From Hymenobacter jeollabukensis (lineage in GTDB: Bacteria; Bacteroidota; Bacteroidia; Cytophagales; Hymenobacteraceae), in contig NZ_VAJM01000018.1 of the NCBI RefSeq assembly GCF_005771675.1, forward strand, positions 1 to 64,000: a stretch of DNA of 64,000 bases, in the 5' to 3' direction. Shown piece by piece: positions 1-64,000 of this stretch. Numbering within the stretch: the first letter of the stretch is position 1; each line of letters opens with the position of its first letter. The position numbers were made by a program, and so were the translations under genes. The notes under the pieces are model-generated. The model was not told the origin of the DNA and did not search any database. It saw nothing but the letters and a program-made list of their open reading frames with translations.

Positions 1-910
1 GGGCCATCACGGCGGCCTGCACGTAGGTAAGAAGCGGGGACATAATCGCTGCACCGTTGGCGTCCTTTAAGGGAGCCCCGGTTTCCTGAGCGTGGCGGAT
101 GCCTACTCGCTGGCTGCTGGCCTTCAACTCGCGCAGGGCCTCTAGCTGCGCCACCTCCAATGTGGGAGCGCTCAGGGGGCGGGCCTGACTTGGATGGCGT
201 GCTGCTTTGGCTGCGGCACTTGGTAGCTCACCGGTGGCCGCATCGAGCAGGTAGCGTAAGCGGGTCTGGTTCTCGTGGGCGCTGGTCGAGATGCCCACAA
301 TGCCGGTATCCCGGGCAAGGTTAAACTCCTTATGCACCTTCTGGAAATCGAGGCGATAACCAGCCTGGTGGCCCAGCTGCATCAGAACCGCTTGCATCGT
401 GCGGCCGTTGCCCTCGCGGAAGGCGTGAACGTGGTTGAGGTGGTCGAGATAGTACGCGGCCCGTTCCACGAACTGCGGCTTGGATAGCCCTCTTAGATTA
501 TTCTCGGCAGTGAGTTGCGCCGTAATAGCGGCCACGTCGGCGCCCACGCGACGGTGGTTAGCGTAGGTCATCATGTGGTCGGCCTGTATGTTCACCGCAG
601 GCTTATAGCCCTGAAATCCCCGGTCCTGGCGGGTTTCGCCGGCCCACGGGTACACGTCGTGAAATAAGTAGCGGTGCATGGCCCGTAAGTGCTGCTCGTC
701 AAAGGAGCGCGGGATAGGGGGGATGACATAGGACGGGCCAACGATGGGCTCTAAGGGCTGCCTGGGGGCGACTAAGCCTACCTGCGCCCGAACGAACATC
801 AGCCGCTTTATTGACAAGTCGGCTTCCAGACGGTCTAGCTGTGTCTCGCTGGTTGCGCGGACGTTGTTATAAAGCAAGCCATCGGCCGGGTTGGTAAAGA
901 GGTCAGCCAT
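1..910 (-). CDS. fic: Fic-domain protein (AMPylase-like), 3' end beyond window
   Basis: Reading leftward from the ATG at 908-910 the frame stays open to base 1, giving at least 303 residues, so the C-terminus lies outside the window. Residues about 162-173 hold the Fic core HAFREGNGRT (family HxFx[D/E]GNGRxxR), with the catalytic His, the acidic metal ligand and the GNGR anion loop. The second Arg of the motif, which normally contacts the nucleotide phosphates, appears to be Gln (GRTMQ). Fic proteins usually transfer AMP from ATP to target hydroxyls. The N-terminal part (YNNVRATSETQLDRLE, and FDEQHLRAMHRYLFHDVYPWAG) fits the Fic_N/Fic fold of the VbhT/BepFic kind. A VbhA-like small gene lies 1.2 kb to the right on the same strand. 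Family assignment is firm; toxin role is inference. Confidence 0.85.
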   Translation of the reverse strand, partial: MADLFTNPADGLLYNNVRATSETQLDRLEADLSIKRLMFVRAQVGLVAPRQPLEPIVGPSYVIPPIPRSFDEQHLRAMHRYLFHDVYPWAGETRQDRGFQGYKPAVNIQADHMMTYANHRRVGADVAAITAQLTAENNLRGLSKPQFVERAAYYLDHLNHVHAFREGNGRTMQAVLMQLGHQAGYRLDFQKVHKEFNLARDTGIVGISTSAHENQTRLRYLLDAATGELPSAAAKAARHPSQARPLSAPTLEVAQLEALRELKASSQRVGIRHAQETGAPLKDANGAAIMSPLLTYVQAAVMA

Positions 911-1027
911 AAAGGGGGTTCTTGTTGCAACAGGGCGGATTTACACGCTAAACGATTATCTGCTTAAACTATCTGTTACTTTGAGCCAATTATTAGCTAA
1001 CAGCAGTTGGTCCTTAACTGAAAGACA

Positions 1028-1513
1028 ATGAAAAACGGCCTTTTACTCTTCCTTCTTTCGCTAGTGATTACTAGTCATGCCAACGCCCAACTTAGCCGGT
1101 ATAGCACCCTGCCAGAGCAGAAGGTACAGACAAGGTCTAACACCAACCAACGCAATTCCAATAGGGCTCTAGAACAGAGAGCAGCAGGTCAAGCGGCTTA
1201 TGATAGCCAGGTAAAAGAGTGTATTTCGCAGACCAAAGAGATGTATGAAAGTGCTGGGACTTACCCACAGTCAATATCTGATGGCTGGCACAATACCATT
1301 ATGTCTACAACGACTGGGAATGACTGTGGGGCTAACAGCTACCTGGTTGAAAACAACAGAATTACGAAATGGAATTATGAGGGCAAGCAATACATAGACA
1401 TTACCAAGGGAGGCATCATAACCAATGGCAAGGCCATCTATTATATGGAGTTGGAAGGTGGCCAACCACTCTACTTCACTGTCTATTTCATGGATGATAT
1501 ACTGAAGAGATAG
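1028..1513 (+). CDS. hypothetical secreted protein
   Basis: 161 residues beginning with a clear signal peptide (MKNGLLLFLLSLVITSHANAQ, cleavage probably after A-N-A). The mature part has a Gln/Asn/Arg-rich stretch (residues 35-55), then a compact domain with two cysteines (C68, C99) that could pair in the periplasm. No family recognised. It is a single gene, divergent from the Fic gene to its left and convergent with the next gene, so it probably has its own promoter in 911-1027. Confidence 0.6.
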   Translation: MKNGLLLFLLSLVITSHANAQLSRYSTLPEQKVQTRSNTNQRNSNRALEQRAAGQAAYDSQVKECISQTKEMYESAGTYPQSISDGWHNTIMSTTTGNDCGANSYLVENNRITKWNYEGKQYIDITKGGIITNGKAIYYMELEGGQPLYFTVYFMDDILKR

Positions 1514-1577
1514 ATACCAACCTCACTTCGGAATCCGCGTACCGGTTGCTGGTTTTCTGGCGTCTTCCCCCATTCCA

Positions 1578-2033
1578 TCACAACTTCTTCTCTCTCAGTT
1601 TTCTAGCCCTGCTTCTAGCAACTCTAATGTTGTGCTCCTTTTGAGCCCTTGAGTAAATCACGTAGACATCCCAAAGTTCAGGGGCAGTCTTTTTGACTAT
1701 TCTAGTAAGTTCCCTAAGACCTTCTTCTGTGAGTCGGCCGGCTCGATACACATCGAGACCAGTACATTTTTCTAAGCCAACCTTCAGAAAGTGCGAACCA
1801 ACGCCGTTTTCTACTGAATAGAAGACTTCATGAGCGATTCCGTTCTCATCCCGTTCGACAAAATAGCTGGGACTCATTGGCATGTTATCCACCCAAATCT
1901 TGGGGTCTCCATGCGTAATCATACATCCTAAATAGTTGTCATTATCACACTTTCCAATCACTGCGAAAGGATGACGGGCTTCTTGTTCAGGAGTAGTGAA
2001 TTTGCAGATATCTCCGGGTTGGTAGTCTGGCAT
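1578..2033 (-). CDS. hypothetical protein, possibly PemK-like fold
   Basis: 151 residues, no signal peptide. The start MPDYQPGDICKFTTPEQEARHPFAVIGK has the look of a PemK/MazF or SH3-like barrel (P-G-D-I followed by a strand with R-H-P), and the C-terminus (residues 125-151) is strongly basic (SRARKLREKK), which would suit nucleic-acid binding. Neither point proves a function. ATG start at 2031-2033; convergent with the secreted protein gene to the left. Confidence 0.5.
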   Translation of the reverse strand: MPDYQPGDICKFTTPEQEARHPFAVIGKCDNDNYLGCMITHGDPKIWVDNMPMSPSYFVERDENGIAHEVFYSVENGVGSHFLKVGLEKCTGLDVYRAGRLTEEGLRELTRIVKKTAPELWDVYVIYSRAQKEHNIRVARSRARKLREKKL

Positions 2034-2094
2034 CGGTATGTTAAATGGCCTCTGGGGTGGAAAAATATTTAAAAACCTATGCCTGAAAAGGGCA

Positions 2095-2119
2095 CAAAAA
2101 ACCCGGCAAGTGGCCGGGC
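2095..2119 (-). terminator. rho-independent terminator
   Basis: Six-base GC arms (CCCGGC / GCCGGG) around a 5-base loop, followed on the minus strand by a run of six T. It sits just after the stop of the leftward gene ending at 2136. Confidence 0.75.
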
Positions 2120-2135
2120 TTAATGGGATGGGTGC

Positions 2136-2447
2136 TTAGAGGCTAACGATGCGTTCCTCAAAGTGCAAATACGGGCTGTACTCGTGCGCGGGCTCCACCT
2201 GGGGACCTTCGCCGGGGGCGTACTTGGCCAAAGGGTCAGGACCTGGTGCCGGGGCGTACTCGGCATCGAGGACGGCCGATAACTGCTCCAAGTCAATCTC
2301 ACCGGCGATGTAGCGGTTCTGCAACTCCACGAGTTGCGCCGATGGGTGCCGGTTCTGGCTCATGGACACACCGACGGCGAACTTTACTACGTCGCGGCGC
2401 TGCTGCTCGGTGCGCTCGTTGTCGGAGAAATACGGGGTCTTTTCCAT
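2136..2447 (-). CDS. VbhA-antitoxin-like small protein
   Basis: 103 residues. Residues 16-60 (starting QRRDVVKFAVG, then NRHPSAQLVELQNRYIAGEI and a closing DLEQLSAVL) follow the VbhA antitoxin pattern: an RRD helix, a short inhibitory helix, a Pro-Ser turn, and a final helix around G-E-I. VbhA proteins silence Fic toxins by placing a glutamate from the motif [ST]xxxE[GN] in the active site. Here the matching position reads V-S-M-S-Q-N, so the glutamate finger is a glutamine (Q31). The C-terminal 40 residues are Pro/Glu-rich. A Fic gene lies at 1-910. Family call is by pattern only; loss of the Glu means it may not inhibit in the usual way. Confidence 0.55.
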   Translation of the reverse strand: MEKTPYFSDNERTEQQRRDVVKFAVGVSMSQNRHPSAQLVELQNRYIAGEIDLEQLSAVLDAEYAPAPGPDPLAKYAPGEGPQVEPAHEYSPYLHFEERIVSL

Positions 2448-2468
2448 ACTACAAGATACGTAATTGGG

Positions 2469-3287
2469 CTAGAAACGGGGGCCTCGGCGGCGCTGTTTGT
2501 CTGTTGTGGAAGTAGCGGGGGTAAGTGGGGGAGTGGGCAACTTTTTCAAGCTGGGGTGGTCGAGGGCCGGCGTATCAAAGGAGCGGCGAACCTTCAGCAA
2601 CTCGGCAATTTCCTGGCCGCGCTCTTGCTGCTCCGGATTGCCATTTAGCAGTTGCTGTACACGGCTTTCAAAGACCCGGGCCACGGCTTCTTTCACGCCC
2701 TGGTCGGGCTGCTTCTGCTGCTCGGCCTGCTTCATCCAATCCAAGCGGTGCTCCCGGTCAATGCACGGCATGACACCGCTCAGCTTCAGCAAGGGATTCT
2801 CGCCGCCTAACAACTGGTCGCGGGGGATGGCAATAAAGAACTGCTTACCGACTCCCTCACCCCAATGCAGATTGTTACGAGTATGGCCTTCACCAAACTC
2901 GGCCGGCTGGGCTACCTGCACCTGCTCGGCCCTTAGTTCCCGCTGCAACTGGTAAAGCGCAACGTTCTGGCTATAGAGATGGGGGCTGTCCGGGTCCGGG
3001 CGGTAGGGGCCAACCTGCAACGCTTCGGCCAGTCCCCGCGCCTGCACCTGGTCTTTCTCGGTCAGGTACTTCATCAGCGTATCTGCGTCGGTGAAGTACA
3101 CGCTGGCCGTGCTCTGGCTCTTTCTGATGACGTCGGCATCCCGAAAGTCGAACTGCACGAGCATCTTGCCGGCCGGTAGTCCTTTCTTGGGGTGTTCCCA
3201 CTGGTCCACTCCGGGGTAAAGAGCGTTGCCCTGGTCGGTCATCGCCTGGCGGGCGGCGGTATCGGCTGGGGGAATGGTTACGCTCAC
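2469..3287 (-). CDS. hypothetical protein
   Basis: 272 residues, GTG start (3285-3287) three bases after the stop of the upstream gene at 3291, and 21 bases before the VbhA-like gene, so the three leftward genes 3713-2136 look like one operon. Soluble and charged, with a Gln/Glu-rich helix-forming second half (residues 185-225) and a Pro/Thr-rich tail ending in KQRRRGPRF. No family recognised. Confidence 0.5.
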   Translation of the reverse strand: MSVTIPPADTAARQAMTDQGNALYPGVDQWEHPKKGLPAGKMLVQFDFRDADVIRKSQSTASVYFTDADTLMKYLTEKDQVQARGLAEALQVGPYRPDPDSPHLYSQNVALYQLQRELRAEQVQVAQPAEFGEGHTRNNLHWGEGVGKQFFIAIPRDQLLGGENPLLKLSGVMPCIDREHRLDWMKQAEQQKQPDQGVKEAVARVFESRVQQLLNGNPEQQERGQEIAELLKVRRSFDTPALDHPSLKKLPTPPLTPATSTTDKQRRRGPRF

Positions 3288-3290
3288 TCC

Positions 3291-3713
3291 TTATGCCTCA
3301 AATGAGAACTTGCGGGCAGGCTGGTTGGGGATGCCCTGGCCGATTCGTACAAAGTGGCGGCTGTCGTGCAGCATCCCAGGTGAGAGGGTAATGCTGGCCG
3401 GAAATTCAAAGTGCTTGCGCAATAGCTCCACGTCGAGGGGCTCGGTAAAGCCATAGGTACCCAAACCGTCGCGGTTGAACTGGAACTCGTCACCGGCTGC
3501 TGGGGTGTAGCCCTGGGCCTTCAGAAACTCAATGACGGGAAGCAAGTGGTCGGTGTCGCCGCCGTTAGGTGAATCCTGGGCAATGACGGTTTTTGTGAGG
3601 GCCTGGCTCATATCTAACTTGGGCTGGTTGGCCGGCAAGTTAAGAACTTGCCGGGGCTGCTGTCGCTGTTGCTGCCTGCGTTTCAAAGCAGACGAAGAAA
3701 GGGAAAGGCTCAT
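3291..3713 (-). CDS. hypothetical protein
   Basis: 140 residues. The first 30 residues are Ser/Gln/Arg-rich and low in complexity; the rest is a compact soluble domain. First gene of the leftward set 3713-2136. It starts 16 bases after the end of higA on the same strand, so it may be read through from the higBA promoter. No family recognised. Confidence 0.5.
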   Translation of the reverse strand: MSLSLSSSALKRRQQQRQQPRQVLNLPANQPKLDMSQALTKTVIAQDSPNGGDTDHLLPVIEFLKAQGYTPAAGDEFQFNRDGLGTYGFTEPLDVELLRKHFEFPASITLSPGMLHDSRHFVRIGQGIPNQPARKFSFEA

Positions 3714-3728
3714 GGCAGGGTAAGGATG

Positions 3729-4043
3729 CTATGCTTGAGCCGGCTCCCAAAATACGCGCACGTTAGCCACGGAGGTCCGCTGGCGGGCTAAGGCAAGGTC
3801 ATAGCGTTCCTGCACGGTCAGCCAAAACTCGGCCGTGGTGTTACGGAATGCCGCGGCCAGGCGCAAGGCCATTTCCGGCGTCACGCCCTGGCGCTTGTTA
3901 AGAATGGCCGACAAGGTTTTGCGGGTGGTGCCCAACCCCTCGGCCACTTCTTCTATGGTCAGTTTTTCCCCGGTTTCTTCGCGCAGCCCCTCAATGGTTT
4001 CGCGAATCAAATCGCCGGGGTGGGAAGGATTGAACATGGGCAT
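3729..4043 (-). CDS. higA: HigA-family antitoxin (XRE helix-turn-helix)
   Basis: 104 residues. Opens with the HigA signature M-F-N-P-S-H-P-G-D-L-I-R-E, followed by a helix-turn-helix at about residues 28-60 (TIEEVAEGLGTTRKTLSAIL, N-K-R) and the typical F-W-L-x-V-Q-x-x-Y-D-L-A ending. It would bind and neutralise the toxin encoded just upstream and repress the shared promoter. Toxin-first order (higB then higA, 27-base gap) is normal for this family. Confidence 0.9.
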   Translation of the reverse strand: MPMFNPSHPGDLIRETIEGLREETGEKLTIEEVAEGLGTTRKTLSAILNKRQGVTPEMALRLAAAFRNTTAEFWLTVQERYDLALARQRTSVANVRVFWEPAQA

Positions 4044-4070
4044 GTTGGTGGGCGCTTTCTTACGAGTGGG

Positions 4071-4349
4071 TCAGTGGTAATCCAGGTAATCAACGTCTAG
4101 CGCATCCTCGCCCTCGAAGCGAAAGATGATTTTCCAGTTGGCTTTCACCTTCACCGAGTAGAAGTCCTTTCGGTCCCCCTTCAGTTGGTGGTAATCGGAA
4201 CCGGGCGTGTTCATTTCCTCGGGCCGTTTCACGGCATCAAGGCGGGTGAGCACATTAGTAATTCTAACTAGATGGTCTGCGGGGAGCTTGGAGGCATCGC
4301 CTTTTTCATACAGCTGCTTGAGCGGTTTGCTCTGAAGGGAAAGTATCAT
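4071..4349 (-). CDS. higB: HigB/RelE-family toxin
   Basis: 92 residues, the usual HigB length. Shows the RelE-fold features: N-terminal helix (KPLKQLYEKGDASKLPADH), the N-x-P-G-S-D-Y-H-x-L-K-G stretch, then F-Y-S-V-K-V-K-A-N-W-K-I-I-F-R-F and a final D-V-D-Y-L-D-Y-H. Members are ribosome-dependent mRNA endonucleases. First gene of the higBA pair; a palindrome 85-105 bases upstream is the likely HigA operator. Confidence 0.88.
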   Translation of the reverse strand: MILSLQSKPLKQLYEKGDASKLPADHLVRITNVLTRLDAVKRPEEMNTPGSDYHQLKGDRKDFYSVKVKANWKIIFRFEGEDALDVDYLDYH

Positions 4350-4432
4350 CCGGTACGCGGGCGTTGTGAGGATTTCTGGTGCTGGTCATCTGTCGCTGGT
4401 AACGGGGGTTGGTTTCAGAAATACAACGCAAA

Positions 4433-4458
4433 TGTAACCTGTAACGTTTCACGTTACA
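4433..4458. promoter_or_regulatory. palindromic operator, probably of higBA
   Basis: TGTAACGT-TTC-ACGTTACA (4440-4458) is a perfect 8-bp inverted repeat with a 3-base centre, preceded by a direct copy of TGTAAC at 4433. It lies about 90 bases upstream of the higB start in the only AT-rich spot there, which suits a HigA autoregulatory site. Confidence 0.5.
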
Positions 4459-4607
4459 TAAAAACTTTAAAAGAATCCTTCCTGCATGCTACTGCTCCGC
4501 TTACCTACTTCATGCGCCTTAAAGCTCAAGTCTCAGAAGTCCTATTAGGCACATATAAGCACGATGGGTGGGGATACAGATAGCTTCTGCAACCCCACCC
4601 ACCGTGA

Positions 4608-4859
4608 TTACAGTGCTGGCTCGTGTTTGCCCTTGTTTGCCCCAAGAGGGTGCCTGGGACAAGTAATTGAGGTCAGCATGGAGATGGACGACTGCTTGCT
4701 ACCGCAGTTTTTGCAAGCATACTGGCTCTTTTCAGAGCCTTCATATAAGGCGTGCTTCCCTTTATTAGCACCGAGGGGATGCCGTGGGCATGTGATAGAA
4801 GTCAGCATGGAAATGGACGACTGCTTGCCGCCACAATGTTTACAATAAAAGTTGCTCAT
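4608..4859 (-). CDS. tandem zinc-knuckle small protein
   Basis: 83 residues made of two near-identical halves (about residues 5-36 and 48-79). Each half has C-x-x-C-G-x-K-Q-S-S-I-S-M-L-T-S-I-T-C-x-R-H-P-L-G-A-N-K-G-K-H: three Cys plus two His, enough for one zinc per half. Single-unit relatives of this form are common in Bacteroidota; the function is unknown. The 91-bp-scale duplication is also visible in the DNA (4646-4700 against 4774-4830). Confidence 0.7.
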   Translation of the reverse strand: MSNFYCKHCGGKQSSISMLTSITCPRHPLGANKGKHALYEGSEKSQYACKNCGSKQSSISMLTSITCPRHPLGANKGKHEPAL

Positions 4860-4971
4860 TTATATATTAACAAAAAGTGTTATTGCCTACTCTATACAGT
4901 TTTCGGCTTCCCTGTAAGTGCTCTCTAAGACACAGTTGTCAATGATGATGCAGCCTGCCTTTTCATGCCGA

Positions 4972-6681
4972 CTACAAGGTCTCCATGATGAACTTGATGA
5001 TTGTCTCCTTTCTGCTTTTAATCAATTCTTTGCTCCATATGCCTGCTTTTTCGCTTAAGGTCTGTATTTCCCGCTGCTGTGCAGAATGAGTGTAGGAAGC
5101 ACGCTTATCCTGAAACGGCTTGTTGCCAGCCGAACAGTTGTGTGACTTGGAAAGAAGCAGGTAATTGCCAAGGCAGTCGATGTACTTGTTGCGAAAGTCA
5201 TCATCGTACAGGGGATAACCAGCTGCTACCGGTTCGCCTTTAGGAGGGGTCTGCGGGGCAATATGCTCAAGTTCCGGGCTCTCTATTGCGTCAAATCGCG
5301 CTAGGGCATACCCGCGCTTTCCGTTGCTCGCCAAGTGGTTCTCGTATTTCCATAACAGGAACTTGGCAGTAGAGGGGTGCAGCCACCCTTGCAGCGCGTT
5401 TTCCAACTCCGTGTTGTTCCAGTAGGCAAACCACCAGTCAGTGGTGGTCTTTAAGAAATCGACCTGCTTCACTATCGGCTGGATAGTCGGCTGGATAGGA
5501 GGATTATCTTGCTTAAACTTGGCGTATACGTCGCTGAGGCGAGACGTCAGGACCGCCTTGGTACCGATAATACGGCTGCGCAGGACCACTGATTCCAAGG
5601 AAACACACAGTTGGCAGATGTCCTCGACCGGCAGGCGGAAGGAATAGGCCTTGATGATAAACGGGATTACTAGGCTGAACCCTCCGAGAGTTATCAGCGA
5701 ATGAATTTCATGATGGCGTGGCTCGTCCTCGGTGTAGAAAGTTGTTAGGTGTTGAAAGCTAGTATAAAGCGACAGGGTAAATGCTTTGATGAATCCGATG
5801 GGATTTGAGCCAGCGAGCTTTTTGTTGACCCGTTCGAGTGGTGTGCTTTCCGCCAACGAATTGAAGTAGACCTGCGCGGTATAACCCAACACATCATCTT
5901 CCTTAAACTTGCTTTCAATCGAAGAGATGGACTTGTAGATGCTCTCAAAGCGTTCTTTAATTACATTGATGAGTTCATCCTTTTCATCCCCGCCTTGCAG
6001 GTGCACGGTGAACATGAACTGGGCCTTGAGCAACTCCAGGTTGGAAGGCTTCTTGCCGCGGTTGTTCTGAAAGATGAACATTTGAATGGCCTCTGATTCA
6101 TCCTTTACCGGGTGCGTGGAACAGGTCGCGGAACTTACCGTAGCCAGCATCTTCACGAGGTAGGCTTCATCCTTCTCGGCCAGAACGCGGGTAAAAAAAT
6201 CGAAGGCTGCCACAATGCGTTTGGCAGAAGTCGTTTTCAGTCCCCGATTATCAGTCCGTTCCTGGTCAATGACGTATTCCTTGAAGAGTTGCCGGTCATA
6301 ACTCACGGTTTCAAAATGGTAGGTAGACCGTACCCGAAGCATGGACTCACGGCTGGTCTCTTCCTGCTCAGTCAATGGTCGCAACGCCTTCAGACGGGCA
6401 AACAATGCCGAGAGAAAGATGACAATGGTGGTGAGCCGCTGCTGGCCATCAACGACGGCGAAGTCCTCAACCGATTTTTCTTCAAAAAGAAAGTGCCCAA
6501 AGTAGTAGGCCGTTTTAGCTGAACTGATATTGTACTCCTCCAAGTCCCGGAGAAACACATTGACCTGCTTATTGGAATTCTCTTTCTTCGGGTCAGTATC
6601 CCACGAATAGGCGCGTTGATAGGAGGGAACGACAATTTTGTTGCCGTTCAGCATTTTCTTGATGGTAGTGGACGATTCCAT
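4972..6681 (-). CDS. DUF262-DUF1524 protein (GmrSD/SspE-like nuclease)
   Basis: 569 residues. The N-terminal DUF262 (ParB-like NTPase) domain shows V-P-S-Y-Q-R-A-Y-S-W at residues 18-27 and D-G-Q-Q-R-L-T-T at about 78-85, the nucleotide-binding motif. The C-terminal DUF1524 HNH-type nuclease shows E-L-E-H-I-A-P-Q and the downstream G-N-Y-L-L-L-S-K-x-H-N-C-S-A-G-N-K-x-F-x-x-K signature. Known relatives cleave modified phage DNA (GmrSD, against glucosylated hydroxymethylcytosine) or sense phosphorothioate DNA (SspE). Which modification this one recognises cannot be read from sequence. Alone on its strand between the zinc-knuckle gene and the WYL gene. Confidence 0.85.
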   Translation of the reverse strand: MESSTTIKKMLNGNKIVVPSYQRAYSWDTDPKKENSNKQVNVFLRDLEEYNISSAKTAYYFGHFLFEEKSVEDFAVVDGQQRLTTIVIFLSALFARLKALRPLTEQEETSRESMLRVRSTYHFETVSYDRQLFKEYVIDQERTDNRGLKTTSAKRIVAAFDFFTRVLAEKDEAYLVKMLATVSSATCSTHPVKDESEAIQMFIFQNNRGKKPSNLELLKAQFMFTVHLQGGDEKDELINVIKERFESIYKSISSIESKFKEDDVLGYTAQVYFNSLAESTPLERVNKKLAGSNPIGFIKAFTLSLYTSFQHLTTFYTEDEPRHHEIHSLITLGGFSLVIPFIIKAYSFRLPVEDICQLCVSLESVVLRSRIIGTKAVLTSRLSDVYAKFKQDNPPIQPTIQPIVKQVDFLKTTTDWWFAYWNNTELENALQGWLHPSTAKFLLWKYENHLASNGKRGYALARFDAIESPELEHIAPQTPPKGEPVAAGYPLYDDDFRNKYIDCLGNYLLLSKSHNCSAGNKPFQDKRASYTHSAQQREIQTLSEKAGIWSKELIKSRKETIIKFIMETL

Positions 6682-6760
6682 TCAGTTGGGTTGATTGTGG
6701 TACTTAGGATTGTTCGGCTTGTGAATCGCCCTACTATGTGCTCTGAGGCGTTTGGCTGTG

Positions 6761-7684
6761 TTACATAGAGGCCCACGCTATGGCAGAGGCATGAATTTGC
6801 TTAACCTGCGCCCGGAGCGAAGCCGGGGCCAATACTTGCACTTGGTCACCGAGAGAGAGCAGTTCCATTAGCAGGTCGTGCGTGTTGTAGACGGTCAGCT
6901 GAATCAGTAGCTCCTCGTCCGTATCCACCAAAATCCGTTGCGAGGAATGGAGAGGAAACGATTTGAGGTATTGGCCTTGGGTCGGTTCCAGCCCCAACAC
7001 AATTTCAGCTGGCGGCTCGTGGTCAGGGCGAATGATGCCAAAGCTGTGGGCGTAGTAGGTATTGGGCTCAAAGTCCGCAGGGGGCTCAAATGAAAGAACT
7101 GTCGATTCCAGCGCCCGGATGCGGTCGAGCCCAAAGCACCGCAGCCCCTGGCGGGCCGGCTCGTGCGCCAGCAGGTACCACCGGCCTTTGAATTCTTTGA
7201 GCAACAAGGGCGAAACAGTCCGGTTGGTGGGCGCTTCCTCCCAAAACTTATGGTACTGAAACGCGACCTGCCGGCGCAGTTGAATGGCGCGCAGCAACGG
7301 TTGCAACCATTCCGTGCCCAAGGGCCGACGGGACTCCCACTGCACAAACGGGCTCAGGGCCGTCGGGAGGCGCAGGAACTCCTGCAGTTCAAAGGCATCG
7401 AGCAGTCGCTGGTAGCCTTCCGGCAACGGGTCTGCCGAGACAATCACGTAGCCGCCGGCTCGCCGGTCGTGCCCAATGGTAACGCCAAAGCGCTCGGCGA
7501 TTTGGGGCAAGTCCCGCTGCAGAGTGCGCTGCGAGTAGTTAGCGGCCAGGTCCCGCAGCGAGGACTGCTCCAACAGGTAGTCGCGCAACTCCTCAAAAGG
7601 CACCGCCCGCTTGAGGTGCTGCAGGCGCAGGACCACTAAAAGTTGACGAAGAAAATGGGCGTGGGTCGTCACAGAAGAAAGCAA
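6761..7684 (-). CDS. WYL-domain transcriptional regulator
   Basis: 307 residues. N-terminal winged helix (residues 10-75, SQRTLQRDLPQIAERFGV) and a WYL domain from about residue 140 (F-Q-Y-x-K-F, K-E-F-K-G-R-W-Y-L-L-A-H, L-D-R-I), then the WYL C-terminal extension. WYL proteins sense nucleic-acid or nucleotide ligands and often control defence loci. The frame opens with TTG at 7682-7684; GTG at 7670-7672 is an equally good start. It lies downstream of the sigma-like and FtsZ-like genes on the same strand (about 145 bases apart), and upstream of the DUF262 gene, which it may control. Confidence 0.85.
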   Translation of the reverse strand: MLSSVTTHAHFLRQLLVVLRLQHLKRAVPFEELRDYLLEQSSLRDLAANYSQRTLQRDLPQIAERFGVTIGHDRRAGGYVIVSADPLPEGYQRLLDAFELQEFLRLPTALSPFVQWESRRPLGTEWLQPLLRAIQLRRQVAFQYHKFWEEAPTNRTVSPLLLKEFKGRWYLLAHEPARQGLRCFGLDRIRALESTVLSFEPPADFEPNTYYAHSFGIIRPDHEPPAEIVLGLEPTQGQYLKSFPLHSSQRILVDTDEELLIQLTVYNTHDLLMELLSLGDQVQVLAPASLRAQVKQIHASAIAWASM

Positions 7685-7828
7685 GGGCTTCCGTTCGTCC
7701 AGGATTTCAACCGAATACGCTGCCCTATTTCATCCCCTGGAGTAGAAGGCAAACGGACGGTACCTGCTCTCCTGAAGAAGCGTAAGCAAGGTGCAAGGTA
7801 AGGATAAGTAGCGGCCGGCAAACTCCCT

Positions 7829-8152
7829 TTATGATGGCGGGCCGGCCTTATTTTCATTGTCGTAAAGGGCCATCAACATGCTCTCCTGCACCCACAGCAG
7901 ACCCCACCGCTCGAACTTGTCGGTATCGGCTCCAAAGTAGCGCTGTGCCTGCTGCCAGCCTTCTTTCCCGGCCTCGACCAGTTCAGCCAGGCTCAGGCCC
8001 CGCCCCCGGTAGCGGCGGGCAACGGAAACCAGGAGCATATTGGTGTCCGGTGGAAGGCCGGGAGGTATCGGAGTGTTCAGCACCTCTTCCCGGGCTTGCT
8101 GGTCTTCCTCGGTCTGACACTCCAATTTAACAATGCGCAGCGGTCGTAGCAT
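7829..8152 (-). CDS. orphan sigma-70 region-2-like protein
   Basis: 107 residues. Residues 38-96 run in register with region 2 of a primary sigma factor: V-S-V-A-R-R-Y-x-x-R-G-L-S-L-A-E-L-V-x-x-G at 42-62 matches the core-binding helix of SigA (S-V-A-K-x-Y-x-x-x-G-L-S-L-x-D-L-I-x-E-G), and K-F-E-R-W-G-L-L-W-V-Q-E-S-M-L-M-A-L at 79-96 matches the -10 recognition helix (K-F-I-S-Y-A-x-W-W-I-R-Q-S-I-x-x-A-L). The N-terminus even resembles M-R-Q-L-K-I. Regions 3 and 4 are absent and aromatic/basic melting residues are changed. Regions 2-only proteins could bind RNA polymerase core without -35 contact; that is inference. 28 bases downstream of the FtsZ-like gene. Confidence 0.7.
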   Translation of the reverse strand: MLRPLRIVKLECQTEEDQQAREEVLNTPIPPGLPPDTNMLLVSVARRYRGRGLSLAELVEAGKEGWQQAQRYFGADTDKFERWGLLWVQESMLMALYDNENKAGPPS

Positions 8153-8180
8153 GGGGTTACTCAGAAGGGTAGGAGTTGTC

Positions 8181-8690
8181 TTACTGCCGGCTGACGAGCA
8201 TCATCACCTGGATGCTTTCGCCGAGGGCCGGATTGAGGCCGTGCCCAAACACAACTTCGGCCTGGTCGCCGGCCTGGCTCACCACGTATTCCAGTAGGTA
8301 GGTTAGCTCGTCCATTTCCAATTCAGTCGCCGTTCCGCTTTGAATGGCCAGCAAAATCCGGTGGGCCGGTAGTGTAGCATCTCCGAGCACGGTGGATTCT
8401 GTCCACAGCTGCTGTCCGACAACTGCGGCGCGGTTGTGGCCCTCCCCGGTGGCCATGCCGAATTGAAGGCAGGTAGCCCCGGCCAGCAGTGCCCAAACGT
8501 CCTGGTGGTCTACATTGATATCCCCGGTATCCGCCAGGATGTGGTGCAAGACGGTCAACAGGCCGGATTTTGTGGCCGGTGTCAATGCCTGCTTGGCCGG
8601 CACGTCGGCGCATTCCTGTAGCCAGGACGTGAACAGGGCATCCGCCTGGGCTGGGCCGCTTGCGAGGGGTGGGATGAGTGAGGTCTGCAT
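8181..8690 (-). CDS. orphan FtsZ C-terminal-domain protein (no GTPase)
   Basis: 169 residues from ATG 8688-8690 (a longer frame to 8753 has no better support). Residues 38-169 match FtsZ from the end of helix H7 onward: G-D-I-N-V-D-H-Q-D-V (56-65) equals the FtsZ stretch with I-N-V-D-F-x-D-V; G-E-G-H-N-R-A (82-88) equals the S/E-G-E-N-R-A turn; A-H-R-I-L-L-A-I-x-S-G (109-119), E-M-D-E-L (125-129) and A-E-V-V-F-G-H-G-L-N-x-x-L-G-E-S-I-Q-V (144-162) match the last strands of Bacteroidetes FtsZ. The GTP-binding GGGTGxG half and the T7 loop are missing. It might cap or disturb host FtsZ filaments; this is inference. Followed 28 bases later by the sigma-like gene. Confidence 0.75.
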   Translation of the reverse strand: MQTSLIPPLASGPAQADALFTSWLQECADVPAKQALTPATKSGLLTVLHHILADTGDINVDHQDVWALLAGATCLQFGMATGEGHNRAAVVGQQLWTESTVLGDATLPAHRILLAIQSGTATELEMDELTYLLEYVVSQAGDQAEVVFGHGLNPALGESIQVMMLVSRQ

Positions 8691-8869
8691 GGGTTGAGGT
8701 GCCAATTTTATACGAAGGTGCAGGCAGACGACGACAGAACGTGTCGTTCTCATCCGGGCCGGAGAATTGCTGCCGGGGTTAAGCTAAATGTTCGGGATAT
8801 CTTCGATTTGCACCGACCGATTCTTTGGCTCTTATTAGGCCCGGCTGCTAATCCCCCGGCCCAAATCGA

Positions 8870-9958
8870 ATGACCAACCCACTACTTTCAGACCAGGAAA
8901 GCGAGCTTACCGCGTTGCTGGATGCCTACCAGGAGCAGTTTCCAGCGGCCGAGAGCCCCATAACTTATATGATGGGGTTTGGCCCGGAACAGCTGTGCAC
9001 CATTTTGCGGGAAGCCAACGGGCGGGAAATCGTATTCAGCTACCCCGAATTGGACCAAGGGGTACTCGATGGCTGCGTCTATCATTATAAGGAAGCCCCG
9101 GATGAAGCCGGGCGCGGTAACCCCATCACCTTGCAGGAACTGCTCTATGCCCGCGGCCTCCCGCGCACGGCCAAAACGAAGCTGGTGCGGCACCGCGATA
9201 CCAGCGGTAAACTTGACATCCACGACCTCTACCGCAACCACCGGCCGGCTTTCCTCGACTACCAGCGCCAGCAAGGGAACCGCGTGTTTGACAAATGCGA
9301 CTTCCTCGTGGCCTGCCTGGGCGAGCCGGGCAGCCAGTCTCGCTTTGTGGGGGTGTTTCAGGTGCAGGGCATCGAGCGCGAAACCGAAGAACATTACTAC
9401 TACAACCTGGTCGAAGTGCCCGGCTTTGCCGACCTGAAAGAGCGGGTCATCTTTGACTGGGGCAGGGCCGCCATCAGTTGGCACCAATGGCTGCGGCCGG
9501 AAGTGGGCAAGACGGTACTGGAAATTCAGCCCAAGCCGTTCAGCCAGCCCTTTACCGACTACTTGGATTTCACCCTTTCGTTCGCGGAGCTGACGCAACT
9601 CGTCACCAACCAGTCGCCCCGCGACGAGTGGTACCGGATGCTCTCGGCCACGGCCGGGGTGTACTTGATACTGGACCAGTCCAGCGGGAAGCAATACATT
9701 GGCTCGGCCTCCGGCACGGAAGGCATCTGGGGCCGCTGGAAAGACTACGTGGCCACGCGGGGCCATGGGGGCAACGTGGAATTGGTCAAGCTCCTGGCCA
9801 CCGACGCTCAGCACGGCCGGCATTTCCAATTCACCGTCCTGATGACCCTGCCCAAAACCATGACCCGGCCCGAAGTCATCAAACGCGAATACCTCTTTAT
9901 GAAAAAGCTCGGCTCCCGCGCCCACGGCCTTAACCAGAAAGCATCCCATGAACAATAA
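8870..9958 (+). CDS. GIY-YIG nuclease family protein
   Basis: 362 residues. The C-terminal third holds a GIY-YIG nuclease domain: A-G-V-Y-L-I-L-D-x-S-S-G-K-Q-Y-I-G-S-A-S-G from about residue 262, then I-W-G-R-W-x-D-Y, a catalytic-Glu candidate in V-I-K-R-E-Y and a final H-G-L-N. The N-terminal 250 residues are the recurrent accessory domain of this subfamily (H-D-L-Y-R, D-K-C-D-F-L-V-A-C-L-G-E, R-F-V-G-V-F-x-V). Likely a DNA-cleaving defence or repair enzyme. First of a rightward set; its last 11 bases overlap the next gene. Confidence 0.8.
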   Translation: MTNPLLSDQESELTALLDAYQEQFPAAESPITYMMGFGPEQLCTILREANGREIVFSYPELDQGVLDGCVYHYKEAPDEAGRGNPITLQELLYARGLPRTAKTKLVRHRDTSGKLDIHDLYRNHRPAFLDYQRQQGNRVFDKCDFLVACLGEPGSQSRFVGVFQVQGIERETEEHYYYNLVEVPGFADLKERVIFDWGRAAISWHQWLRPEVGKTVLEIQPKPFSQPFTDYLDFTLSFAELTQLVTNQSPRDEWYRMLSATAGVYLILDQSSGKQYIGSASGTEGIWGRWKDYVATRGHGGNVELVKLLATDAQHGRHFQFTVLMTLPKTMTRPEVIKREYLFMKKLGSRAHGLNQKASHEQ

Positions 9959-10235
9959 GGCAGCCATTACCACGCACGCGGGCCTGACGCTCGACCTGGC
10001 CCAAATCAAGTGCTTCAAGCTGTCGCCGTTTCTCATCGACGGCAACGACACTCGGCAACTGCTGGTGGAGTACAAGACCCGGCCAGTCTATGTGCTGCAC
10101 CCAGGCACGAAGCAGTGGGAGAAGGAATACCTGGCCGATGTCATTGCCTACGACTTCCCAAGCTATGAATCCGCGCAGGCCCACCTGAGCGAGTGGGAAG
10201 AAATCTGGCAGGACTACCTAAATGGGCAGGACTAA
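9948..10235 (+). CDS. hypothetical protein
   Basis: 95 residues, soluble, starting inside the end of the GIY-YIG gene (11-base overlap), so translationally coupled to it. Ends with an acidic, Trp-containing helix (SEWEEIWQDYLNGQD). The overlap suggests a partner or regulator of the nuclease. No family recognised. Confidence 0.55.
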   Translation: MNNKAAITTHAGLTLDLAQIKCFKLSPFLIDGNDTRQLLVEYKTRPVYVLHPGTKQWEKEYLADVIAYDFPSYESAQAHLSEWEEIWQDYLNGQD

Positions 10236-10406
10236 CGGATTTAGGTAATTGCGATAGTTTGGCACGAGCAGCTTCTTCGTTCACTTGCAGCGCCTACGGT
10301 CCATCGCTGATGGTTCGTAGGCTATTTCTGTTGAACTGGCCCAAGCCCATCCGTGAAAATGCTACTCCTATCTTGTGTCCTTTCTTAGCACCCGCATCTT
10401 GTTAAT

Positions 10407-12956
10407 ATGGAAGAGGCTGAAGTAATCGCCGGTTGTGAACACCTCTTAGGGTTGATAAAGGAGCGCGACCGCAAGCTGCTGGTGTTGAAGTATGTCAACT
10501 TCCTGGATTGGTTCGGGATGGGTCTCCGGCGCAACCCCGAGCGGGTGGCCATCATTGACTCCTTTTTACAAGCCAACAACATCACCGTGTGGTGTAAGCG
10601 CGAGTCGCAAAGCTCTATCGCCCATTTTGACCGCCGCACCACCGACCGAATCACCTTCCGCCTCGAAGGGGCAGCCCAAACCATGCAGAACGGCCAGGAC
10701 CAGATTAGCTACGACAACGCCGGGACCATCGAGGTCGCCAAGCAGGACAGCGGCATCGCCCTCTACCCTCACCAGAAGGAGGCCTTGCAGCATCTGAATG
10801 ATAAAATCACCAAGTCCGGGAAGGTGCCCTTCGCGGGCTTGCTCGTCTTGCCAACTGGCGGCGGGAAAACCCTGACGGCGGCCCATTGGCTGTGCACCAA
10901 CCTGCTTAACCAGAACAAGAAAATCCTCTGGATTGCGCACCGGCACGAACTCCTGGACCAGGCCAAGGCGACGTTTCACGAACGGCTGGCTTTTCAAGAC
11001 ATTCTGCGTACCAAGCCCTCCTTCAACTACCGCATCATTTCGGGCATTCACGACAAGCCGGTGCACATTCGGCCCACCGATGACCTCATCATTGCCAGCA
11101 AGGACAGCCTGAACGCCGGCTTCAAGTACCTGCTGGATAAATGGCTGGTTAACCAGGAAGAAGTCTTTCTCATCATCGACGAGGCGCACCACGCAACGGC
11201 CCGGACTTACCGGAAGCTCATCGAGAGCATCCGCGGCAGCGTCAAGCAGTTTCGGATGATTGGCTTGACCGCGACGCCCTTCCGCACCGTCGAGGAAGAG
11301 CAGGGGCTGCTGGCCAAAGTGTTCCCGGACGACATCATCTACAAGATTGACTTACGCAAGCTCATCACCCGCGGCATCCTGTCCGAGCCCGTCTTTGAGA
11401 GTGTCGAAACCGACTTCAACGTCTTGAGCCTGTTCAACAAGCAGGAACTGGACAAGCTGAACTACTTCGACATTGGCAGCATCGGCGAGGGAACGGCCAA
11501 AACCATCGCCCAAAACGACCAACGCAACTGGTGCATTGTCAACCGCTACTGCGAGAACAAGGCCAAATACAAGCAGACCCTCGTTTTTGCACTCAATCAG
11601 GACAACGCCATTGCCCTGAAAAAGCTATTTCAGCTGAAGGACATCCGCTGCGAGTACGTGCTCTCCTCCATTCGGGACCAAGCCACCGGCGTTACCATTT
11701 CCAGCAAGGGCAACAAAGAGATTATCCAGCGCTTCCGGGCCGGTGAACTGGACGTGTTGATAAACGTCAACATCCTAACGGAAGGCACGGATTTGCCCAA
11801 TGTCCAAACCGTTTTCCTGGCCCGGCCGACCATCTCGCCGACGTTGATGACGCAGATGATTGGGCGGGGGCTGCGCGGCGAAAAGGCCGGTGGCACCAAG
11901 GAAGCCTACATCGTCAGCTTCATTGACAACTGGGAGGACAAGGTTGCCTGGGTCAACCCCGAGCGGTTGATAATCGAGGAGAACACGGACTTCAACGACA
12001 CGCAGAAAAACACCCAAAAGCAGCTCGTCCGGCTCATCTCCATCAGCAAGATTGAAGAGTTCGCGGTGCTGGTGAACGACCACATCGACAAAGCCGACAA
12101 AGAGAAGCTGGAAAACATGCCCTTCATCGAGCGTTTGCCGCTGGGCATCTATCACTTCTCCCTGTTGAGTCAGTTCGAGGAGGAAGCCCGGGAGAAGAAC
12201 TGCGAGGTTCTCGTGTACAGCAACCTCAAGCAGCCCTACGCCGATTTGATGCATGCGCTCCCCTCGCTGGTAGCAGGCCTGAAGGCCCCGGTGGCGGATT
12301 ACCTGTCGGAAGCGCAGCTGCAGGACCTAAGCGCGACCATCGAGAGCAAGATTTTCTTCGGCCACGACCTGTACCCGGGGTACAGCCCGCAAGATGTCAA
12401 GGACATCGTGCAGTACTATTACCAAAGCGAATCGCTGCCGAGCTACATCGAGTTGCAGGACCGGGCCAAGTTTGACGTGACCAACGTGGCCAAGGATATT
12501 CTGGCGGGCGACTACAGTCGCTCGCAGGAAGAAGCCTACAAAAGCCAGCTGTGGGACGAGCACGAATCGCAGTGGAAAACCTTCTTTGGCCACGACAAGC
12601 GCTACTTCCTGCATGAAGTTGACTTGGCCATCCGCCGCATCAGCAACCCGGACCTCTACCAGCGCCCGACCATTATCCCCACCGACCGGAAGGAGCTACG
12701 CCGACTAGAGGAACTGCCGATGGGGGAAATCCGGGAGCAGAACCCGGCGTACTGGAAATGGCTCAGTGACCAGGTGTACGAGAAGCATCGCGATGCCGAA
12801 GGGTACTATCAAAGCGCGGAAGGCGATTACCGAAGCAAAAACAAGCTCGACTTTCAGTTGGACCACATCACGGCGATAAGCAATGGGGGGCTGACCACCT
12901 TCGAGAACCTGCAGTTGCTGACCCGAAAGCAAAACGCTGTCAAGGGAGCCCGGTAA
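10407..12956 (+). CDS. SF2 helicase fused to C-terminal HNH nuclease
   Basis: 849 residues. Helicase motifs in order: Walker A P-T-G-G-G-K-T at about 148-154, I-A-H-R-H-E-L-L (Ia), D-E-A-H-H-A at about 258 (Walker B), L-T-A-T-P-F-R-T (motif III), then the second RecA domain with T-E-G-T-D-L-P and motif VI M-I-G-R-G-L-R-G. The last 35 residues form an HNH centre: L-D-x-D-H-I/L-D-H-I-T-A-I-S-N-G-G-L-T-T, then N-L-Q-L-L-T and K-Q-N-A-V-K-G. A helicase with its own HNH nuclease suggests DNA tracking followed by cutting, as in restriction-like defence. Lies 171 bases after the GIY-YIG pair. Confidence 0.85.
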   Translation: MEEAEVIAGCEHLLGLIKERDRKLLVLKYVNFLDWFGMGLRRNPERVAIIDSFLQANNITVWCKRESQSSIAHFDRRTTDRITFRLEGAAQTMQNGQDQISYDNAGTIEVAKQDSGIALYPHQKEALQHLNDKITKSGKVPFAGLLVLPTGGGKTLTAAHWLCTNLLNQNKKILWIAHRHELLDQAKATFHERLAFQDILRTKPSFNYRIISGIHDKPVHIRPTDDLIIASKDSLNAGFKYLLDKWLVNQEEVFLIIDEAHHATARTYRKLIESIRGSVKQFRMIGLTATPFRTVEEEQGLLAKVFPDDIIYKIDLRKLITRGILSEPVFESVETDFNVLSLFNKQELDKLNYFDIGSIGEGTAKTIAQNDQRNWCIVNRYCENKAKYKQTLVFALNQDNAIALKKLFQLKDIRCEYVLSSIRDQATGVTISSKGNKEIIQRFRAGELDVLINVNILTEGTDLPNVQTVFLARPTISPTLMTQMIGRGLRGEKAGGTKEAYIVSFIDNWEDKVAWVNPERLIIEENTDFNDTQKNTQKQLVRLISISKIEEFAVLVNDHIDKADKEKLENMPFIERLPLGIYHFSLLSQFEEEAREKNCEVLVYSNLKQPYADLMHALPSLVAGLKAPVADYLSEAQLQDLSATIESKIFFGHDLYPGYSPQDVKDIVQYYYQSESLPSYIELQDRAKFDVTNVAKDILAGDYSRSQEEAYKSQLWDEHESQWKTFFGHDKRYFLHEVDLAIRRISNPDLYQRPTIIPTDRKELRRLEELPMGEIREQNPAYWKWLSDQVYEKHRDAEGYYQSAEGDYRSKNKLDFQLDHITAISNGGLTTFENLQLLTRKQNAVKGAR

Positions 12957-13028
12957 GTGAAAGGGCTCCACTGTCTTCGGAAAGACCATAACTTCGCTAC
13001 CTCTCCGCCTCATTCATTTGTTTATTCT

Positions 13029-13610
13029 ATGAGAAGTCTCACTACGCTCATCTTCTTGTTTATTCTAACCAGTTACCGTCTGGTAGCGCAAACCACTACT
13101 GCCCCCACAGTAACCACAGTAGATGGCAAGGCTCGTATCGAGTTTATCGTATCAGCTGCCGGCGAACAGGATGCCCTTTTTCTGAAAGGAAAAGATTGGC
13201 TGTACAAGACCTATAACTCGGGCAAGACGGTGGAGCAGTACGACGATAAGGCTGCCGGACGGATAGCCGTTAAGGCCCGGACGCAAGAATTGAAATGGAA
13301 TGCCGGGCTAGGCATTGTCAACACGGCCGGGGGCTTCACCTATAACATGACGCTGGATTTTAAGGAAGGCAAAGGCCGACTCATTATCGAAGACATCACT
13401 TATCAGAAAGGCCAGCTAAAGGATGCGATGATACTGGCCTCGGGTGCGGATTTGGCCGACACGTTTCCGGCCAACTGGCCCACGCTCGGGAAGAAAGCGA
13501 TGACGAAGCACTGGAACGAAATGCAAGCAGCCGGCACGAGCGAACTGCTGGCGCTGGCGACTTCCTTTCAAAGCGCACTGACGAAAAAGGGAGATAACAA
13601 GGATTGGTAG
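13029..13610 (+). CDS. DUF4468-type secreted protein
   Basis: 193 residues from ATG 13029, chosen because it opens directly with a signal peptide (MRSLTTLIFLFILTSYRLVAQ); the longer frame from GTG 12957 would bury it. The domain after residue 30 has the DUF4468 (TBP-like fold) order: a strand with I-E-F, a W-L-Y-K-T-Y-N helix, then G-F-T-Y-N-M-T-L-D-F-K-E-G-K-G-R-L-I-I-E-D-I. Periplasmic or outer-membrane proteins of unknown role in Bacteroidota. Followed at once by a strong terminator. Confidence 0.7.
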   Translation: MRSLTTLIFLFILTSYRLVAQTTTAPTVTTVDGKARIEFIVSAAGEQDALFLKGKDWLYKTYNSGKTVEQYDDKAAGRIAVKARTQELKWNAGLGIVNTAGGFTYNMTLDFKEGKGRLIIEDITYQKGQLKDAMILASGADLADTFPANWPTLGKKAMTKHWNEMQAAGTSELLALATSFQSALTKKGDNKDW

Positions 13611-13619
13611 CTCTCACCG

Positions 13620-13650
13620 AAAAAGCCGTGCTTATCAAGCACGGCTTTTC
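13620..13650 (+). terminator. rho-independent terminator
   Basis: AAAAGCCGTGCTT-atc-AAGCACGGCTTTT-type stem (13620-13649), 13 perfect pairs with T-run, ten bases after the stop of the DUF4468 gene. It works in both directions by symmetry. Confidence 0.85.
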
Positions 13651-13656
13651 AAAACT

Positions 13657-13697
13657 TAGTTTAGGTACGATAAGCCTTCATTATCGTACCTAAACTA
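13657..13697. repeat. 17-bp perfect inverted repeat, lox-like candidate recombination site
   Basis: Left arm TAGTTTAGGTACGATAA (13657-13673), 7-base spacer GCCTTCA, right arm the exact reverse complement (13681-13697). It has no T-tract and follows a complete terminator, so it is not needed as a terminator. Two arms around a 7-base asymmetric core is the geometry of Cre/lox-type sites, and a tyrosine recombinase gene lies 0.9 kb to the right. It could also be an operator for the gene at 13733. Confidence 0.6.
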
Positions 13698-13732
13698 TCA
13701 CTACATTTGTTGCCGTAAAATCATTGGTAAGT

Positions 13733-14578
13733 ATGCTCCATTTCGATAACGCTTGGCGTTTTGAATCGCCCGGTTCACTGCACCCACAAGTCTCCCAAGA
13801 ATTCCTTGAAATCATCGGTAAACTAGCGCAGGGCAAGCAACAGGTATACGAACACTTCAAAACGTACCTTGCTTCGGTGTCAGGCACTGTGGCTTCACGC
13901 AGTTCCAATGCGAGTTGGGCGTATACTGATTTGCAACACGCTATCGATGAAGCCGCTAATAATGCGCCCATGTGCATCGAAGCGTTTTATTCTGCTTGTC
14001 AAGAATTCAAAGATGGCCCGGTTCTCGGCCATGAGCTGATAAATCGCATTCTGGCGAAGCACGGTGAACCGTACCAGATTAAGCCGCCCAACCTGGAACG
14101 GCTCGAATCCGGTCAACCGGTAACCAAACCAGAGGTACCGCTGTCATTAGCACAACAGGCACAAGATATCATCCACGCATCTTTCGCCGAATCGCAGCGG
14201 CTGTTAGCAGAAGGCCGGTATCGGCCCGCAGTGCAGGAAATCCTATGGCTGTTGGAAACAGTATCAACTGCCTTTCAGGGGATGTCCACTAGCGAGAGTG
14301 AGACAATACAAGGAAAGTATTTCAATAAGATTGTCGACGAACTGCGAAAGCGAAATCAAGGCACGGCTCTGGAACAGGTCATCGGATGGTTGAAGACGCT
14401 GCACGGGTATTTGTCTGCGCCGGCCGGCGGAGGCATTCGACATGGGATGGACCTGAAAGAAGGAGTAGCCACGTCAGAGGGTGAAGCCAAGTTGTATTGC
14501 AACCTTATTACCAGCTACACTAATTTCCTTCTTTCTGAGTACCAACGATTAAGTTCAAGCTCTGCAAAGCTTGATTAA
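13733..14578 (+). CDS. Abi-like protein with C-terminal RHG motif
   Basis: 281 residues from ATG 13733 (TTG 13724 is a weaker alternative). Helical throughout, soluble. The last 60 residues carry G-G-G-I-R-H-G-M-D-L and a helix ending F-L-L-S-E-Y-Q-R-L, as in the C-terminal domain of several abortive-infection-type proteins of Bacteroidota; residues 165-190 (V-Q-E-I-L-W-L-L-E-T-V-S) fit the companion helix. Assignment is tentative. It sits between the perfect inverted repeat and the recombinase gene, 12 bases before the latter, so the two genes are probably co-transcribed. Confidence 0.5.
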   Translation: MLHFDNAWRFESPGSLHPQVSQEFLEIIGKLAQGKQQVYEHFKTYLASVSGTVASRSSNASWAYTDLQHAIDEAANNAPMCIEAFYSACQEFKDGPVLGHELINRILAKHGEPYQIKPPNLERLESGQPVTKPEVPLSLAQQAQDIIHASFAESQRLLAEGRYRPAVQEILWLLETVSTAFQGMSTSESETIQGKYFNKIVDELRKRNQGTALEQVIGWLKTLHGYLSAPAGGGIRHGMDLKEGVATSEGEAKLYCNLITSYTNFLLSEYQRLSSSSAKLD

Positions 14579-14590
14579 GAGCCTACCGGA

Positions 14591-15595
14591 ATGAAACAAA
14601 AGGAAAAAAAAGCCAACCTACCGGTAGTGACCGATTCCGTGCCGGCACTGGCCCTGGCCGACCTCTCAGGTACGGTCCCAACTGCGGTGAGCCGCTACCT
14701 GGTGCGCGGCCTCGAAGGGGCCGATAACACCCGCCTGGCGTATGCGACCGACCTGGCCACGTTTGAAGCCTATTGCACCGAACACGGGTTGGAGCCTTAC
14801 CCTGCCCACGTAACTACGCTGGCTGGCTACGTGACCCACCTGGCTGACTTGCCGCGCAAGCTGGCCACCATCGCCCGGCACCTGGCTGCCATCAACAAGA
14901 AGCATCAGCTGCTCGGGCTGCCATCGGCCGTGGGGGCTCCCGCCCTAGACGTCGTAATGAAAGGCATTTCCCGCGAACTGGGCAAGCGGCAGAAGCAGGC
15001 CCCGGCATTCACGGTGGCCTACCTCAAGAACGTTATTAAGAACCTCGACCTCGAAACCGCGGCCGGTATCCGGGACCGGGCACTCCTGCTGCTCGGGTTC
15101 GCCGGCGCCTTCCGGCGCTCTGAGTTGGTGGCCCTCGACTTGGAGCAAGTCGAACTGAAAGATGCGGCCCTGGTGCTACACCTGGGCAAGAGCAAAACCA
15201 ACCAGACCGGCGAAACCGAAGATAAAGCCGTTTTCTACGCCGCTAACCCGCTTTTCTGCCCGGTACGGGCCTTCCAGGACTGGCAGCGCCTGCTGGGGCG
15301 CACGTCGGGGCCGGTGTTCGTGTCGCTTCGTAAAGGCAAGACGGCCGGCGACGCGGTGCCAACGGATAAGCGCCTCTCCGATGTCCGGGTAAACCGGCTC
15401 GTCAAGCAGCACCTGGGCGAAGAGTACTCTGCGCACTCGCTGCGGGCATCTTTCATCACCACGGCCAAACTCAACGGCCAATCCAACGAATTCATCAAAA
15501 ATCAGACTAAGCAGAAAACTGACGAGATGATAAGCCGCTATACCCGCCTCTCGGACGTGATAGCCTACAACGCGGCGCAGGCCCTGGGACTATAG
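14591..15595 (+). CDS. tyrosine recombinase, Cre-like
   Basis: 334 residues. N-terminal SAM-like core-binding domain (residues 30-130, T-R-L-A-Y-A-T-D-L-A-T-F-E-A-Y-C) and a C-terminal catalytic domain: Arg at A-F-R-R-S-E-L (R175/R176), beta-hairpin Lys in G-K-S-K-T-N-Q, H-S-L-R (H282, R285) and the nucleophile Tyr in S-R-Y-T-R (Y317). The short form without arm-binding domain and the F-R-R-S-E-L-V box are typical of Cre-like plasmid/phage recombinases that resolve multimers, rather than of large conjugative integrases. The perfect inverted repeat at 13657-13697 is a candidate target. Confidence 0.88.
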   Translation: MKQKEKKANLPVVTDSVPALALADLSGTVPTAVSRYLVRGLEGADNTRLAYATDLATFEAYCTEHGLEPYPAHVTTLAGYVTHLADLPRKLATIARHLAAINKKHQLLGLPSAVGAPALDVVMKGISRELGKRQKQAPAFTVAYLKNVIKNLDLETAAGIRDRALLLLGFAGAFRRSELVALDLEQVELKDAALVLHLGKSKTNQTGETEDKAVFYAANPLFCPVRAFQDWQRLLGRTSGPVFVSLRKGKTAGDAVPTDKRLSDVRVNRLVKQHLGEEYSAHSLRASFITTAKLNGQSNEFIKNQTKQKTDEMISRYTRLSDVIAYNAAQALGL

Positions 15596-15615
15596 CGCAA
15601 AAGAGCCCACGTAAA

Positions 15616-16857
15616 TCAGGCAGTTCTCGATTTTTCGTAGAGCGCTAGCTTCTTTCTTGATTCTTCAGCAGCTCGTTGAAGCTCTTTTTCAAGGCACTCT
15701 GTCTCTTCGTAGTCAATTCTGTAGCCAAACAGCTTCACCTTTATCACTGATTGCATGGACATGCCCTCAGAAAAAACGGTACTGAAGCTCTTATTACAGC
15801 TCTTGCATTTGTATTTGTATCTACCCGTAGGCGTTTGACCAGCTGCGTTGATGGAGTATTTGTCAGCCTGGCAGTAGGGGCACTTGAAACTATGCCGGTC
15901 CACCCGATACTTAACCGCAGAAGAATCGGTGAATAAGTACTCGTTGTTATTCCAGTCCACTAAGTCCAGGTTATAATCCCTTACCAGGCCGATAAACTCG
16001 GCTTTCCGCTGTTGGTAACCGGCTTGGTCGAAATAATGAGCAACGGGAATCTTCAGCAGGTAGTCTGCTCTAGGAAAATAGAGCGCAATCGTATGGATAG
16101 GGTAAATGGGCTCGCAGTCTTTGGTATGCATCAATGACAGCAGATAGTAGCCAATCAACTGATTTAGATACGAGCGCTGCAGGGTCTGCGTCGCGGTAAC
16201 TTTCAGGTCTATCAGTACCCCATCAATGATAATATCAGCGTCCGCCCCTCCAACCAGCATGCCGGCGCGACCAAAGGTCGGGTTCAAAACGCAGTGGTGC
16301 TGTGCCAGAAAGGGCTCCCAATTGACGGCCTGAAAGAGTTTTTCAACCTGGTCGATTTCAGCTGCTTCGTCGTCAAATGCGACTTCCCGAAAAGCAAACT
16401 CGGGCCTTCCGGTGCGGTAGACCACGTCAAGCTTTGCAAGCAACAAACAGGAAAGGATTAGCTCCGGTGTAAGAACACCACTGCGGAGGAAAGCTTGGTA
16501 TTGACCCTTTGCATCATCAAAGTCGCTCTCCAAGCGAGCAACCAAAGGCAGGGTTTTAGCAGCTGCTTCCGGCTTGGTCTTGGCTTTCCTGGCTTGCGAA
16601 CTGGTAACCATGCCCAATGCGTGTTCGGCAATCCATTGGCGCGGCTCCTGCCGGAACTGTGCGTTGATTCGCTCTAGCTGGAATCGAAAGAGGTAGTCAA
16701 AGGCGGTTCCGATACGCGAGTAGCTAAGGTCGCCATTGCGTTCCTTATGTACCGTGATTGGCACCCTCACTACCGGTATATTATTGGGGAAATGATGCCT
16801 GAGCCATGCGGTCAGATTGCTGTGAAGGGGGCTTTGCAGAATTGAGGTTAAACTCAT
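15616..16857 (-). CDS. PD-(D/E)XK-like nuclease with C-terminal zinc ribbon
   Basis: 413 residues. Around residues 205-235 the sequence A-D-A-D-I-I-I-D-G-V-L-I-D-L-K-V-T-A-T followed by Q-L-I-G-Y-Y-L-L gives the metal-binding D, the D-x-K pair and the Q of a PD-(D/E)XK nuclease, as in Cas4/RecB-type domains. Residues about 325-360 form a four-Cys zinc ribbon (C-P-Y-C ... C-K-S-C) followed by a Phe-Ser motif like that of transposase/transcription-factor ribbons. Convergent with the recombinase gene. Probably DNA-cleaving; role unknown. Confidence 0.65.
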   Translation of the reverse strand: MSLTSILQSPLHSNLTAWLRHHFPNNIPVVRVPITVHKERNGDLSYSRIGTAFDYLFRFQLERINAQFRQEPRQWIAEHALGMVTSSQARKAKTKPEAAAKTLPLVARLESDFDDAKGQYQAFLRSGVLTPELILSCLLLAKLDVVYRTGRPEFAFREVAFDDEAAEIDQVEKLFQAVNWEPFLAQHHCVLNPTFGRAGMLVGGADADIIIDGVLIDLKVTATQTLQRSYLNQLIGYYLLSLMHTKDCEPIYPIHTIALYFPRADYLLKIPVAHYFDQAGYQQRKAEFIGLVRDYNLDLVDWNNNEYLFTDSSAVKYRVDRHSFKCPYCQADKYSINAAGQTPTGRYKYKCKSCNKSFSTVFSEGMSMQSVIKVKLFGYRIDYEETECLEKELQRAAEESRKKLALYEKSRTA

Positions 16858-16875
16858 GGGTGCAATCTGAGAATG

Positions 16876-17244
16876 CTAGACACACTCAGCTGCCAACGGG
16901 TAATTAGCCCGTGTCTCCCCGCAGAAGTACAGCCGACTGCCCTCCGTGTCACATTTGAAGTCTGTACCAGCTGCAATGCTCCAAATCTGATTGCAAGAAA
17001 CCCTAATGCGGGATTTAGACTGGGGGTGATGCCTGCTCAGTAGGATATCACAGGTAAGGGTATCGTCATCCATCTCTACGTTCCATGCAACGGCTTGATG
17101 AAGGTGTAGCACCGCTAGATACCAGGTACGCCCCTCTGACTCATAGGAGTGAGCCTTTACTATGTAGTGATTAGCTGGGTCAGCAAGCCCGACAACTAGC
17201 TCCCGTAGGGCAATGCGTGGGTGAGTTGTCGTGGAGGCTGTCAC
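16876..17244 (-). CDS. hypothetical protein
   Basis: 122 residues from a GTG start (17242-17244), 18 bases before the nuclease-like gene on the same strand. Beta-rich soluble protein with three cysteines scattered in the second half. No family recognised. Confidence 0.45.
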   Translation of the reverse strand: MTASTTTHPRIALRELVVGLADPANHYIVKAHSYESEGRTWYLAVLHLHQAVAWNVEMDDDTLTCDILLSRHHPQSKSRIRVSCNQIWSIAAGTDFKCDTEGSRLYFCGETRANYPLAAECV

Positions 17245-17290
17245 AAGCGTTTTTTTAGTGGGTATGTCAGCAAATTAGAAGCAGCGGTCC

Positions 17291-17641
17291 TTACGCGGCA
17301 TCCAGAATAAAGTCTGCGGGTATTTGGAGCTTTTGATACAAGCGCCGGGCCAAGTCGAGATTGATTTGCCGCTTTCCCTTCAGCACCTCGTTGAGGCGTG
17401 AAGGAGTAATTTCCAGCAGGGCTGCCAACTCCTTTTGCTTCATACGCCGGCGAAACATCTCTACTTCAATGCGCCCAGCTATCGTTTGGGGAGGCCCGGG
17501 GTGGAAATCTTGTGCCTTCTCATAAGCGTGAATGGCATCCCGCAGGGGCAATAGCGCAGCAGTGTTGCCCGAATCAGTATCAAGCAACTCATCAAACTGG
17601 CGTAAAGCCGCCAAGTACTCAGCTTCGGTGTGCAACGTCAT
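17291..17641 (-). CDS. higA: HigA-type antitoxin (XRE)
   Basis: 116 residues. N-terminal helical segment (Y-L-A-A-L-R-Q-F-D-E-L-L-D) typical of the larger HigA antitoxins that precede the HTH with an acidic Glu-rich helix, then an XRE helix-turn-helix at about residues 68-100 (M-K-Q-K-E-L-A-A-L-L-E-I-T-P-S-R-L-N-E-V-L). Pairs with the toxin gene 11 bases upstream. The XRE call is firm and the pairing is from context. Confidence 0.82.
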   Translation of the reverse strand: MTLHTEAEYLAALRQFDELLDTDSGNTAALLPLRDAIHAYEKAQDFHPGPPQTIAGRIEVEMFRRRMKQKELAALLEITPSRLNEVLKGKRQINLDLARRLYQKLQIPADFILDAA

Positions 17642-17652
17642 GACTAAGCAGG

Positions 17653-17946
17653 TTATACGGTTGAGGCATTCACTTTATCGTAGGCGGCGTGTGTTCCAAT
17701 AAATCGAATATATACTGTACGAATGTTGAAATGTATCCTGGCAATAAGGCGGTAGCGGTTGCCCCGTATGTTAAACACGTAGCGGTCGTTTCCTACATAG
17801 TCTGCGGTCGGATAACTAGCCTTTACATCTGACCAAGTCGCCCAATCAGCGCACTCGACCTGAGCATACCATACCCGCAGCGCTTCTCTTGCGTCAGCAT
17901 GACGTTCGCCAAATTCACGCAGGGTCCGCTCGGTTAAAACAACCAT
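17653..17946 (-). CDS. higB: HigB-type toxin
   Basis: 97 residues with the HigB_toxin pattern: R-T-L-R-E-F near the start, W-x-x-W-S-D-V-K-A-S-Y-P-T-A-D-Y-V-G-N-D-R-Y-V-F-N-I-R-G-N-R-Y-R-L-I and the closing I-R-F-I-G-T-H-A-A-Y-D-K. It is the classic mRNA interferase subfamily that follows toxin-antitoxin order. Second higBA-type pair of the window, different in sequence from the pair at 3.7-4.3 kb. Confidence 0.9.
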   Translation of the reverse strand: MVVLTERTLREFGERHADAREALRVWYAQVECADWATWSDVKASYPTADYVGNDRYVFNIRGNRYRLIARIHFNIRTVYIRFIGTHAAYDKVNASTV

Positions 17947-18132
17947 AACGCAAATCTAGTCGCTTTGATTACAATTTGCGCAATTTTATTCTGATTTTGG
18001 TAATATAGGTGCTACATTTGCTCAACCCTGAATCGTGGGGGTAATGACTAGCGACAGCATTAAATTCTGGTTTGAAACCGTAAAGCTTTGCTGTAGCTTC
18101 GTAGATTTTTTGAGTCCCCCGAACGCCTACTT

Positions 18133-21100
18133 GTGTACGAATTAACTCCAAAACTGCCCACCAATGCCGCTATACGCCGGTTGTGGGCCGTTCTTGCTAA
18201 AGCTCCCCTGCCAACAGTGTTGGCGGATTATCTGCGTGGGTGGCTGGGTATGTTGAATGACGAGGCCCTGCCTCACGCTGATTACTTACGCTTACGGGTT
18301 TTTGGCCGGGTGCTCATGGACCTTGCCAGTCAGGGATGGCACTTCTCCTGCACCAGCGAAGATGCAACCATTCTACGCGCATTGTCCCCGGATACAACGG
18401 TACGCCCTGGGCAAAGCGCCACTTCGCCCGCTGAAGTAAAGCAAGTGCTACGGGCGTCGCTGGTCGCGAACCGCGATGAGCAACTGCGTGACCCCGATAA
18501 TCAGCGCTTCATACGACGTATGGAGATGCCCCGCCGACATGCAGGGCGCATGTTGAACGTGCGTAACCTGCTGGTAAACCCAAGGACTCTAGCTGCTGAA
18601 TTGCAGACTTGCCTGGCAGCCCCTGAAGCAAATCGCGCCGAGTTGATTGGCTCATTGGTACAGCCCTACTTGCAGTTGGCCACGGAAGCAACCGATGAGC
18701 ACACCGGACTTCGTCTGCTGGACATCTGGCGTTACTGCCGCTACACCTGGAGTCTTCCTTTTCAGACCCAGCCGGGCCGGCGCATGTTCTACTTGGTACG
18801 CGACGCAGCTCGGCCGCTGCACCCCATTATTGGTATTGGCGCCCTGGGCTCCGCTGTTGTTCAGATAACGGTGCGGGACGAATACGTTGGCTGGTCAGTC
18901 AAATCCTTGCAGAAGTGCGCTGACCCAACGAGTCGACTACGTGCTCTGGACCTTGAACTTGCCCGCGCAGTAGATGAGATATTCGCGGAGGATTTTGTTG
19001 AGGAAGGTATACTAGAGCTAGCAGAGCTAATTCAACCCACCGCGGCGACCTTCGACAATCTGGACCGCGCTGCCCGGGACTTGCCTCTAGCAAGTCGTAC
19101 GGCACACCGGGGACTAAAAATCGACCTCGAAGTAGAGGCGCGTTCAGACCTTTATCGTCGTAAGCGGGCAGAAACGCTAAGCGGGCTGCTTTCTGCCCGC
19201 CAAGTGTTTCAGCAGAGTGACCACCTGCCTGCTCCCGAACGGTTAGCCCACCTGCTAGCCTCGCCAGAGGGCTTGAAGGCATTGCGCGTTGCCATAAAAA
19301 GCATCAAAAAGCGTCATGTAGCGGCTTCTATTATGGAAATCACTACGTGCGGGGCTATACCTCCCTACGGCGAGTTACTGGGTGGAAAACTGGTTGCAAT
19401 GCTGATGGCAAGCCCTCAAGTCGTAGCCGAGTATAAAGCACGGTATACCGATAGCTCGAGCGTGATTGCCAGCCGTATGCGGGGCGAAATTGTAAACCGT
19501 GACGCTAACCTTGTCCTGCTGGGAACCAGCAGTCTTTACCACGTTGGAAGCAGTCAGTACAACCGCATCAAGTTTCCCACTGCGAAAGGGGAAATCGAGT
19601 ACAAGCTTATTGGGAAAACGGAAGGGTTTGGAAGTGTCCACTTATCGCGTCAGAGCTATGATGCAATCCAGGACATGCTGCGCGAAGACCCGGCGCAGAA
19701 CAGCCAGAGTTATACATTCGCTGCCGGAGTAAACTATAAGTTGCGCTCCATTGCCTCGGCGTTTAACATGCTGGGCCTTCAGAAACTGCAAAAACACGCT
19801 ACCCCTCGCCTGGTCTATCTCACTCCCACGGCCAAGAACTGGCAGCGCTACCTATTAGGAGAAGACCAGCAGCCTGATTGGCTTTATTCGGACCTTGGCA
19901 ATTATGTCCAAGAAACGGCAGCTATTGTTGAGCATTGGAAACAGCGCTGGTTTATCAAGCGGGCTCAAAACCCTGAAATCGTTGCCCGTCTGCTAACGGC
20001 GGAAAAGATTGCCTCACTAACTCAAATCACCGACCACGAAACCGAGGCTGCCCGAAAACAGCAGGGGTCTTTTTTTTTTCTAGGAGATAATATGCCACCC
20101 AAGATAGACTGGTCGGTATTCGCCTTGTTCAACGGCGGACGCACAAGCTTTGCTGAGAAATTGAAGCCAGCGGAGCTAGAAATTTTTCATATCGAGTCCA
20201 AAAAGCTGGAAGCCGGAATCATTGGCTTGCTTAACTCGAACCGACGAATCTACCTGACTGGCAATCCAGGGGACGGAAAGACGCACCTTATCCGTCGATT
20301 GTCTGAGGACAACGACAAATGGCCGGGCAATACGTTCGTCCACTGGGATGCGAGCGCAGAGAATCAGGAAAAGCTCGTGACGGAGCTAAAACAGGCCATT
20401 AGCGACAAGCGGCCGGTGCTGGTGGCAGTAAACGAAGGGCCTTTGCGACAAATTCTGCTTGACCTACCCGAGTCCGAAGCTAGCATGTTACGTGAGCAAT
20501 TGGCAACCCCATTTGTCTACGACGCGGGCACCGCCGATGAGCCGGAAATTCCGGAAGTGCTCTTGGTCCACCTTGGCTCCCGGCAGGTATTGACCCATGA
20601 GTTGATTGAAAAAGCGCTACAAATTGCCCTCCGGAAAGTAGATTATGATAGCGCTCCTCAACGGGTAAGAGATAATGTGCAGGCTCTGGGCCATCACCTG
20701 GTTCAACAACGCCTCGGTGACTTGCTGAAACTGGTTAGCCAGGGCGGTACCCACGTCACCATGCATCAACTGCTGGGGTTGCTGTCGCGCATGATTACCG
20801 GGGGGTCACCCTTACCTGCGCGGGCACAAAACGCGCATCCTTACTACGAGACAATTTTCGAGAAGATAGAGGGGAGTGCACTATCGGCAACGCTTCGGGA
20901 ACTGGACCCTGCGCGTTCGCCCCACGCGCATTTGGATACCCACAAACTTTGGGATGCTCCCGTCTCAGCTGGGCAATGGCTGACCAGCCCGGCCCATCCT
21001 GCTCCAGGTTCAAGTTCTGACAAAGAAGAAGCTGTGCGCTGGTTCCGGTCACTGAAAAGGCAATACTATTTTGAAGCCTCGCAAGGCAAGGACTTGCTAA

Positions 21101-21699
21101 AATCCATCCCCCCGGACCGGGCAAGTTTCGCCGAACTAGTTTCTGGTGGCACAGGCCAGGCACGACGTAAGTTGTTAACAGCCCTTGCACGATTCGCTAA
21201 CCAGAAAATCGAGAGCGGCACGAAAAATCACGATGGAAGTTCTAACGCAACTGCGCCAGAACTATACCTATGGACATCGCTACGCTACGATGCGGTTGGT
21301 CCAGCTACTGCCCTGATAGCGGCGGCAAGTTTGCGGGAAACAGACGTGGCCGTGCAGCTTCCGTCCTTATCCCCCGCTCTCGCCAGTCTGCTGGACTACG
21401 AGCCTGACCATGTCCGGTTAACCCTAAGTCGTAAAGCAAATGCGCCCGCTTTATTGCTTGATTTAGAACTCTGGACTGCGCTAGGACAGGTTGCTCGTGG
21501 ATTGCCCTTGCAATTTCGGTCGGAAGAAGCCGGCCGGCGAGTGGGACGTTTTCTATCGGAGCTAGCCGCTTTTAGCACGGCTGATGAAACGGGGAAAATA
21601 CGAATCCATGATGTTGAAGCAGGCCACACATACGCAGTTGGCTTAGAAGCACAGCCGCTTGATAAAAACGGGCACAGCAAGATAAAATACGTGCTCTAA
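18133..21699 (+). CDS. DruA (DUF4338)-like domain fused to a P-loop ATPase
   Basis: 1188 residues as written, from GTG 18133. Residues about 205-500 carry the DUF4338/DruA marks: T-W-S-L-P-F then P-G-R-R-M-F-Y-L-V-R-D-A-A-R-P and H-P-I-I-G-I-G-A-L-G-S with R-D-E-Y-V-G-W-S; later E-L-L-G-G-K-L-V-A-M-L and S-S-L-Y-x-V-G-S-S-Q-Y-N-R. After a run of ten T (20070-20079) the frame passes into an ATPase with Walker A G-N-P-G-D-G-K-T-H (residues 710-718) in a DptF-like sequence. An AGGAG plus ATG (20092) at the junction suggests the ATPase is also made alone (535 residues). Head of a four-gene operon. DruA belongs to the Druantia anti-phage system, but the partners here differ. Confidence 0.7.
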   Translation: MYELTPKLPTNAAIRRLWAVLAKAPLPTVLADYLRGWLGMLNDEALPHADYLRLRVFGRVLMDLASQGWHFSCTSEDATILRALSPDTTVRPGQSATSPAEVKQVLRASLVANRDEQLRDPDNQRFIRRMEMPRRHAGRMLNVRNLLVNPRTLAAELQTCLAAPEANRAELIGSLVQPYLQLATEATDEHTGLRLLDIWRYCRYTWSLPFQTQPGRRMFYLVRDAARPLHPIIGIGALGSAVVQITVRDEYVGWSVKSLQKCADPTSRLRALDLELARAVDEIFAEDFVEEGILELAELIQPTAATFDNLDRAARDLPLASRTAHRGLKIDLEVEARSDLYRRKRAETLSGLLSARQVFQQSDHLPAPERLAHLLASPEGLKALRVAIKSIKKRHVAASIMEITTCGAIPPYGELLGGKLVAMLMASPQVVAEYKARYTDSSSVIASRMRGEIVNRDANLVLLGTSSLYHVGSSQYNRIKFPTAKGEIEYKLIGKTEGFGSVHLSRQSYDAIQDMLREDPAQNSQSYTFAAGVNYKLRSIASAFNMLGLQKLQKHATPRLVYLTPTAKNWQRYLLGEDQQPDWLYSDLGNYVQETAAIVEHWKQRWFIKRAQNPEIVARLLTAEKIASLTQITDHETEAARKQQGSFFFLGDNMPPKIDWSVFALFNGGRTSFAEKLKPAELEIFHIESKKLEAGIIGLLNSNRRIYLTGNPGDGKTHLIRRLSEDNDKWPGNTFVHWDASAENQEKLVTELKQAISDKRPVLVAVNEGPLRQILLDLPESEASMLREQLATPFVYDAGTADEPEIPEVLLVHLGSRQVLTHELIEKALQIALRKVDYDSAPQRVRDNVQALGHHLVQQRLGDLLKLVSQGGTHVTMHQLLGLLSRMITGGSPLPARAQNAHPYYETIFEKIEGSALSATLRELDPARSPHAHLDTHKLWDAPVSAGQWLTSPAHPAPGSSSDKEEAVRWFRSLKRQYYFEASQGKDLLKSIPPDRASFAELVSGGTGQARRKLLTALARFANQKIESGTKNHDGSSNATAPELYLWTSLRYDAVGPATALIAAASLRETDVAVQLPSLSPALASLLDYEPDHVRLTLSRKANAPALLLDLELWTALGQVARGLPLQFRSEEAGRRVGRFLSELAAFSTADETGKIRIHDVEAGHTYAVGLEAQPLDKNGHSKIKYVL
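20070..20094 (+). promoter_or_regulatory. T10 slippage tract with internal ribosome site and ATG
   Basis: Ten T in a row (20070-20079), directly followed by C-T-A-G-G-A-G and an ATG five bases further. With ten T the DruA and ATPase parts are one frame; with nine T the reading meets TAG at once, with eleven it meets TAA after three codons. Runs of nine or more T/A promote RNA-polymerase slippage, so DruA alone, fusion, and ATPase alone could all be produced. A sequencing error in the homopolymer is the other reading. Confidence 0.55.
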
Positions 21700-21740
21700 G
21701 ACCACCCCACTTTCGTTTCGACCAATCCTTAGTTGATACT

Positions 21741-23186
21741 ATGCCTGAGCTTTTACTTGCTGAAGTAGCCGAACTTGTTGCCAACGCTACCTGGGGCTTC
21801 GTTCCTGCCCGTGACATTAAGCCTGTCCATTTAGCGAACGGCATGTTTCGGGCGCTTGCTGGTCCAATAGAACCGGATTTGGGTTTGTTGAAGAAGGTGG
21901 TGGCCACTATGCGGGGCAAGACGCAGAAATCTTCCACAGAAATTATCGAAATCGCTGATTTCAGAGCCGCAGCTGAGTTGCCGCTGAGTACCGCAGCAGC
22001 GGAGGGAGCAGTAACACAGTTACGCAAGGCGCTCGATGTGGTGCTCAATCAAGATGGGGCATTTTATGAAGGTTCAACCTCTACGCCTACCCTCTCCCAC
22101 TGGCATCATCTCACGAAAGACCCCTCAGACCAACGAGCGGGGCATCTACTTGCACACGTTTTACTAGGCGCCCCCGAACGGGCGGCAGCCTTGGCAATCC
22201 GGGGAGCCTTATCCAAGAATAATGACGCTGTTTACCGGCTGACCGCTCCCCTAATAGGAAACCAAGAGGAAGAATTGCCTGCGTTTCCTGCACCAGATAG
22301 TGATATCCAACAGAAAGCGCAAGAATCGTGTGTTCTAAAAAGCCTTCAGGAAAGCTTTACTACCCTAGCAGAATACAGTGAGTATCTGGATAAAACCGCC
22401 TTGTTGCAACGAACGGTAACCCTGGCAGGGTTCGGATTGCTGCTCTACCTGTTCAACGGAAATTCAGATACCTGCCAGCCATTATTGCTTTGTGCTTCTG
22501 ACCATCCAATGGCAGTCAGAGAAGCCAGCCGCCACACCTTGGCCTTGGCCCGCAGGCGGCTGCGAACGGTATTTGGGGAATCACTGCGTAAAGAGTTGAT
22601 TAAGCGGGGTGATGATAAACTCAAAGAACAAGAATACCGTGACTGGGCATCTACATGGCTCCCGTCCGAATCTTTTACTCCTAACCAAATTCAGCGTTAC
22701 GCCTTAGAATTTGAGCAGGAACTGCTAGCTGGCGAAACGCCCTTTGAAGCAGCCGTCCGCGCTCTAACAGGCCCGGCAATGGCCATAATTGGCAGAACTA
22801 AATCGGGACAGGACAGCGTCACACCAGAGGGCTGTAGCAAACACCTCGGTCGGCGCATCGGCTTGCAGTGGCCCCGCAAGCATGGACGGGGCGAGCGCTA
22901 TTTGCTCCCTGTTGGGGCTATCTATGATGCTTTGGTGACTAGCCTGCTGCATCATAAGGACGTGATACAGGCGGAGGTATTTTGGGAGTTGGCATACAAG
23001 CGGTTTGGGCTGATATGCGGCGCGTTGCCAGAAGTCGATGGAGAACGCCTTGCCCGCTTAGGGATTCGCAATGTCACATCAGCACAGCTGGCTGCCAATG
23101 CCCGCGGCATCATTGAAGATTTGACCCGTTTGGGTTACGCTCGAACTTACGCCGATGACGTGACGCTGATTAGCGCCATGTGGTAG
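21741..23186 (+). CDS. unknown defence-operon protein (DptG-sized)
   Basis: 481 residues, soluble and mainly helical. No recognised catalytic motif. The last 120 residues (starting [21 protein letters not shown], ending A-D-D-V-T-L-I) look like a winged-helix-type domain by helix-strand pattern. Starts 41 bases after the DruA-ATPase stop and ends 49 bases before the FtsK-like gene. Position between a DptF-like ATPase and a large motor protein, and its length, match DptG of the phosphorothioate-dependent restriction system; sequence similarity to DptG could not be tested. Confidence 0.5.
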
Positions 23187-23235
23187 CCAGCAGATTGGCT
23201 TTTCCCTTATCCTTCCCGCTTATATAGAGCCTGTG

Positions 23236-26200
23236 ATGCCCTCGAAAGATATACTCTTCGCTACCCTATTTGAACTGCTAGAGCAAGAGTTCGCTATAGC
23301 ACCAACTGGGCTACTGCTCCCTAATTTGCCGTTACCGACTGCGGATTGGTTACCTGAGTTACTGCATACGCTGGCAGATGATAGCCGGTACTATGTAACG
23401 GTTGTAGGAGCCGACCAAACAAAGACCTTGGCCCTTCAGCCATTGGTAAATCCTCACTTTGGGCTAACGGCAACTCATGCAGTAGAAATACGCAACGACT
23501 TGGAGTTGCCCGCCGATGCGCGGCGGCTGGTTATTGTGCTTAAGACTGAGCCCCGCATGAATTCATTGCGGGATTATAGAATTCTAAGCGTTGAGAAGAT
23601 AGTCCAGGCGATAGCCCGTAAAGGCAGTACTAAAGCGCCGAACTCGCCCCAACGCGCCCTTTGGGATGTATTGGCTACCACGAAGTTACCAACCGAACTC
23701 GGGGCCTTGATTCGGTTTTATGACGAGGTCTACAGAGAAGGAGGTGCTGAGCCACGGGAGGCTTTACACATTCTTGAATTGCTCCCAGACCCTGCCTTAT
23801 TCAACGACCACCGCACTACTGTTGGGGCAATAGCACCGCGTCTGGAGCTAAATGCAACCTTGACGGGGCGGTTGTTGCTGCGCGACTCGGAGGACGTTGA
23901 CAAGGCATATGAGACATACCGCAAAGCGGTAGACGCAGCCAATCCTATAACGGACTTACTACGAGAGAGCTACGGGCGATTTCGCAAATTGGACCCGGCT
24001 GCTGAATTACCATCTCAATTAGAGGGGTTTTCGTTTGAAGCGGTGAGAATGCTGTTCGGAGAGAGCAGCCTCCCTCCTGTGAAACCATCTCCCAACCCTC
24101 AACCGGAGCCTGAACCCGAGCCGGAGCCAGAGCCGGAGCCAGAGCCAGAGCCAGAGCCTGAACCCGGGCCAGGACCAGGACCGGGACCAGGGCCAAATCC
24201 TGAGCCAGAACCAGAACCCGAGCCAGAGCCAGAACCGATTCGGCCTAATCCCCCTGGAGGCGGCCCCTCTGGTGGCAAGCCAAGTCGTGAGTCCTTCCGA
24301 GAAGGGTTACTTGATGAGGCTGTGTTAGCAATCGCAGCTGACCCCCGTTTTGCCGAAACCTGGGGTCAGGAGGTAACCAAGCTTTTTTCTGCTTTGCGGA
24401 AGGAGCCTGAAGGGAGCAACATGCTGATTGGTATTCGGACAGAGTGTGACCATCGCACGGAACCTGGGGCCCTTCTTTTGACCGAAGAACTACTAGACAC
24501 CCACCGTTTTGGCGGAATCATTACGGTAGGGCAGGCCAATTCCTTAGAGGAAGCATTGGCTTCTTTATCCGAAGGCCTGCCCGCTGCAAACCCCATTTTT
24601 GATGCAACGTGGCTAAGCCAGTTGCAAGAATACCTAACAACGGCTGAAGAACTTCTTCCCCCCGGTTTTGAAGGCATCGCGCGGCTTAAGTACTACATGG
24701 ACTGCCGGGCACGGCTCGTTCCCGTGGCCGATATGCTTACGGCTGCCCCCCTCACTACTTTGCTGGCTCAGCCTGACATCTTACAAGCTGCCCGCGATAC
24801 AGTAGCCGCTTACGAGGGGTTAATGGAGCATATTAGCAGCCACTTTGCTCAACTCCAACAAGAAGATGGTGCTCAGCTCTTAGGGGGACTATTGCTGCGC
24901 TTAGACTTGGTGGAAGTGCGTGATGGCATGGGTGGGCGAGCAGGGTTATTAGCACCTTTTCATCCGCTGATTCTGTGGAAGAATATCGAGTTGGCCGATG
25001 AGGTGCTAGCTGGGCATGCAGCCGACTTGCGTTTGTTGATTGGGCGGCTTAGCCTTTTCTCCGAGCCTTTAAGGGCCCTGATGCTCCCCGTTGACGAGTC
25101 CTACACCGACACGGCATTAGCGTATGCTGACCGCTTGGGTTCCTGGGCGGTATATCGTCCTGCGGGGCTGGTAAACGTCACGGTAAGCATTCGCTTGCTG
25201 GAACGGGCTGCTGAGAAAATTGCGATACTATACCCCCCGGTACGTCAACACCTCCGCCTCTTCCTGCATCATCCAGAAAGCCTTGAGCGGGTAACCGAGG
25301 TTCTCCGGCATCTTTTTGCCCCTAAAAAAGGGCATACGCCATTCGAGCATGTTCAATTAATCATCAGCCATCATCCAGACACACCCATCAAACTCGATGG
25401 TTTGAACAACTTCATCAGTGAGGGTTTGGTGACTCCCGAACTGAAATCAGCTGTTGACGCCGACGAAATCGTTCCGTGGCTGGTTGACAATCCGGTGCAC
25501 ATACTGGTGCTGCCAGGGCAGCGCTATTTGCAGCCAACCCGGATTGGACGTCAAGCAAGCAACATCCACCCGCTTAGTCTGCCGCGACTGCTTCAGTTTA
25601 ATCAGTTTAAGAAGATTATCAGCCTGCAGCCTCGTAGTCAGCAAGGGTCAAGCAGCGGCGCTAGCCAGCCCTTTGGCCCCTATCATGCCCTCGCCGCTGC
25701 GCTGGGAGGACAACCCCAGCAGGAGCTATCAGGCACACTCGTTCAGCAGGAGAATAATGGGAGCCAGACCATCCTGATGCCGCATGCTGTTTTCATGTTG
25801 TTGGCGGGAGCAACCGGCGTCGAGGGGGCACAAGTGCTGGCCCGTGAAGGAGGCATTGACGGGGACGTAGTGGTAACGCATTATCCTAAACGCTTCGTCA
25901 AAGGCGTCGAGTACATGCTGCGGGAACTGAACTACCAGCCGGATGCAGCTGGAGTACTGCGCCTGCTGAAGCGTTTGGAAACGGTGGGCGAAACCGGCCT
26001 TTTCAAAACCATCAGCGATACGGGTGTAGGCGGATTTTCCCCTCCTGAGCTGAAAGGGCAATTTGGGTTGGCAGTCGCTTTAGGTTGGTATCTGGCCCTC
26101 GCGGGCAATGACCCACGTCATTTGACCGTAAGCCTGGACTCAGAATTAGCGAAGCGTTGGCTTGAAAAGCGTGATTCTGACCGTCGCAACGATTTGCTAG

Positions 26201-28059
26201 GCATGCGCCGCTTGGAAAACGGACGGCTGAGCATCGACTTAATCGAGGTCAAGTCCTATAAGGTTGGGGCTAATATTGAAGGCGACGGACATCCGGGCGA
26301 ACAGCTACGCGCCGTAGCGCGAGCCCTGTTCCCTGTCTTGGAAGGCAAAGGCGGTGACCTGCTAACCGATTGCCGGCGAGAACTACTGCGTGAGCAGCTA
26401 TTCAGGGAGGGTCAACTTACGTTTCCCAAGGAAGGTGTTACCACCAAAGAATGGGGTGGTTGGATTCAACTCCTGAATGATACCCTGGATGGCGAATTAT
26501 CCCTTGAGGAAGGGAAAATTGAAGTTAACCTTATGCTCATCGAGGTTTGCTTTGAAGAAAACATTGAACGGAGCGAAACCATTGTGCAAGCTGATGCTGG
26601 CGCACAACATCCAGCTGACCGCTTGCCTGTACATCGGGTTCGTTTGGGCGAATCGGATGTAAAACTGTTGCTTGGCAGCGATTGGGCCGCTCCGGTCACA
26701 TTGCCAACTGTTACGGTCCCGGCACCCGTAAAAGCTCAACCAAAAGGTGCGCAGGCAGCTGCAACGCCAGCCCCAAAGCCAACCGTTATAGTTGCAGACC
26801 CCATAGTTGCACCTAAAAAACCAGATGGTCCTGAAAAGCAGGGTGAGGATGATTCGGAGGTGACCGGCACCACCCCGCTACCAGATGCCCCTATAGCACC
26901 TGCCAGTGGGGGTAGTTCTGCTCCGATTCCCCCGGAAGCAGTACTAGGTGAAGAAGAACCGGCTGAGCCCACCCAGTCCGTCAAATCCACGGCTGACTTG
27001 GAGGCGCTGGCCGCGGCGTTATACCGCGCTTTGCAAAACTTTGGGCAGACCCCGAAGAAGCCCATTGACCCGCAACTTGCCGATGTAGGTCCTACCGTCA
27101 TCCGTTTCAAGATAGAAACCCGCGTAGGGCAGCAACTCAACAAGATTCAAGCAAGGGCATTGGACTTGCAACGGGAGATGGAGTTGGAAAAGCCCCCCGT
27201 CATTTACAATCTGCGAGGGTACATCGCCGTAGATATCCCGCGCCCTGACCCACAGGCCGTTTTATTGAAGGACGTTCTGGCAAGCAGCGCCAAAAAGAAA
27301 CAGGAGTTAGCTCCCATTTCTTTCCCTGCGGGTGTGGCTCCCGACGGGGACGTGCCATGGCTGAGCATCCCGCTTCTGCCGCATATGCTAGTTGGGGGTA
27401 CTTCGCGCTCGGGCAAAACAATGTTCCTCTATAGCATCATTGTTTCTCTAACGAAGTTGAATACCCCGGACGAGTTGAAAATCGTCTTGATTGACCCCAA
27501 GCGGACTGATTTCAACTATTTCAGTTCATTGCCTCACCTCTACAACGGCGAGATTCTGACTGATAAGCAGCAGGCGATGGACGTGTTGCAGGACCTGCTT
27601 AATATCGAGTTAGAGCGCCGTACCGATGTGCTGGTGGAGCACGGGTGCCGGGATATTCAAGACCTGCACCGAAGCCAACCACAGATTGTCATGCCTTATG
27701 TGATAGTGGTTATTGACGAGTTTGCTGACCTGTCCGGCATCATGGACAAGAAGCAGCGGGAAGCCTTTGATATGCTCCTGGGACGTGTTGCCCAACGAGC
27801 CCGGAGCGTTGGCATTCACCTCATCATTGCCACGCAACGGCCAGATGCGAAGGTGATTTTCGGAAATCTTAAGGCTAACCTGCTCTGCAGAGTGGCTTTT
27901 CAGCTTACTTCTGGTATCGATAGCCGCATTATTTTGGATGAGAATGGGGCAGAAGACCTGATAGGCTACGGCGACATGCTACTCAAAATAGAGGGACGGA
28001 TTCAGCGTTTGCAAGGGTTTTTCATCAGCACAGATGAGTTGCGAAAACTTAAATCCTAG
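23236..28059 (+). CDS. large FtsK/HerA-like ATPase with Pro-Glu repeats (DptH-sized)
   Basis: 1607 residues from ATG 23236. Layout: helical N-terminal domain (1-285); low-complexity Pro-Glu then Pro-Gly repeats (about 288-340); a large middle domain (350-1150); a second Pro/Ala-rich linker (about 1155-1245); an FtsK-like motor (1290-1607). The motor has [11 protein letters not shown] (Walker A, about 1386-1396), [22 protein letters not shown] (Walker B, about 1488-1499) and I-I-A-T-Q-R-P. FtsK motors pump double-stranded DNA. No membrane segments, so it is cytoplasmic. No nuclease motif was identified in the middle domain by eye. Confidence 0.75.
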
Positions 28060-28091
28060 CTTTTCCGCTCTTGGCTAATACGGCATTGAAC

Positions 28092-28880
28092 ATGACGGCA
28101 AGAAAATTAGGGCTGATTTACGCTGCCATCCATGCGGAAAGGCTGGGTTTTATCCGGGAGATATGCGAGGACTGGTCAAAACCAGAACTGCCCTTTGCCC
28201 TTGATGAGTCGATGAAGCACTTGGAAAGCGGCATGCTCTATACTTTCAAGCAAGGGGGCATACAAACTCACCGTATTGCAACGGAATTGGAGGCTCCAAC
28301 CAAGGATTTCTATGACCAGTTGGACCGGACTATTTTCAGTAGACAAGGGGCCAGCATTAAAGCAAACCGGCACAATTTAGACACGGTAGACTTCATCCTA
28401 AAAAACGACCTTGACAGCACGTACTACCATCAGGCATACGCTATCAGAAAGATAAACGGCTTTCTGGATAATGAATTTGAAACCTTTGACTTTGAGAAGG
28501 CGGTCGAGGCATACCGGGTTGAATTGAAGTGCTCGGGCTTTACCAGAGTTGGCAAAGAAGACAAGGCCTGGATTGCCATTGAATCAACCAACTACTTCCT
28601 TAACCGTACCTGGGACCCCTATCTAACAAAACTGCTCCCGATAATCCACAACGTCATTTGTGAAGACTCCTACTACGCAAGCTGGCAATCCATACTGGAT
28701 GAGTTGAAGACTGGTCTCGGTCTCGAAGGGATAAAAAAGCTGGAATTGGAAGCCGCACAGCTGGAATTCAACATCAAAGACAACATATTCAGTAAGTATA
28801 GCCGAACTGCCCATAAAGAGGGCTTAGTATCTGAGATAGAGCTAATTCGGAATCGAATTTTATCAGGATTGGGTCAATAG
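28092..28880 (+). CDS. unknown small protein of the DruA/FtsK operon
   Basis: 262 residues from ATG 28092; TTG 28071, eleven bases after the FtsK-like stop, would add seven residues and couple it more tightly. Helical, charged, with no signal peptide. Sequence around residues 90-140 (D-S-T-Y-Y-H-Q-A-Y-A-I-R-K-I-N-G-F-L-D-N) has no family match I recognise. Its closeness to the motor gene makes it the fourth member of the operon. Confidence 0.5.
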   Translation: MTARKLGLIYAAIHAERLGFIREICEDWSKPELPFALDESMKHLESGMLYTFKQGGIQTHRIATELEAPTKDFYDQLDRTIFSRQGASIKANRHNLDTVDFILKNDLDSTYYHQAYAIRKINGFLDNEFETFDFEKAVEAYRVELKCSGFTRVGKEDKAWIAIESTNYFLNRTWDPYLTKLLPIIHNVICEDSYYASWQSILDELKTGLGLEGIKKLELEAAQLEFNIKDNIFSKYSRTAHKEGLVSEIELIRNRILSGLGQ

Positions 28881-28964
28881 AAAGCAGGGCACTTACCCTA
28901 TACCAATTGAATTATCATAGATTCTATTTCACCAATTTCTGCCAATTTTTTTAGTCAATTCAAA

Positions 28965-28979
28965 ACTAATTTAATTAGT
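28965..28979. promoter_or_regulatory. palindrome upstream of umuDC, candidate SOS operator
   Basis: ACTAATT-T-AATTAGT, a perfect 7-bp inverted repeat with a single central base, 40 bases before the umuD start. A Bacteroidota-type promoter core (TA-N-N-TTG, around TATACTTGC at 28987-28995) follows directly, so a repressor bound here would block it. LexA is the obvious candidate; the consensus in this group is not certain. Confidence 0.5.
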
Positions 28980-29018
28980 AACAACGTATACTTGCGGCTT
29001 ACTTAACAGTTCCGCTGT

Positions 29019-29489
29019 ATGAGAAACGTTGAATTGATACCTGTTCCGGCAATTAGCCAAAACCCAACCTTACTGCCCCTATTCAGCTATCTAGTGCCTG
29101 CTGGCTTCCCTTCGCCGGCAACGGACCACCTCGAAGGGCTCTTTGACTTGAACCGGCTGCTGCTGCGACATCCCGACGCTACCTACCTGCTACGGGTCAG
29201 CGGGGAGAGCATGGCGGGTGCTGAAATCCATACCGGCGACCTACTGGCCGTGGACAAGCATTTGGAAGCTGACCACAACCATATTGTGGTAGCCGTGGTG
29301 CACGGAGAATGCACCGTAAAGCGCTTGGTGCGTGAAGGACAGAAGTGGTGGCTCAAACCCGAAAATCCTGCCTACCAGCCTTACGAGATTACCGACACCG
29401 ACGAGTTGCGGATTTGGGGCGTGGTTACCCACGTCGTGCATGAGCTAATTCCCGGCAAATTGACGGCGTTAATCCAAAGCCTCGATTAG
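29019..29489 (+). CDS. umuD: UmuD-like S24 peptidase
   Basis: 156 residues. Self-cleavage site A28-G29 (V-P-A-G-F-P-S-P), catalytic Ser in S-G-E-S-M (S64) and Lys in C-T-V-K-R-L (K101), all in the usual order and spacing. RecA filaments trigger cleavage to UmuD', the partner of the Y-family polymerase. Two bases before umuC. Confidence 0.95.
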   Translation: MRNVELIPVPAISQNPTLLPLFSYLVPAGFPSPATDHLEGLFDLNRLLLRHPDATYLLRVSGESMAGAEIHTGDLLAVDKHLEADHNHIVVAVVHGECTVKRLVREGQKWWLKPENPAYQPYEITDTDELRIWGVVTHVVHELIPGKLTALIQSLD

Positions 29490-29491
29490 CT

Positions 29492-30838
29492 ATGTTCGGC
29501 CTAGTCGATTGCAACAATTTCTACGTGAGCTGCGAGCGGGTTTTTCAGCCGCGCTACGAGGGTCGGCCGGTGGTTGTGCTCAGCAACAACGATGGCAACA
29601 TCATCAGCCGCTCCGCTGAGGCAAAGGCCCTGGGCCTGCAAATGGGCGACCCTTATTTTCAGGTCAAGCCCTTGCTGCAACAACACAACGTGACCGTATT
29701 TTCGAGCAATTACGCCTTGTATGGCGATATGAGCCGGCGTGTCATGTGGTATCTCGGCCAATCGGCTCCCGGCGTTGAAATCTACTCCATTGACGAGGCA
29801 TTTCTGGACCTGGCCGGAATGGAAAAGCACTTGGGGAGCCTGGATGCTTTCGCCCGTAAGATTCGGGCCGGGGTTAAGGCGCGAACGGGCATTCCGACCT
29901 GCGTTGGGGTTGCACCGACCAAAACCTTAGCCAAACTGGCGAACCGCATCGCTAAGAAAAACCCGGACCTGGGCGGGGTGCTCTACCTCGACAACGCGGA
30001 CCGGCGGGCCTGGGCGCTGGGGCAAGTGGCCGTGGGCGACGTGTGGGGCATCGGGCGGCAGTACGCGGCCAAACTCACCGCGGCCGGCATCGACACGGCG
30101 GCGGACCTGGCCCGCGTATCCGATACCTGGGCGCGCAAACACCTGGGCGGCGTGGTCGGGGCGCGGCTGGTGCAGGAACTGCAAGGCCGGCCCTGCGCGG
30201 GGTTGCATCCATCGGAAGATGGCACCCTGGCCCGGCAAAGCATTAGTTGCTCCCGAACCTTTGGCCGGCCCCTGGCGGCATTTGCCGATGTGCAGGCCGC
30301 GGTGGCTTCGTTTCTGTCGCGGGCGGCGGAAAAACTGCGCCGGCAAAACGACACGGCCCATGTGCTGACGGTGTTTCTGAGCAAAAACCGCTTTGCTACC
30401 AACGTGCTCCCTCCTTTCTCGCGCTCGGCTACCCTAACCCTGCCTTCGGGGCCTACGGCCGATACGACGGTGCTCCTGAGCTATGCCCGCGCCATGCTCA
30501 GCCGGCTATGGGAGCCCGGCACGCTCTACCACAAGGCGGGGGTGGTGCTCGACGGATTGGAACCACCCGGTACCGGCCAGCAGCTTTCCTTGTTTGACTC
30601 CCCGGCACCGATACCGAACAAAAGGGAAGAAAAGTCGCTGCAGGCGGAGCGGCCCGGCCTGATGGCTAGCCTTGATGCTCTGAACCAACGCTTCGGGCGG
30701 GGCACCGTGCGCGTGGCCTCGGCGGTGCTGCCGCCTGCTACAGGGGGGCGGCCCGTTCGGGCACCCTGGGAGGGGAAGGCACAGTGGTGTTCACCGGCCT
30801 ACACTACCAGGCTGGAAGATTTACTTATCGTGCGCTAG
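29492..30838 (+). CDS. umuC: UmuC, Y-family DNA polymerase V subunit
   Basis: 448 residues, usual length. Catalytic acidic residues in G-L-V-D-C-N-N-F-Y (start) and Y-S-I-D-E-A-F-L-D (about 100-108); G-V-A-P-T-K-T-L-A-K-L-A-N; helix-hairpin-helix/thumb around residues 185-205; little-finger domain with S-C-S-R-T-F-G. The C-terminus has the short R-F-G-x-G-T-V-R tail of UmuC proteins. Copies translesion DNA together with UmuD'. Frequent on plasmids. Confidence 0.95.
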   Translation: MFGLVDCNNFYVSCERVFQPRYEGRPVVVLSNNDGNIISRSAEAKALGLQMGDPYFQVKPLLQQHNVTVFSSNYALYGDMSRRVMWYLGQSAPGVEIYSIDEAFLDLAGMEKHLGSLDAFARKIRAGVKARTGIPTCVGVAPTKTLAKLANRIAKKNPDLGGVLYLDNADRRAWALGQVAVGDVWGIGRQYAAKLTAAGIDTAADLARVSDTWARKHLGGVVGARLVQELQGRPCAGLHPSEDGTLARQSISCSRTFGRPLAAFADVQAAVASFLSRAAEKLRRQNDTAHVLTVFLSKNRFATNVLPPFSRSATLTLPSGPTADTTVLLSYARAMLSRLWEPGTLYHKAGVVLDGLEPPGTGQQLSLFDSPAPIPNKREEKSLQAERPGLMASLDALNQRFGRGTVRVASAVLPPATGGRPVRAPWEGKAQWCSPAYTTRLEDLLIVR

Positions 30839-30920
30839 CGTGCATATCGCCGCTGTACGCCCCATGTGCTACTTTTAGCAGCCGCTGTTTGCACCGATTC
30901 TTTTTACAACCTCCCCTCTC

Positions 30921-31118
30921 ATGCAAGAAGTCGAAGTTTTATTCATGGTTACCCGCAACGGCGGTGGCACCCGCGAGGAACGAATCAAAACCCGCGTTGA
31001 TAGCTCGACGCTCAACGCTGCCTCGGGCGACGTGGGAAGGAGGAAGCTGGACGGATGGGCCAAGCAGTTCTTTCCAGCAGACAAGGAAGCGCGGGTACTC
31101 TATATGAAGCGCCTCTAA
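30921..31118 (+). CDS. hypothetical small protein
   Basis: 65 residues; basic and charged, no motif recognised. Its stop TAA shares a base with the ATG of the next gene (TAATG at 31116-31120), so it heads a translationally coupled set. Confidence 0.5.
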   Translation: MQEVEVLFMVTRNGGGTREERIKTRVDSSTLNAASGDVGRRKLDGWAKQFFPADKEARVLYMKRL

Positions 31119-31594
31119 TGAGCACGACCCACGTCTTTGGCATGGCAAAGTCCAGCCTCGACCTGCTGGGCGCCAAACGGCAGAAGCTGGAGTTGGACTT
31201 CCTGCGCCTGGTGTACGCCTGTCAGCACTATCAGGCCAACGGCTGTCAGGCCTTCGGCTACCTTGCGGTCACCTCGGCCGCGATTGAGCAGCAGGTGGCG
31301 AAGTGGGCGACAAAATACCTGGTCCCTCCCGGCCTGGTGCAGTTGGTCGTGCCCGCCCTCTCGGATGCGGAGCAACAATCGCTGCTGGCGGAAAAGGGCC
31401 GGAACCGGCTGGGCAATCTGGCTAAGGCCGATGCGGCGGTCCTGCTAAAAGACGCCGATGGCTCTTTTGGGCGGGATTTGCTGGAAGCAGCGCTGGAATC
31501 CTCCATCCTAAAACAACACACAGCCCTTCGGGGGAGCGCAGCCGTGGGGGGCTACCCGATGGGCGTGCAGTGGGACTATTACGGTTCCTATTAA
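31118..31594 (+). CDS. hypothetical protein
   Basis: 158 residues from the overlapping ATG at 31118 (a longer frame from 31055 would overlap the previous gene for no reason). Helical; ends with G-G-Y-P-M-G-V-Q-W-D-Y-Y-G-S-Y. Stop overlaps the next start by one base. No family recognised. Confidence 0.5.
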   Translation: MSTTHVFGMAKSSLDLLGAKRQKLELDFLRLVYACQHYQANGCQAFGYLAVTSAAIEQQVAKWATKYLVPPGLVQLVVPALSDAEQQSLLAEKGRNRLGNLAKADAAVLLKDADGSFGRDLLEAALESSILKQHTALRGSAAVGGYPMGVQWDYYGSY

Positions 31595-31959
31595 TGGCTA
31601 TTCACCTTCATTTCCGGCACGCGCAGGGGCTCCCGATGGGCGAACCGCTGGCGGCGTGGGAATCGCCGCCATGCCTCGTTTTTCCTTCAGTCCATGCCTT
31701 GCAACAAGCGGCCGACGCGCAGGGCCTTAAGGAGCTATTCTATGACGGCCCGGATGCCCTATTCCCTGACTGTGCCCTTGGCAAGGCCAATTTCTGGGCG
31801 GATGCCGAAGAACTGGTCTGGGAACTGGCATGCGACCACACCGACGACCCGGAAGATGCCACAACGTGGCCAGCGGGGTATGCCCTGCTTCAATTCCTGA
31901 CCTTTTGGCGCCTGGCGCTCAACGAAGACGGGGCTCACTTAGAACTGATTCACATTTAA
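31594..31959 (+). CDS. hypothetical protein
   Basis: 121 residues from the overlapping ATG at 31594. Acidic, with a Trp-rich second half (A-E-E-L-V-W-E-L-A-C-D and F-L-T-F-W-R-L-A). Fourteen bases before the next gene. No family recognised. Confidence 0.5.
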   Translation: MAIHLHFRHAQGLPMGEPLAAWESPPCLVFPSVHALQQAADAQGLKELFYDGPDALFPDCALGKANFWADAEELVWELACDHTDDPEDATTWPAGYALLQFLTFWRLALNEDGAHLELIHI

Positions 31960-31973
31960 TCTTTCAACGCACG

Positions 31974-32402
31974 ATGCCAACCGAATACTATGGGGGTGAT
32001 GGCCCGCCAAGCCGCACCGTGGGCCACTTTGAGGTAAAATACACGGTCACGCTGCCTGATGGCCAGCGCACGAACCAGCAGCAATCCTTTACGGAGTATG
32101 GGAAGGCCGAAGAATTTTACGCAGGCCTCGATGACTCCGCATTTCTGTGGGACCAAACGGGGATGCCCGAACTGTGCGCGGGCAAAACGCGCATCGCTTA
32201 CTACTCCGGCCTGCTGTGGAAGGGACGGGAGAATCATAATGGAGCGGTTCGCCGCACCGTAGCCGTGAAAACGGATGAGGCGGAAAGTGCGGCCCAGCTG
32301 CTAAATTATATCAGCAAGCAGTTGGGACTGAAGCTTGACTTGGCCAGCATCCGCGAAGTCGATGCGGCCGGGTATGAGCAGTACAGGATAAAGACGGAGT
32401 AG
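31974..32402 (+). CDS. hypothetical protein
   Basis: 142 residues from ATG 31974 (the longer frame from 31830 overlaps the previous gene and has low-complexity basic sequence). Beta-strand-rich start with H-F-E-V-K-Y-T-V-T-L-P-D-G. No family recognised. Last of the coupled set 30921-32402. Confidence 0.45.
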   Translation: MPTEYYGGDGPPSRTVGHFEVKYTVTLPDGQRTNQQQSFTEYGKAEEFYAGLDDSAFLWDQTGMPELCAGKTRIAYYSGLLWKGRENHNGAVRRTVAVKTDEAESAAQLLNYISKQLGLKLDLASIREVDAAGYEQYRIKTE

Positions 32403-32409
32403 CCCTGCC

Positions 32410-32625
32410 ATGTGGCCTTATCTGGTTGCGCTTTTACTCATTGGCCCTCCCCCGCCGCGCCCGGCACCTATCTACATCTGTCAGGGTTCGGCTTCCTATG
32501 CCTACCATGTGTCGTCCCGGTGTGAGGGCCTGGCATGGTGCACCCGCTCCGTCAAACCGATGACGCGGGCAGCAGCCGTCAAGTTGGGTCGCCGGCCCTG
32601 TGGGCGCTGCTCCTATGGGAAATAA
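32410..32625 (+). CDS. small secreted cysteine protein, Ada-like metal-binding motif
   Basis: 71 residues. Hydrophobic N-terminus (MWPYLVALLLIGPPPP) then the motif Y-H-x-S-S-R-C-x-G-L-x-x-C-T-R-S-V-K-P-M-T-R-A-A-A-V-K-L-G-R-R-P-C-G-R-C. The His-Cys...Cys-x-x-Cys arrangement, ending G-R-R-P-C-x-x-C, is the short Ada-type/nuclease-associated knuckle seen in many secreted bacterial proteins. Function unknown. Confidence 0.6.
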   Translation: MWPYLVALLLIGPPPPRPAPIYICQGSASYAYHVSSRCEGLAWCTRSVKPMTRAAAVKLGRRPCGRCSYGK

Positions 32626-32691
32626 TCATGTTCGTTCACCATGCCGCTACATCCTCTCAATCCTTACCAGCCCCCCAAAAGCTCTCCCTTT

Positions 32692-33096
32692 ATGAAGAAT
32701 AAGCTACTCATTGCCTTGGGCATTCTCCTCGCAGTTATGGTCTTTACAAATCCTGCCGAAACGGAAATGCAGAGTAAAATAACCAACTCGGAGCTGGTCG
32801 GGGACCTGTCAATGGCCAGGGCAATGAAAAATGCCACACCGATGATGCTTAGCCTGAAAACGTACTACATGCCAGAGTTCAAACTCAACCGGGTTAATTT
32901 CCTCATTGGGTCACTCTACAATCTGAAGTACGGATGGCATGGCACCATAAACGGGGCTGGAATGCCGCTAAGCTTTCCGCTGAAAAACCCTACTGACACG
33001 GAACACAACTTCACCGGTGAGGCTACTTATCTGGGGGTGCTGGGGCAGCTTATCCCTGTCTCCCGGAACGAAAGCATGAACTACCAACCGCAGTAA
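32692..33096 (+). CDS. DUF4359-like membrane-anchored protein
   Basis: 134 residues from ATG 32692 (the frame from 32641 would put a Pro-rich stretch before the membrane segment). Begins with a single hydrophobic segment and then T-N-P-A-E-T-E, a feature of DUF4359 proteins (I-x-L-x-x-T-N-P-x-x-x-E). The rest is a compact soluble domain. Three bases before the next gene. Confidence 0.5.
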   Translation: MKNKLLIALGILLAVMVFTNPAETEMQSKITNSELVGDLSMARAMKNATPMMLSLKTYYMPEFKLNRVNFLIGSLYNLKYGWHGTINGAGMPLSFPLKNPTDTEHNFTGEATYLGVLGQLIPVSRNESMNYQPQ

Positions 33097-33099
33097 AAC

Positions 33100-33513
33100 A
33101 TGCTTGACGCGCTGCTCATCCCCCGGCACCCCGACGAGGGTTGCCACGAGGCCCAGGTACAGTTGCTGACGCTGGAAGAAAACCTGCTGGAACGCGCCCG
33201 CCTGGCGCAGTTCCTGCGCTGGGGCAATGCCACGTATTGCTACTACCACCACCACGAAGCCGATGTAACGGAAGCCGATTATCTCGAATGGTTGGAAGGT
33301 TTACCCGCCAGGACGCAGGCAACGATGCGGGCGTTGGGGTACGAAGAGATGCGGGACTCGCTGCCACTGCGGCGCTACGTGTTGGAAAAGAACGACATTG
33401 GCATGAGCGATTTTCTGAAAATCCTGCTCTCGCCGTCCGACTGGCAAGCTTATCAGGCAAGCAGTGAAGCAACGGTTAGCCCCCTACTCGCGGGCATAGT
33501 CCCATTCAACTAA
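33100..33513 (+). CDS. hypothetical protein
   Basis: 137 residues, helical, acidic. Contains C-Y-Y-H-H-H-E-A-D at residues 47-55, a possible metal site. Its last 30 bases overlap the end of the convergent gene at 33484. No family recognised. Confidence 0.5.
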   Translation: MLDALLIPRHPDEGCHEAQVQLLTLEENLLERARLAQFLRWGNATYCYYHHHEADVTEADYLEWLEGLPARTQATMRALGYEEMRDSLPLRRYVLEKNDIGMSDFLKILLSPSDWQAYQASSEATVSPLLAGIVPFN

Positions 33514-34041
33514 CAGGAAATTCTCGGGCTGTAGGCCCATTTGCAAGCCCGCTTCCAACCAACGCGGCTGCGTAGCCCGGATGCGGTCTTTTTTAAGGCG
33601 TTTGAGTTCGGCAAATACAATGGCCTCACCGTTCCAGCCGACGACATCCCAACACCCCGAGTAGCTGTTGCCGTTGGCCTGCGCAATCTTTTGCAGCAGG
33701 TCCTGAATCCTGGGGTCAGTGATGGGCTCGTGCTGCTGGCCGGCCAGCCCGGCATCGACCCAGGTCGTGAAGTGGTGAGGTGTCATTGCGCCAGCCCCAT
33801 AGGTTTCTACCCACCGGGCCTGCCAGCCGGATAGTCGCACCAACTCGTACACGCAGAGTTCCGCAAAAACCGGCCGGCCACCGAAGTCAATTAGTGGTTT
33901 GTTGCCGAAGGTGTTGCTGATGGGGGCACCAGCCCACCGGCGTAGCTGCAACTCAACTTTCGGAACGGTCACCTCCCGGCCATCGCTCATAAGGGCTTCC
34001 GTTGTGGTGGGCCTTAATAGGCTGGGATATGTCAAACTCAT
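33484..34041 (-). CDS. VRR-NUC/PD-(D/E)XK-like nuclease
   Basis: 185 residues. The C-terminal 75 residues read S-G-C-W-D-V-V-G-W-N-G-E-A-I-V-F-A-E-L-K-R-L-K-K-D: a D followed by E-x-K in adjacent strands, then a helix Q-P-R-W-L-E-A-G-L-Q and a strand F-L-L-V-E-W, which is the small PD-(D/E)XK (VRR-NUC) fold. Likely cuts DNA; target unknown. Convergent with the previous gene. Confidence 0.55.
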   Translation of the reverse strand: MSLTYPSLLRPTTTEALMSDGREVTVPKVELQLRRWAGAPISNTFGNKPLIDFGGRPVFAELCVYELVRLSGWQARWVETYGAGAMTPHHFTTWVDAGLAGQQHEPITDPRIQDLLQKIAQANGNSYSGCWDVVGWNGEAIVFAELKRLKKDRIRATQPRWLEAGLQMGLQPENFLLVEWDYARE

Positions 34042-34087
34042 GGTACCAGGTGAAGGAATTTCGGTTCAAGGTTAGCCTACGCTGGGC

Positions 34088-34423
34088 TTAGTCAGTCCGC
34101 CAACGGCGGGCAGGACGGGGTTTTCCTACCCACATGCCATGCTCTTGCCGCAGGTATTGCAGGGCTTTCTGGTCAAACACCAAATCAAAGTAGGGGTCAA
34201 ACTTTAACAGCCGGCCAAGCAACACCGGCTTCTCCCCGGGCGCGGCCTGCCGGTCGATGATAAGTGCTTCCACTGTCCGCGGCTGCAGGGTCTTGTGCAG
34301 ACCCAATGCGACGACTGCCAATCCTTCTTTTGTTTTACCTAGAAAAAGTGGGGTGCTGAACCATTCATTTTCCTCCGAGCGCGACTTACGGTAGTTAGGG
34401 TATGGCGTATCGAAGCTGGTCAT
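34088..34423 (-). CDS. hypothetical protein
   Basis: 111 residues from ATG 34421-34423 (the extension to 34615 would cross a hairpin and a Ser/Pro-rich stretch). Soluble, basic C-terminus. 46 bases before the nuclease-like gene, so probably co-transcribed. No family recognised. Confidence 0.45.
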   Translation of the reverse strand: MTSFDTPYPNYRKSRSEENEWFSTPLFLGKTKEGLAVVALGLHKTLQPRTVEALIIDRQAAPGEKPVLLGRLLKFDPYFDLVFDQKALQYLRQEHGMWVGKPRPARRWRTD

Positions 34424-34500
34424 GGGAGGCCCATATGAAGGAAACGATGGATTACTAATCGGCTGGCTCCGTAGATTTACAGTGCTCGTAGGAGCGCTCC

Positions 34501-34537
34501 GAAAGCCCGACGCACTGTAATGGTGCGGCGGGCTTTC
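34501..34537. terminator. strong hairpin, probable terminator
   Basis: GAAAGCCCG-a-CGCAC / GTGCG-g-CGGGCTTTC stem over a 7-base loop followed by TTTTA. It stands in the 358-base space between two leftward genes (34424-34781). With the hairpin at 34651 it would insulate the gene to the left from transcription of the XRE gene. Confidence 0.65.
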
Positions 34538-34650
34538 TTTTACTTTCTGTCTAGTGGTCGGGCGTGCACTGCATGGGATTACACCCAAGCCCTTTAGGCA
34601 ATGTATACTGTGCAACTCATTCCGTTGCTGCTCTCAGCGCGCTAGAACAC

Positions 34651-34678
34651 AAAGAGCCGCCCTTTCGAGCGGCTCTTT
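34651..34678 (-). terminator. rho-independent terminator of the XRE gene
   Basis: AAAGAGCCGC / GCGGCTCTTT, ten perfect pairs over an 8-base loop, about 100 bases after the stop of the leftward XRE gene. T-rich on both sides. Confidence 0.7.
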
Positions 34679-34781
34679 CAACCTGTTTGTACCGGCTGTT
34701 GCGCGTCTACCCCACGCTTCAGTGGTAAAACATGCTGCAAACATACTGCTGCAACCTTCTCCGCCAGTTGGGAGGGGCCTC

Positions 34782-35549
34782 TCAGAGGCACTTTACAATT
34801 TCTCCAACGGGGGCGTACCCTTCTTCGGTGACTGCCAGGATATCACCTTTATCAGCTCCGGTTTGTTTGACTAAGTGGTCCAGCGCACCGAGTTCGTCCA
34901 CACCCTGCGGGAAGTCCCTTTCCGCAAGTTGAACCATCTGTGTCTCGCCATCCGGCATCGTGAGTAAAATCATATACACGATGAAGTATTCTTGTTCGTC
35001 CATGTCAAAACCTGGCTCCATAGGATTGGCGTTGAGGTCTTGTTGGTATTCGTGCCACATCTTCAGCCAGTACTCATCACGAACGAGCTTCTCCTCAAAA
35101 AGCACCTGCATACCAAGTTGCTCTATCATTTTCGCGAAGGCCTTCTTTGGACCAAAATCATATATTCGGCCTCCTAACGGCGTATTCTCATAGGAGTCTT
35201 GGCTCGCAAATCCTTTCACCGACAATTGACTTAACTGCTCGAAGTTCAACTGCTCGTAAGGCACGGCACTAAACTGCTCATACGCCAACGTATGGTAAGC
35301 CAAGTGCAGCATCAAAGAGAACTTATCATAGACCGAATTCACAAACAGACCGCCGTCCTCCTGAATGAGAGTATAGACCGGGACTTGTAAAATCGCGGCG
35401 ATGCTCACGAGTTTATCGTAGGGCATCGTCGTGCTCCCGGACTCCAACTTGCTGTAGGTAGAGGGAGCCATGCAAAGCTTATCAGCCATGCTTTTTTGCT
35501 TGATGCCCCGCTTTTTCCGAAGGTTCTTGATGGTATTATGCAGTTCCAT
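34782..35549 (-). CDS. XRE-family regulator with large C-terminal domain
   Basis: 255 residues from ATG 35547-35549. Helix-turn-helix at residues 5-60 (I-K-N-L-R-K-K-R-G-I-K-Q-K-S-M-A-D-K-L, then S-T-Y-S-K-L-E-S-G). The following 195 residues are helical and acidic and resemble the sensor parts of phage-type repressors without the S24 motifs. Probable repressor; targets unknown. Confidence 0.75.
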   Translation of the reverse strand: MELHNTIKNLRKKRGIKQKSMADKLCMAPSTYSKLESGSTTMPYDKLVSIAAILQVPVYTLIQEDGGLFVNSVYDKFSLMLHLAYHTLAYEQFSAVPYEQLNFEQLSQLSVKGFASQDSYENTPLGGRIYDFGPKKAFAKMIEQLGMQVLFEEKLVRDEYWLKMWHEYQQDLNANPMEPGFDMDEQEYFIVYMILLTMPDGETQMVQLAERDFPQGVDELGALDHLVKQTGADKGDILAVTEEGYAPVGEIVKCL

Positions 35550-35686
35550 GGTGTGGCTTTTCAACAAAGGAGCAGAGCCACGAGCAAACCGCAGAAAATG
35601 TTCTTTTATTTCATCTGCTGCACTACTCCATAAGATGAGAGTAACGAGTTACCGAGTGGGTGAGCAGCAGACCACCAAGCTCTGTT

Positions 35687-35911
35687 TTAGTCCGGTTGAG
35701 TGTCGGTAATGCTTACACTCATTTCGTACCGGTCCGCCTCAGCCGGAGCGCCGCTGGGTGGGGTGATAACGATTTCGTAGCGGTCGGTGGCATATTCGGC
35801 ATAAATCCGGGTGCGGGCCGCTTCTACGGCTTCTTCGGAGCTGCCAGCGCCGATTACGGTTACCGTTGTGGCGTGGGAGCCAGAACCGGGACTTTCAAAG
35901 AATACTTCCAT
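35687..35911 (-). CDS. hypothetical small protein
   Basis: 74 residues from ATG 35909-35911; a longer frame to 35965 would overlap the start of the divergent gene. Compact alpha-beta pattern, with S-S-E-E-A-V-E-A-A-R-T-R-I-Y-A-E-Y as its helix. Only 24 bases separate its start from the divergent UDG-like gene, so both use one control region. No family recognised. Confidence 0.5.
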   Translation of the reverse strand: MEVFFESPGSGSHATTVTVIGAGSSEEAVEAARTRIYAEYATDRYEIVITPPSGAPAEADRYEMSVSITDTQPD

Positions 35912-35935
35912 CGTAGGAGAGAAAAGGAGGAAAAA

Positions 35936-36610
35936 ATGGCAATGACTTGTGGCAAGTGTGCCCATATGGGCTTAGGCTTTTATTCTGATACTATTGGCCC
36001 AGTTGAATACTTAGAGGGCAAAACGAGCGCGGACATATGGATTGTAGGGCTTAATCCAAAACATGATATTGGCCACGTTGAGCAACGAACGCCAGCCGAG
36101 TTCGCGGCTTTCGACCCAGATTGCCATCCGTACTTCTGGGATTTCAGAAAAGTCTCCCCGGCTCTGTATGCCAATTGGAAAGGTCCCAACAGTCGCATCG
36201 CTCATACGGACTTGGTGAAATGCTTCTCTCCTAGCTTTCCGGCCGTCGTGTTAGTCAATGGCTCTCCAACAGAAGTTGACAGTAAGCAAGTTGTGACTAA
36301 TTGCAGCACGCATCTACTGGAACAGATTCGCCGGTTCAGGCCCAAAGTGATTATTTGTAATGGTGCGCCGGTATGTTACACCGTCATGGGGTTCTTTCCT
36401 CCTAATAACGAAGCGCAGACTAATCGTGCTACCTCCTACAAATACGAACTTGACCTGGGGAATGGCTCGAAGCATTCCCTTTGGCTTGTGTTCTCGGGAT
36501 TCATTGGAAGAATAGACAATTGGAACAGAAGAAGGCTAGGGGTTGAGATTGAGGACATACTGGCGAGTGAAGGAATCGAATTGCATTCGGGCACAAGCAG
36601 CTACTCATAA
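35936..36610 (+). CDS. uracil-DNA-glycosylase-fold protein
   Basis: 224 residues from ATG 35936, preceded by AAGGAGG. Motifs in the order of UDG superfamily members: I-W-I-V-G-L-N-P-K (motif with the active loop, about residues 32-40), F-x-x-x-T-D-L-V-K-C, K-V-I-I-C-N-G-A-P-V, and a weak final motif F-S-G-F-I-G-R-I-D where typical members have H-P-S. A C-G-K-C pair opens the chain (residues 5-8), as in the FeS-containing family 4/5 enzymes. Base-excision or phage-base sensing are possible; activity is uncertain because the motifs diverge. Confidence 0.55.
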   Translation: MAMTCGKCAHMGLGFYSDTIGPVEYLEGKTSADIWIVGLNPKHDIGHVEQRTPAEFAAFDPDCHPYFWDFRKVSPALYANWKGPNSRIAHTDLVKCFSPSFPAVVLVNGSPTEVDSKQVVTNCSTHLLEQIRRFRPKVIICNGAPVCYTVMGFFPPNNEAQTNRATSYKYELDLGNGSKHSLWLVFSGFIGRIDNWNRRRLGVEIEDILASEGIELHSGTSSYS

Positions 36611-36963
36611 CCTTTGAGAAAGGTAAGCTGCTCCTGAAACGCAGCCAGTGCCTCGGCCGATGGCAAAACAAAGCGGTGGATTTTGCTACCGGGGGGGTAC
36701 TGAAGCAATCCGGTTGGTAAGGCTAGACAGTTAAGTACCCGTTGTAGAAAGCGGGGTTGCGGGCCTTTCAGGGTGTTGTTTTTCAGGCCAACAACATTGG
36801 TGTAAGTTAGCTGCTGCGCGTCGCAAAAGGACTTTACGTTCCCACTACCAAGCATTTTCAAGCGGCCCTGGGCATAGCGTAGTGCGTCGTCATAGGGCAC
36901 CGATAAACGCAGGTCCGGCAGGGTGAGCGGCGCTACTTCTTGCCGGCATTCTTCCTTTTCCAT
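36601..36963 (-). CDS. hypothetical HTH-like protein
   Basis: 120 residues; its end overlaps the UDG-like gene by 10 bases. Middle part (K-S-F-C-D-A-Q-Q-L-T-Y-T-N-V-V-G-L-K-N-N-T-L) has an XRE-like helix-turn-helix spacing. Three bases downstream of the next leftward gene. Possible regulator, low confidence. Confidence 0.45.
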   Translation of the reverse strand: MEKEECRQEVAPLTLPDLRLSVPYDDALRYAQGRLKMLGSGNVKSFCDAQQLTYTNVVGLKNNTLKGPQPRFLQRVLNCLALPTGLLQYPPGSKIHRFVLPSAEALAAFQEQLTFLKGYE

Positions 36964-36966
36964 GCT

Positions 36967-37251
36967 TTATAGCTGTTTAATGTAGGCTATCAGAGGTGCG
37001 AGATAAGTTGGGAGCCACTCCGGGTAGACTTTGTGACATAAGTAGCCAAAGCTGATGCTGCCGCCCAGCATCAGCACCCAAATGATTCGCTCCATACGGC
37101 GGGCATAGGCTAATTCTTTTTGAATGTCTTGGTCCGTCACCTGGCCGCGCTGGTAAGCTGCTCTTAGGTTCAGGTCAGTTTGGCAAAGGGCTGCCGAATT
37201 CTCAAGCAGCTGCTCTAGCAGCTTGTCGGGCATTTCGGGGTTGGAATTCAT
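36967..37251 (-). CDS. small single-pass membrane protein
   Basis: 94 residues from ATG 37249-37251. Soluble helical N-terminal part (D-K-L-L-E-Q-L-L-E-N), then one hydrophobic segment near residues 55-75 (I-I-W-V-L-M-L-G-G-S-I-S-F-G-Y-L). No family recognised. It resembles the neighbour 37263-37535 in layout. Confidence 0.5.
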   Translation of the reverse strand: MNSNPEMPDKLLEQLLENSAALCQTDLNLRAAYQRGQVTDQDIQKELAYARRMERIIWVLMLGGSISFGYLCHKVYPEWLPTYLAPLIAYIKQL

Positions 37252-37262
37252 AAGCAAGGGTA

Positions 37263-37535
37263 CTAACGCATGATTAGGGGCGGTGCTGGGAACTGGGCTT
37301 GTACCCAATCTCCGAAAAGCCAGGCCAAGCCAAAAATGGCTGTAGTGCCGCCGATGATGATGGCGGCCACTGCGCGGTTGTACCGTTTCTGGTCCTGGGC
37401 CAGCTTTGGGAGTGCTTGGCGTAGCAGTTCTTCCCCGCGACGGCTGGCCGCGTAAAGCGTCTGGCTTAACGGGTCTGTGGCGAGGGGAAGCGGTGGTAAA
37501 GGCCGGTGTTGCCGGCGACGAGGCAGGAATCTCAT
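37263..37535 (-). CDS. small single-pass membrane protein
   Basis: 90 residues from ATG 37533-37535, overlapping the previous gene by four bases (ATGA-type). Arg/Pro-rich N-terminus, then a helix and one hydrophobic segment (A-I-I-I-G-G-T-T-A-I-F-G-L-A-W-L-F-G). Layout like that of the 36967 gene (helix, basic D-Q-x-R-x-N-R, TM), so the two may be related. Function unknown. Confidence 0.5.
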   Translation of the reverse strand: MRFLPRRRQHRPLPPLPLATDPLSQTLYAASRRGEELLRQALPKLAQDQKRYNRAVAAIIIGGTTAIFGLAWLFGDWVQAQFPAPPLIMR

Positions 37536-37969
37536 GCGGCGTAGGGCAATGCACGCCACGCCGGCGCGGGAGCCTGGCCGCTGCTCAGCTGCTGCACCAG
37601 CGTATCGACTTCCTCCGGGCTGAGCATATCCCGGCGCGGGCCTAGAAACCGGATGCCATCGAACAAGTCCCGCTCCCCGCTCACAAAGCGCACGGCATAC
37701 ACGTTTTCGTAGTTGCCAGTGTAAGCGTAGCGGGTGAAGAGCGTAAGGGCCTGGGGGTCGATGTTGTACTCCTGGCAAATTTTGGCGGCCAGTGTTACCT
37801 GGCACTGCGCGAGGCCGGCCGCGCCACCTTCGGCCAATTCGGTTGCAACGGCCCATCCCTGCTCGGGATGAACGACCAACTCGCAACGGGTCGGGGCCTG
37901 CTTCACGTCGTCGTATAGATGGAATGGCAGTGCATGAGTAACGCCGGCCAGCGTGACTAAGCTGTTCAT
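37532..37969 (-). CDS. hypothetical protein
   Basis: 145 residues from ATG 37967-37969 (preferred to the frame at 38020, which runs into the preceding gene). Contains Y-D-D-V-K-Q-A-P-T-R-C-E-L-V-V-H-P-E-Q-G-W and a C-terminal helix V-D-T-L-V-Q-Q-L. No family recognised. Part of the leftward train 38627-36601. Confidence 0.5.
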   Translation of the reverse strand: MNSLVTLAGVTHALPFHLYDDVKQAPTRCELVVHPEQGWAVATELAEGGAAGLAQCQVTLAAKICQEYNIDPQALTLFTRYAYTGNYENVYAVRFVSGERDLFDGIRFLGPRRDMLSPEEVDTLVQQLSSGQAPAPAWRALPYAA

Positions 37970-38003
37970 AGGAAAGGAAAGTAAGTGGTAGGGAAAGGCA
38001 GAT

Positions 38004-38267
38004 TTAGGGGAGGGGTACAAGCCAGCCCTGACGCTGAAAACGCTCGCGCAGTTCGCCGGCCGACGTGTCCTCCCCGATGAATTGCAGCCACTCAGCTACG
38101 GTAGTCAGGTCCGGGGCTTCGGCCAGAAACTCGTTTGGGGTGTTGAGCGCAGTGGCCGCGGCAAGACGCTGCTCCGGGTCGGGGTAGCGCAGCAGCAGCT
38201 CGGCCATCTGATATAGCATCCCCCGGACGCCTGGCTTTGGCGGAGTTGATTCAAAGGGAATATCCAT
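38004..38267 (-). CDS. hypothetical protein
   Basis: 87 residues, acidic, helical. No family recognised. 34 bases before the next gene of the same train. Confidence 0.5.
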   Translation of the reverse strand: MDIPFESTPPKPGVRGMLYQMAELLLRYPDPEQRLAAATALNTPNEFLAEAPDLTTVAEWLQFIGEDTSAGELRERFQRQGWLVPLP

Positions 38268-38294
38268 CAGGCCGGGCGCTGGAAGGAATAGGGA

Positions 38295-38627
38295 TTAGTG
38301 TTGCCGGGAAGGCCGGCCGGGCTGCGAGGCCGGAATTTCGCTGGGGTTCTGCATCTGGTAAACGGCCAACTGAAAGACCTGCTCCAAGTCCAGTTTGGCC
38401 AGCACGGCCAGCCGCTGCAATTCGTCCAGCGTGGCGGTCTCTGGCTTCTGCATCCGAAGCGTGAGCGTCCGGTAAACGACGCCTAATTCCTGGGCGACTT
38501 CCGTCCGCGGGCCTAGCGCATGGATTAGCTCAGCCAATGTATGGCAGGCTACCGGGCCGGGGCTGGTCGGTTGAAGGAGTGGCATAACTTGAATGCTGGG
38601 GACCGTCGGGGCTTTGGGGCTTTTCAT
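38295..38627 (-). CDS. probable HTH regulator
   Basis: 110 residues from ATG 38625-38627, or 121 from ATG 38658-38660. I prefer the shorter form because the palindrome at 38660-38675 then lies upstream. Residues 30-75 (L-A-E-L-I-H-A-L-G then T-E-V-A-Q-E-L-G-V-V-Y-R-T-L and the helix L-D-E-L-Q-R-L-A-V-L-A) form an XRE-type helix-turn-helix. Likely controls the leftward train below it. Confidence 0.55.
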   Translation of the reverse strand: MKSPKAPTVPSIQVMPLLQPTSPGPVACHTLAELIHALGPRTEVAQELGVVYRTLTLRMQKPETATLDELQRLAVLAKLDLEQVFQLAVYQMQNPSEIPASQPGRPSRQH

Positions 38628-38659
38628 GGGAGCAAAAGAAGGCTGCTTTTTTGTCAACA

Positions 38660-38675
38660 TTACGGCTTACCGTAA
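38660..38675. promoter_or_regulatory. palindromic operator candidate
   Basis: TTACGG-cttA-CCGTAA, a perfect 6-bp inverted repeat with 4-base centre, 33 bases upstream of the HTH gene start at 38627 and next to TTGACA on the minus strand. A plausible autoregulation site. Confidence 0.4.
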
Positions 38676-38786
38676 AAAATGACAATTTGATGCCCTCACA
38701 TTGCTCAATTCAAACAAGGCCGACACGTCGTAGCAGACTATCTGGTGGCCGTCCGGCTCGGTGATACGGTCGAGGAATACCAGCAT
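38667..38786 (-). CDS. 39-residue ORF or gene remnant
   Basis: Frame from ATG 38784-38786, encoding M-L-V-F-L-D-R-I-T-E-P-D-G-H-Q-I-V-C-Y-D-V and on to the stop inside the palindrome. The same frame continues upstream, without a start codon, into A-I-L-Q-W-A-G-E-R-Q-T-Q-Q-G-H up to the stop codon of the 38870 gene. The protein-like composition suggests a short gene with a non-ATG start or a truncated one. Fills the 242-base space 38628-38869. Confidence 0.3.
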   Translation of the reverse strand: MLVFLDRITEPDGHQIVCYDVSALFELSNVRASNCHFLR

Positions 38787-38869
38787 GTGGCCTTGCTGCG
38801 TCTGGCGCTCGCCGGCCCACTGCAGGATGGCAAAAGTTGAAAAACCACCTTTTATAAGCCAAGGCCAAG

Positions 38870-39244
38870 CTATTGGCTAGGGCTGCTCGGACCAAGGGGC
38901 ACTTGGTCAGGAATGGGCAAACTGTCCTCGGTGCGAATGCTGGGGCGCGGGCCGGTAGGGATAATTGGCTCGTACCAGTCGCGGTAGGCCGTGTTAAGCC
39001 GGTTGGCAACGATGGCCAGCCGCTCGGGGGTACCCTCGCGCTTCAGCCAGATATGGGAGCTGCCGCAAACGACCTGGTAGCCCTCGCCCATCAACCCGCG
39101 GATGTAGGGCGCCAGCGCCCGCAAATCGTCCTGGCGGGTGTGGGCCTGCACGTACTTGCGAACGGCCATCAGACGCTCCTTCTCGGCCGCGTCGGCGGGT
39201 TGTATCTCAATAGCTAGGTAGGCTTCCTGGTGGTATGTGCTCAT
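38870..39244 (-). CDS. hypothetical protein
   Basis: 124 residues; alpha-beta pattern in the first 100, then a Pro/Ser-rich tail. The motif G-E-G-Y-Q-V-V-C-G-S-S-H-I-W-L-K-R-E-G falls in the middle. No family recognised. Pyrimidine-rich leader (CCCTTTTGTTCTTTTCCCT) directly before the ATG. Confidence 0.5.
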   Translation of the reverse strand: MSTYHQEAYLAIEIQPADAAEKERLMAVRKYVQAHTRQDDLRALAPYIRGLMGEGYQVVCGSSHIWLKREGTPERLAIVANRLNTAYRDWYEPIIPTGPRPSIRTEDSLPIPDQVPLGPSSPSQ

Positions 39245-39281
39245 AGGGAAAAGAACAAAAGGGAAAAAAGGGACTGGGGAA

Positions 39282-39572
39282 TTAGAGTAGAAGTAAGGAG
39301 TACTGCCCGCCTTGTTCCTCGCGGGTCCGGCGCAGGCCCTCCTGGGCTATCGGGCGGGCCGCTTTTACCAGCTTTAGCAGCGCCTCGTAAGCTTCGGGCG
39401 TGTCGATTAGCATACCCATGTGCTCCGCTACTTCCTCGGCCAGCACTTCGCTGTTGATGCCTTTGCCTAGTTGCTGCATCAGGGCCTCGACGTCGGCAAT
39501 GGCGGCTATCACCTGGTTGCGGTACTGGTTCCACATCGGGCTTTGAATGGTCGGGGCTTCGCTGGCTTTCAT
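39282..39572 (-). CDS. hypothetical helical protein
   Basis: 96 residues, entirely helical by pattern (A-A-I-A-D-V-E-A-L-M-Q-Q-L-G-K and L-A-E-E-V-A-E-H-M-G-M-L). No family recognised. Member of the leftward train 41547-38870. Confidence 0.5.
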   Translation of the reverse strand: MKASEAPTIQSPMWNQYRNQVIAAIADVEALMQQLGKGINSEVLAEEVAEHMGMLIDTPEAYEALLKLVKAARPIAQEGLRRTREEQGGQYSLLLL

Positions 39573-39641
39573 AGCGGGAGCAGATTACTTGACGGCCCAT
39601 TGCAAGGCCTGCCTTGTGGGTAAAAATTCGAGTTCGGCGTC

Positions 39642-40022
39642 CTAGCGCTGGGCGCTGGCGTAGGCTTTGCCCTGGCTGAGTACCACCGCCTGGGCGCTGT
39701 GAATGGGGGCTTGGTCCTGGACCCGAAAAAAATGGCCGGCGTGGTATGGGTTGTAGCTGATGGGCTCTGTGGCTGTGGGCTGCGGAGCGCTACGGAAGGT
39801 TCCGATGGCATAGGCGTGAACATTGCGCTGGCGCTGGGTAAGGACGCGCTGCCGGCCGGTTTCCGTCACTTTGAACACTACTCCGGTCAGTTGCACCGTG
39901 GCAAGGTGGGCCACTACCAGCCCCGCGAACTGCACCGAAAACAGGCCCTTGTATTTCAGGTTGCGGTACACCTTCACTTGCTGGCCTTCTAGGTCGATGG
40001 AAAGGGCTCGGGGGGCTTTCAT
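39642..40022 (-). CDS. hypothetical protein
   Basis: 126 residues from ATG 40020-40022; an upstream extension to 40103 would overlap the neighbour. Beta-strand-rich first half (Q-Q-V-K-V-Y-R-N-L-K-Y-K-G-L-F-S-V-Q). Phage/plasmid accessory type, no named family. Starts 10 bases after the stop of the next gene upstream. Confidence 0.5.
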   Translation of the reverse strand: MKAPRALSIDLEGQQVKVYRNLKYKGLFSVQFAGLVVAHLATVQLTGVVFKVTETGRQRVLTQRQRNVHAYAIGTFRSAPQPTATEPISYNPYHAGHFFRVQDQAPIHSAQAVVLSQGKAYASAQR

Positions 40023-40032
40023 GGCGCGGCGC

Positions 40033-40389
40033 TTAGAGGTGGGTATCGTAGCCGGTAACCGACGTAAAGAGGGCTTGCAGGTCATCGCCGTACACCATCT
40101 CAAAAACTTGCTCGTGGCTGATTACCGGCTCCCAATCGACGAGCACCTGGCGGTAAAATTCCACTTTGTAGGTGTCGGAGGGCATGAGCGTAATTTTCAT
40201 ACGGTTGACCTGGGCTTGGTTCTTCCGCAAATTCATGCGAAGCCAAGGGTTCGGGTTGCTGTCTGACCGACCAGCTGCCATCAGCTTATCGGCTCCGGTC
40301 ATCATCAGAAACTTATTGCCGCCAAGCTGCTGCAAAATGATATAAGCTTCTTCTACTACTTCGGGCTTCGGGGCTGGGGCGTTGCTCAT
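40033..40389 (-). CDS. phage-like hypothetical protein
   Basis: 118 residues. Central L-Q-Q-L-G-G-N-K-F-L-M-M-T-G-A-D and M-N-L-R-K-N-Q-A-Q-V-N-R-M-K-I-T-L motifs resemble small proteins that recur on phages and conjugative elements (Q-L-G-G-x-x-F-x-x-M-T-G-A). Role unknown. Preceded by the AT-rich hairpin leader at 40411-40545. Confidence 0.55.
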   Translation of the reverse strand: MSNAPAPKPEVVEEAYIILQQLGGNKFLMMTGADKLMAAGRSDSNPNPWLRMNLRKNQAQVNRMKITLMPSDTYKVEFYRQVLVDWEPVISHEQVFEMVYGDDLQALFTSVTGYDTHL

Positions 40390-40410
40390 AGAAAAGGGCT
40401 TTTTGATGCG

Positions 40411-40545
40411 TTGCTGATACTTATTAAACGCAAAAGGGCGTATTTATGTTGCTTTTTTAGCAATAATAATATTATTTTTTTGGCAATAAATTGGCATGAA
40501 AATGACTTTTTCCCTCTTGTAGTTTTTGTAATTGCATTCTCCTTT
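40411..40545 (-). promoter_or_regulatory. AT-rich hairpin leader, copy A
   Basis: Contains TACTTATTAAACGCAAAA and the hairpin TTGCTTTTTTAGCAA (40449-40463), which begins 60 bases before the start of the 40389 gene. The same blocks recur, in the same order and at 64 bases, before the 41547 gene (copy B). Shared promoter or RNA element. Confidence 0.5.
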
Positions 40546-40596
40546 TGTCCCCGGGCCTGCCCCGCCCGGCTCGGGGCCGGGCAGGTGCCGTCGCTC

Positions 40597-41547
40597 CTAG
40601 TAGGATTGTAGCCAGCTTAGCTCAGCCGCGTAAAATTGGCGGTCTGTCTCGTCGGCCAGTGGCTCGGCAACGGTCAGTTCCAGGCCCTCGGCCGTGTTGG
40701 TCAGCGTGGGCGTGTGGCCCTGGGCAGTCAGCGCCTCGGCAAAGCGTTCCAGGTCGCCAAAGCTGCTATCACTGGTGACGCTGTGGATGCCCTTGTTCTG
40801 GCCGTAGCTGGCCTGCATCGCGTGGCGCTGGCGGTGGTGCCAGTCGTAGAAGGCAGCGAACTGCTGGGCCAAGCTGGGGACCTCGCGCAAGTCGAGCGAG
40901 TTAAGGAAGAAGCCGTAAGCCGGCGAGTAGCTGCGGCGCTCACTGATGTACTTGGCCCCGTAGCTCATGCGGTAAAGCTTGCCGCTCTCGTCTATGGTCG
41001 TGGGCTGCCGGTGATACTCGTACATATCCTCCTGGCTGTTGTAGTGGCCGCTAATGAAAGGGGCGTACACCTGCTCCACCTGCTTGCGGCTCGGTCCATC
41101 GATGTAGGCAATATCAACGCTGGTGCCGTTGGCGAAGCTGTCCGATGTTACGCTGAATTTCACCCCTGGGAATGCTTTTTTCAGGGCCTCCCGGATGAGC
41201 TGCGCGGTGCCGGCGACGGTGTAGCTGCGCCAGGTAACCTCGTCCTCCTGGCGGTCATGGTAAGGAGCGCGCACCGTCTTGTGTTCCTCGGCCCGGCGCT
41301 GGGCCACTTGGCCAGCCAGGGTCAGTGCCTCAATGATTCGCTGCTCGGCCTGCGCCTCGTCTTTGGCGCTGTAGTACTTAGCCGGCTTGCTCTGCTTGCC
41401 ATAAAACACGGCATAGGAAAAAGAGCCGGCCCGCTCCCGCACGTAGCCAACGGCTACCGTGTCGGCTACTTCCTCCACCCGAACCTGCCGGGCGTTTTCG
41501 GTAAAGTACTGGCGAAGATGGTCGAGGGTTTGGGAGGTGCGTTTCAT
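40597..41547 (-). CDS. LPD29-type large polyvalent protein domain protein
   Basis: 316 residues from ATG 41545-41547 (16 upstream residues of the longer frame are basic and lie in the leader). Residues 120-165 (I-R-E-A-L-K-K-A-F-P-G-V-K-F-S-V-T-S-D-S-F-A-N-G-T-S-V-D-I-A-Y-I-D-G-P) match the LPD29 pattern, a small domain found on phage and plasmid polyvalent proteins. Role unknown; such proteins are often delivered or expressed early on entry. Confidence 0.65.
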   Translation of the reverse strand: MKRTSQTLDHLRQYFTENARQVRVEEVADTVAVGYVRERAGSFSYAVFYGKQSKPAKYYSAKDEAQAEQRIIEALTLAGQVAQRRAEEHKTVRAPYHDRQEDEVTWRSYTVAGTAQLIREALKKAFPGVKFSVTSDSFANGTSVDIAYIDGPSRKQVEQVYAPFISGHYNSQEDMYEYHRQPTTIDESGKLYRMSYGAKYISERRSYSPAYGFFLNSLDLREVPSLAQQFAAFYDWHHRQRHAMQASYGQNKGIHSVTSDSSFGDLERFAEALTAQGHTPTLTNTAEGLELTVAEPLADETDRQFYAAELSWLQSY

Positions 41548-41571
41548 AGCTAAAGCATTGTTTTTGTGATT

Positions 41572-41700
41572 GTTACTTATAGTATTTAAACGCAAAACAC
41601 CCCCTTATTGTTGCTTTTTTAGCAATATTATTTACATTATTTTCTGCTGATAAAAAGTCGTTTTTGGCATAGCCGTTGATTTTTTCCCTTTTGTTCTTCT
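41572..41700 (-). promoter_or_regulatory. AT-rich hairpin leader, copy B
   Basis: TACTTAT, TTTAAACGCAAAA and the hairpin TTGCTTTTTTAGCAA (41611-41625), 64 bases before the start of the 41547 gene. Copy A of the same elements is at 40411-40545. AT-rich sequence around it stands out from its GC-rich surroundings. Confidence 0.5.
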
Positions 41701-41923
41701 GAGCTGGTTGGGGCACTAATCACCCGGCTAGGTAGGGTAGCAAGCACGCCTGCAGCGAGGCAGTATTTCGGTGCTTTATTCCTTTGGTTCGCGGTAGGGA
41801 TGGGAAGGGAGCGACCAGCGGGAGTTGTCCGTCAGGACCGGAGCGCAGCGCAGCCCTGGACAGCCCGGCCACCCGCCCAATTGTCTTCCAACTGCCTTGC
41901 TGTGGGCGTCCACTCCTCTAACT

Positions 41924-42267
41924 AGGAGGTTTTATAAGTCCAACCCGATGCTCTTCTGGTCAGAGGCGTTTAGCGTTTTGAGCCAACGGCAATGGGCACT
42001 GATGGAGAATGGACCAGCAGTAGTCCGAGTTGCGAAACCCTGCCTGGTTCACCTAAATAGGATTCTGAATCGAAAGAGGAGGAATTATAAGTCCCTTTTG
42101 CTTGACGTGGGGCCAATCTAAGTAGGAGGTTTTATAAGCCAGACGATATGAATTGTCTGCTTAAGAGGGGTAGTGCCTCCCTAAGTAGGAGGTTTTATAA
42201 GCCATAAGGGCGTTCTCACCTGTCGGGGAGTAGTTTCTGCAGTTCTAAGTAGGAGGTTTTATCAGTC
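41924..42267 (+). repeat. dispersed iterons, outer group (four copies)
   Basis: Copies of AGGAGGTTTTATAAGYC begin at 41924, 42124, 42187 and 42251 (the last reads TTTATCAGTC). The last three are spaced 63 and 64 bases, that is three times the 21-base period of the inner group. Such a second set away from the rep promoter usually acts as a copy-number (incompatibility) locus that titrates the initiator. Confidence 0.7.
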
Positions 42268-42270
42268 AAA

Positions 42271-42574
42271 AAGGAGGCAATAATGCCGTCAGTTAGAAGC
42301 GCTCTGGGTCGGGGTCATAGCATATCTTTGAGTGGCTAAGGGGCATCCAGGAGTGTTGTATTAGTAAAATAGTAATAAATAGTAGAAAAGTGCAATCCCG
42401 GTTTGTGCTATTATAAACCCTCCCTTTTTGTTGTTTTTTCGTTCTGCCGCCCACCTTCTATACTTAAATGCTTTTTTAGAGGGGGCATCATCAAGCTTGT
42501 GGTATTTTAAGTATTTAACAGTATTTGTAGGGCGGCGTAACAGCTTATTTACCAAATACTTATAGTACATAACT
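42271..42574. other. AT-rich stretch of the origin
   Basis: AT-rich stretch between the two iteron groups with repeated TATTTAAGTATTTA-like words (42465-42540). Fits a DNA-unwinding region for replication. A 69-residue leftward frame (42361-42570) lies here but looks non-coding (Lys/Tyr/Leu-rich, no relatives recognised). Confidence 0.45.
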
Positions 42575-42697
42575 AGGAGGTTTTATAAGCCAATCAGGAG
42601 GTTTTATAAGCTGAACAGGAGGTTTTATAAGCTAAGTAGGAGGTTTTATAAGTTGAAGCAGGAGGTTTTATAAGCTAAGTAGGAGAAATTTTTACTT
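42575..42697 (+). repeat. tandem iterons, inner group (five plus one partial)
   Basis: AGGAGGTTTTATAAGCC-type units begin at 42575, 42596, 42617, 42638 and 42660, with a degenerate sixth at 42681 (AGGAGAAATTTTTA). The 21-22 base period is two DNA turns, so Rep binds one face. Located directly before rep, the standard place of the origin in Rep_3 plasmids. Confidence 0.85.
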
Positions 42698-42717
42698 CCC
42701 TCCTACTTGGTTTTTTT
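42677..42717 (+). promoter_or_regulatory. inverted iteron half with T-run: rep operator or attenuator
   Basis: AAGTAGGAG (42677-42685) and its exact complement CTCCTACTT (42700-42708) overlap the last iteron and are followed by GG and seven T. An inverted iteron half before rep is the classical autorepression site for Rep dimers; the T-run also makes it an intrinsic terminator that could attenuate rep transcription. Confidence 0.5.
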
Positions 42718-42754
42718 GACGTATGTTTGAGACGTCGAACCTTCCCTCGCTGCT

Positions 42755-43690
42755 ATGTCTACCACTGCTGCTGAAACTGTTGCCTCTGTCCAGGTGCGAC
42801 AACATAATGCCATCACCAACGCACGCTATGAAATGAGCGCTTGCGAGATGGACATTGTCTTTGCCTTACTCTCCAAACTAAGCAGTAACGATAAGCCCGG
42901 CACGATGTACTTGGTACGGGTTCGCGAGCTGGAGCTTCTGACGGGACGCCAGTGGAACTACAAGCAACTGCTAGATTCGACTGAGCAGCTCAACAGCCGC
43001 ATCTACCATATCGAGGATAAGGCCAAAGTGCTACAAATAAGTCTGCTGGCTTCGGCCGAGTACTTGAAAGGCAAAGGGGTAATTGAGCTGGAAATCTCGG
43101 AGAAGATGCGTCCCTACCTCATCGACCTGAAAAGCAACTTTACTAGCTACCACCTGCAAGCGGCTCTGAGCCTGACGAGCAAATTTGCGAAGCGTATCTA
43201 TCAGTTGGTTTCGCAATGGAAAGACGTAGGGCACACGAAAACCTACACCCTGGATGAGTTTAAGTACATGCTCAACCTGAAGGACCCGAAAGGAAAAGAG
43301 CCGGAGCAATACGTCGCCATCGCCAACTTTCAGCGTGACGTGCTGAAGGTAGCCATCAATCAAATAAACGAGCACACCGATTTACGGGTCAGCTACGAGC
43401 TGTTGAAGTCGAGCCGTGCCTATGACCGGATTAAGTTTTATGTCAACGCGCAAGAGCCTAAGCAACTGCTGATACCCTTTGAGTTGCCGGCCGATGATGC
43501 CAAAGCCCAAATGGCCAGCAAGCACCTAGAGTCGTTGGGCATTGTCGAGCCCAAATTGGTGCAGGAGATTTTGCAGAGCCCCAAGCATACAGAAGCCCTT
43601 TTCGGCTTCATTTATAAACTCAAAACCGATAAAATCAAGGCCGACAAGAACCCTGGAGGGCTTTTCCTGAAAATGCAAGGGCTCCGATAG
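42755..43690 (+). CDS. rep: Rep_3-family replication initiator
   Basis: 311 residues, the usual length of RepB/RepE-like initiators. Two winged-helix halves: residues 10-150 (N-A-I-T-N-A-R-Y-E-M-S-A-C-E-M-D-I-V-F-A-L-L at the start, typical of Rep_3) and 150-240 (L-T-S-K-F-A-K-R-I-Y-Q-L-V-S-Q-W-K, T-Y-T-L-D-E-F-K-Y-M-L-N-L). Binds the iterons upstream to open the origin and represses itself. The small-plasmid type initiator with host-factor use is a firm call. Confidence 0.93.
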   Translation: MSTTAAETVASVQVRQHNAITNARYEMSACEMDIVFALLSKLSSNDKPGTMYLVRVRELELLTGRQWNYKQLLDSTEQLNSRIYHIEDKAKVLQISLLASAEYLKGKGVIELEISEKMRPYLIDLKSNFTSYHLQAALSLTSKFAKRIYQLVSQWKDVGHTKTYTLDEFKYMLNLKDPKGKEPEQYVAIANFQRDVLKVAINQINEHTDLRVSYELLKSSRAYDRIKFYVNAQEPKQLLIPFELPADDAKAQMASKHLESLGIVEPKLVQEILQSPKHTEALFGFIYKLKTDKIKADKNPGGLFLKMQGLR

Positions 43691-43897
43691 TCAGTCTGGC
43701 CAGTAAGCAGGCCTACGCGGCATTGTCGGTATTCCTTTTGTTCGGCCCGTCCCGTTCGCAGCATCAAACTTTAGCCAAGGCCACTTTGGCCGCATGGTGC
43801 TGAACAAGAATTTGATTTGGAGGAGGCCCTAGAGGGAGTATTTAAGGCTAAAGGTCCCGTACTTTTAGCTGCAAAAACCCCTCGCACAACTTTTAAA

Positions 43898-44158
43898 ATG
43901 GTTAAGCTAGCTTTCTGTAATCTGCTACTACTACTGCTCTCTATCAGTTTTTGTGCATCTGCACAGCATCAACTTGGGGCCGAACAAACCAAACGATTCA
44001 GCATTGCCTACCAAGTCAATGACCTGCTTGGCACCAAGGAGGTAGATGTTGCAGAGCAAGTCATAGATTCTCTATGTCTTGCTCATGCTAACGACCAAGA
44101 GCTTGTGGGCGTTATCAGAGTCAGTATGATGGACTGGCTCAGGTATGGCCTTGGTTAA
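43898..44158 (+). pseudogene. truncated secreted protein
   Basis: 86 residues from ATG 43898 with a signal peptide (MVKLAFCNLLLLLLSISFCASA). The chain ends at codon 86 inside the inverted-repeat end sequence at 44147-44181: the last residues L-R-Y-G-L-G and the stop are supplied by that repeat. It looks like the front part of a longer gene cut by insertion of the 44147-44597 element. No family recognised. Confidence 0.45.
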
Positions 44159-44597
44159 AAGTTTGGTACAAAGGTTAAACGAGGAATTGGAAATTGTCTC
44201 CCAATTAAATGTATACAAGGCTTCTACGTCATAACAGAGGGCTTTCCAAGGTTTCACCGCAGCAGTTAAACTGGTCTTGCCGGTTGCACAGCTGCCAGCT
44301 TACAAGCAAGCCGTTATCATCTCTGGCATGCTGCTGAGTTGCTGGCCTGAAGTCCAGATGCAGTCAGAGTCCCAATGAAGGCCGAACAGGTCAACAAGGT
44401 GGGGCCTAGAAGCGACACCGGTGGCCCCACTTTCTGGCTCCATTTTCTGCTACTCAACCGCCACTGATTAATGGGGGCCAGCAAGGTGTACCTTTCTGGT
44501 TCCCCGCAGCCGCAGTTAGCGGGCGTCGGCATGCCTCTACACCAAGCTGCCAAACAGCTACCCGTTATACTTTTGTACTAAACTTTTAACCAAGACC
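44147..44597. mobile_element. MITE-like element with terminal inverted repeats
   Basis: Left end 44147-44181 and right end 44563-44597 are inverted copies of a 35-base sequence starting GGYCTTGGTTAAAAGTTTGG (left GGCC, right GGTC), about 28 of 35 positions equal. The 451 bases between contain no convincing gene, which suggests a non-autonomous insertion. No clear target duplication is visible. Further copies of the end sequence occur at 54216-54250, 58989-59012 and 59280-59307. Confidence 0.5.
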
Positions 44598-44661
44598 AAT
44601 AGCTTGTCTTGTTTGGAGTAGCCTTCGGCCCGCAATGGAGCAATGACCTCCTGCATGACTA

Positions 44662-45753
44662 CTACGTCGGCTCGCGCACATCCACCAGGCGTACGGGCTG
44701 CTGGCGGCCGCGCAGCGTTATCTGCCCCAACTCCCGCAGTTCGTAGGCGGGCAGGTTGCCCAGCCGCTCCCGCAGCTCCTGCGACACCAGCAGGCGGCTG
44801 CCCAACGCGTTGCATTCGGCCTGAATACGGGCGGTGGTGTTGAGCGCGTCGCCGTGGTAGACCAACTCGCTTTTAATGTCGCCCACCTGCGTGGCCATGA
44901 CGCGGCCGAGGTGGGCGCCGGCCTTGAATTCGGGCACCACGCCGTAGCGGCGGCGGTAGTACGCCTGCCGCGCCGCAATGACGCGGGTGAAGGCAAAAAA
45001 GCACTCCAGACAGCGCGCGTGCGCCGCTCCCACGGCCGTGGGCCAGGTCAGCACGGCTTCGTCCCCGACGTATTGGTAAATCTCGCCCCGGCTGGCGACC
45101 ACCGGCGCGCTCAGGTCCAGGAAAAAGTCGCTGATGAACTGGCTGTAGCGTTCTTCCCCCAGCTGTTCGGCCAGGCCGGTGGAGTTTTTGACGTCGAGAA
45201 ACAAAAAGATGCGGTGCTCGGCCACGGGCTTCAGGTAGCGGCCCGTCAGCAGCCCCAGCAGCACCCGCGGGCCGATTTTGCGGCTGACCTGGTAGGCGAG
45301 AATGGTAGCCAGCAAGCTCAAGCCATACAAAGCGAGCATTTGCGCAAACGCCCCCGTGCCCACCGTAAAACGGGCAGCCGAGGCCGTCGCGAGCCGGGCC
45401 GTCGCGTCCGTCGCCCCTTGCTGGAGCCACGTTACCACCCCGCGGCCCGCCACCACAAAACCGGCCGAGAGCACCAGGTGCAGGCCCAGGGCCAGGCCGA
45501 CGGTCACCAACAGGGGCTGGCGCGCCAGAAACCGCGGCAGCACCCGCACCTCCAGCACCCCAATCAACAGGCCTACCGGATAGCCCACCAGCAGAACCAC
45601 GACCCCACGCAGCACGCTCGGACCGCTGATTAAAGCCGCCCCGATTTCCAGCAGCGCCATGAACAGCAGGGCCACGCTGGCTTCGGCCCGAAAGCGGTAA
45701 CGGTCCAGCGCCGAGGGCCGGGGCAATTGGGGCAGCAGGGGGGCGGTGAACAT
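44662..45753 (-). CDS. membrane class III adenylate/guanylate cyclase
   Basis: 363 residues. About five hydrophobic segments in residues 25-160, then a cyclase catalytic domain: F-L-F-L-D-V-K-N-S-T (metal Asp), Y-V-G-D-E-A-V-L-T-W (second metal Asp), G-D-A-L-N-T-T-A-R-I-Q (transition-state Asn). Makes cAMP (or cGMP; the specificity residues cannot be settled by eye). Last gene of the efflux operon; about 65 bases before the MITE-like element. Confidence 0.8.
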   Translation of the reverse strand: MFTAPLLPQLPRPSALDRYRFRAEASVALLFMALLEIGAALISGPSVLRGVVVLLVGYPVGLLIGVLEVRVLPRFLARQPLLVTVGLALGLHLVLSAGFVVAGRGVVTWLQQGATDATARLATASAARFTVGTGAFAQMLALYGLSLLATILAYQVSRKIGPRVLLGLLTGRYLKPVAEHRIFLFLDVKNSTGLAEQLGEERYSQFISDFFLDLSAPVVASRGEIYQYVGDEAVLTWPTAVGAAHARCLECFFAFTRVIAARQAYYRRRYGVVPEFKAGAHLGRVMATQVGDIKSELVYHGDALNTTARIQAECNALGSRLLVSQELRERLGNLPAYELRELGQITLRGRQQPVRLVDVREPT

Positions 45754-45818
45754 GAGAGAATAGGCGAAAAGGGTGGGGCAAGCCGGAGCAGGCCGATACA
45801 GACTTTTTGGTGCCCGAT

Positions 45819-46145
45819 TCAGGCCGCCCGGGGCAGGTGCCGGCGTACGCAGGCCACCACGTCGCCGAGGGTAGCAAGGGCGGCTACTTCCGCGTTCGGC
45901 AGGTCCAGCCCGAACTCCGTTTCGAGGTCGAGCGCCAGCTCCTGCCGGTCAAGCGAACTCAGGTGCAGGTCTTCGGTTAGGCGTAAGCCGGCTTGCCAAC
46001 GGCGGTGCCCGACCAGCACGTGGCGCAACGCCCGGGCAATGCGCCGCCGGACCGTGCGGCGGGGCGCCAACGGGGTTGAACGGCCTGTCATGGTAAGGCT
46101 CAGCAGTTCGGGGCGTAGGGAATCAGGAGTGTGCATGGGTAGCAC
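45819..46145 (-). CDS. acyl-carrier-protein-like protein
   Basis: 108 residues, or about 90 from ATG 46089-46091. C-terminal 75 residues have the carrier fold with a Ser for phosphopantetheine in D-L-H-L-S-S-L-D-R-Q-E-L, and a final helix T-L-G-D-V-V-A-C-V-R-R-H-L. The extended basic N-terminus (R-R-T-V-R-R-R-I-A-R-A-L-R) is unusual for ACP. Positioned between DUF2147 and the cyclase in a leftward efflux operon; substrate unknown. Confidence 0.6.
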   Translation of the reverse strand: MLPMHTPDSLRPELLSLTMTGRSTPLAPRRTVRRRIARALRHVLVGHRRWQAGLRLTEDLHLSSLDRQELALDLETEFGLDLPNAEVAALATLGDVVACVRRHLPRAA

Positions 46146-46158
46146 TGGCTGAAGGCCG

Positions 46159-46608
46159 TCAGGGGGCCGTGCGCTTGAACGTGAGGGTGCGGGTCATCAG
46201 CAGCACGCGGCCCTGCACGCGCAGGGTGTTGGCATCGTCGAGCCAGGCGGTGGCCGGAATGTGCTTGCCGAACCGGGAGGCGTAGAGCGTGCCGCCGGTG
46301 AACTTGCCTTCGCCGGGGTTCCAGCGCAGGTTCCAGAACATGTCGGTGCCGACGATGTCGCGGCCGCGCAGGCGGAGGTCGGGGTTCTGCGTGTCCTTGG
46401 GAGGCACCCCAGGCCCTATCACCAGAATGGTGGCGCGCCACCGGCCGGCGTGCTGGCTGACCTGAATTTTGTACTGCCCTTCATCGTGCAGCCAGATGCC
46501 CGCTGGGTTGGGTGCCTGGACCGAGGCGGCGGCCAGGGGCCAGGCCGTGGCTGCCAGCAGGAGCGCGGCCCGGTAGCCCGCCTGCGCGGGCGATAAAAGC
46601 AAAGCCAT
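46159..46608 (-). CDS. DUF2147 secreted protein
   Basis: 149 residues. Signal peptide (A-L-L-L-A-A-T-A-W-P-L-A-A-A) then P-A-G-I-W-L-H-D-E-G-Q-Y-K-I-Q-V, D-T-Q-N-P-D-L-R-L-R, and W-N-P-G-E-G-K-F-T-G-G-T-L-Y, the DUF2147 order. Periplasmic, role unknown. Starts 45 bases after the permease stop in the efflux operon. Confidence 0.8.
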   Translation of the reverse strand: MALLLSPAQAGYRAALLLAATAWPLAAASVQAPNPAGIWLHDEGQYKIQVSQHAGRWRATILVIGPGVPPKDTQNPDLRLRGRDIVGTDMFWNLRWNPGEGKFTGGTLYASRFGKHIPATAWLDDANTLRVQGRVLLMTRTLTFKRTAP

Positions 46609-46653
46609 AAGGGTTGGATGGGGTATGTGGTGGAACAGAAGGTTAGCCAGTTG

Positions 46654-47772
46654 CTAGCCCGATGTTTTGCGGTAGCGCCACACGGCCAGCGTGTTCACCA
46701 CCACAGCCATGCCTAGCAGCGTGAGTACGGGCGTGAGCACATCGCGCAGGGTGCTGCCCTTGAGCAGGATGCGCCGGGCAATGTCGATGATGTAGAGGAG
46801 CGGGTTAAGGCGGTCGATGGCCCGCGCCCAGGCCGGCATGTACTCGGTGGGCGTGAACAGCCCGCAGAGCAGGATGAAGATTATCAGGAAGAAAAACGAC
46901 ACGAACAGGGCCTGCTGCTGGGTTTGGCTGACTGAGGAAATGAGCAGTCCCAAGCCCAGTGGCACTGCCAGAAATACGGCCATGATGCCGTAGAGCAGCG
47001 GCACGCTGCCCACCATGGGCACGTGAAACAGGAAGCGCGCGAGCAGCAGTCCGATGGTGAACTGGTACAAGCCCGCCACCCAGAACGGCAGCAGCTTGCC
47101 CAGGATAAACTGCCACTTGCGGATGGGCGTCACGTTGAGCTGCTCGATGGTGCCGATTTCCTTTTCGCGCACGATGTTGAGCGTGGCCACCATCATCACA
47201 ATCAGGCTGATGATTTCGACCAGAATGCCGGGCACCATGAAGGTTTTGTAGTTGAGCAGCGGGTTGTACCAGTAAGCCGGCACCACTTCCAGGCCGCGCA
47301 CCTCGCTCACGGTGGCCGCTACCGTGGCCGGGCGGCCCTCGCCCTGGTAGGCCTGCACGATGCTGCTGGCGTAGGAGCTGGCCAGGCCGGCCTTCACGTT
47401 GTCGAGGGCATTGACCAGCAGCTGCACCCGCGCCCGGCCGCCGCGCACCAGGTCGCGCTCAAACTGCGGGGGAATAACCAGCACCAGGTCGGCGCGGCCA
47501 TCGAGCAGGTCCTGCTCGGCAGCCCGGCTGGTGGGACGCGTCTGCACCAGCCGGAAGTAGGGCGTGTACTGAAACTGGTTGAGCAGGCGGCGTGCGGCCG
47601 GGCTGTGGTCCTGGTCGACCACGGCCAGGTTGAGGTTCTTGATTTCGTAGTTGGCCGCGAACGAGAGCAGCACCAGCTGCATGATGGGCGCCACCAGCAG
47701 CAGCCCCAGCAGCGAGCGGTTGCGCCGCAGCTGCCGCACTTCTTTTTCCAGCAAAAACCAGACGGTACGCAT
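46654..47772 (-). CDS. ABC-2 transporter permease (YhhJ/YbhR type)
   Basis: 372 residues: one N-terminal TM segment (L-L-G-L-L-L-V-A-P-I-M-Q-L-V-L-L-S-F), a periplasmic domain to about residue 175, then five TM segments in the C-terminal half. The E-K-E-x-G-T-I-E-Q-L-N-V-T-P-I motif after the second TM is the standard mark of ABC-2 permeases in bacterial efflux pumps. Pair of the next permease; both would be driven by the two ATPases upstream. Confidence 0.9.
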   Translation of the reverse strand: MRTVWFLLEKEVRQLRRNRSLLGLLLVAPIMQLVLLSFAANYEIKNLNLAVVDQDHSPAARRLLNQFQYTPYFRLVQTRPTSRAAEQDLLDGRADLVLVIPPQFERDLVRGGRARVQLLVNALDNVKAGLASSYASSIVQAYQGEGRPATVAATVSEVRGLEVVPAYWYNPLLNYKTFMVPGILVEIISLIVMMVATLNIVREKEIGTIEQLNVTPIRKWQFILGKLLPFWVAGLYQFTIGLLLARFLFHVPMVGSVPLLYGIMAVFLAVPLGLGLLISSVSQTQQQALFVSFFFLIIFILLCGLFTPTEYMPAWARAIDRLNPLLYIIDIARRILLKGSTLRDVLTPVLTLLGMAVVVNTLAVWRYRKTSG

Positions 47773-47866
47773 AGGCGGTGAGGGGTAAGATGGGGAGGTT
47801 AATTTGATGTTTTGGCTGGGTCAGGGGGTGAGGCTCACGGCAGGCGCGTAGCAGCCTATTCCCCCA

Positions 47867-48976
47867 CTAGGCCAGCCGGTTTTTCAGCGAGCCCAGCGCC
47901 AGCAGGAGCAGCCCGCCGGCCATGCCCGCGAGCACGGCCGTTTCGCGCCACAGCTCGCGCAGGCCCAAGCCTTTTATCATGATGCCTTTCAGAATGACGA
48001 TGTAGTAACGCGCCGGAATGATGCGCGAGACCGTTTGCAGGGGCAGCGGCATGCTTTCGAGGGGAAACAGAAAGCCGCTGAGAATGAGCGTGGGCAGTAG
48101 CAGACTCAGCATGGAGGTGAGCATGGCCGTTTGCTGCGAGGCGGCGCGGGTTGAAATCAGCACGCCCAGCGTGAGGGCCACCAGAATGTAGAGCAGCGTC
48201 TCGGCCAGCAGCAGGGCCAGGCTGCCGCGCTGCGGGATGTCGAGCACCCACACGCCGAGCGCCAGGATGATGAGCCCGTTGATAAACGAGAGCAGGAAGT
48301 AGGGCAGAATCTTGCCGATGATGATGGGCAACTGCCGCATGGGCGAGACGAGCAGCACTTCCATGGTGCCCGTCTCCTTCTCGCGGGCAATGGTGATGCT
48401 CGTGAGCATGGCCGAGACCAGCAGCAGAATCAGGGCCATCGTACCCGGCACGAAGGTGTAGGCGGCCTTCAGGCCGGGGTTGAAGTAGAGCCGGGCGACG
48501 GCCTCCACGCGCGGGCCCGCGCCGGCCGGGCGCTTGGTGTGTTCCTGCTCGTAGGTTTTGATGATGGCCGTGGCGTAGTTCACTAAGCTGACCGCCGTGT
48601 TCTGGTCCGAGGCATCGGCCACGAGCTGCACCTGGGCGTGGCCCAGGTGGTCGAGGTCGCGGGAGAAGCCCACCGGAAAGACGACGGCCAGCTTCACGTG
48701 GCCCTGGCGGAAGGCGGCGGCCACGTCGGGGTAGCTGGTGGCGTAGTCGCGCAGCCCGAAGTAGCCCGACGAAAACAGCCGGTGCTGCACCTGCTGCGCG
48801 TGCTGGCCCTTGTCAAAGTCGAGCACCGCCACGTCGGCGTTCTTGATTTCGTTGGTCAGCGCGAAGCCGAACAGCGTGACCAGGGCCACGGGCATGCCGA
48901 AGAGAATGAGCAGCGTGCGCGGGTCGCGGAAAATGTGGTAGAACTCTTTCCGCACGAACATCAGGAAGGATTTCAT
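47867..48976 (-). CDS. ABC-2 transporter permease (YbhS type)
   Basis: 369 residues with the same fold as its neighbour: N-terminal TM, periplasmic domain, five C-terminal TMs; R-E-K-E-T-G-T-M-E-V-L-L-V-S-P present. Related by duplication to the 46654 permease. Two dissimilar half-permeases with two ATPases is the YbhFSR/MacB-like export plan. Confidence 0.9.
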   Translation of the reverse strand: MKSFLMFVRKEFYHIFRDPRTLLILFGMPVALVTLFGFALTNEIKNADVAVLDFDKGQHAQQVQHRLFSSGYFGLRDYATSYPDVAAAFRQGHVKLAVVFPVGFSRDLDHLGHAQVQLVADASDQNTAVSLVNYATAIIKTYEQEHTKRPAGAGPRVEAVARLYFNPGLKAAYTFVPGTMALILLLVSAMLTSITIAREKETGTMEVLLVSPMRQLPIIIGKILPYFLLSFINGLIILALGVWVLDIPQRGSLALLLAETLLYILVALTLGVLISTRAASQQTAMLTSMLSLLLPTLILSGFLFPLESMPLPLQTVSRIIPARYYIVILKGIMIKGLGLRELWRETAVLAGMAGGLLLLALGSLKNRLA

Positions 48977-49053
48977 GGCTGTTTTTTAGTTTTCGATTCC
49001 TCGTTGTCAGTTGTTTGCGCGTTCCTACTCCTTCATCCGCCTGGCTGCGGCCT

Positions 49054-49836
49054 CTACTCCACGTTCTTCGCGCCCCGCGCCAGGTGCAGGAACACCTCGT
49101 CCATCGAGGCCACGCCGAACTGCCGCTTAAGGCCGGCCGGGGTATCCAGGGCGTCAATCCGGCCGTCGACCATGATGCTGACCCGGTCGCAGTACTCGGC
49201 CTCGTCCATGTAGTGGGTGGTAATGAAAATGGTCACGCCCCGCGCGGCGGCCTCGTAGATGAGGTCCCAGAACTGGCGCCGGGTGATGGGGTCAACGCCG
49301 CCAGTGGGCTCGTCGAGGAAGATGACGGCCGGCTCGTGGAGCAGGGCCACCGAAAAGGCCAGCTTCTGCTTCCAGCCCAGCGGCAGGCTGCCCACCAGCG
49401 TGTCGCGCTCGGCTGCCAGGCCCAGGCGCTGGAGCAGGGCCGTGGTTTTCTCGCGGATGGCGGCCGTTTTCAGCCCGTACACCCCGCCGTAGAAGCGGAT
49501 GTTTTCGCGCACCGTGAGGTCTTCGTAAAGCGAGAACTTCTGGCTCATGTAGCCGATGTGCTGCTTGATGCGCTCGGGCTCGCGGAACACGTCGCACCCG
49601 GCCACCGTGGCCGCGCCCTCCGTGGGCCCCAGCAGGCCGCAGAGCATGCGCATGGCCGTGGTTTTGCCCGCCCCGTTGGCCCCGAGGAAGCCGAAAATCT
49701 CGCCAGCGGCCACCTCGAAGCTGATGCCATTCACGGCCACGAAGTCGCCGAAGCGCTTGGTGAGCTGCTGGCAGGTGATGACGGGGCCGGCCGCCGAAGC
49801 CCTGCCCGCGGCGGCGTTATTGGGCGGGTTGGTCAT
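49054..49836 (-). CDS. ABC transporter ATP-binding protein
   Basis: 260 residues from ATG 49834-49836 (the long frame to 49971 is a shadow of the upstream gene). Walker A G-A-N-G-A-G-K-T-T, Q-loop, signature L-P-L-G-W-K-Q-K-L-A, Walker B V-I-F-L-D-E-P-T-G-G-V-D, H-loop T-T-H. The signature motif lacks the usual L-S-G-G, a small deviation. Overlaps the upstream ATPase by 20 bases. Confidence 0.92.
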   Translation of the reverse strand: MTNPPNNAAAGRASAAGPVITCQQLTKRFGDFVAVNGISFEVAAGEIFGFLGANGAGKTTAMRMLCGLLGPTEGAATVAGCDVFREPERIKQHIGYMSQKFSLYEDLTVRENIRFYGGVYGLKTAAIREKTTALLQRLGLAAERDTLVGSLPLGWKQKLAFSVALLHEPAVIFLDEPTGGVDPITRRQFWDLIYEAAARGVTIFITTHYMDEAEYCDRVSIMVDGRIDALDTPAGLKRQFGVASMDEVFLHLARGAKNVE

Positions 49837-50770
49837 GAGCGGAGTTAGGGGAAGGCTGCCGTTGGGCGAGTAAGTCCATAAACGTGTCTTCGATGGTGGC
49901 CTCGACGGGCTCGACCACCACCCCGGTGTGGCCGTGGCCCGTGAGGTAGGCCGTGAGCCGGGCGGCCGCATCCGGGGCCGGCTGGCGGAGGCTGAGGTGG
50001 GCCGCTTCGCCGAAGGCGTAGCAGCTGTGCGCGGCCGGGTAGGCGCGCAGGTCCTGCAGCAGCGGGTGCATGCGGGCAGCCCGCACCGCGTACAGCGGCC
50101 AGGGGTAAGCCGCGCGCAGGGCCGCCGGCGTGTCGATGCGCAGCACCTGGCCTTCCTGCAGCAGCGCCACCCGCTCGCACAGGGCGGCTTCGTCCATGTA
50201 GGGCGTGGAGACGACGATGGTAATGCCCCGGGCCTTGAGCGTGCCGAGCATGTGCCAGAACTCCTGCCGCGAGACGGCGTCGACGCCCGTGGTGGGCTCG
50301 TCGAGCAGCAGCACCTGGGGCTTGTGAATGAGCGCGCAGCACAAGGCCAGCTTCTGCTTCATGCCCCCGGACAGGGCCCCGGACCGGCGGTTTTTGAACG
50401 GAGCCAATTGCTCGTAAATGTCTTTGACCAACTCGTAGTTTTCGGCTACGGTGGTGCGGAACACGGCGGCGAAAAATTCCAGGTTCTCCTGCACCGTCAG
50501 GTCGGGGTAGAGCGAGAACTTGCCCGGCATATAGCCCACCACGTTGCGGATGGCGCGGAAGTCGCGCACCACGTCGTGACCGGCTACGGTGGCCGTGCCG
50601 GCATCGGCCAGCAGCAGCGTGGTCAGGATGCGGAAGAGCGTAGTTTTGCCCGCCCCATCGGGCCCGATGAGCCCGAACAGCTCGCCCGCTTCCACGGCCA
50701 GGCTTATGTCGCGCACGGCGGGGGTGGTGCCGTACGATTTGCTGATGTTCAAAAGTTCAACGGCGGGCAT
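49817..50770 (-). CDS. ABC transporter ATP-binding protein
   Basis: 317 residues. Walker A G-P-D-G-A-G-K-T-T, signature L-S-G-G-M-K-Q-K-L-A, Walker B V-L-L-L-D-E-P-T-T-G-V-D, H-loop switched to S-T-P-Y-M-D-E-A (His missing: normally T-H). The missing His suggests this half is catalytically weak and pairs with the other ATPase. C-terminal extension of about 90 residues after the ATPase. Confidence 0.9.
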   Translation of the reverse strand: MPAVELLNISKSYGTTPAVRDISLAVEAGELFGLIGPDGAGKTTLFRILTTLLLADAGTATVAGHDVVRDFRAIRNVVGYMPGKFSLYPDLTVQENLEFFAAVFRTTVAENYELVKDIYEQLAPFKNRRSGALSGGMKQKLALCCALIHKPQVLLLDEPTTGVDAVSRQEFWHMLGTLKARGITIVVSTPYMDEAALCERVALLQEGQVLRIDTPAALRAAYPWPLYAVRAARMHPLLQDLRAYPAAHSCYAFGEAAHLSLRQPAPDAAARLTAYLTGHGHTGVVVEPVEATIEDTFMDLLAQRQPSPNSAHDQPAQ

Positions 50771-50785
50771 AGGGTCGGCGGGGGG

Positions 50786-51700
50786 TTAAAACAGCACATC
50801 GGCGGGCATGCCGATTTTGAGGCTGCCGTCGTTGGGCACGGCGACTTTCAGGGCGTACACCAGGTTCACCCGGTCTTCCTTGGTTTGAATCACCTTGGGC
50901 GTGAACTCCGCCTTGCTGGCAATCCACTGCACCCGGCCGGCGTATTCCCGGCGCTGGTCCCCGGGCGCATCCACCAATACCTTCACCGCTTGCCGCAGCT
51001 TGACGCGGGTGAGCTGGTCGCCGGCCACGTAGGCCCGCAGAATCAGGGTTTTCGTGTCCCCGATTTTGTAGAGCGGCTGGCCGTAGTTCACCACCTCGCT
51101 GGGCTCGACGTACACCGTGAGCACGGTGCCGGCCACGGGGTTTACCACCCGGCTTTGGCGCAGCTGGTCGCTCACCTGTCGCACCTGCTCCCGGAGCGGG
51201 GCCGCCTGGGCGGCGGTGCCGCTGGCCTGCGTACCCAGGGCCGAGCGCTGGGCGGCCACTTGCTGGCGGGCCACGGCGATTTGGTAGTCGAGGTCGTCGA
51301 GTTGCTTGGCCGGCACGGCGTCGGCTTTCACCAGGCTCACTACCCGTTTGCGCTCGCGCTGCAGGTTGGCCACCTGCTGCTCCAGGGCCCCTACCTGCGC
51401 GGCCACGTTGGGCGTTTGCTGGCGCACAGCCTGCTGACTGGCCTGCAGCTGGCGCTTGCGCAGGTAGAGCTGGGTGGTGTCGATGACGCCCACTTCGCGG
51501 CCGGCGGGCAGCTCGTCGCCTTCGGCTACGCCCAGGCGCAGCAGCTGCCCCTGGGCCTGGGCCGCCACTACATATTCAGTGGTTTCGAAATTACCGGAGG
51601 CGTCGAAGCGCGGCGCTTCGGGCTGGCAGGCCGCCAGCAGGGCCAGGGCCAGCAGCAAACCGGGGTTCTTGCCGCCGGCAAAGCTAAAGGGAGCGTTCAT
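50786..51700 (-). CDS. HlyD-family periplasmic adaptor, lipoprotein
   Basis: 304 residues. Lipobox L-A-A-C (Cys about 25) after a short N-terminal stretch, then a barrel-sandwich hybrid (Y-V-V-A-A-Q-A-Q-G-Q-L-L-R-L), two long helices (residues 75-150) with many Gln, lipoyl-like half R-V-V-N-P-V-A-G-T-V-L, and a membrane-proximal barrel. Bridges the ABC-2 pump to TolC. Overlaps the next gene start by 4 bases. Confidence 0.9.
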   Translation of the reverse strand: MNAPFSFAGGKNPGLLLALALLAACQPEAPRFDASGNFETTEYVVAAQAQGQLLRLGVAEGDELPAGREVGVIDTTQLYLRKRQLQASQQAVRQQTPNVAAQVGALEQQVANLQRERKRVVSLVKADAVPAKQLDDLDYQIAVARQQVAAQRSALGTQASGTAAQAAPLREQVRQVSDQLRQSRVVNPVAGTVLTVYVEPSEVVNYGQPLYKIGDTKTLILRAYVAGDQLTRVKLRQAVKVLVDAPGDQRREYAGRVQWIASKAEFTPKVIQTKEDRVNLVYALKVAVPNDGSLKIGMPADVLF

Positions 51701-51909
51701 GGCAAATCAGGATTAGAGTTGGGGTTCTCGGTGCGGGCCCGGCGCTGGTCGCGGTACACCACGTAGGTAATGAGGAATAGGGAGAGGTAAGGCAGCGCGA
51801 AGCCAATGCCAAACCAGCGCCAAAAGGAGCGGCCGTGGCTGGTGGCCATGTAACCGGTGATGATGGGCATAAGCCATAAGGGCCACAGCAGGCCGATGAT
51901 AACTTCCAT
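51697..51909 (-). CDS. small two-TM membrane protein
   Basis: 70 residues with two hydrophobic segments (residues 3-25 and 33-50) and a polar C-terminus. It lies between tolC and the adaptor gene, overlapping the latter by 4 bases. Unknown accessory protein of the pump. Confidence 0.55.
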   Translation of the reverse strand: MEVIIGLLWPLWLMPIITGYMATSHGRSFWRWFGIGFALPYLSLFLITYVVYRDQRRARTENPNSNPDLP

Positions 51910-51918
51910 GAGTAGGCG

Positions 51919-53217
51919 TTACTGGGAGAGTGACGAGGCGCTCCCGGTGGTTTGATAATCGACCTGGGCCTGGAGCAGCTGCAGGCGGTGCAGCTGCTCG
52001 CTGAGCCGGGCCAGGGTGAGGTTGTTGGCTTCGGTGAAGTAGTCGCCGAAGCCGATGATGCCGTGGTCGAGCTGCACGGCGGCCGTGGCCTGGATTTTCT
52101 GGCGCAGGCCAATCAGCTGCGTGTCGGTTTCAAGCAGGGCCTGGTAGCGGTCAATGGCGGTTTGCTGGCCGGCCCGGGCCACGCGCTGGATTTGCTCAAA
52201 GGCGTCCTGCTGCACGGCCACGGCTTCCTGCCCGAGGCGGAGGGCCTCGCGGTCCTGGCGGCGGGTGTAGTAGTTATTCAGATTCCAGTTCAGGCGCACC
52301 CCGGCAATGCCATAGCCGTGAAAATCATTGCGCAGAAAATCCAGCGTGGGCCGGCCGTAGCCCACCTGGCCGAACAAACTCAGGCGCGGAGCCAGCCGGG
52401 CGTCGGCCAGTTTCTGCTGGCCCGTGAGCAAGGCTTTTTGTTGGGCATACAGCAGCAGCTCCGGCCTTGCGCTGGCGGTCGGCAACGCAGCCGGGGGTTC
52501 CAGCTGGGTATCGGGGGGCAAGGGTTGGCCCAGCAACTCCCCCAGCTGGCGCAACAGACCGGCCCGCGTGACAGTCAGCTCGCGCAACAGCTGGTCGAGG
52601 TTCAGCACCTCGGCGTCGAGGCGGGCCACGTCCTGGCCGGTGGCCACGCCGCCCTCCCGGCGGGCCAGCAAGGTTTTGCGGCGCTGCAGCAAGTCGGCGC
52701 GCAGCCCCTGGCGCAAGCGGGTGTTCTCGTCGGTGAGCAGCGCGCCGAAATAGAGGCCGTTCACCTGCTCGCGCAGCCGGTACAGGCCCACGGCCACCTG
52801 CTGGTTGCTCACCTGGCCATTCAACGTTTCCAGTTCCTGCTGGCGGCGGGTGACGCCCCCGTCGAACAGGGTCTGGGTGGCGTCGAGCGTCAGGCGGTAC
52901 TGGTCTTTGGAGATAGTGGGGATGCTGATGCCCGGCACTTCCAATGGGATTTTGGTCACTTCGCTCTGGTAAGAGGCCTGGCCGTTGACGGCCAACTGCG
53001 GCCGGTACCCCTGCGCGGCTAGTCGCGACCGGTTGTTGGCGGCCTGGGCCTCATTTAGGGCCACCTGGCGCCGCAGCGGGGCGTGGGCTTCGGCCAGCTC
53101 GTAGCACTGGTTCAGCGTCAGGGCGGCGGCAGCCGGGGGCGGCGCAGCGGGTTGCCCTAGCGCGGCGCGGCTGAGCAGTACCAGCAACAGCAGTAATGGC
53201 TTTTTTCTCTTATCCAT
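51919..53217 (-). CDS. TolC-family outer membrane efflux protein
   Basis: 432 residues. Signal peptide (L-L-L-L-L-V-L-L-S-R-A-A-L-G) then two repeated halves of Outer-membrane-efflux-protein type, rich in Gln/Leu coiled-coil helices; conserved L-N-x-C-Y-E-L-A and G-F-G-D-Y-F-T-E-A-N-N. Forms the outer-membrane channel of the pump. First structural gene after the TetR gene, with the operator-like element between them. Confidence 0.88.
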   Translation of the reverse strand: MDKRKKPLLLLLVLLSRAALGQPAAPPPAAAALTLNQCYELAEAHAPLRRQVALNEAQAANNRSRLAAQGYRPQLAVNGQASYQSEVTKIPLEVPGISIPTISKDQYRLTLDATQTLFDGGVTRRQQELETLNGQVSNQQVAVGLYRLREQVNGLYFGALLTDENTRLRQGLRADLLQRRKTLLARREGGVATGQDVARLDAEVLNLDQLLRELTVTRAGLLRQLGELLGQPLPPDTQLEPPAALPTASARPELLLYAQQKALLTGQQKLADARLAPRLSLFGQVGYGRPTLDFLRNDFHGYGIAGVRLNWNLNNYYTRRQDREALRLGQEAVAVQQDAFEQIQRVARAGQQTAIDRYQALLETDTQLIGLRQKIQATAAVQLDHGIIGFGDYFTEANNLTLARLSEQLHRLQLLQAQVDYQTTGSASSLSQ

Positions 53218-53220
53218 GTG

Positions 53221-53256
53221 ATTTAACTGCTTGGTTAATGAGTGGGCAAAAAAATA
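53221..53256. promoter_or_regulatory. TetR operator candidate before tolC
   Basis: TTTAACTGCTTGGTTAAT (53222-53239) contains the halves TTAAC and GGTTAA and the word TTGGTTAA. The same word recurs before tetR (53896-53905: GTTTGGTTAA) and, as a complement, at 53928-53940 (TTTACCAAACC). Shared half-sites suggest one regulator acting on both promoters. Confidence 0.35.
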
Positions 53257-53871
53257 TCAGGCCCGGATTGCCCGAATCACGAATTCGGCTACCTCGGTGC
53301 GGCGGTTTTCCATCTCCCGCTTAAAGTCTTCCTCGCTCAGCCCCAGTCCTGCCTGGATGATGGGCTTGCCCAGGAAGGGAAAGATGACCAGCGACATGAC
53401 GTTCATGAACAGCTGCGCGGAGCTGATGGGGTGAATGCGGCCCTGTGCCACGGCTTCATCAACTTGGCGGCGGAATTTGTCGAGGTGCGTGCGCTCCTTT
53501 TCCACCACGGCCCGGAAGAAGAAGTGGGGATTGCGATTCACTTCGTTCACGATGAATAGTGGCAGGAAGCTGTTCCGGCTCACAAAAGTGAGGTAGGTAT
53601 CGACCACGAGCCGGATTTTGTCAAACAATTCCAGGTCAGTGTCCAGCACAGCCATCACGCGCGGCAGAATCACGCTGATGGCCCGTTCAATTATCAGCGC
53701 CGAGAGTTTCTCCTTGCTGCGGAAGTAGTAGTGCAGCAGGGCTTTGTTGATGCCGGCCCGGTCGGCAATTTCCTGCATGCGCGCGCCCGCCAGGCCTTTC
53801 TCCAGGAACACGGCCTGAGCCGCTTCGAGGATTTGCTCTTCGGTGGAAAGCTTGGTGGGCTGCTCAGTCAT
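53257..53871 (-). CDS. TetR/AcrR-family repressor
   Basis: 204 residues. HTH in the first 60 (I-L-E-A-A-Q-A-V-F-L-E-K-G-L-A-G-A-R-M-Q-E-I-A-D-R-A-G-I-N-K-A-L-L-H-Y-Y-F-R-S-K-E-K-L), then the ligand-binding helices. It is transcribed leftward in line with the efflux genes and only 40 bases before tolC, so it heads the operon. Likely represses itself and the pump. Confidence 0.92.
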   Translation of the reverse strand: MTEQPTKLSTEEQILEAAQAVFLEKGLAGARMQEIADRAGINKALLHYYFRSKEKLSALIIERAISVILPRVMAVLDTDLELFDKIRLVVDTYLTFVSRNSFLPLFIVNEVNRNPHFFFRAVVEKERTHLDKFRRQVDEAVAQGRIHPISSAQLFMNVMSLVIFPFLGKPIIQAGLGLSEEDFKREMENRRTEVAEFVIRAIRA

Positions 53872-54289
53872 GTTGACCAGATGGATTGACCGTTTGGTTA
53901 AGATGATGCAAGTATAAGGGAAAAAATTTTACCAAACCAAATCTACTTGAACTGATATAGGAGGCAAACTGCCGAAGGGACTTGGCAGTGAAGGGTATTA
54001 GACTAACAGGGGCTCGTTCACATCGAGGCGGTGAAGCATCTCAACACATGATTTCGACTGGTTGTAGCGAGAACCTTAGTAACGCCAACGAGGTCCACCT
54101 AGCCGCCCCAGCTAATCGGCCGTGGCCGGGCAAGCGAAAGCGGGACCAAAGACGCCTTATTCGTTGGCTTCGATACGCTCATCGCCTTCCAATAAGAGCT
54201 CCAAACCGAGCTGCTCGTTTAACTTTTGTACCAAACTTTTAACCAAGGCCAGGTATAAACCTAAAACCAAAGTTTCCAAACATTACCTT
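53872..54289. other. 418-base space: tetR promoter and repeat end
   Basis: Holds the tetR promoter with two TTTGGTTAA-type half-sites (53896-53940), then a GC-mixed stretch without a supported gene, and the solo inverted-repeat end at 54216-54250. Nothing else recognised. Confidence 0.5.
54216..54250. repeat. solo copy of the dispersed end sequence
   Basis: 34 of 35 bases equal to the complement of 44147-44181 (starting CGTTTAACTTTTGTACCAAA and ending AACCAAGGCC). No second end could be found within 400 bases to the left, so one end was lost, or the repeat has another role. Lies 40 bases before the TPR gene start. Confidence 0.6.
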
Positions 54290-55024
54290 ATGGCACTAAG
54301 GCGCGTTAACGAGCCTTTTTATCAACGTTATATACTTGAAAATCACTATACTAACCGGCCATTTTATGGCAGCAGCGAAATTCCCCTCTTTGAAAAAACT
54401 GCTGACAGTGTAGCCACGTCACTAGTTACTAAAGTACCGGACACCGAAAGTTATGAACTACGTGGGAGACTGCGCTTTGCAAATGAGGATTTTAAGAACG
54501 CATTGGTTGACTTTGAGAATGCCGTGCGCTTAAGCTATGGGAGACCCAATTTGAGACTGCTGGATTATATAGCTGACACATACAGTAAAGTGAATAAGTA
54601 TCCAGAAGCAATTAAGTACTATACTATGCAGGTCGATTCGAGTAAGAATAAAAGAGACGTTCTTTGGCACAGAGGTCTATGTAAAAGGGAACTTGAAGAT
54701 TACCGGGGTGCCTTATCAGATTTTTCGAGAGCCTTGTTAATCACCGAACGGCAAATCACTTCTGTGTCAGACTATTTTCTCTTAACAGTATCAGCGTCTT
54801 GCAAACTCTCTTTAGGGGAGAACCTTGATGCCAAGGTGCTTTTAAACAAGGTCCCTTTGCAACAAATCCCGCAGGGGGACAGCGGATATTTTTACTACCT
54901 TAAAGGACTTGCTGATTATCATCTCAAGTATAAAGAATCAGCATGTGCCAACTGGTCAAAGGCTGGTGAACATGGGTATGCTGAAGCTTACGAAGCTATA
55001 AAATCCTACTGTAACAAACATTAA
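54290..55024 (+). CDS. tetratricopeptide-repeat protein
   Basis: 244 residues from ATG 54290; the frame continues upstream through the repeat end to 54122, but that part is not protein-like. Three or four TPR-like units: S-Y-E-L-R-G-R-L-R-F-A-N-E-D-F-K-N-A-L-V-D-F-E-N-A and E-A-I-K-Y-Y-T-M-Q, W-H-R-G-L-C-K-R-E-L-E-D-Y-R-G-A-L-S-D-F-S-R-A-L. No signal peptide, so the native N-terminus may have been removed by the repeat insertion. Protein-protein interaction role likely. Confidence 0.6.
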   Translation: MALRRVNEPFYQRYILENHYTNRPFYGSSEIPLFEKTADSVATSLVTKVPDTESYELRGRLRFANEDFKNALVDFENAVRLSYGRPNLRLLDYIADTYSKVNKYPEAIKYYTMQVDSSKNKRDVLWHRGLCKRELEDYRGALSDFSRALLITERQITSVSDYFLLTVSASCKLSLGENLDAKVLLNKVPLQQIPQGDSGYFYYLKGLADYHLKYKESACANWSKAGEHGYAEAYEAIKSYCNKH

Positions 55025-55245
55025 CGCTAGCGCAGGTGGGTCAAACTCTCCGTGCAAGTTCAGGTGTCGGTAGGAGAGCACAGCGAAGGGCAAGAGCGTG
55101 GCCAGCGTGGCGGCCGCTGTCTGCAAAGCCGGGCGAATCACTAGCCGTTGACCTCGAAGTGTACCCCTATTTGTTTAACAACACCTTTTTGAGGCCGTGC
55201 TATGGTGTACGCTTCCCCATTCGGTAAACCAGTAATAAGCAGAGG

Positions 55246-56202
55246 TTAAGCAGCTTGTTTAAATTCGAATGGGGTCATAAAATTCAAGGCTTGGTGCGGC
55301 CGTTGGGTGTTGTAATCGAGCATCCACTCGTCCACGAGTTGGCGCACGTGGGCCAGCGAACGAAAGAGGTGGGCGTCGAGCAGTTCGCGGCGAAACGAGC
55401 CGTTGAAGCGTTCGATATAGGCGTTTTGCGTTGGCTTGCCGGGCTGAATCCAATGCAGGACAATACCCTGCGCCTCACACCACTCGCTAAGACGAGTGCT
55501 GATAAATTCGGGGCCGTTATCGGTGCGCAGCTGGGCGGGGCGGCCATAATACTCGACCAGGCGCGTCAGCACCTGCACCACCCGGGTGGCCGGCAACGAA
55601 AAATCGATTTCAACGCCCAGCAGTTCACGGTTGTAATCGTCGAGTACGTTCAAGGTGCGGAAGCGTCGCCCGTCCGTCAGCACATCGCTGGTAAAGTCGA
55701 GTGACCAGCACACGTTGGCCGCTGCCGGCACCGCCAAGGGCTGCTTGAGGCGAACCGGCACGCGCTTTTTCAGGCGACGGGGCAAGTTCAGCGCCATAGC
55801 CCGATAAATACGTAGCGTGCGCTTGTGATTGATAACCAGTCCATTTTTGCGTAAACGATGGTGCAGTTTCCAGAATCCCCAGCCCGGATGCCGCACCGTT
55901 AACGCCCGCAACGCCTGCTCGACGGGCTCATCGTTACGTCCCCGTGCCACCCCATGATAGCTGCCCCGCGAGAGCCCGACCAGGGTACACGCCCGCCGCT
56001 GACTCCAGCCTTTACCCACTAAGCCCTGCGCTGCCTGGCGCCGCGCCGCAGGGCTACTCACTTTTTTCGCAGTATCTCCTTGATGGCCTGATTCTCTAGG
56101 CTTAAGTCGGCGAACATCTGCTTGAGCTTTCGATTCTCGTCTTCCAAGTGTTTGAGCCGGCTGAGCTCCGCCACACTGGCACCGGCGTATTTGCTTTTCC
56201 AC
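55246..56202 (-). CDS. IS3 transposase OrfB (DDE catalytic subunit)
   Basis: 318 residues as an open frame, of which the part after about residue 50 is the rve integrase core: D in C-W-S-L-D-F-T-S-D-V, D in R-T-D-N-G-P-E-F, E in A-Y-I-E-R-F-N-G. All three acidic residues are present, so likely active. Produced as OrfAB fusion by -1 frameshift at the A6G run (56061-56067), since the first residues of the separate frame overlap orfA and carry no start of good quality. Confidence 0.92.
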   Translation of the reverse strand: MEKQIRRCQCGGAQPAQTLGRRESKAQADVRRLKPRESGHQGDTAKKVSSPAARRQAAQGLVGKGWSQRRACTLVGLSRGSYHGVARGRNDEPVEQALRALTVRHPGWGFWKLHHRLRKNGLVINHKRTLRIYRAMALNLPRRLKKRVPVRLKQPLAVPAAANVCWSLDFTSDVLTDGRRFRTLNVLDDYNRELLGVEIDFSLPATRVVQVLTRLVEYYGRPAQLRTDNGPEFISTRLSEWCEAQGIVLHWIQPGKPTQNAYIERFNGSFRRELLDAHLFRSLAHVRQLVDEWMLDYNTQRPHQALNFMTPFEFKQAA

Positions 56203-56321
56203 GCATAAAATGTCGCCTCGCTCAAGCCGTGCTCGCGCACAATCTGCGCGACGGTTTGCCCGCTGGCTTGCTGTTGCAGAATGGCCACAATTTGGGCCTC
56301 GCTGAATCGTCCCTTTTTCAT
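56058..56321 (-). CDS. IS3 transposase OrfA (helix-turn-helix)
   Basis: 87 residues: K-x-x-R-F-S-E-A-Q-I-V-A-I-L-Q-Q, HTH_21-type (V-A-Q-I-V-R-E-H-G-L-S-E-A-T-F-Y-A-W-K-S-K-Y), then a leucine-zipper-like helix (L-E-D-E-N-R-K-L-K-Q-M-F-A-D-L). Ends L-R-K-K-stop with C-G-A-A-A-A-A-A-G-T-G-A, the frameshift window. Binds the ends of the element. Confidence 0.93.
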   Translation of the reverse strand: MKKGRFSEAQIVAILQQQASGQTVAQIVREHGLSEATFYAWKSKYAGASVAELSRLKHLEDENRKLKQMFADLSLENQAIKEILRKK

Positions 56322-56331
56322 GTCTCGGTTG

Positions 56332-56649
56332 TCAAGTAGTGAAAATACGCTTTTCTCTACTCACAACTGGCTCCCTATTTAGGGAAGCGTACAATGGGGC
56401 ATTGGCAGACTTTTCGACGCTGTGTTGCTTGATGAAACCAGCCAGTGCAGTCGCCGGCTTGCTCGCTATTTGGCTAACCCCGAAGCAGGCAATGGCCGCG
56501 AACCCCAGACCCGAGACACACACGATGACGGTGAACAAGAGCAGGTGTTTTTGAGGAAGGCGCTCCGCGATAATGGCGAGCACTTTCCACAGGCCGGTCG
56601 GTGCGGGGTTGGGAAGTCTGGAGGGACGAGCAGCAGTAGGCGTATTCAT
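56332..56649 (-). CDS. small membrane protein extended by IS insertion
   Basis: 105 residues as read, of which the last 22 (after N-A-P) are encoded by the IS end. Rebuilding the site without the IS and with one ATGG copy gives C-C-A-T-A-G: the original chain ended P-stop at residue 83. So the insertion hit the last codon and the host protein gained a tail. Two hydrophobic parts at residues 36-60; Pro-rich N-terminus. Natural function unknown. Confidence 0.6.
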   Translation of the reverse strand: MNTPTAARPSRLPNPAPTGLWKVLAIIAERLPQKHLLLFTVIVCVSGLGFAAIACFGVSQIASKPATALAGFIKQHSVEKSANAPLYASLNREPVVSREKRIFTT

Positions 56650-57293
56650 AAAGTTCTGGTTGATTTAGTGGCGGGGGAGAATGGCGGGCAAAACCGCCGA
56701 TACTGAAGCGGCGGTGCAAGACTAGCAAGCGCCACAAAGCACGAATTCCGGGTTTGTAAATAATAGGACAAGGTGCAATGCCTCGATTCCAGCCCGTAGA
56801 GGCGCTTTTCTGAAAAATTGGGCTTCGGAACGTGGGCAGGTTATCACAGCTGATGGAGAAAAAAGGAGGGGGAGCCGTGCGCGCACGGTCACCACAAAGA
56901 GCTTGCGCAGGCGTGGGGAGGAACCCTTGCTGGGGATGGGAACAGGACGGATAAGGGGCACGGTTAAGGTGGCTCCACCTATAGAAAGCAGCGAGGTCTG
57001 TTATGTGGCTAATTCCCATCGTTCAAACTTCCAACTCGAAGCCCTTTTTAAAAAGGACAGAAAAAAACCCCTTTAAAAAGGGGCTTTCCAGCCTGCAGAA
57101 GCACTTATTGAAAATTGGCTAAAATGTCATCGCTCTTTACTGCGTGATGAGGGAGACGAGCCGGGGAGCTTTTCAGGTCTCTGTAGCAGTTCCGTCACCA
57201 ATGGGGAAAGAAGAATAGCTTTACCAACCGGATTCTAAACGTTTGGCTGTCTTCCACGAGGAGCACACCTCGGCCCTCCTCATTTCGCTTCTT
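56650..57293. other. 644-base space with one hairpin
   Basis: No gene supported. Contains a perfect GC palindrome CCGTGCGCGCACGG (56876-56889) and, at 57063-57086, CCCCTTT / AAAGGGG hairpin with seven A before it, which on the minus strand is a terminator with T-run. No other element recognised. Confidence 0.45.
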
Positions 57294-58361
57294 ATGCGTG
57301 CATCACCTTTCCTAATGCCAGCAGCTGACCCATCAGGCCGGGCCCGGTTGGGCTACCTGGTGGGTGATGGGATTGAATACGGGGCGCGGCTCGGGTTTGC
57401 CTTTGCCCAACCAGTTACTATCAGCGCGAGTTATGTGGCGGGACTGTTGCCGGCCCGGGCGACGCGGGCCAGGGTATTCAGGGCCCGTTTGAAACAGGAT
57501 GGCTCGTTGATTCGCCTACCCGATTTGGTCTTGCCGCCCCACCTGAAGGTGTGCGCCCTGGCCCTGCACGGGCCTTATCTCTATGTGGGCGGAGCTTTCG
57601 CTTGGCCCCGCCGGTCAGCAGTCCGTGCCGGCGCGACAGGTGGGCGGCTGGACTTGCGCGAAGAGCAGCCCCGATGGGAGCCGCTGGTACTGCCCGGTCC
57701 CTGCGAGCCGGGCAAGGCGATTGACGATGTACTAGTCGATGACCAGAACCTAGTCCTGGTCGACAACATTGTCTTCCCCAAGTACCTGTTCGTTTATCCC
57801 TGGCCGTCGGATGGCGGCCTGCCTGCAGACCCGCAGGTGGTGGAGCTGCCTTTCAGTCGGGTGTACGAACACATTGTAAAAGGCCAAATGAGCGCCGGCT
57901 ACGTCGCCTTGCTTTCTACCAGCGTCGGGGAGGGCGGGGTGGGCGTCTACATCTCGGTGCTGCGGCGAGGGGACTGGGCCCCGGTGGTAGTGTTGGCGTT
58001 TGAACAGTCCCGCACTGAAATCTGGGACCAGGAACTAGCCGGTGAGTCGCCGTCCCTGGATGAACGTCCGTTTGACCTAGCCCTGCAGGACCATCAGTTG
58101 GTGCTGGCTTGCGGGGGAGCGCTGCTGTACGTCGATTTGCGGGCGTTTCCAGCCCCACCTGCTTCCTTGCCCGGCGCTGAAGCCGAATGCCCCGAAGTAG
58201 ACCTGCGCAACCGCACTCCCTTTCCCGGAGGCCATTGGCAAACGCTGGCTCCGCACGAGCAGCCCGGGCGCATTCGCTTTGTGGCCACTGGCCGCTTACT
58301 CTTGGCCTCATCGGGAGATGGCGCTGGGACCCCGGGCCGTGCCTGGTTGCACCATGTTTAA
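57294..58361 (+). CDS. probable beta-propeller-like protein
   Basis: 355 residues from ATG 57294 (17 residues before it in the longer frame are not convincing). Repeated strand-turn units such as L-A-L-H-G-P-Y-L-Y-V-G-G-A and V-L-V-D-D-Q-N-L-V-L-V-D and L-A-L-Q-D-H-Q-L-V-L-A-C-G-G suggest a propeller. No signal peptide. Function unknown. Confidence 0.5.
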   Translation: MRASPFLMPAADPSGRARLGYLVGDGIEYGARLGFAFAQPVTISASYVAGLLPARATRARVFRARLKQDGSLIRLPDLVLPPHLKVCALALHGPYLYVGGAFAWPRRSAVRAGATGGRLDLREEQPRWEPLVLPGPCEPGKAIDDVLVDDQNLVLVDNIVFPKYLFVYPWPSDGGLPADPQVVELPFSRVYEHIVKGQMSAGYVALLSTSVGEGGVGVYISVLRRGDWAPVVVLAFEQSRTEIWDQELAGESPSLDERPFDLALQDHQLVLACGGALLYVDLRAFPAPPASLPGAEAECPEVDLRNRTPFPGGHWQTLAPHEQPGRIRFVATGRLLLASSGDGAGTPGRAWLHHV

Positions 58362-58531
58362 TACCTCAACATTCGGAGGTTTTGCCCAGTTTGTTTAACA
58401 AAGCCTGATTATTCAGGGTAGCAATTTGGAAAGTATAGGGCGCGTATGTACCCTGCTCGGAGAACTCATCTAAATTGGTGTCAGCCAAAACTTGAGTTGC
58501 AGCATTGTTTGATGCGGCTATTTTCGCCGGT

Positions 58532-58990
58532 ATGATATACCCGAATGACATCCACCGGCTCTTCGATGACCTTTGGCCTGCTATGCACGCCAGCAGTTTG
58601 CACAAGCAGCATTGTATCAGCATCTTGCCCCATATTGAGAGTTGCTTCAGAAAGTGGGGCGACAATTATGACTTTCTGCTTGATGGACTGTCTTCCCTCG
58701 ATGGAATCGGCCTCACTATTGCCAGTGGGCTGATATGGAGCACTGACCCGATGGAAGCGGTTCCATTTGATAAGTTCACGATGACTTATGCGTTGACAGA
58801 GCGCATCCTTCGGAACGAGCACATTTCAGGTGGCCATTACGCAGATGCCTGCCAAAAAATAGTGGCGTATTGTGATGGCTTCACCATGACCGAAGCTGAC
58901 GGGATTGAGCGAGTGTACGAAGTAGAAGACTTTGTGCGAGAAGCAAGGGAGAAAATGATAGATTTCCCTGGCTTGCTCGGCCCTAAGTAG
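58532..58990 (+). CDS. hypothetical protein with HhH-like motif
   Basis: 152 residues from ATG 58532 (TTG 58505 is an alternative). Residues 58-95 read L-S-S-L-D-G-I-G-L-T-I-A-S-G-L-I-W-S-T-D-P-x-x-A-V-P-F-D-K-F-T, which has the L-x-x-I-x-G-I-G-x-x-x-A-S helix-hairpin-helix pattern and the following P-x-D of DNA-glycosylase-like folds. Ends in a charged helix. DNA binding is plausible. Confidence 0.5.
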   Translation: MIYPNDIHRLFDDLWPAMHASSLHKQHCISILPHIESCFRKWGDNYDFLLDGLSSLDGIGLTIASGLIWSTDPMEAVPFDKFTMTYALTERILRNEHISGGHYADACQKIVAYCDGFTMTEADGIERVYEVEDFVREAREKMIDFPGLLGPK

Positions 58991-59307
58991 CCTTGGCTAA
59001 AAGCTTGTTACCACTAGGAAAGAGCCATGAGAATCATAGCTATATAATAAACTGGTTTGCTGCTGTTGAGAGGGAGTACGCTAGTGGTGTAATAAGCCGC
59101 GGTAACGCAGTTCTTATCTTACGGGCGCCTCCAACGCCGGTGGCTCTGTCGTCAAACCCATCATCATCTGTAATGCGCGATTCGCTACATGCCGAAAATG
59201 ATGCCCTGCGCGCTCAAATTCAGCAGCTGCAGGCAGACAGGACGGCAGTCAGTTAACATTGTTATATTGGCAAATGCAGCCTTTGGACCAAACTTTTAAC
59301 CAAGACC
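58989..59307. repeat. second pair of the dispersed end sequence (319 bp)
   Basis: Left AGCCTTGGCTAAAAGCTTGT (58989-59008, degenerate) and right complement of GGTCTTGGTTAAAAGTTTGG (59288-59307), facing each other as at 44147-44597. Internal sequences of the two pairs are unrelated by eye. Encloses one weak ORF. Confidence 0.45.
58993..59256 (+). CDS. weak ORF inside the repeat pair
   Basis: 87 residues from TTG inside the left repeat end. The last 27 residues form a short coiled coil (L-H-A-E-N-D-A-L-R-A-Q-I-Q-Q-L-Q-A). Could be the tail of a gene captured between the repeats. Doubtful. Confidence 0.2.
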   Translation: MAKSLLPLGKSHENHSYIINWFAAVEREYASGVISRGNAVLILRAPPTPVALSSNPSSSVMRDSLHAENDALRAQIQQLQADRTAVS

Positions 59308-59372
59308 TATCGCTGGGCAGGTTGGCTTAAAAGCCGCTGTAACGGCATCATTTTGTTCGCTTTTTTTGATTT

Positions 59373-60437
59373 ATGCAATACGATACCAGGAAAGACATTG
59401 TCCTTTCTAATGTTGAACAATTAGGGAAGCAGATGCTTCACAAAGGCTGTTCTTTCATCCTGAAAAGCAACTTTGCGGCAGCTTTTAGCTACATCAGCGA
59501 CGGATACGATTTGATAACCTGTGACTGCCCTAGGGGCAGTTGGTTCACGGATACCTATGACCAGAGAGAGGCAGTGATTCAACTTGCTTCGCTCGAAATG
59601 GAAGAGCCAGAATTTCACTTTTGTCTTTCATTTGCCTTATTCTATATATCACTCGGCGAGGACGGAGGCGGCAAGGACATGGACTTGTTAACTCAGTCAC
59701 TTAAGCATATTGATGAGTACTTATCCTATCGGATAAATCACCTTGGGTACTACTTTAAAGGCAGGGTTTTATCGCACTTAGGACAGCGACCAGAGGCTAT
59801 TGCCCACTTTGACTTGTCATTTAAGTCAAAGGTCAACACCCCGGCTTTATACAGAGCGTCGCTGCTACGGGAGCATGATTCGAGTAGTGGTCTCTACGGC
59901 TTATATCAGGCGTGCTTAAGTAGCCCGTCAAGTGTATGTGCGTGGGAACATCTGCACGACTACGCAGTCGTAAAGCGCGGAATAGCTGTCCCAACCGAAA
60001 AGGTGCTTGGCAAGCCTAATACTCTTGCGAGCCAGTTTAATGATAGCTCTTTCTATTCCTTGAATTTTACTTTTTGGTCCCTGTTCAAAGAAGTAAAAGG
60101 CGCCCGTCAGCCAAACTCTTATAGAAGTTTTGATGAATCGTTACGCTCAACTGGCAATGATGCCTTCATCCGATATAAATACGATTTCAGGTCGGACATA
60201 TACAGCAACAGTGAACATCTAAAGGACTTTCAGGATTTCGTTTTCATCATGGGTGGGTGTGCTCGTTTATTCAACGAACCAGCAGCATACGGCACCCCCG
60301 TGAGTTCAATTAACTATGACCAAGACTACCAAGATGACGATGATGGGGACTGGGGTGGTGATATTGACAACAATGAACACTATAATGACGACCTAGATAT
60401 GGACCAACAGAGCCAAGAGTTCTGGGATAACCTGTAA
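59373..60437 (+). CDS. TPR-like protein with acidic tail
   Basis: 354 residues. Helical pairs with TPR spacing (G-Y-Y-F-K-G-R-V-L-S-H-L-G-Q-R-P-E-A-I-A-H-F-D-L-S). The last 45 residues are very acidic (D-Y-Q-D-D-D-D-G-D and D-N-N-E). No enzyme motif. Starts 66 bases after the repeat end. Confidence 0.55.
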   Translation: MQYDTRKDIVLSNVEQLGKQMLHKGCSFILKSNFAAAFSYISDGYDLITCDCPRGSWFTDTYDQREAVIQLASLEMEEPEFHFCLSFALFYISLGEDGGGKDMDLLTQSLKHIDEYLSYRINHLGYYFKGRVLSHLGQRPEAIAHFDLSFKSKVNTPALYRASLLREHDSSSGLYGLYQACLSSPSSVCAWEHLHDYAVVKRGIAVPTEKVLGKPNTLASQFNDSSFYSLNFTFWSLFKEVKGARQPNSYRSFDESLRSTGNDAFIRYKYDFRSDIYSNSEHLKDFQDFVFIMGGCARLFNEPAAYGTPVSSINYDQDYQDDDDGDWGGDIDNNEHYNDDLDMDQQSQEFWDNL

Positions 60438-60475
60438 GCTTTAATACCTGGCACTGGACCACCTCACGCTCTTAG

Positions 60476-60850
60476 ATGGAACCGCAAGCACTCAGCTTTA
60501 CATACGACTTACGGGATATGCCCCGTTCCATGAATACGCCCATGGAAGTCAATCTTTACGATTGGGACCAATTAGCCAAGCTGCGGCTCCGGGAGCTACG
60601 CCTTGTTGGTACCATCGACCTTTCCACAGCTGAGCGGTTGATTAACTTCAACGGGTGGCTCGCGCTAGCTAGCTTTTCGCTAACCGAGGGCAAGCAGTTT
60701 GTAACCGAGCCGAAGGGAAGCCACAAGGTCGAACTAAGCGACGAGAGTACGGTAACCATCACCGCCTCGATGAGGTGTAAGAACGACTTTAATGCCTTAG
60801 CAATGAAGATGCTTGAACTACTACGGCCCATGCATGAGGGACAGCAGTAG
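60476..60850 (+). CDS. hypothetical protein
   Basis: 124 residues, soluble; starts 38 bases after the TPR gene, so perhaps co-transcribed. Alternating helix and strand pattern, no motif recognised. Confidence 0.5.
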   Translation: MEPQALSFTYDLRDMPRSMNTPMEVNLYDWDQLAKLRLRELRLVGTIDLSTAERLINFNGWLALASFSLTEGKQFVTEPKGSHKVELSDESTVTITASMRCKNDFNALAMKMLELLRPMHEGQQ

Positions 60851-60895
60851 GCTCTTTGCTCCGTAAGCATCCAACATCATAGCCCAACTTACACT

Positions 60896-61216
60896 ATGGG
60901 AACAAAACGACTCTGCGGCGAAGCCCGCATAATGGACGCACAGGGGAACATCCTGATTCACGATAAAAATGCACTGATAGTCTTGCAGCGGGACGCAGCC
61001 AACAATTTCACCTGGTCAGCTAAAATGGAGCAGATGGGAATAGGCGTCTCTGCTTTTGGTATACCCGGCGTGACTTACACCTTACAGTTCAGCAACTCGA
61101 ACTGGCGCTTAACCGGGACCGTTTCAGTGCCTGGGTTTCATGGCAACCGGGGCCACGTTTCCGTTCAAGCAAAAGGCCAAGGTGTGCCTGCTGGTGTAAA
61201 TCCGTCAACTGTATAG
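60896..61216 (+). CDS. hypothetical beta-rich protein
   Basis: 106 residues of mostly beta pattern (Y-T-L-Q-F-S-N-S-N-W-R-L-T-G-T-V-S-V). No family recognised. Last rightward gene before the convergent terminator. Confidence 0.5.
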   Translation: MGTKRLCGEARIMDAQGNILIHDKNALIVLQRDAANNFTWSAKMEQMGIGVSAFGIPGVTYTLQFSNSNWRLTGTVSVPGFHGNRGHVSVQAKGQGVPAGVNPSTV

Positions 61217-61258
61217 CGGCAATTTTCCTCTTGTTCGCGGCCGCCAATTTGAAAAGCA

Positions 61259-61290
61259 AAAGCGTCCCGGTCAGCTGACTAGGACGCTTT
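61259..61290. terminator. bidirectional terminator
   Basis: AAAGCGTCC / GGACGCTTT, nine perfect pairs over a 14-base loop with A-run on one side and T-rich on the other, between the convergent genes ending at 61216 and 61315. Confidence 0.7.
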
Positions 61291-61314
61291 GTTTGGTACT
61301 TAGGCGGGCGGGGG

Positions 61315-61989
61315 CTACTTGACCTGGGGCTGCTTCCTGGCCAGCATCACGCTACCCACCATCGGAGCTAGCTCAGTAGCGCAGCTGAACAAGCCTAAGT
61401 GCAGCATCGTAGGTTGAGGGCCGTGGATTCGCTGCATTTCCTTAAACAGCTTCCTGGCCTCCTTGGAGTCGGCATCTAGCCAGTGAGCCACGTCGGCGAC
61501 GGTTACAAGCTGGCCCGCTAACAAAAATTCCATATTCGGGCTCAGTTCAGCGAAGGGTTCCGGCGCGGGCTGGGGCTTAAGACTCAAGTAAACCGCACCT
61601 TCGCGCTCTGGGTCGGGGTCGGTGGTTACCCACGTATCCAGCGCCTCGGTGCCGTAGCCTTTTACCCTGGCCGCGGTGTAGGTGCCGGGGGCCGTAGTGC
61701 GGCCGGCTTGGCGGGTAGCTTCGGCCACGAGTTGCGGGTTGGTAAGGAACTCATAGCCGGCCGGGAACTGATACGGCAAGCGGTGCTGCACGCTCAGGCG
61801 CAACTCGCCAAGCAAATTGCGGCAAGCGCCGCCCATCCAAACGGCCTGCACCTGGCCGTTGATGCTGGAAAATTCCCGGATGGGCGCGGCCGTGTCGGCG
61901 GTGCGGGTACTCATGTGAACGTAGGCACCAACGCGAAAACCTTTCTTAGCGGCCTTGGCCGCTATTTCCTGGGGGGTGGGATAAGCCAT
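61315..61989 (-). CDS. hypothetical plasmid/phage-type protein
   Basis: 224 residues. First domain reads F-R-V-G-A-Y-V-H-M-S-T-R-T-A-D-T-A-A-P-I-R-E-F-S-S-I-N-G-Q-V-Q-A-V-W (SH3/OB-like barrel start), then helices. Ends in a hydrophobic, Lys-rich helix. Function unknown. Last leftward gene of the 63942-61315 train. Confidence 0.5.
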   Translation of the reverse strand: MAYPTPQEIAAKAAKKGFRVGAYVHMSTRTADTAAPIREFSSINGQVQAVWMGGACRNLLGELRLSVQHRLPYQFPAGYEFLTNPQLVAEATRQAGRTTAPGTYTAARVKGYGTEALDTWVTTDPDPEREGAVYLSLKPQPAPEPFAELSPNMEFLLAGQLVTVADVAHWLDADSKEARKLFKEMQRIHGPQPTMLHLGLFSCATELAPMVGSVMLARKQPQVK

Positions 61990-62045
61990 AACGGATTAAC
62001 AAAAGGGAGAAAATGGTCTGGGTAATGGTCTGCTGAGCTAGAGAG

Positions 62046-62243
62046 TTAGGCTGCCTGCTGGTGCTGGTAAGGCTGCTGCACCACGGCCTGTAAGGCTGCG
62101 GGGCTAAGGGCGGCGCGCATCGCTTCGCCGCGGGTGGCTGTTGCGCCAGTTCGCGTCGTGGCTGCGAGACCTCGGCCTTGGCGCAACTCCCACGCCCACC
62201 GGCTACCCTGCCGGTGGACGTGGACGCGAAAAACCGGGAGCAT
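62046..62243 (-). CDS. hypothetical small protein
   Basis: 65 residues, basic, Ala/Gln-rich; three bases after the stop of the next gene, so coupled to it. No motif recognised. Confidence 0.4.
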   Translation of the reverse strand: MLPVFRVHVHRQGSRWAWELRQGRGLAATTRTGATATRGEAMRAALSPAALQAVVQQPYQHQQAA

Positions 62244-62246
62244 GCC

Positions 62247-63482
62247 TTAGTCGCGCTGCTCGTCTGCCGGATGCTCCGGGTACTCGGTGCTGTCCTGGTT
62301 GTCGTCGGCTAGTTCGTCACCCTGGGGCGGGTACTCAGGAATCCAATCGCCTTGCTCAGTTGGGGCGGGCTCCTGGCCGTTGGGGATGAAGTCGAAAGCG
62401 TACTGCTCCTGCACCTGGGCCAGCGTTAGCGGAGTCAGGGTCGGGTAATTGGGGCCGTAGTGTAAACGGGGCTCCGTTTCGACGTAATACTGGCCGCTGG
62501 ACTGCTGCCAAAGTGTAACCCACCCGTTTCCCTCGCCTTCCTCAGTTGTGGCCCGACGGCCCGAAATGTAGGCGTAGGAATCAAGCGGCATTTGGCCCAA
62601 ATCGAGCTGTACGCGCTCCCACGGGCACTCTCCACTGCCGTGGGCTTCTTCCTCAAACGCTACCCACGTACGCCACTCGCTTTTCTCCGCGATGCGGCCC
62701 CGGTACTGCTCGCCCTGCTCCTTCATAGCCTCGGCAAGTGCGCTCAGCGTGTCGTACTGGCTGAATGTATCCGTGTCTTCGCCTGGGATGCGGAACGGGC
62801 CGGGAAACTGCGTAGTCAGGTAGTCTACCTGGTCAGCCGTGCCGGCGCGAAGGGCGAAAATCTGCGGCCCCTTGCGCTCGTGGCTGTCCTCGTGAACCTC
62901 TAGGTAATGGTGCTCGGGCATGAACTGCCAGTTGGCCGGGTCGGCAAGCTGGGCCGGGTCCTGGCTGTTGCTGCCGGTGAATGCCTCCACATCATAGAAG
63001 CCATAGTAGTCGGCCAGCCCGCCGTACACCACCGTAATGCGGCCAGTGTGAAGGTTGCGGTAGTAAAGCGGGGCCGGAATAACCCGGTACTCCTGCGAGA
63101 TAATCTCTACCACTTCGAGCACTTGGGCCGGGGCGGCTGGGCCGGGTGTCCGGGGTTCCAACTCCTTGCCAAAAAAGTGGCCTAACGTTACGCCCGGGGC
63201 CTGTTTTTTGTACCATTCGGGCATTTCGTCCGGCTCACATATTACGCCCATATAGCCATCGGCGTGAAAATAGGCGCGCACGGTGGCCGGCCCGAAGCTG
63301 TTCATGTAGATATGAACGCGCTCCCCAATGGCGGGCACTGTACCTGCACCTGACCAGATAATGAGTTGGGGCAAGCACAAGCGGCTAGGGTAGCCAATCC
63401 ATTTCGGGCACTGCTCGGGGTCGCCGGCCCACACAAGCGGGCTGATTTCGGGCTGTTTCGTGGCGGGGGCGGGGGTTATCAT
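62247..63482 (-). CDS. hypothetical protein with N-terminal barrel domain
   Basis: 411 residues from ATG 63480-63482. N-terminal region (P-A-I-G-E-R-V-H-I-Y-M-N-S-F-G-P-A-T-V-R-A-Y-F-H-A-D-G-Y-M-G-V-I-C-E) is related to the protein encoded at 63523-63942 (P-A-I-G-A-T-V-T-V-N-R-D-G, K-G-Y-T-H-A-A-G-F-L-G-L-V-T-E). The rest is acidic with many Trp/Tyr residues and ends in an acidic tail. Function unknown. Confidence 0.55.
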   Translation of the reverse strand: MITPAPATKQPEISPLVWAGDPEQCPKWIGYPSRLCLPQLIIWSGAGTVPAIGERVHIYMNSFGPATVRAYFHADGYMGVICEPDEMPEWYKKQAPGVTLGHFFGKELEPRTPGPAAPAQVLEVVEIISQEYRVIPAPLYYRNLHTGRITVVYGGLADYYGFYDVEAFTGSNSQDPAQLADPANWQFMPEHHYLEVHEDSHERKGPQIFALRAGTADQVDYLTTQFPGPFRIPGEDTDTFSQYDTLSALAEAMKEQGEQYRGRIAEKSEWRTWVAFEEEAHGSGECPWERVQLDLGQMPLDSYAYISGRRATTEEGEGNGWVTLWQQSSGQYYVETEPRLHYGPNYPTLTPLTLAQVQEQYAFDFIPNGQEPAPTEQGDWIPEYPPQGDELADDNQDSTEYPEHPADEQRD

Positions 63483-63522
63483 ATCGAAGGAAAAAGGGAG
63501 TAGTGAAAAGATGAGCCGGGGG

Positions 63523-63942
63523 CTAAGCGGCAAGGGCCAACTGGCTGCCGAATACCACTCCGGCGCGGGGGGTGCTGCGCTTCCTGCGGCTGGCGGTCTT
63601 GGCGTGGTGGGTGGTTTCGGTGACTAGGCCCAAAAAGCCAGCTGCGTGGGTATATCCCTTCACCTCGGCCCGCTCCTGGTGTCCGTCGCGGTTCACCGTT
63701 ACCGTAGCTCCGATGGCGGGCACCGGGGCTTGGTTCGACCAATGCAGGCCCCCGGGGAGCATGGTTAAGCGGGGCGCGGCCTCGAACTCGGGCACGGGGT
63801 TGGTCAGTTGCGCTTGTGCATCCTGGCGGGCCTGCCAAGCATCTTCACGGGCTTGAGCTTTGGCGGCACTGGCGGCACGAATGACAGCCAAACGGGCGGC
63901 GAGAATGCGTCTAGCGGGGCGATATAGATTGGTGCTTTTCAT
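63523..63942 (-). CDS. hypothetical protein, paralogue of the 62247 N-terminal domain
   Basis: 139 residues: basic helical start (residues 1-45), then the barrel-type domain P-A-I-G-A-T-V-T-V-N-R-D-G with K-G-Y-T-H-A-A-G-F-L-G-L-V-T-E shared with the next gene, and a final G-V-V-F-G-S-Q-L that matches its G-H-F-F-G-K-E-L. Function unknown. First gene of the leftward train. Confidence 0.5.
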   Translation of the reverse strand: MKSTNLYRPARRILAARLAVIRAASAAKAQAREDAWQARQDAQAQLTNPVPEFEAAPRLTMLPGGLHWSNQAPVPAIGATVTVNRDGHQERAEVKGYTHAAGFLGLVTETTHHAKTASRRKRSTPRAGVVFGSQLALAA

Positions 63943-64000
63943 GGCAGGGCTGCTTTTGGTAAGAGGTAGACTGTACTAAAACCAAGGGTTAGTATCCCAC

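Follow-up and report, generated by a model that had tools for sequence, protein, structure and literature searches.

The closest described relatives of the operon reported here are the systems built on DndF, DndG and DndH, also named SspFGH or DptFGH. SspFGH restricts phage, for which all three of its genes are needed, and it works with the single-strand phosphorothioation of SspBCD; the accessible part of the paper does not mention DruA (Wang et al, 2021, PMC8092258). A nicking activity of DndFGH is described in the available text of two further papers (PMC12345140, PMC11662687). The main text of Rakesh, Aravind and Krishnan (2024, PMC10853773) shows that DndFGH often occurs uncoupled from phosphorothioation and describes it as standalone; in that text the domains fused to the N terminus of DndF are proposed to be backup effectors. 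A GNAT domain annotated as DUF4338 is found among these fusions, being named once in the main text among the occasional backup effectors.

PADLOC labels its DruA models 'DUF4338 domain', so DUF4338 can be equated with the DruA family. DruA is also a component of Druantia type I, which consists of DruABCDE. The operon has DruA in common with that system, but none of its four proteins gave a PADLOC match to DruB, DruC, DruD or DruE, and its DruA is a long form fused to DndF. Compared with SspFGH, the F, G and H proteins are homologous according to PADLOC and the FtsK-like C terminus of H is common to both, as far as the accessible text of PMC8092258 describes it. The likeness to the GNAT/DUF4338-DndF operons in the main text of PMC10853773 is closer still: the order of domains in gene 1 is the same, DndG and DndH are present and the operon likewise appears to stand alone, without modification genes. 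That text also describes a DndH class that has an FtsK-alpha domain. A reading of the sequence alone had proposed a new kind of operon; this was given up, because that main text already contains both the fusion of DUF4338 to DndF and a standalone DndFGH. What would be new relative to it, the supplements being left aside, is the constancy of DruA in its branch, the form with separate genes and the DruE, SfsA and HigBA neighbours; the words Druantia, SfsA and HigB are absent from the main text. No other paper joining DruA or Druantia with DndFGH or SspFGH was found in a search that took in few subscription papers and no supplements, and PMC12904381 and PMC12458937, in their accessible parts, do not join them.

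Composition of the operon

The window, which is the whole stretch of 64,000 nucleotides that was analysed, contains four ORFs between positions 18133 and 28880. As the sequence-only reading had it, all four lie on the plus strand with short gaps, of 41, 46 and 11 bases, and the coordinates agree (Table 1). On the strength of the sequence and of a predicted structure for DndG, the part from 18133 to 28059 is DruA fused to DndF, followed by DndG and DndH, and hence a restriction module of the DptFGH/SspFGH type. F, G and H follow one another in a single putative operon, and the order is identical in related loci. This identity of the core follows from the PADLOC matches, the motifs of DndF, the fold of DndG and the motifs and profile match of DndH, and the guess at DptF, DptG and DptH that had been made from protein lengths proved right for the C-terminal part of gene 1, for gene 2 and for gene 3. 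Pfam and NCBIfam gave none of the four proteins a DndF, DndG or DndH name.

Table 1. Positions in the window of the operon, its predicted domains and sites and the adjoining genes.
Feature	Position	Strand	Basis or remark
122-residue protein in the HigBA block	16876..17244	-	Homologues only in L034 and L011 among 88 sources scanned
HigA-type antitoxin (HTH)	17291..17641	-	Pfam HTH_3, E 4.1e-7
HigB-type toxin	17653..17946	-	Pfam HigB_toxin, E 3.7e-32
Gene 1	18133-21699	+	1188 aa; DruA then DndF
Predicted DruA domain, GNAT fold, long form, N-terminal in gene 1	18133..20080	+	Pfam, PADLOC, predicted structure
Predicted DndF/SspF/DptF core, C-terminal in gene 1 (approximate boundary)	20081..21699	+	PADLOC SspF, conserved motifs
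Walker A of DndF, residues 709-716, GNPGDGK	20257..20280	+	82-row alignment
Walker B asparagine of DndF, Asn767	20431..20433	+	82/82 rows
Gene 2, predicted DndG/SspG/DptG	21741-23186	+	481 aa; PADLOC SspG, predicted structure
Gene 3, predicted DndH/SspH/DptH	23233-28059	+	1608 aa; PADLOC SspH, profile match to L109 DndH
Pro/Glu/Gly-rich linker in DndH, about residues 285-335	24085..24237	+	Low-complexity translation
Predicted PD-(D/E)xK-type nuclease site of DndH, D987...E1005-x-K1007	26191..26253	+	58-row alignment
Predicted FtsK/HerA motor of DndH, residues 1368-1537; FtsK-alpha domain precedes	27334..27843	+	Pfam, 58-row alignment
Gene 4, orphan ORF adjoining the conserved unit	28071-28880	+	269 aa

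The identification of DruA, already made in the sequence-only reading, is upheld by a match to Pfam PF14236 (E 1.3e-35) and by PADLOC DruA1, which spans residues 40-624 of gene 1 with an E value of 3.4e-123. The predicted structure of the domain (pLDDT 87.8) is modelled with a GNAT fold. Acetyltransferases make up most of the 50 matches listed by VIA-align for this model, and the tRNA-acetylating toxins TacT, KacT and AtaT are among its structural neighbours. Foldseek alone gave no significant match for the model, and a sequence profile of DruA drew seven matches from the PDB, all at chance level (E 0.27-0.47). Residues ~412-420, which we take to be the site of the CoA-binding motif, look degenerate by eye against the GNAT pattern. 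Searched against phage records, gene 1 had no match.

The remainder of gene 1 is matched by PADLOC SspF over residues 705-891, which is part of DndF (E 2e-10). In an alignment of 82 rows the Walker A residues Thr709, Gly710, Gly713, Asp714, Gly715 and Lys716 are present at 100%, with Asn711 at 99% and Pro712 at 96%, and both Asn767 at the Walker B position and Asp739 of strand 2 are found in every row. An intact Walker A, an asparagine in Walker B and an acidic residue after strand 2 are therefore all seen in this alignment, and the asparagine is given as a hallmark of DndF in the main text of PMC10853773. No PDB chain was matched by a DndF sequence profile.

Gene 2 is recognised by PADLOC SspG (E 1.7e-5). 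The best PDB match to its predicted structure (pLDDT 82.2) is 7exx, 'The structure of DndG', with a probability of 1.00, an E value of 1.2e-3 and TM scores of 0.40/0.43, while the second match has a probability of only 0.09. The E value of the 7exx match is just above 0.001 and the rmsd is 10.3, both of which were counted against the identity. A sequence profile of gene 2 matched no PDB chain, although a DndG structure exists there. At 481 residues the protein has the length of DndG, about 450-500 residues, together with the predicted DndG fold. Members of the DndG family have a triple wHTH.

For gene 3 the PADLOC SspH match (E 1.1e-70) covers only the last 331 residues, 1276-1606, and Pfam finds FtsK_SpoIIIE (E 1e-31) and FtsK_alpha (E 2.2e-6). 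Asp987, Glu1005 and Lys1007 of the nuclease site are each present in at least 90% of 58 DndH rows, as are Gly1394, Lys1395, Asp1495, Glu1496 and Gln1535 of the motor; judged by these motifs the protein has the make-up of DndH, large, with a PD-(D/E)xK nuclease and a C-terminal HerA/FtsK motor. The middle region was matched by profile to the DndH proteins of three loci without DruA, L109, L110 and L112 (probabilities 96.6, 84.6 and 91.0; E 6.5e-10 for L109), which themselves match PADLOC DndH mainly over the C-terminal part. The N-terminal region gave a less clear result than the middle (43.8, 80.5 and 47.0). When the second DndH of L096 and of L102, which is divergent, was used for comparison, the middle part scored 35.1 and 94.4, and the N-terminal part found no support (0.9 and 0.4). 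A Pfam PARP match below the cut-off falls in the Pro/Glu/Gly-rich linker. In DndFGH the core of DndH comprises eight domains, including an inactive SNF2 domain, beta-sandwiches, TRDs and an inactive methylase.

The operon of H. daecheongensis DSM 21074 (L034) is collinear with positions 16883-28058 of the window at 84.7% DNA identity, so that only the last base of the DndH stop codon falls outside the match. Relative to this locus the dN/dS values are 0.028 for DruA, 0.030 for DndF, 0.032 for DndG and 0.050 for DndH, with no stops; the conservation of the four parts exceeds that expected by chance and points to purifying selection, strongly so for DruA. The genome that contains the window (G000) has another such operon, on contig C8 (L011:5754-15607), in which DruA, DndF, DndG and DndH are four genes, DruA being unfused. 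A block of HigB, HigA and the 122-residue protein (16873-18004) precedes this operon and that of L034 as well as the one in the window. The copy at the contig C8 operon has 74.8% DNA identity, and the dN/dS of the HigA-type antitoxin against L034 is 0.004.

DruA beside DndF and with other partners

An alignment of the DndF core only, without DruA, was searched against the contigs of one genome per species for 84,980 species, and 80 loci were kept from the 83 relatives found. DruA is directly upstream of DndF or fused to it in 73 of these 80 loci (32 fused, 41 separate), which sample the DruA branch and not all DndFs, because DruA-linked DndFs were the source of the scan patterns. Within this branch, then, DruA and the other core genes are co-conserved, as the sequence-only reading had supposed. 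L069 and L099 derive from a single plasmid, and two further loci, L077 and L090, seem to be almost identical to L041 and L042. The 73 loci come from 13 named phyla, archaea included, with one locus unassigned and many metagenome bins. Among the seven exceptions, L063 has DruA at the opposite end of the operon and in reverse orientation, L076 is preceded by no more than 126 bases, L111 is a fragment at a contig end in which no DndF ORF was found, and the DndFs of L109, L110, L112 and L113 are distant and lack DruA. In nine of the 73 the search missed DndG or DndH; the locus ends at that point in seven (L058, L059, L066, L081, L088, L106, L108), and in L094 and L105 a large ORF that the DndH profile missed is in place. 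A gene of the SfsA family occurs in 34 of the 80 loci. Seven other Bacteroidota genomes with an SspF-type DndF, from 395 searched, have no DruA in flanks of ~1.3-1.5 kb; one of them, G277, has PF14236 matches on other contigs.

On a DndF tree of 86 rows, built by a quick method and carrying long-branch and composition warnings, the fused or separate state of DruA changes by four switches, and its presence by two changes with L063 and L076 set aside or by four with them. The tree leaves out L066, L069, L077, L081, L090, L099, L108 and L111, as well as rows that cover less than 70% of the profile. Repeated fusion or fission of neighbours, as on this tree, would commonly indicate that their products act together. 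Taken together, the data suggest that DruA is a constant part of one whole branch of DndFGH systems and not an occasional add-on.

DruA is not exclusive to DndFGH. Seven viral-contig loci were anchored on DruA, and three of them have the DruA-DndF fusion (L129, L130, L135) while the other four (L131-L134) have an MzaB-like ATPase and no DndF match. Plasmid loci L008, L009, L126, L127 and L128 likewise have DruA without a DndF match. PF14236 is found in nine of the 395 Bacteroidota genomes with DndF adjacent only in the present genome and in G173, there as separate short pieces, which makes a weak test of neighbourhood because the loci are only 2-4 kb long. A phmmer search with the protein of L007 as query detected a DruE-type helicase in eight of the 80 loci (L035, L083, L084, L085, L087, L093, L098, L105), in plasmid loci L007 and L010 and in L009, which is without DndFGH; PADLOC DruE1 confirmed it in L007, L035, L093 and L009, the four that were scanned. 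The idea of a Druantia/Dpt hybrid, raised from the sequence of the window, gains something from the DruE neighbours in the eight loci and in L007 and L010. In the window, however, DruA is the only part derived from Druantia, so the operon is DndFGH with DruA and not a merger of two complete systems.

No set of Dnd phosphorothioation genes was found in the assembly, which is 99.95% complete: DndC had no match at E <= 1, and DndD matched only far below the cut-off. Over the cut-off, DndC was found in one of 46 genomes of the DruA branch (drawn from the 75 loci whose DndF belongs to the branch, namely 45 with an adjacent DruA and L063) against one of 11 genomes with a DruA-less DndF. The DruA-less L109 genome has a further DndC match below the cut-off. 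The missing genes were considered as proof that DruA replaces phosphorothioation and rejected as such; they do not single out DruA, because the DruA-less genomes are mostly without DndC too.

Possible mechanism and the role of DruA

It would seem likely that the contig is plasmid-like and from a Hymenobacter-like bacterium, and that the operon is a standalone restriction-type defence of the DndFGH family, belonging to its DruA branch and working as follows. Invading DNA would be engaged by DndG and by those parts of DndH that read DNA; DndH would travel along it with its FtsK-type motor and nick or degrade it with its PD-(D/E)xK nuclease, and nucleotide binding by DndF would gate the attack. 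DruA would be the constant front-end subunit of the branch and would help to decide on the time or the target of an attack. By analogy the operon presumably acts like the published DndFGH/SspFGH, in phage restriction and in nicking, and a part for DruA in the front-end decision is what we infer for the branch.

The published view of the N-terminal domains of DndF as backup effectors, given in the main text of PMC10853773, stands against this explanation, and so do the degenerate look of the CoA-binding motif in DruA and the partial PADLOC coverage of DndF and DndH. On the published view DndFGH alone would restrict, and DruA, as a toxin-like GNAT co-effector, would modify molecules of the host in the event that restriction fails. 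The presence of TacT, KacT and AtaT among the structural neighbours of DruA would agree with this, as would the DruA-less locus L112, where a kinase-type region occupies the same N-terminal slot. An optional part should often be lost or swapped, however, yet 73 of the 80 loci retain DruA, fused or as a separate gene, and its dN/dS against L034 shows strong purifying selection. A backup effector is therefore a possibility to be taken seriously but the less probable one, and a front-end role is preferred because DruA spreads over different DNA-directed partners.

Phage Mu has an enzyme of the GNAT superfamily, Mom. DruA might in a Mom-like manner write an acyl-type mark on host DNA and so take the place of phosphorothioation as the mark of self for DndFGH, which we consider unlikely. 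The GNAT fold of the DruA model would fit such a marking enzyme, for which Mom is a precedent: according to the accessible text of PMC7824862, this GNAT acts on adenine as a modifying enzyme, and jumbo phages have nucleases to which Mom domains are fused. The lack of a DndC match in the genome and the occurrence of DruA in several DNA-directed systems would fit as well. Against it, DndC is rare beside DruA-less DndF too (1/11 versus 1/46). A wider form of the idea, in which a Mom-like DruA mark replaces phosphorothioation as the common self/non-self mark of the cross-domain DndFGH branch, Druantia I and the MzaB-linked systems, appears slightly more doubtful again.

A unit of four genes, as first read from the sequence, would also take in gene 4, which lies on the same strand after a gap of 11 bases. 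This is very improbable, and gene 4 was rejected as a member: it is absent from the L034 locus, where collinearity stops at the DndH stop, from the second operon and from all other loci in the set, and its G+C is lower (0.458 versus 0.539). It has no convincing family match in Pfam, PADLOC or NCBIfam and none in PHROGs or plasmids. In eight genomes of the genus and among the ORFs of the 88 sources scanned it matched only itself, in 395 genomes of the phylum itself and one weak match (E 0.0071), and in viral contigs three pattern matches were no relatives. The L034 genome gave no match either, an empty answer that carries no weight alone. In hmmsearch the profile of an SfsA-type fifth gene scored 0.3 bits against gene 4, which makes no link.

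That the operon is a genuine Druantia system driven by a different motor, as the presence of DruA and the DruE-type helicase in 8/80 loci might suggest, is the least credible reading of all, since the other core genes match DndFGH, the four proteins gave no match to DruB, DruC, DruD or DruE and the assembly has none to DruE at E 1e-5 (10 of 14 control genomes were positive). That DruA occurs here with an ATPase and an FtsK-type motor and without the Druantia helicase had been stated from the sequence, and the SspF and FtsK matches bear this out.

A DruA that is constant in its branch and common to Druantia and the MzaB-linked loci would allow two questions to be tested in one system: how standalone DndFGH discriminates between self and invader without phosphorothioation, and what role DruA has in Druantia. 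The fused and unfused operons in one genome are a convenient natural test pair, and the constancy of DruA, its split form, the DruE neighbour and the SfsA-family gene make its role testable.

A gene of the SfsA family beside DndH

One gene family recurs at 34 of the 80 related loci retrieved with a DndF-only query (for example, L035:17766-18476 and L041:17825-18505), mostly in Firmicutes. The gene lies directly past DndH in 31 of them, with the copy in L091 on the opposite strand and that in L052 partial, while in L075, L092 and L103 it is found upstream instead. The two members of the post-DndH family that were checked both belong to the SfsA family (PF03749, PF17746). The SfsA-type gene is probably a fifth component of DruA-DndFGH.

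Druantia helicases and other partners of DruA

In haloarchaea, DruA-DndFGH is adjoined by a DruE helicase of divergent sequence, a protein resembling DruD (PADLOC E 1.4e-6, as scanned in L007) and a third protein (L007:2854-11568, L010, L083, L085 and L087). A locus from Neobacillus (L035:1174-18476) encodes on a single strand DruE1, a 93-residue protein, DruA, DndF, DndG, DndH and SfsA. An MzaB-like ATPase adjoins DruA in ten loci, on plasmids (L008, L009, L126), on viral contigs (L131-L134) and in L063, L094 and L105; a DndF match is absent from seven of the ten, and DruA with the MzaB-like ATPase is a further DruA-based arrangement. In L096, L102 and L106 a second, divergent DndF-DndG set that lacks DruA adjoins DruA-DndF-DndG on the opposite strand, and includes DndH in L096 and L102.

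Hymenobacter operons and their surroundings

The genome carries a second DruA-DndF-DndG-DndH operon on contig C8 (L011:5754-15607), which is complete and unfused. On DNA comparison, a umuC-like ORF near this operon (L011:2349-3340) matches one in the window (29597-30594). In a further copy of the operon, on a Hymenobacter canadensis plasmid (L005), an IS3-type insertion separates DndG from the bulk of DndH, which is split into several pieces.

Other features of the window
Feature	Position in window	Remarks
GmrSD-type restriction enzyme	4972-6681	
Helicase	10407-12956	PbeA-like PADLOC matches; sub-threshold HNH match
413-residue protein	15616-16857	PADLOC PDC-S61 (E 7e-9), RTasPDDEXK (E 1e-5)
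HigB-HigA and 122-residue protein	16876-17946	Linked to three Hymenobacter-type DruA-DndFGH operons
Protein with uracil-DNA-glycosylase-superfamily match	35660-36610	Adjoins HTH regulator
Rep3-type replication initiator	42755-43690	

The 413-residue protein also gave a weak zinc-ribbon match and has no counterpart in the other sources of the locus set. Contig C10, which is 92.8 kb long and contains the window, is possibly a plasmid, given its Rep3-type replication initiator. Next to the second operon, HigB is matched weakly and over a shorter length. The block of HigB-HigA and the 122-residue protein may guard or regulate the Hymenobacter-type DruA-DndFGH operons.
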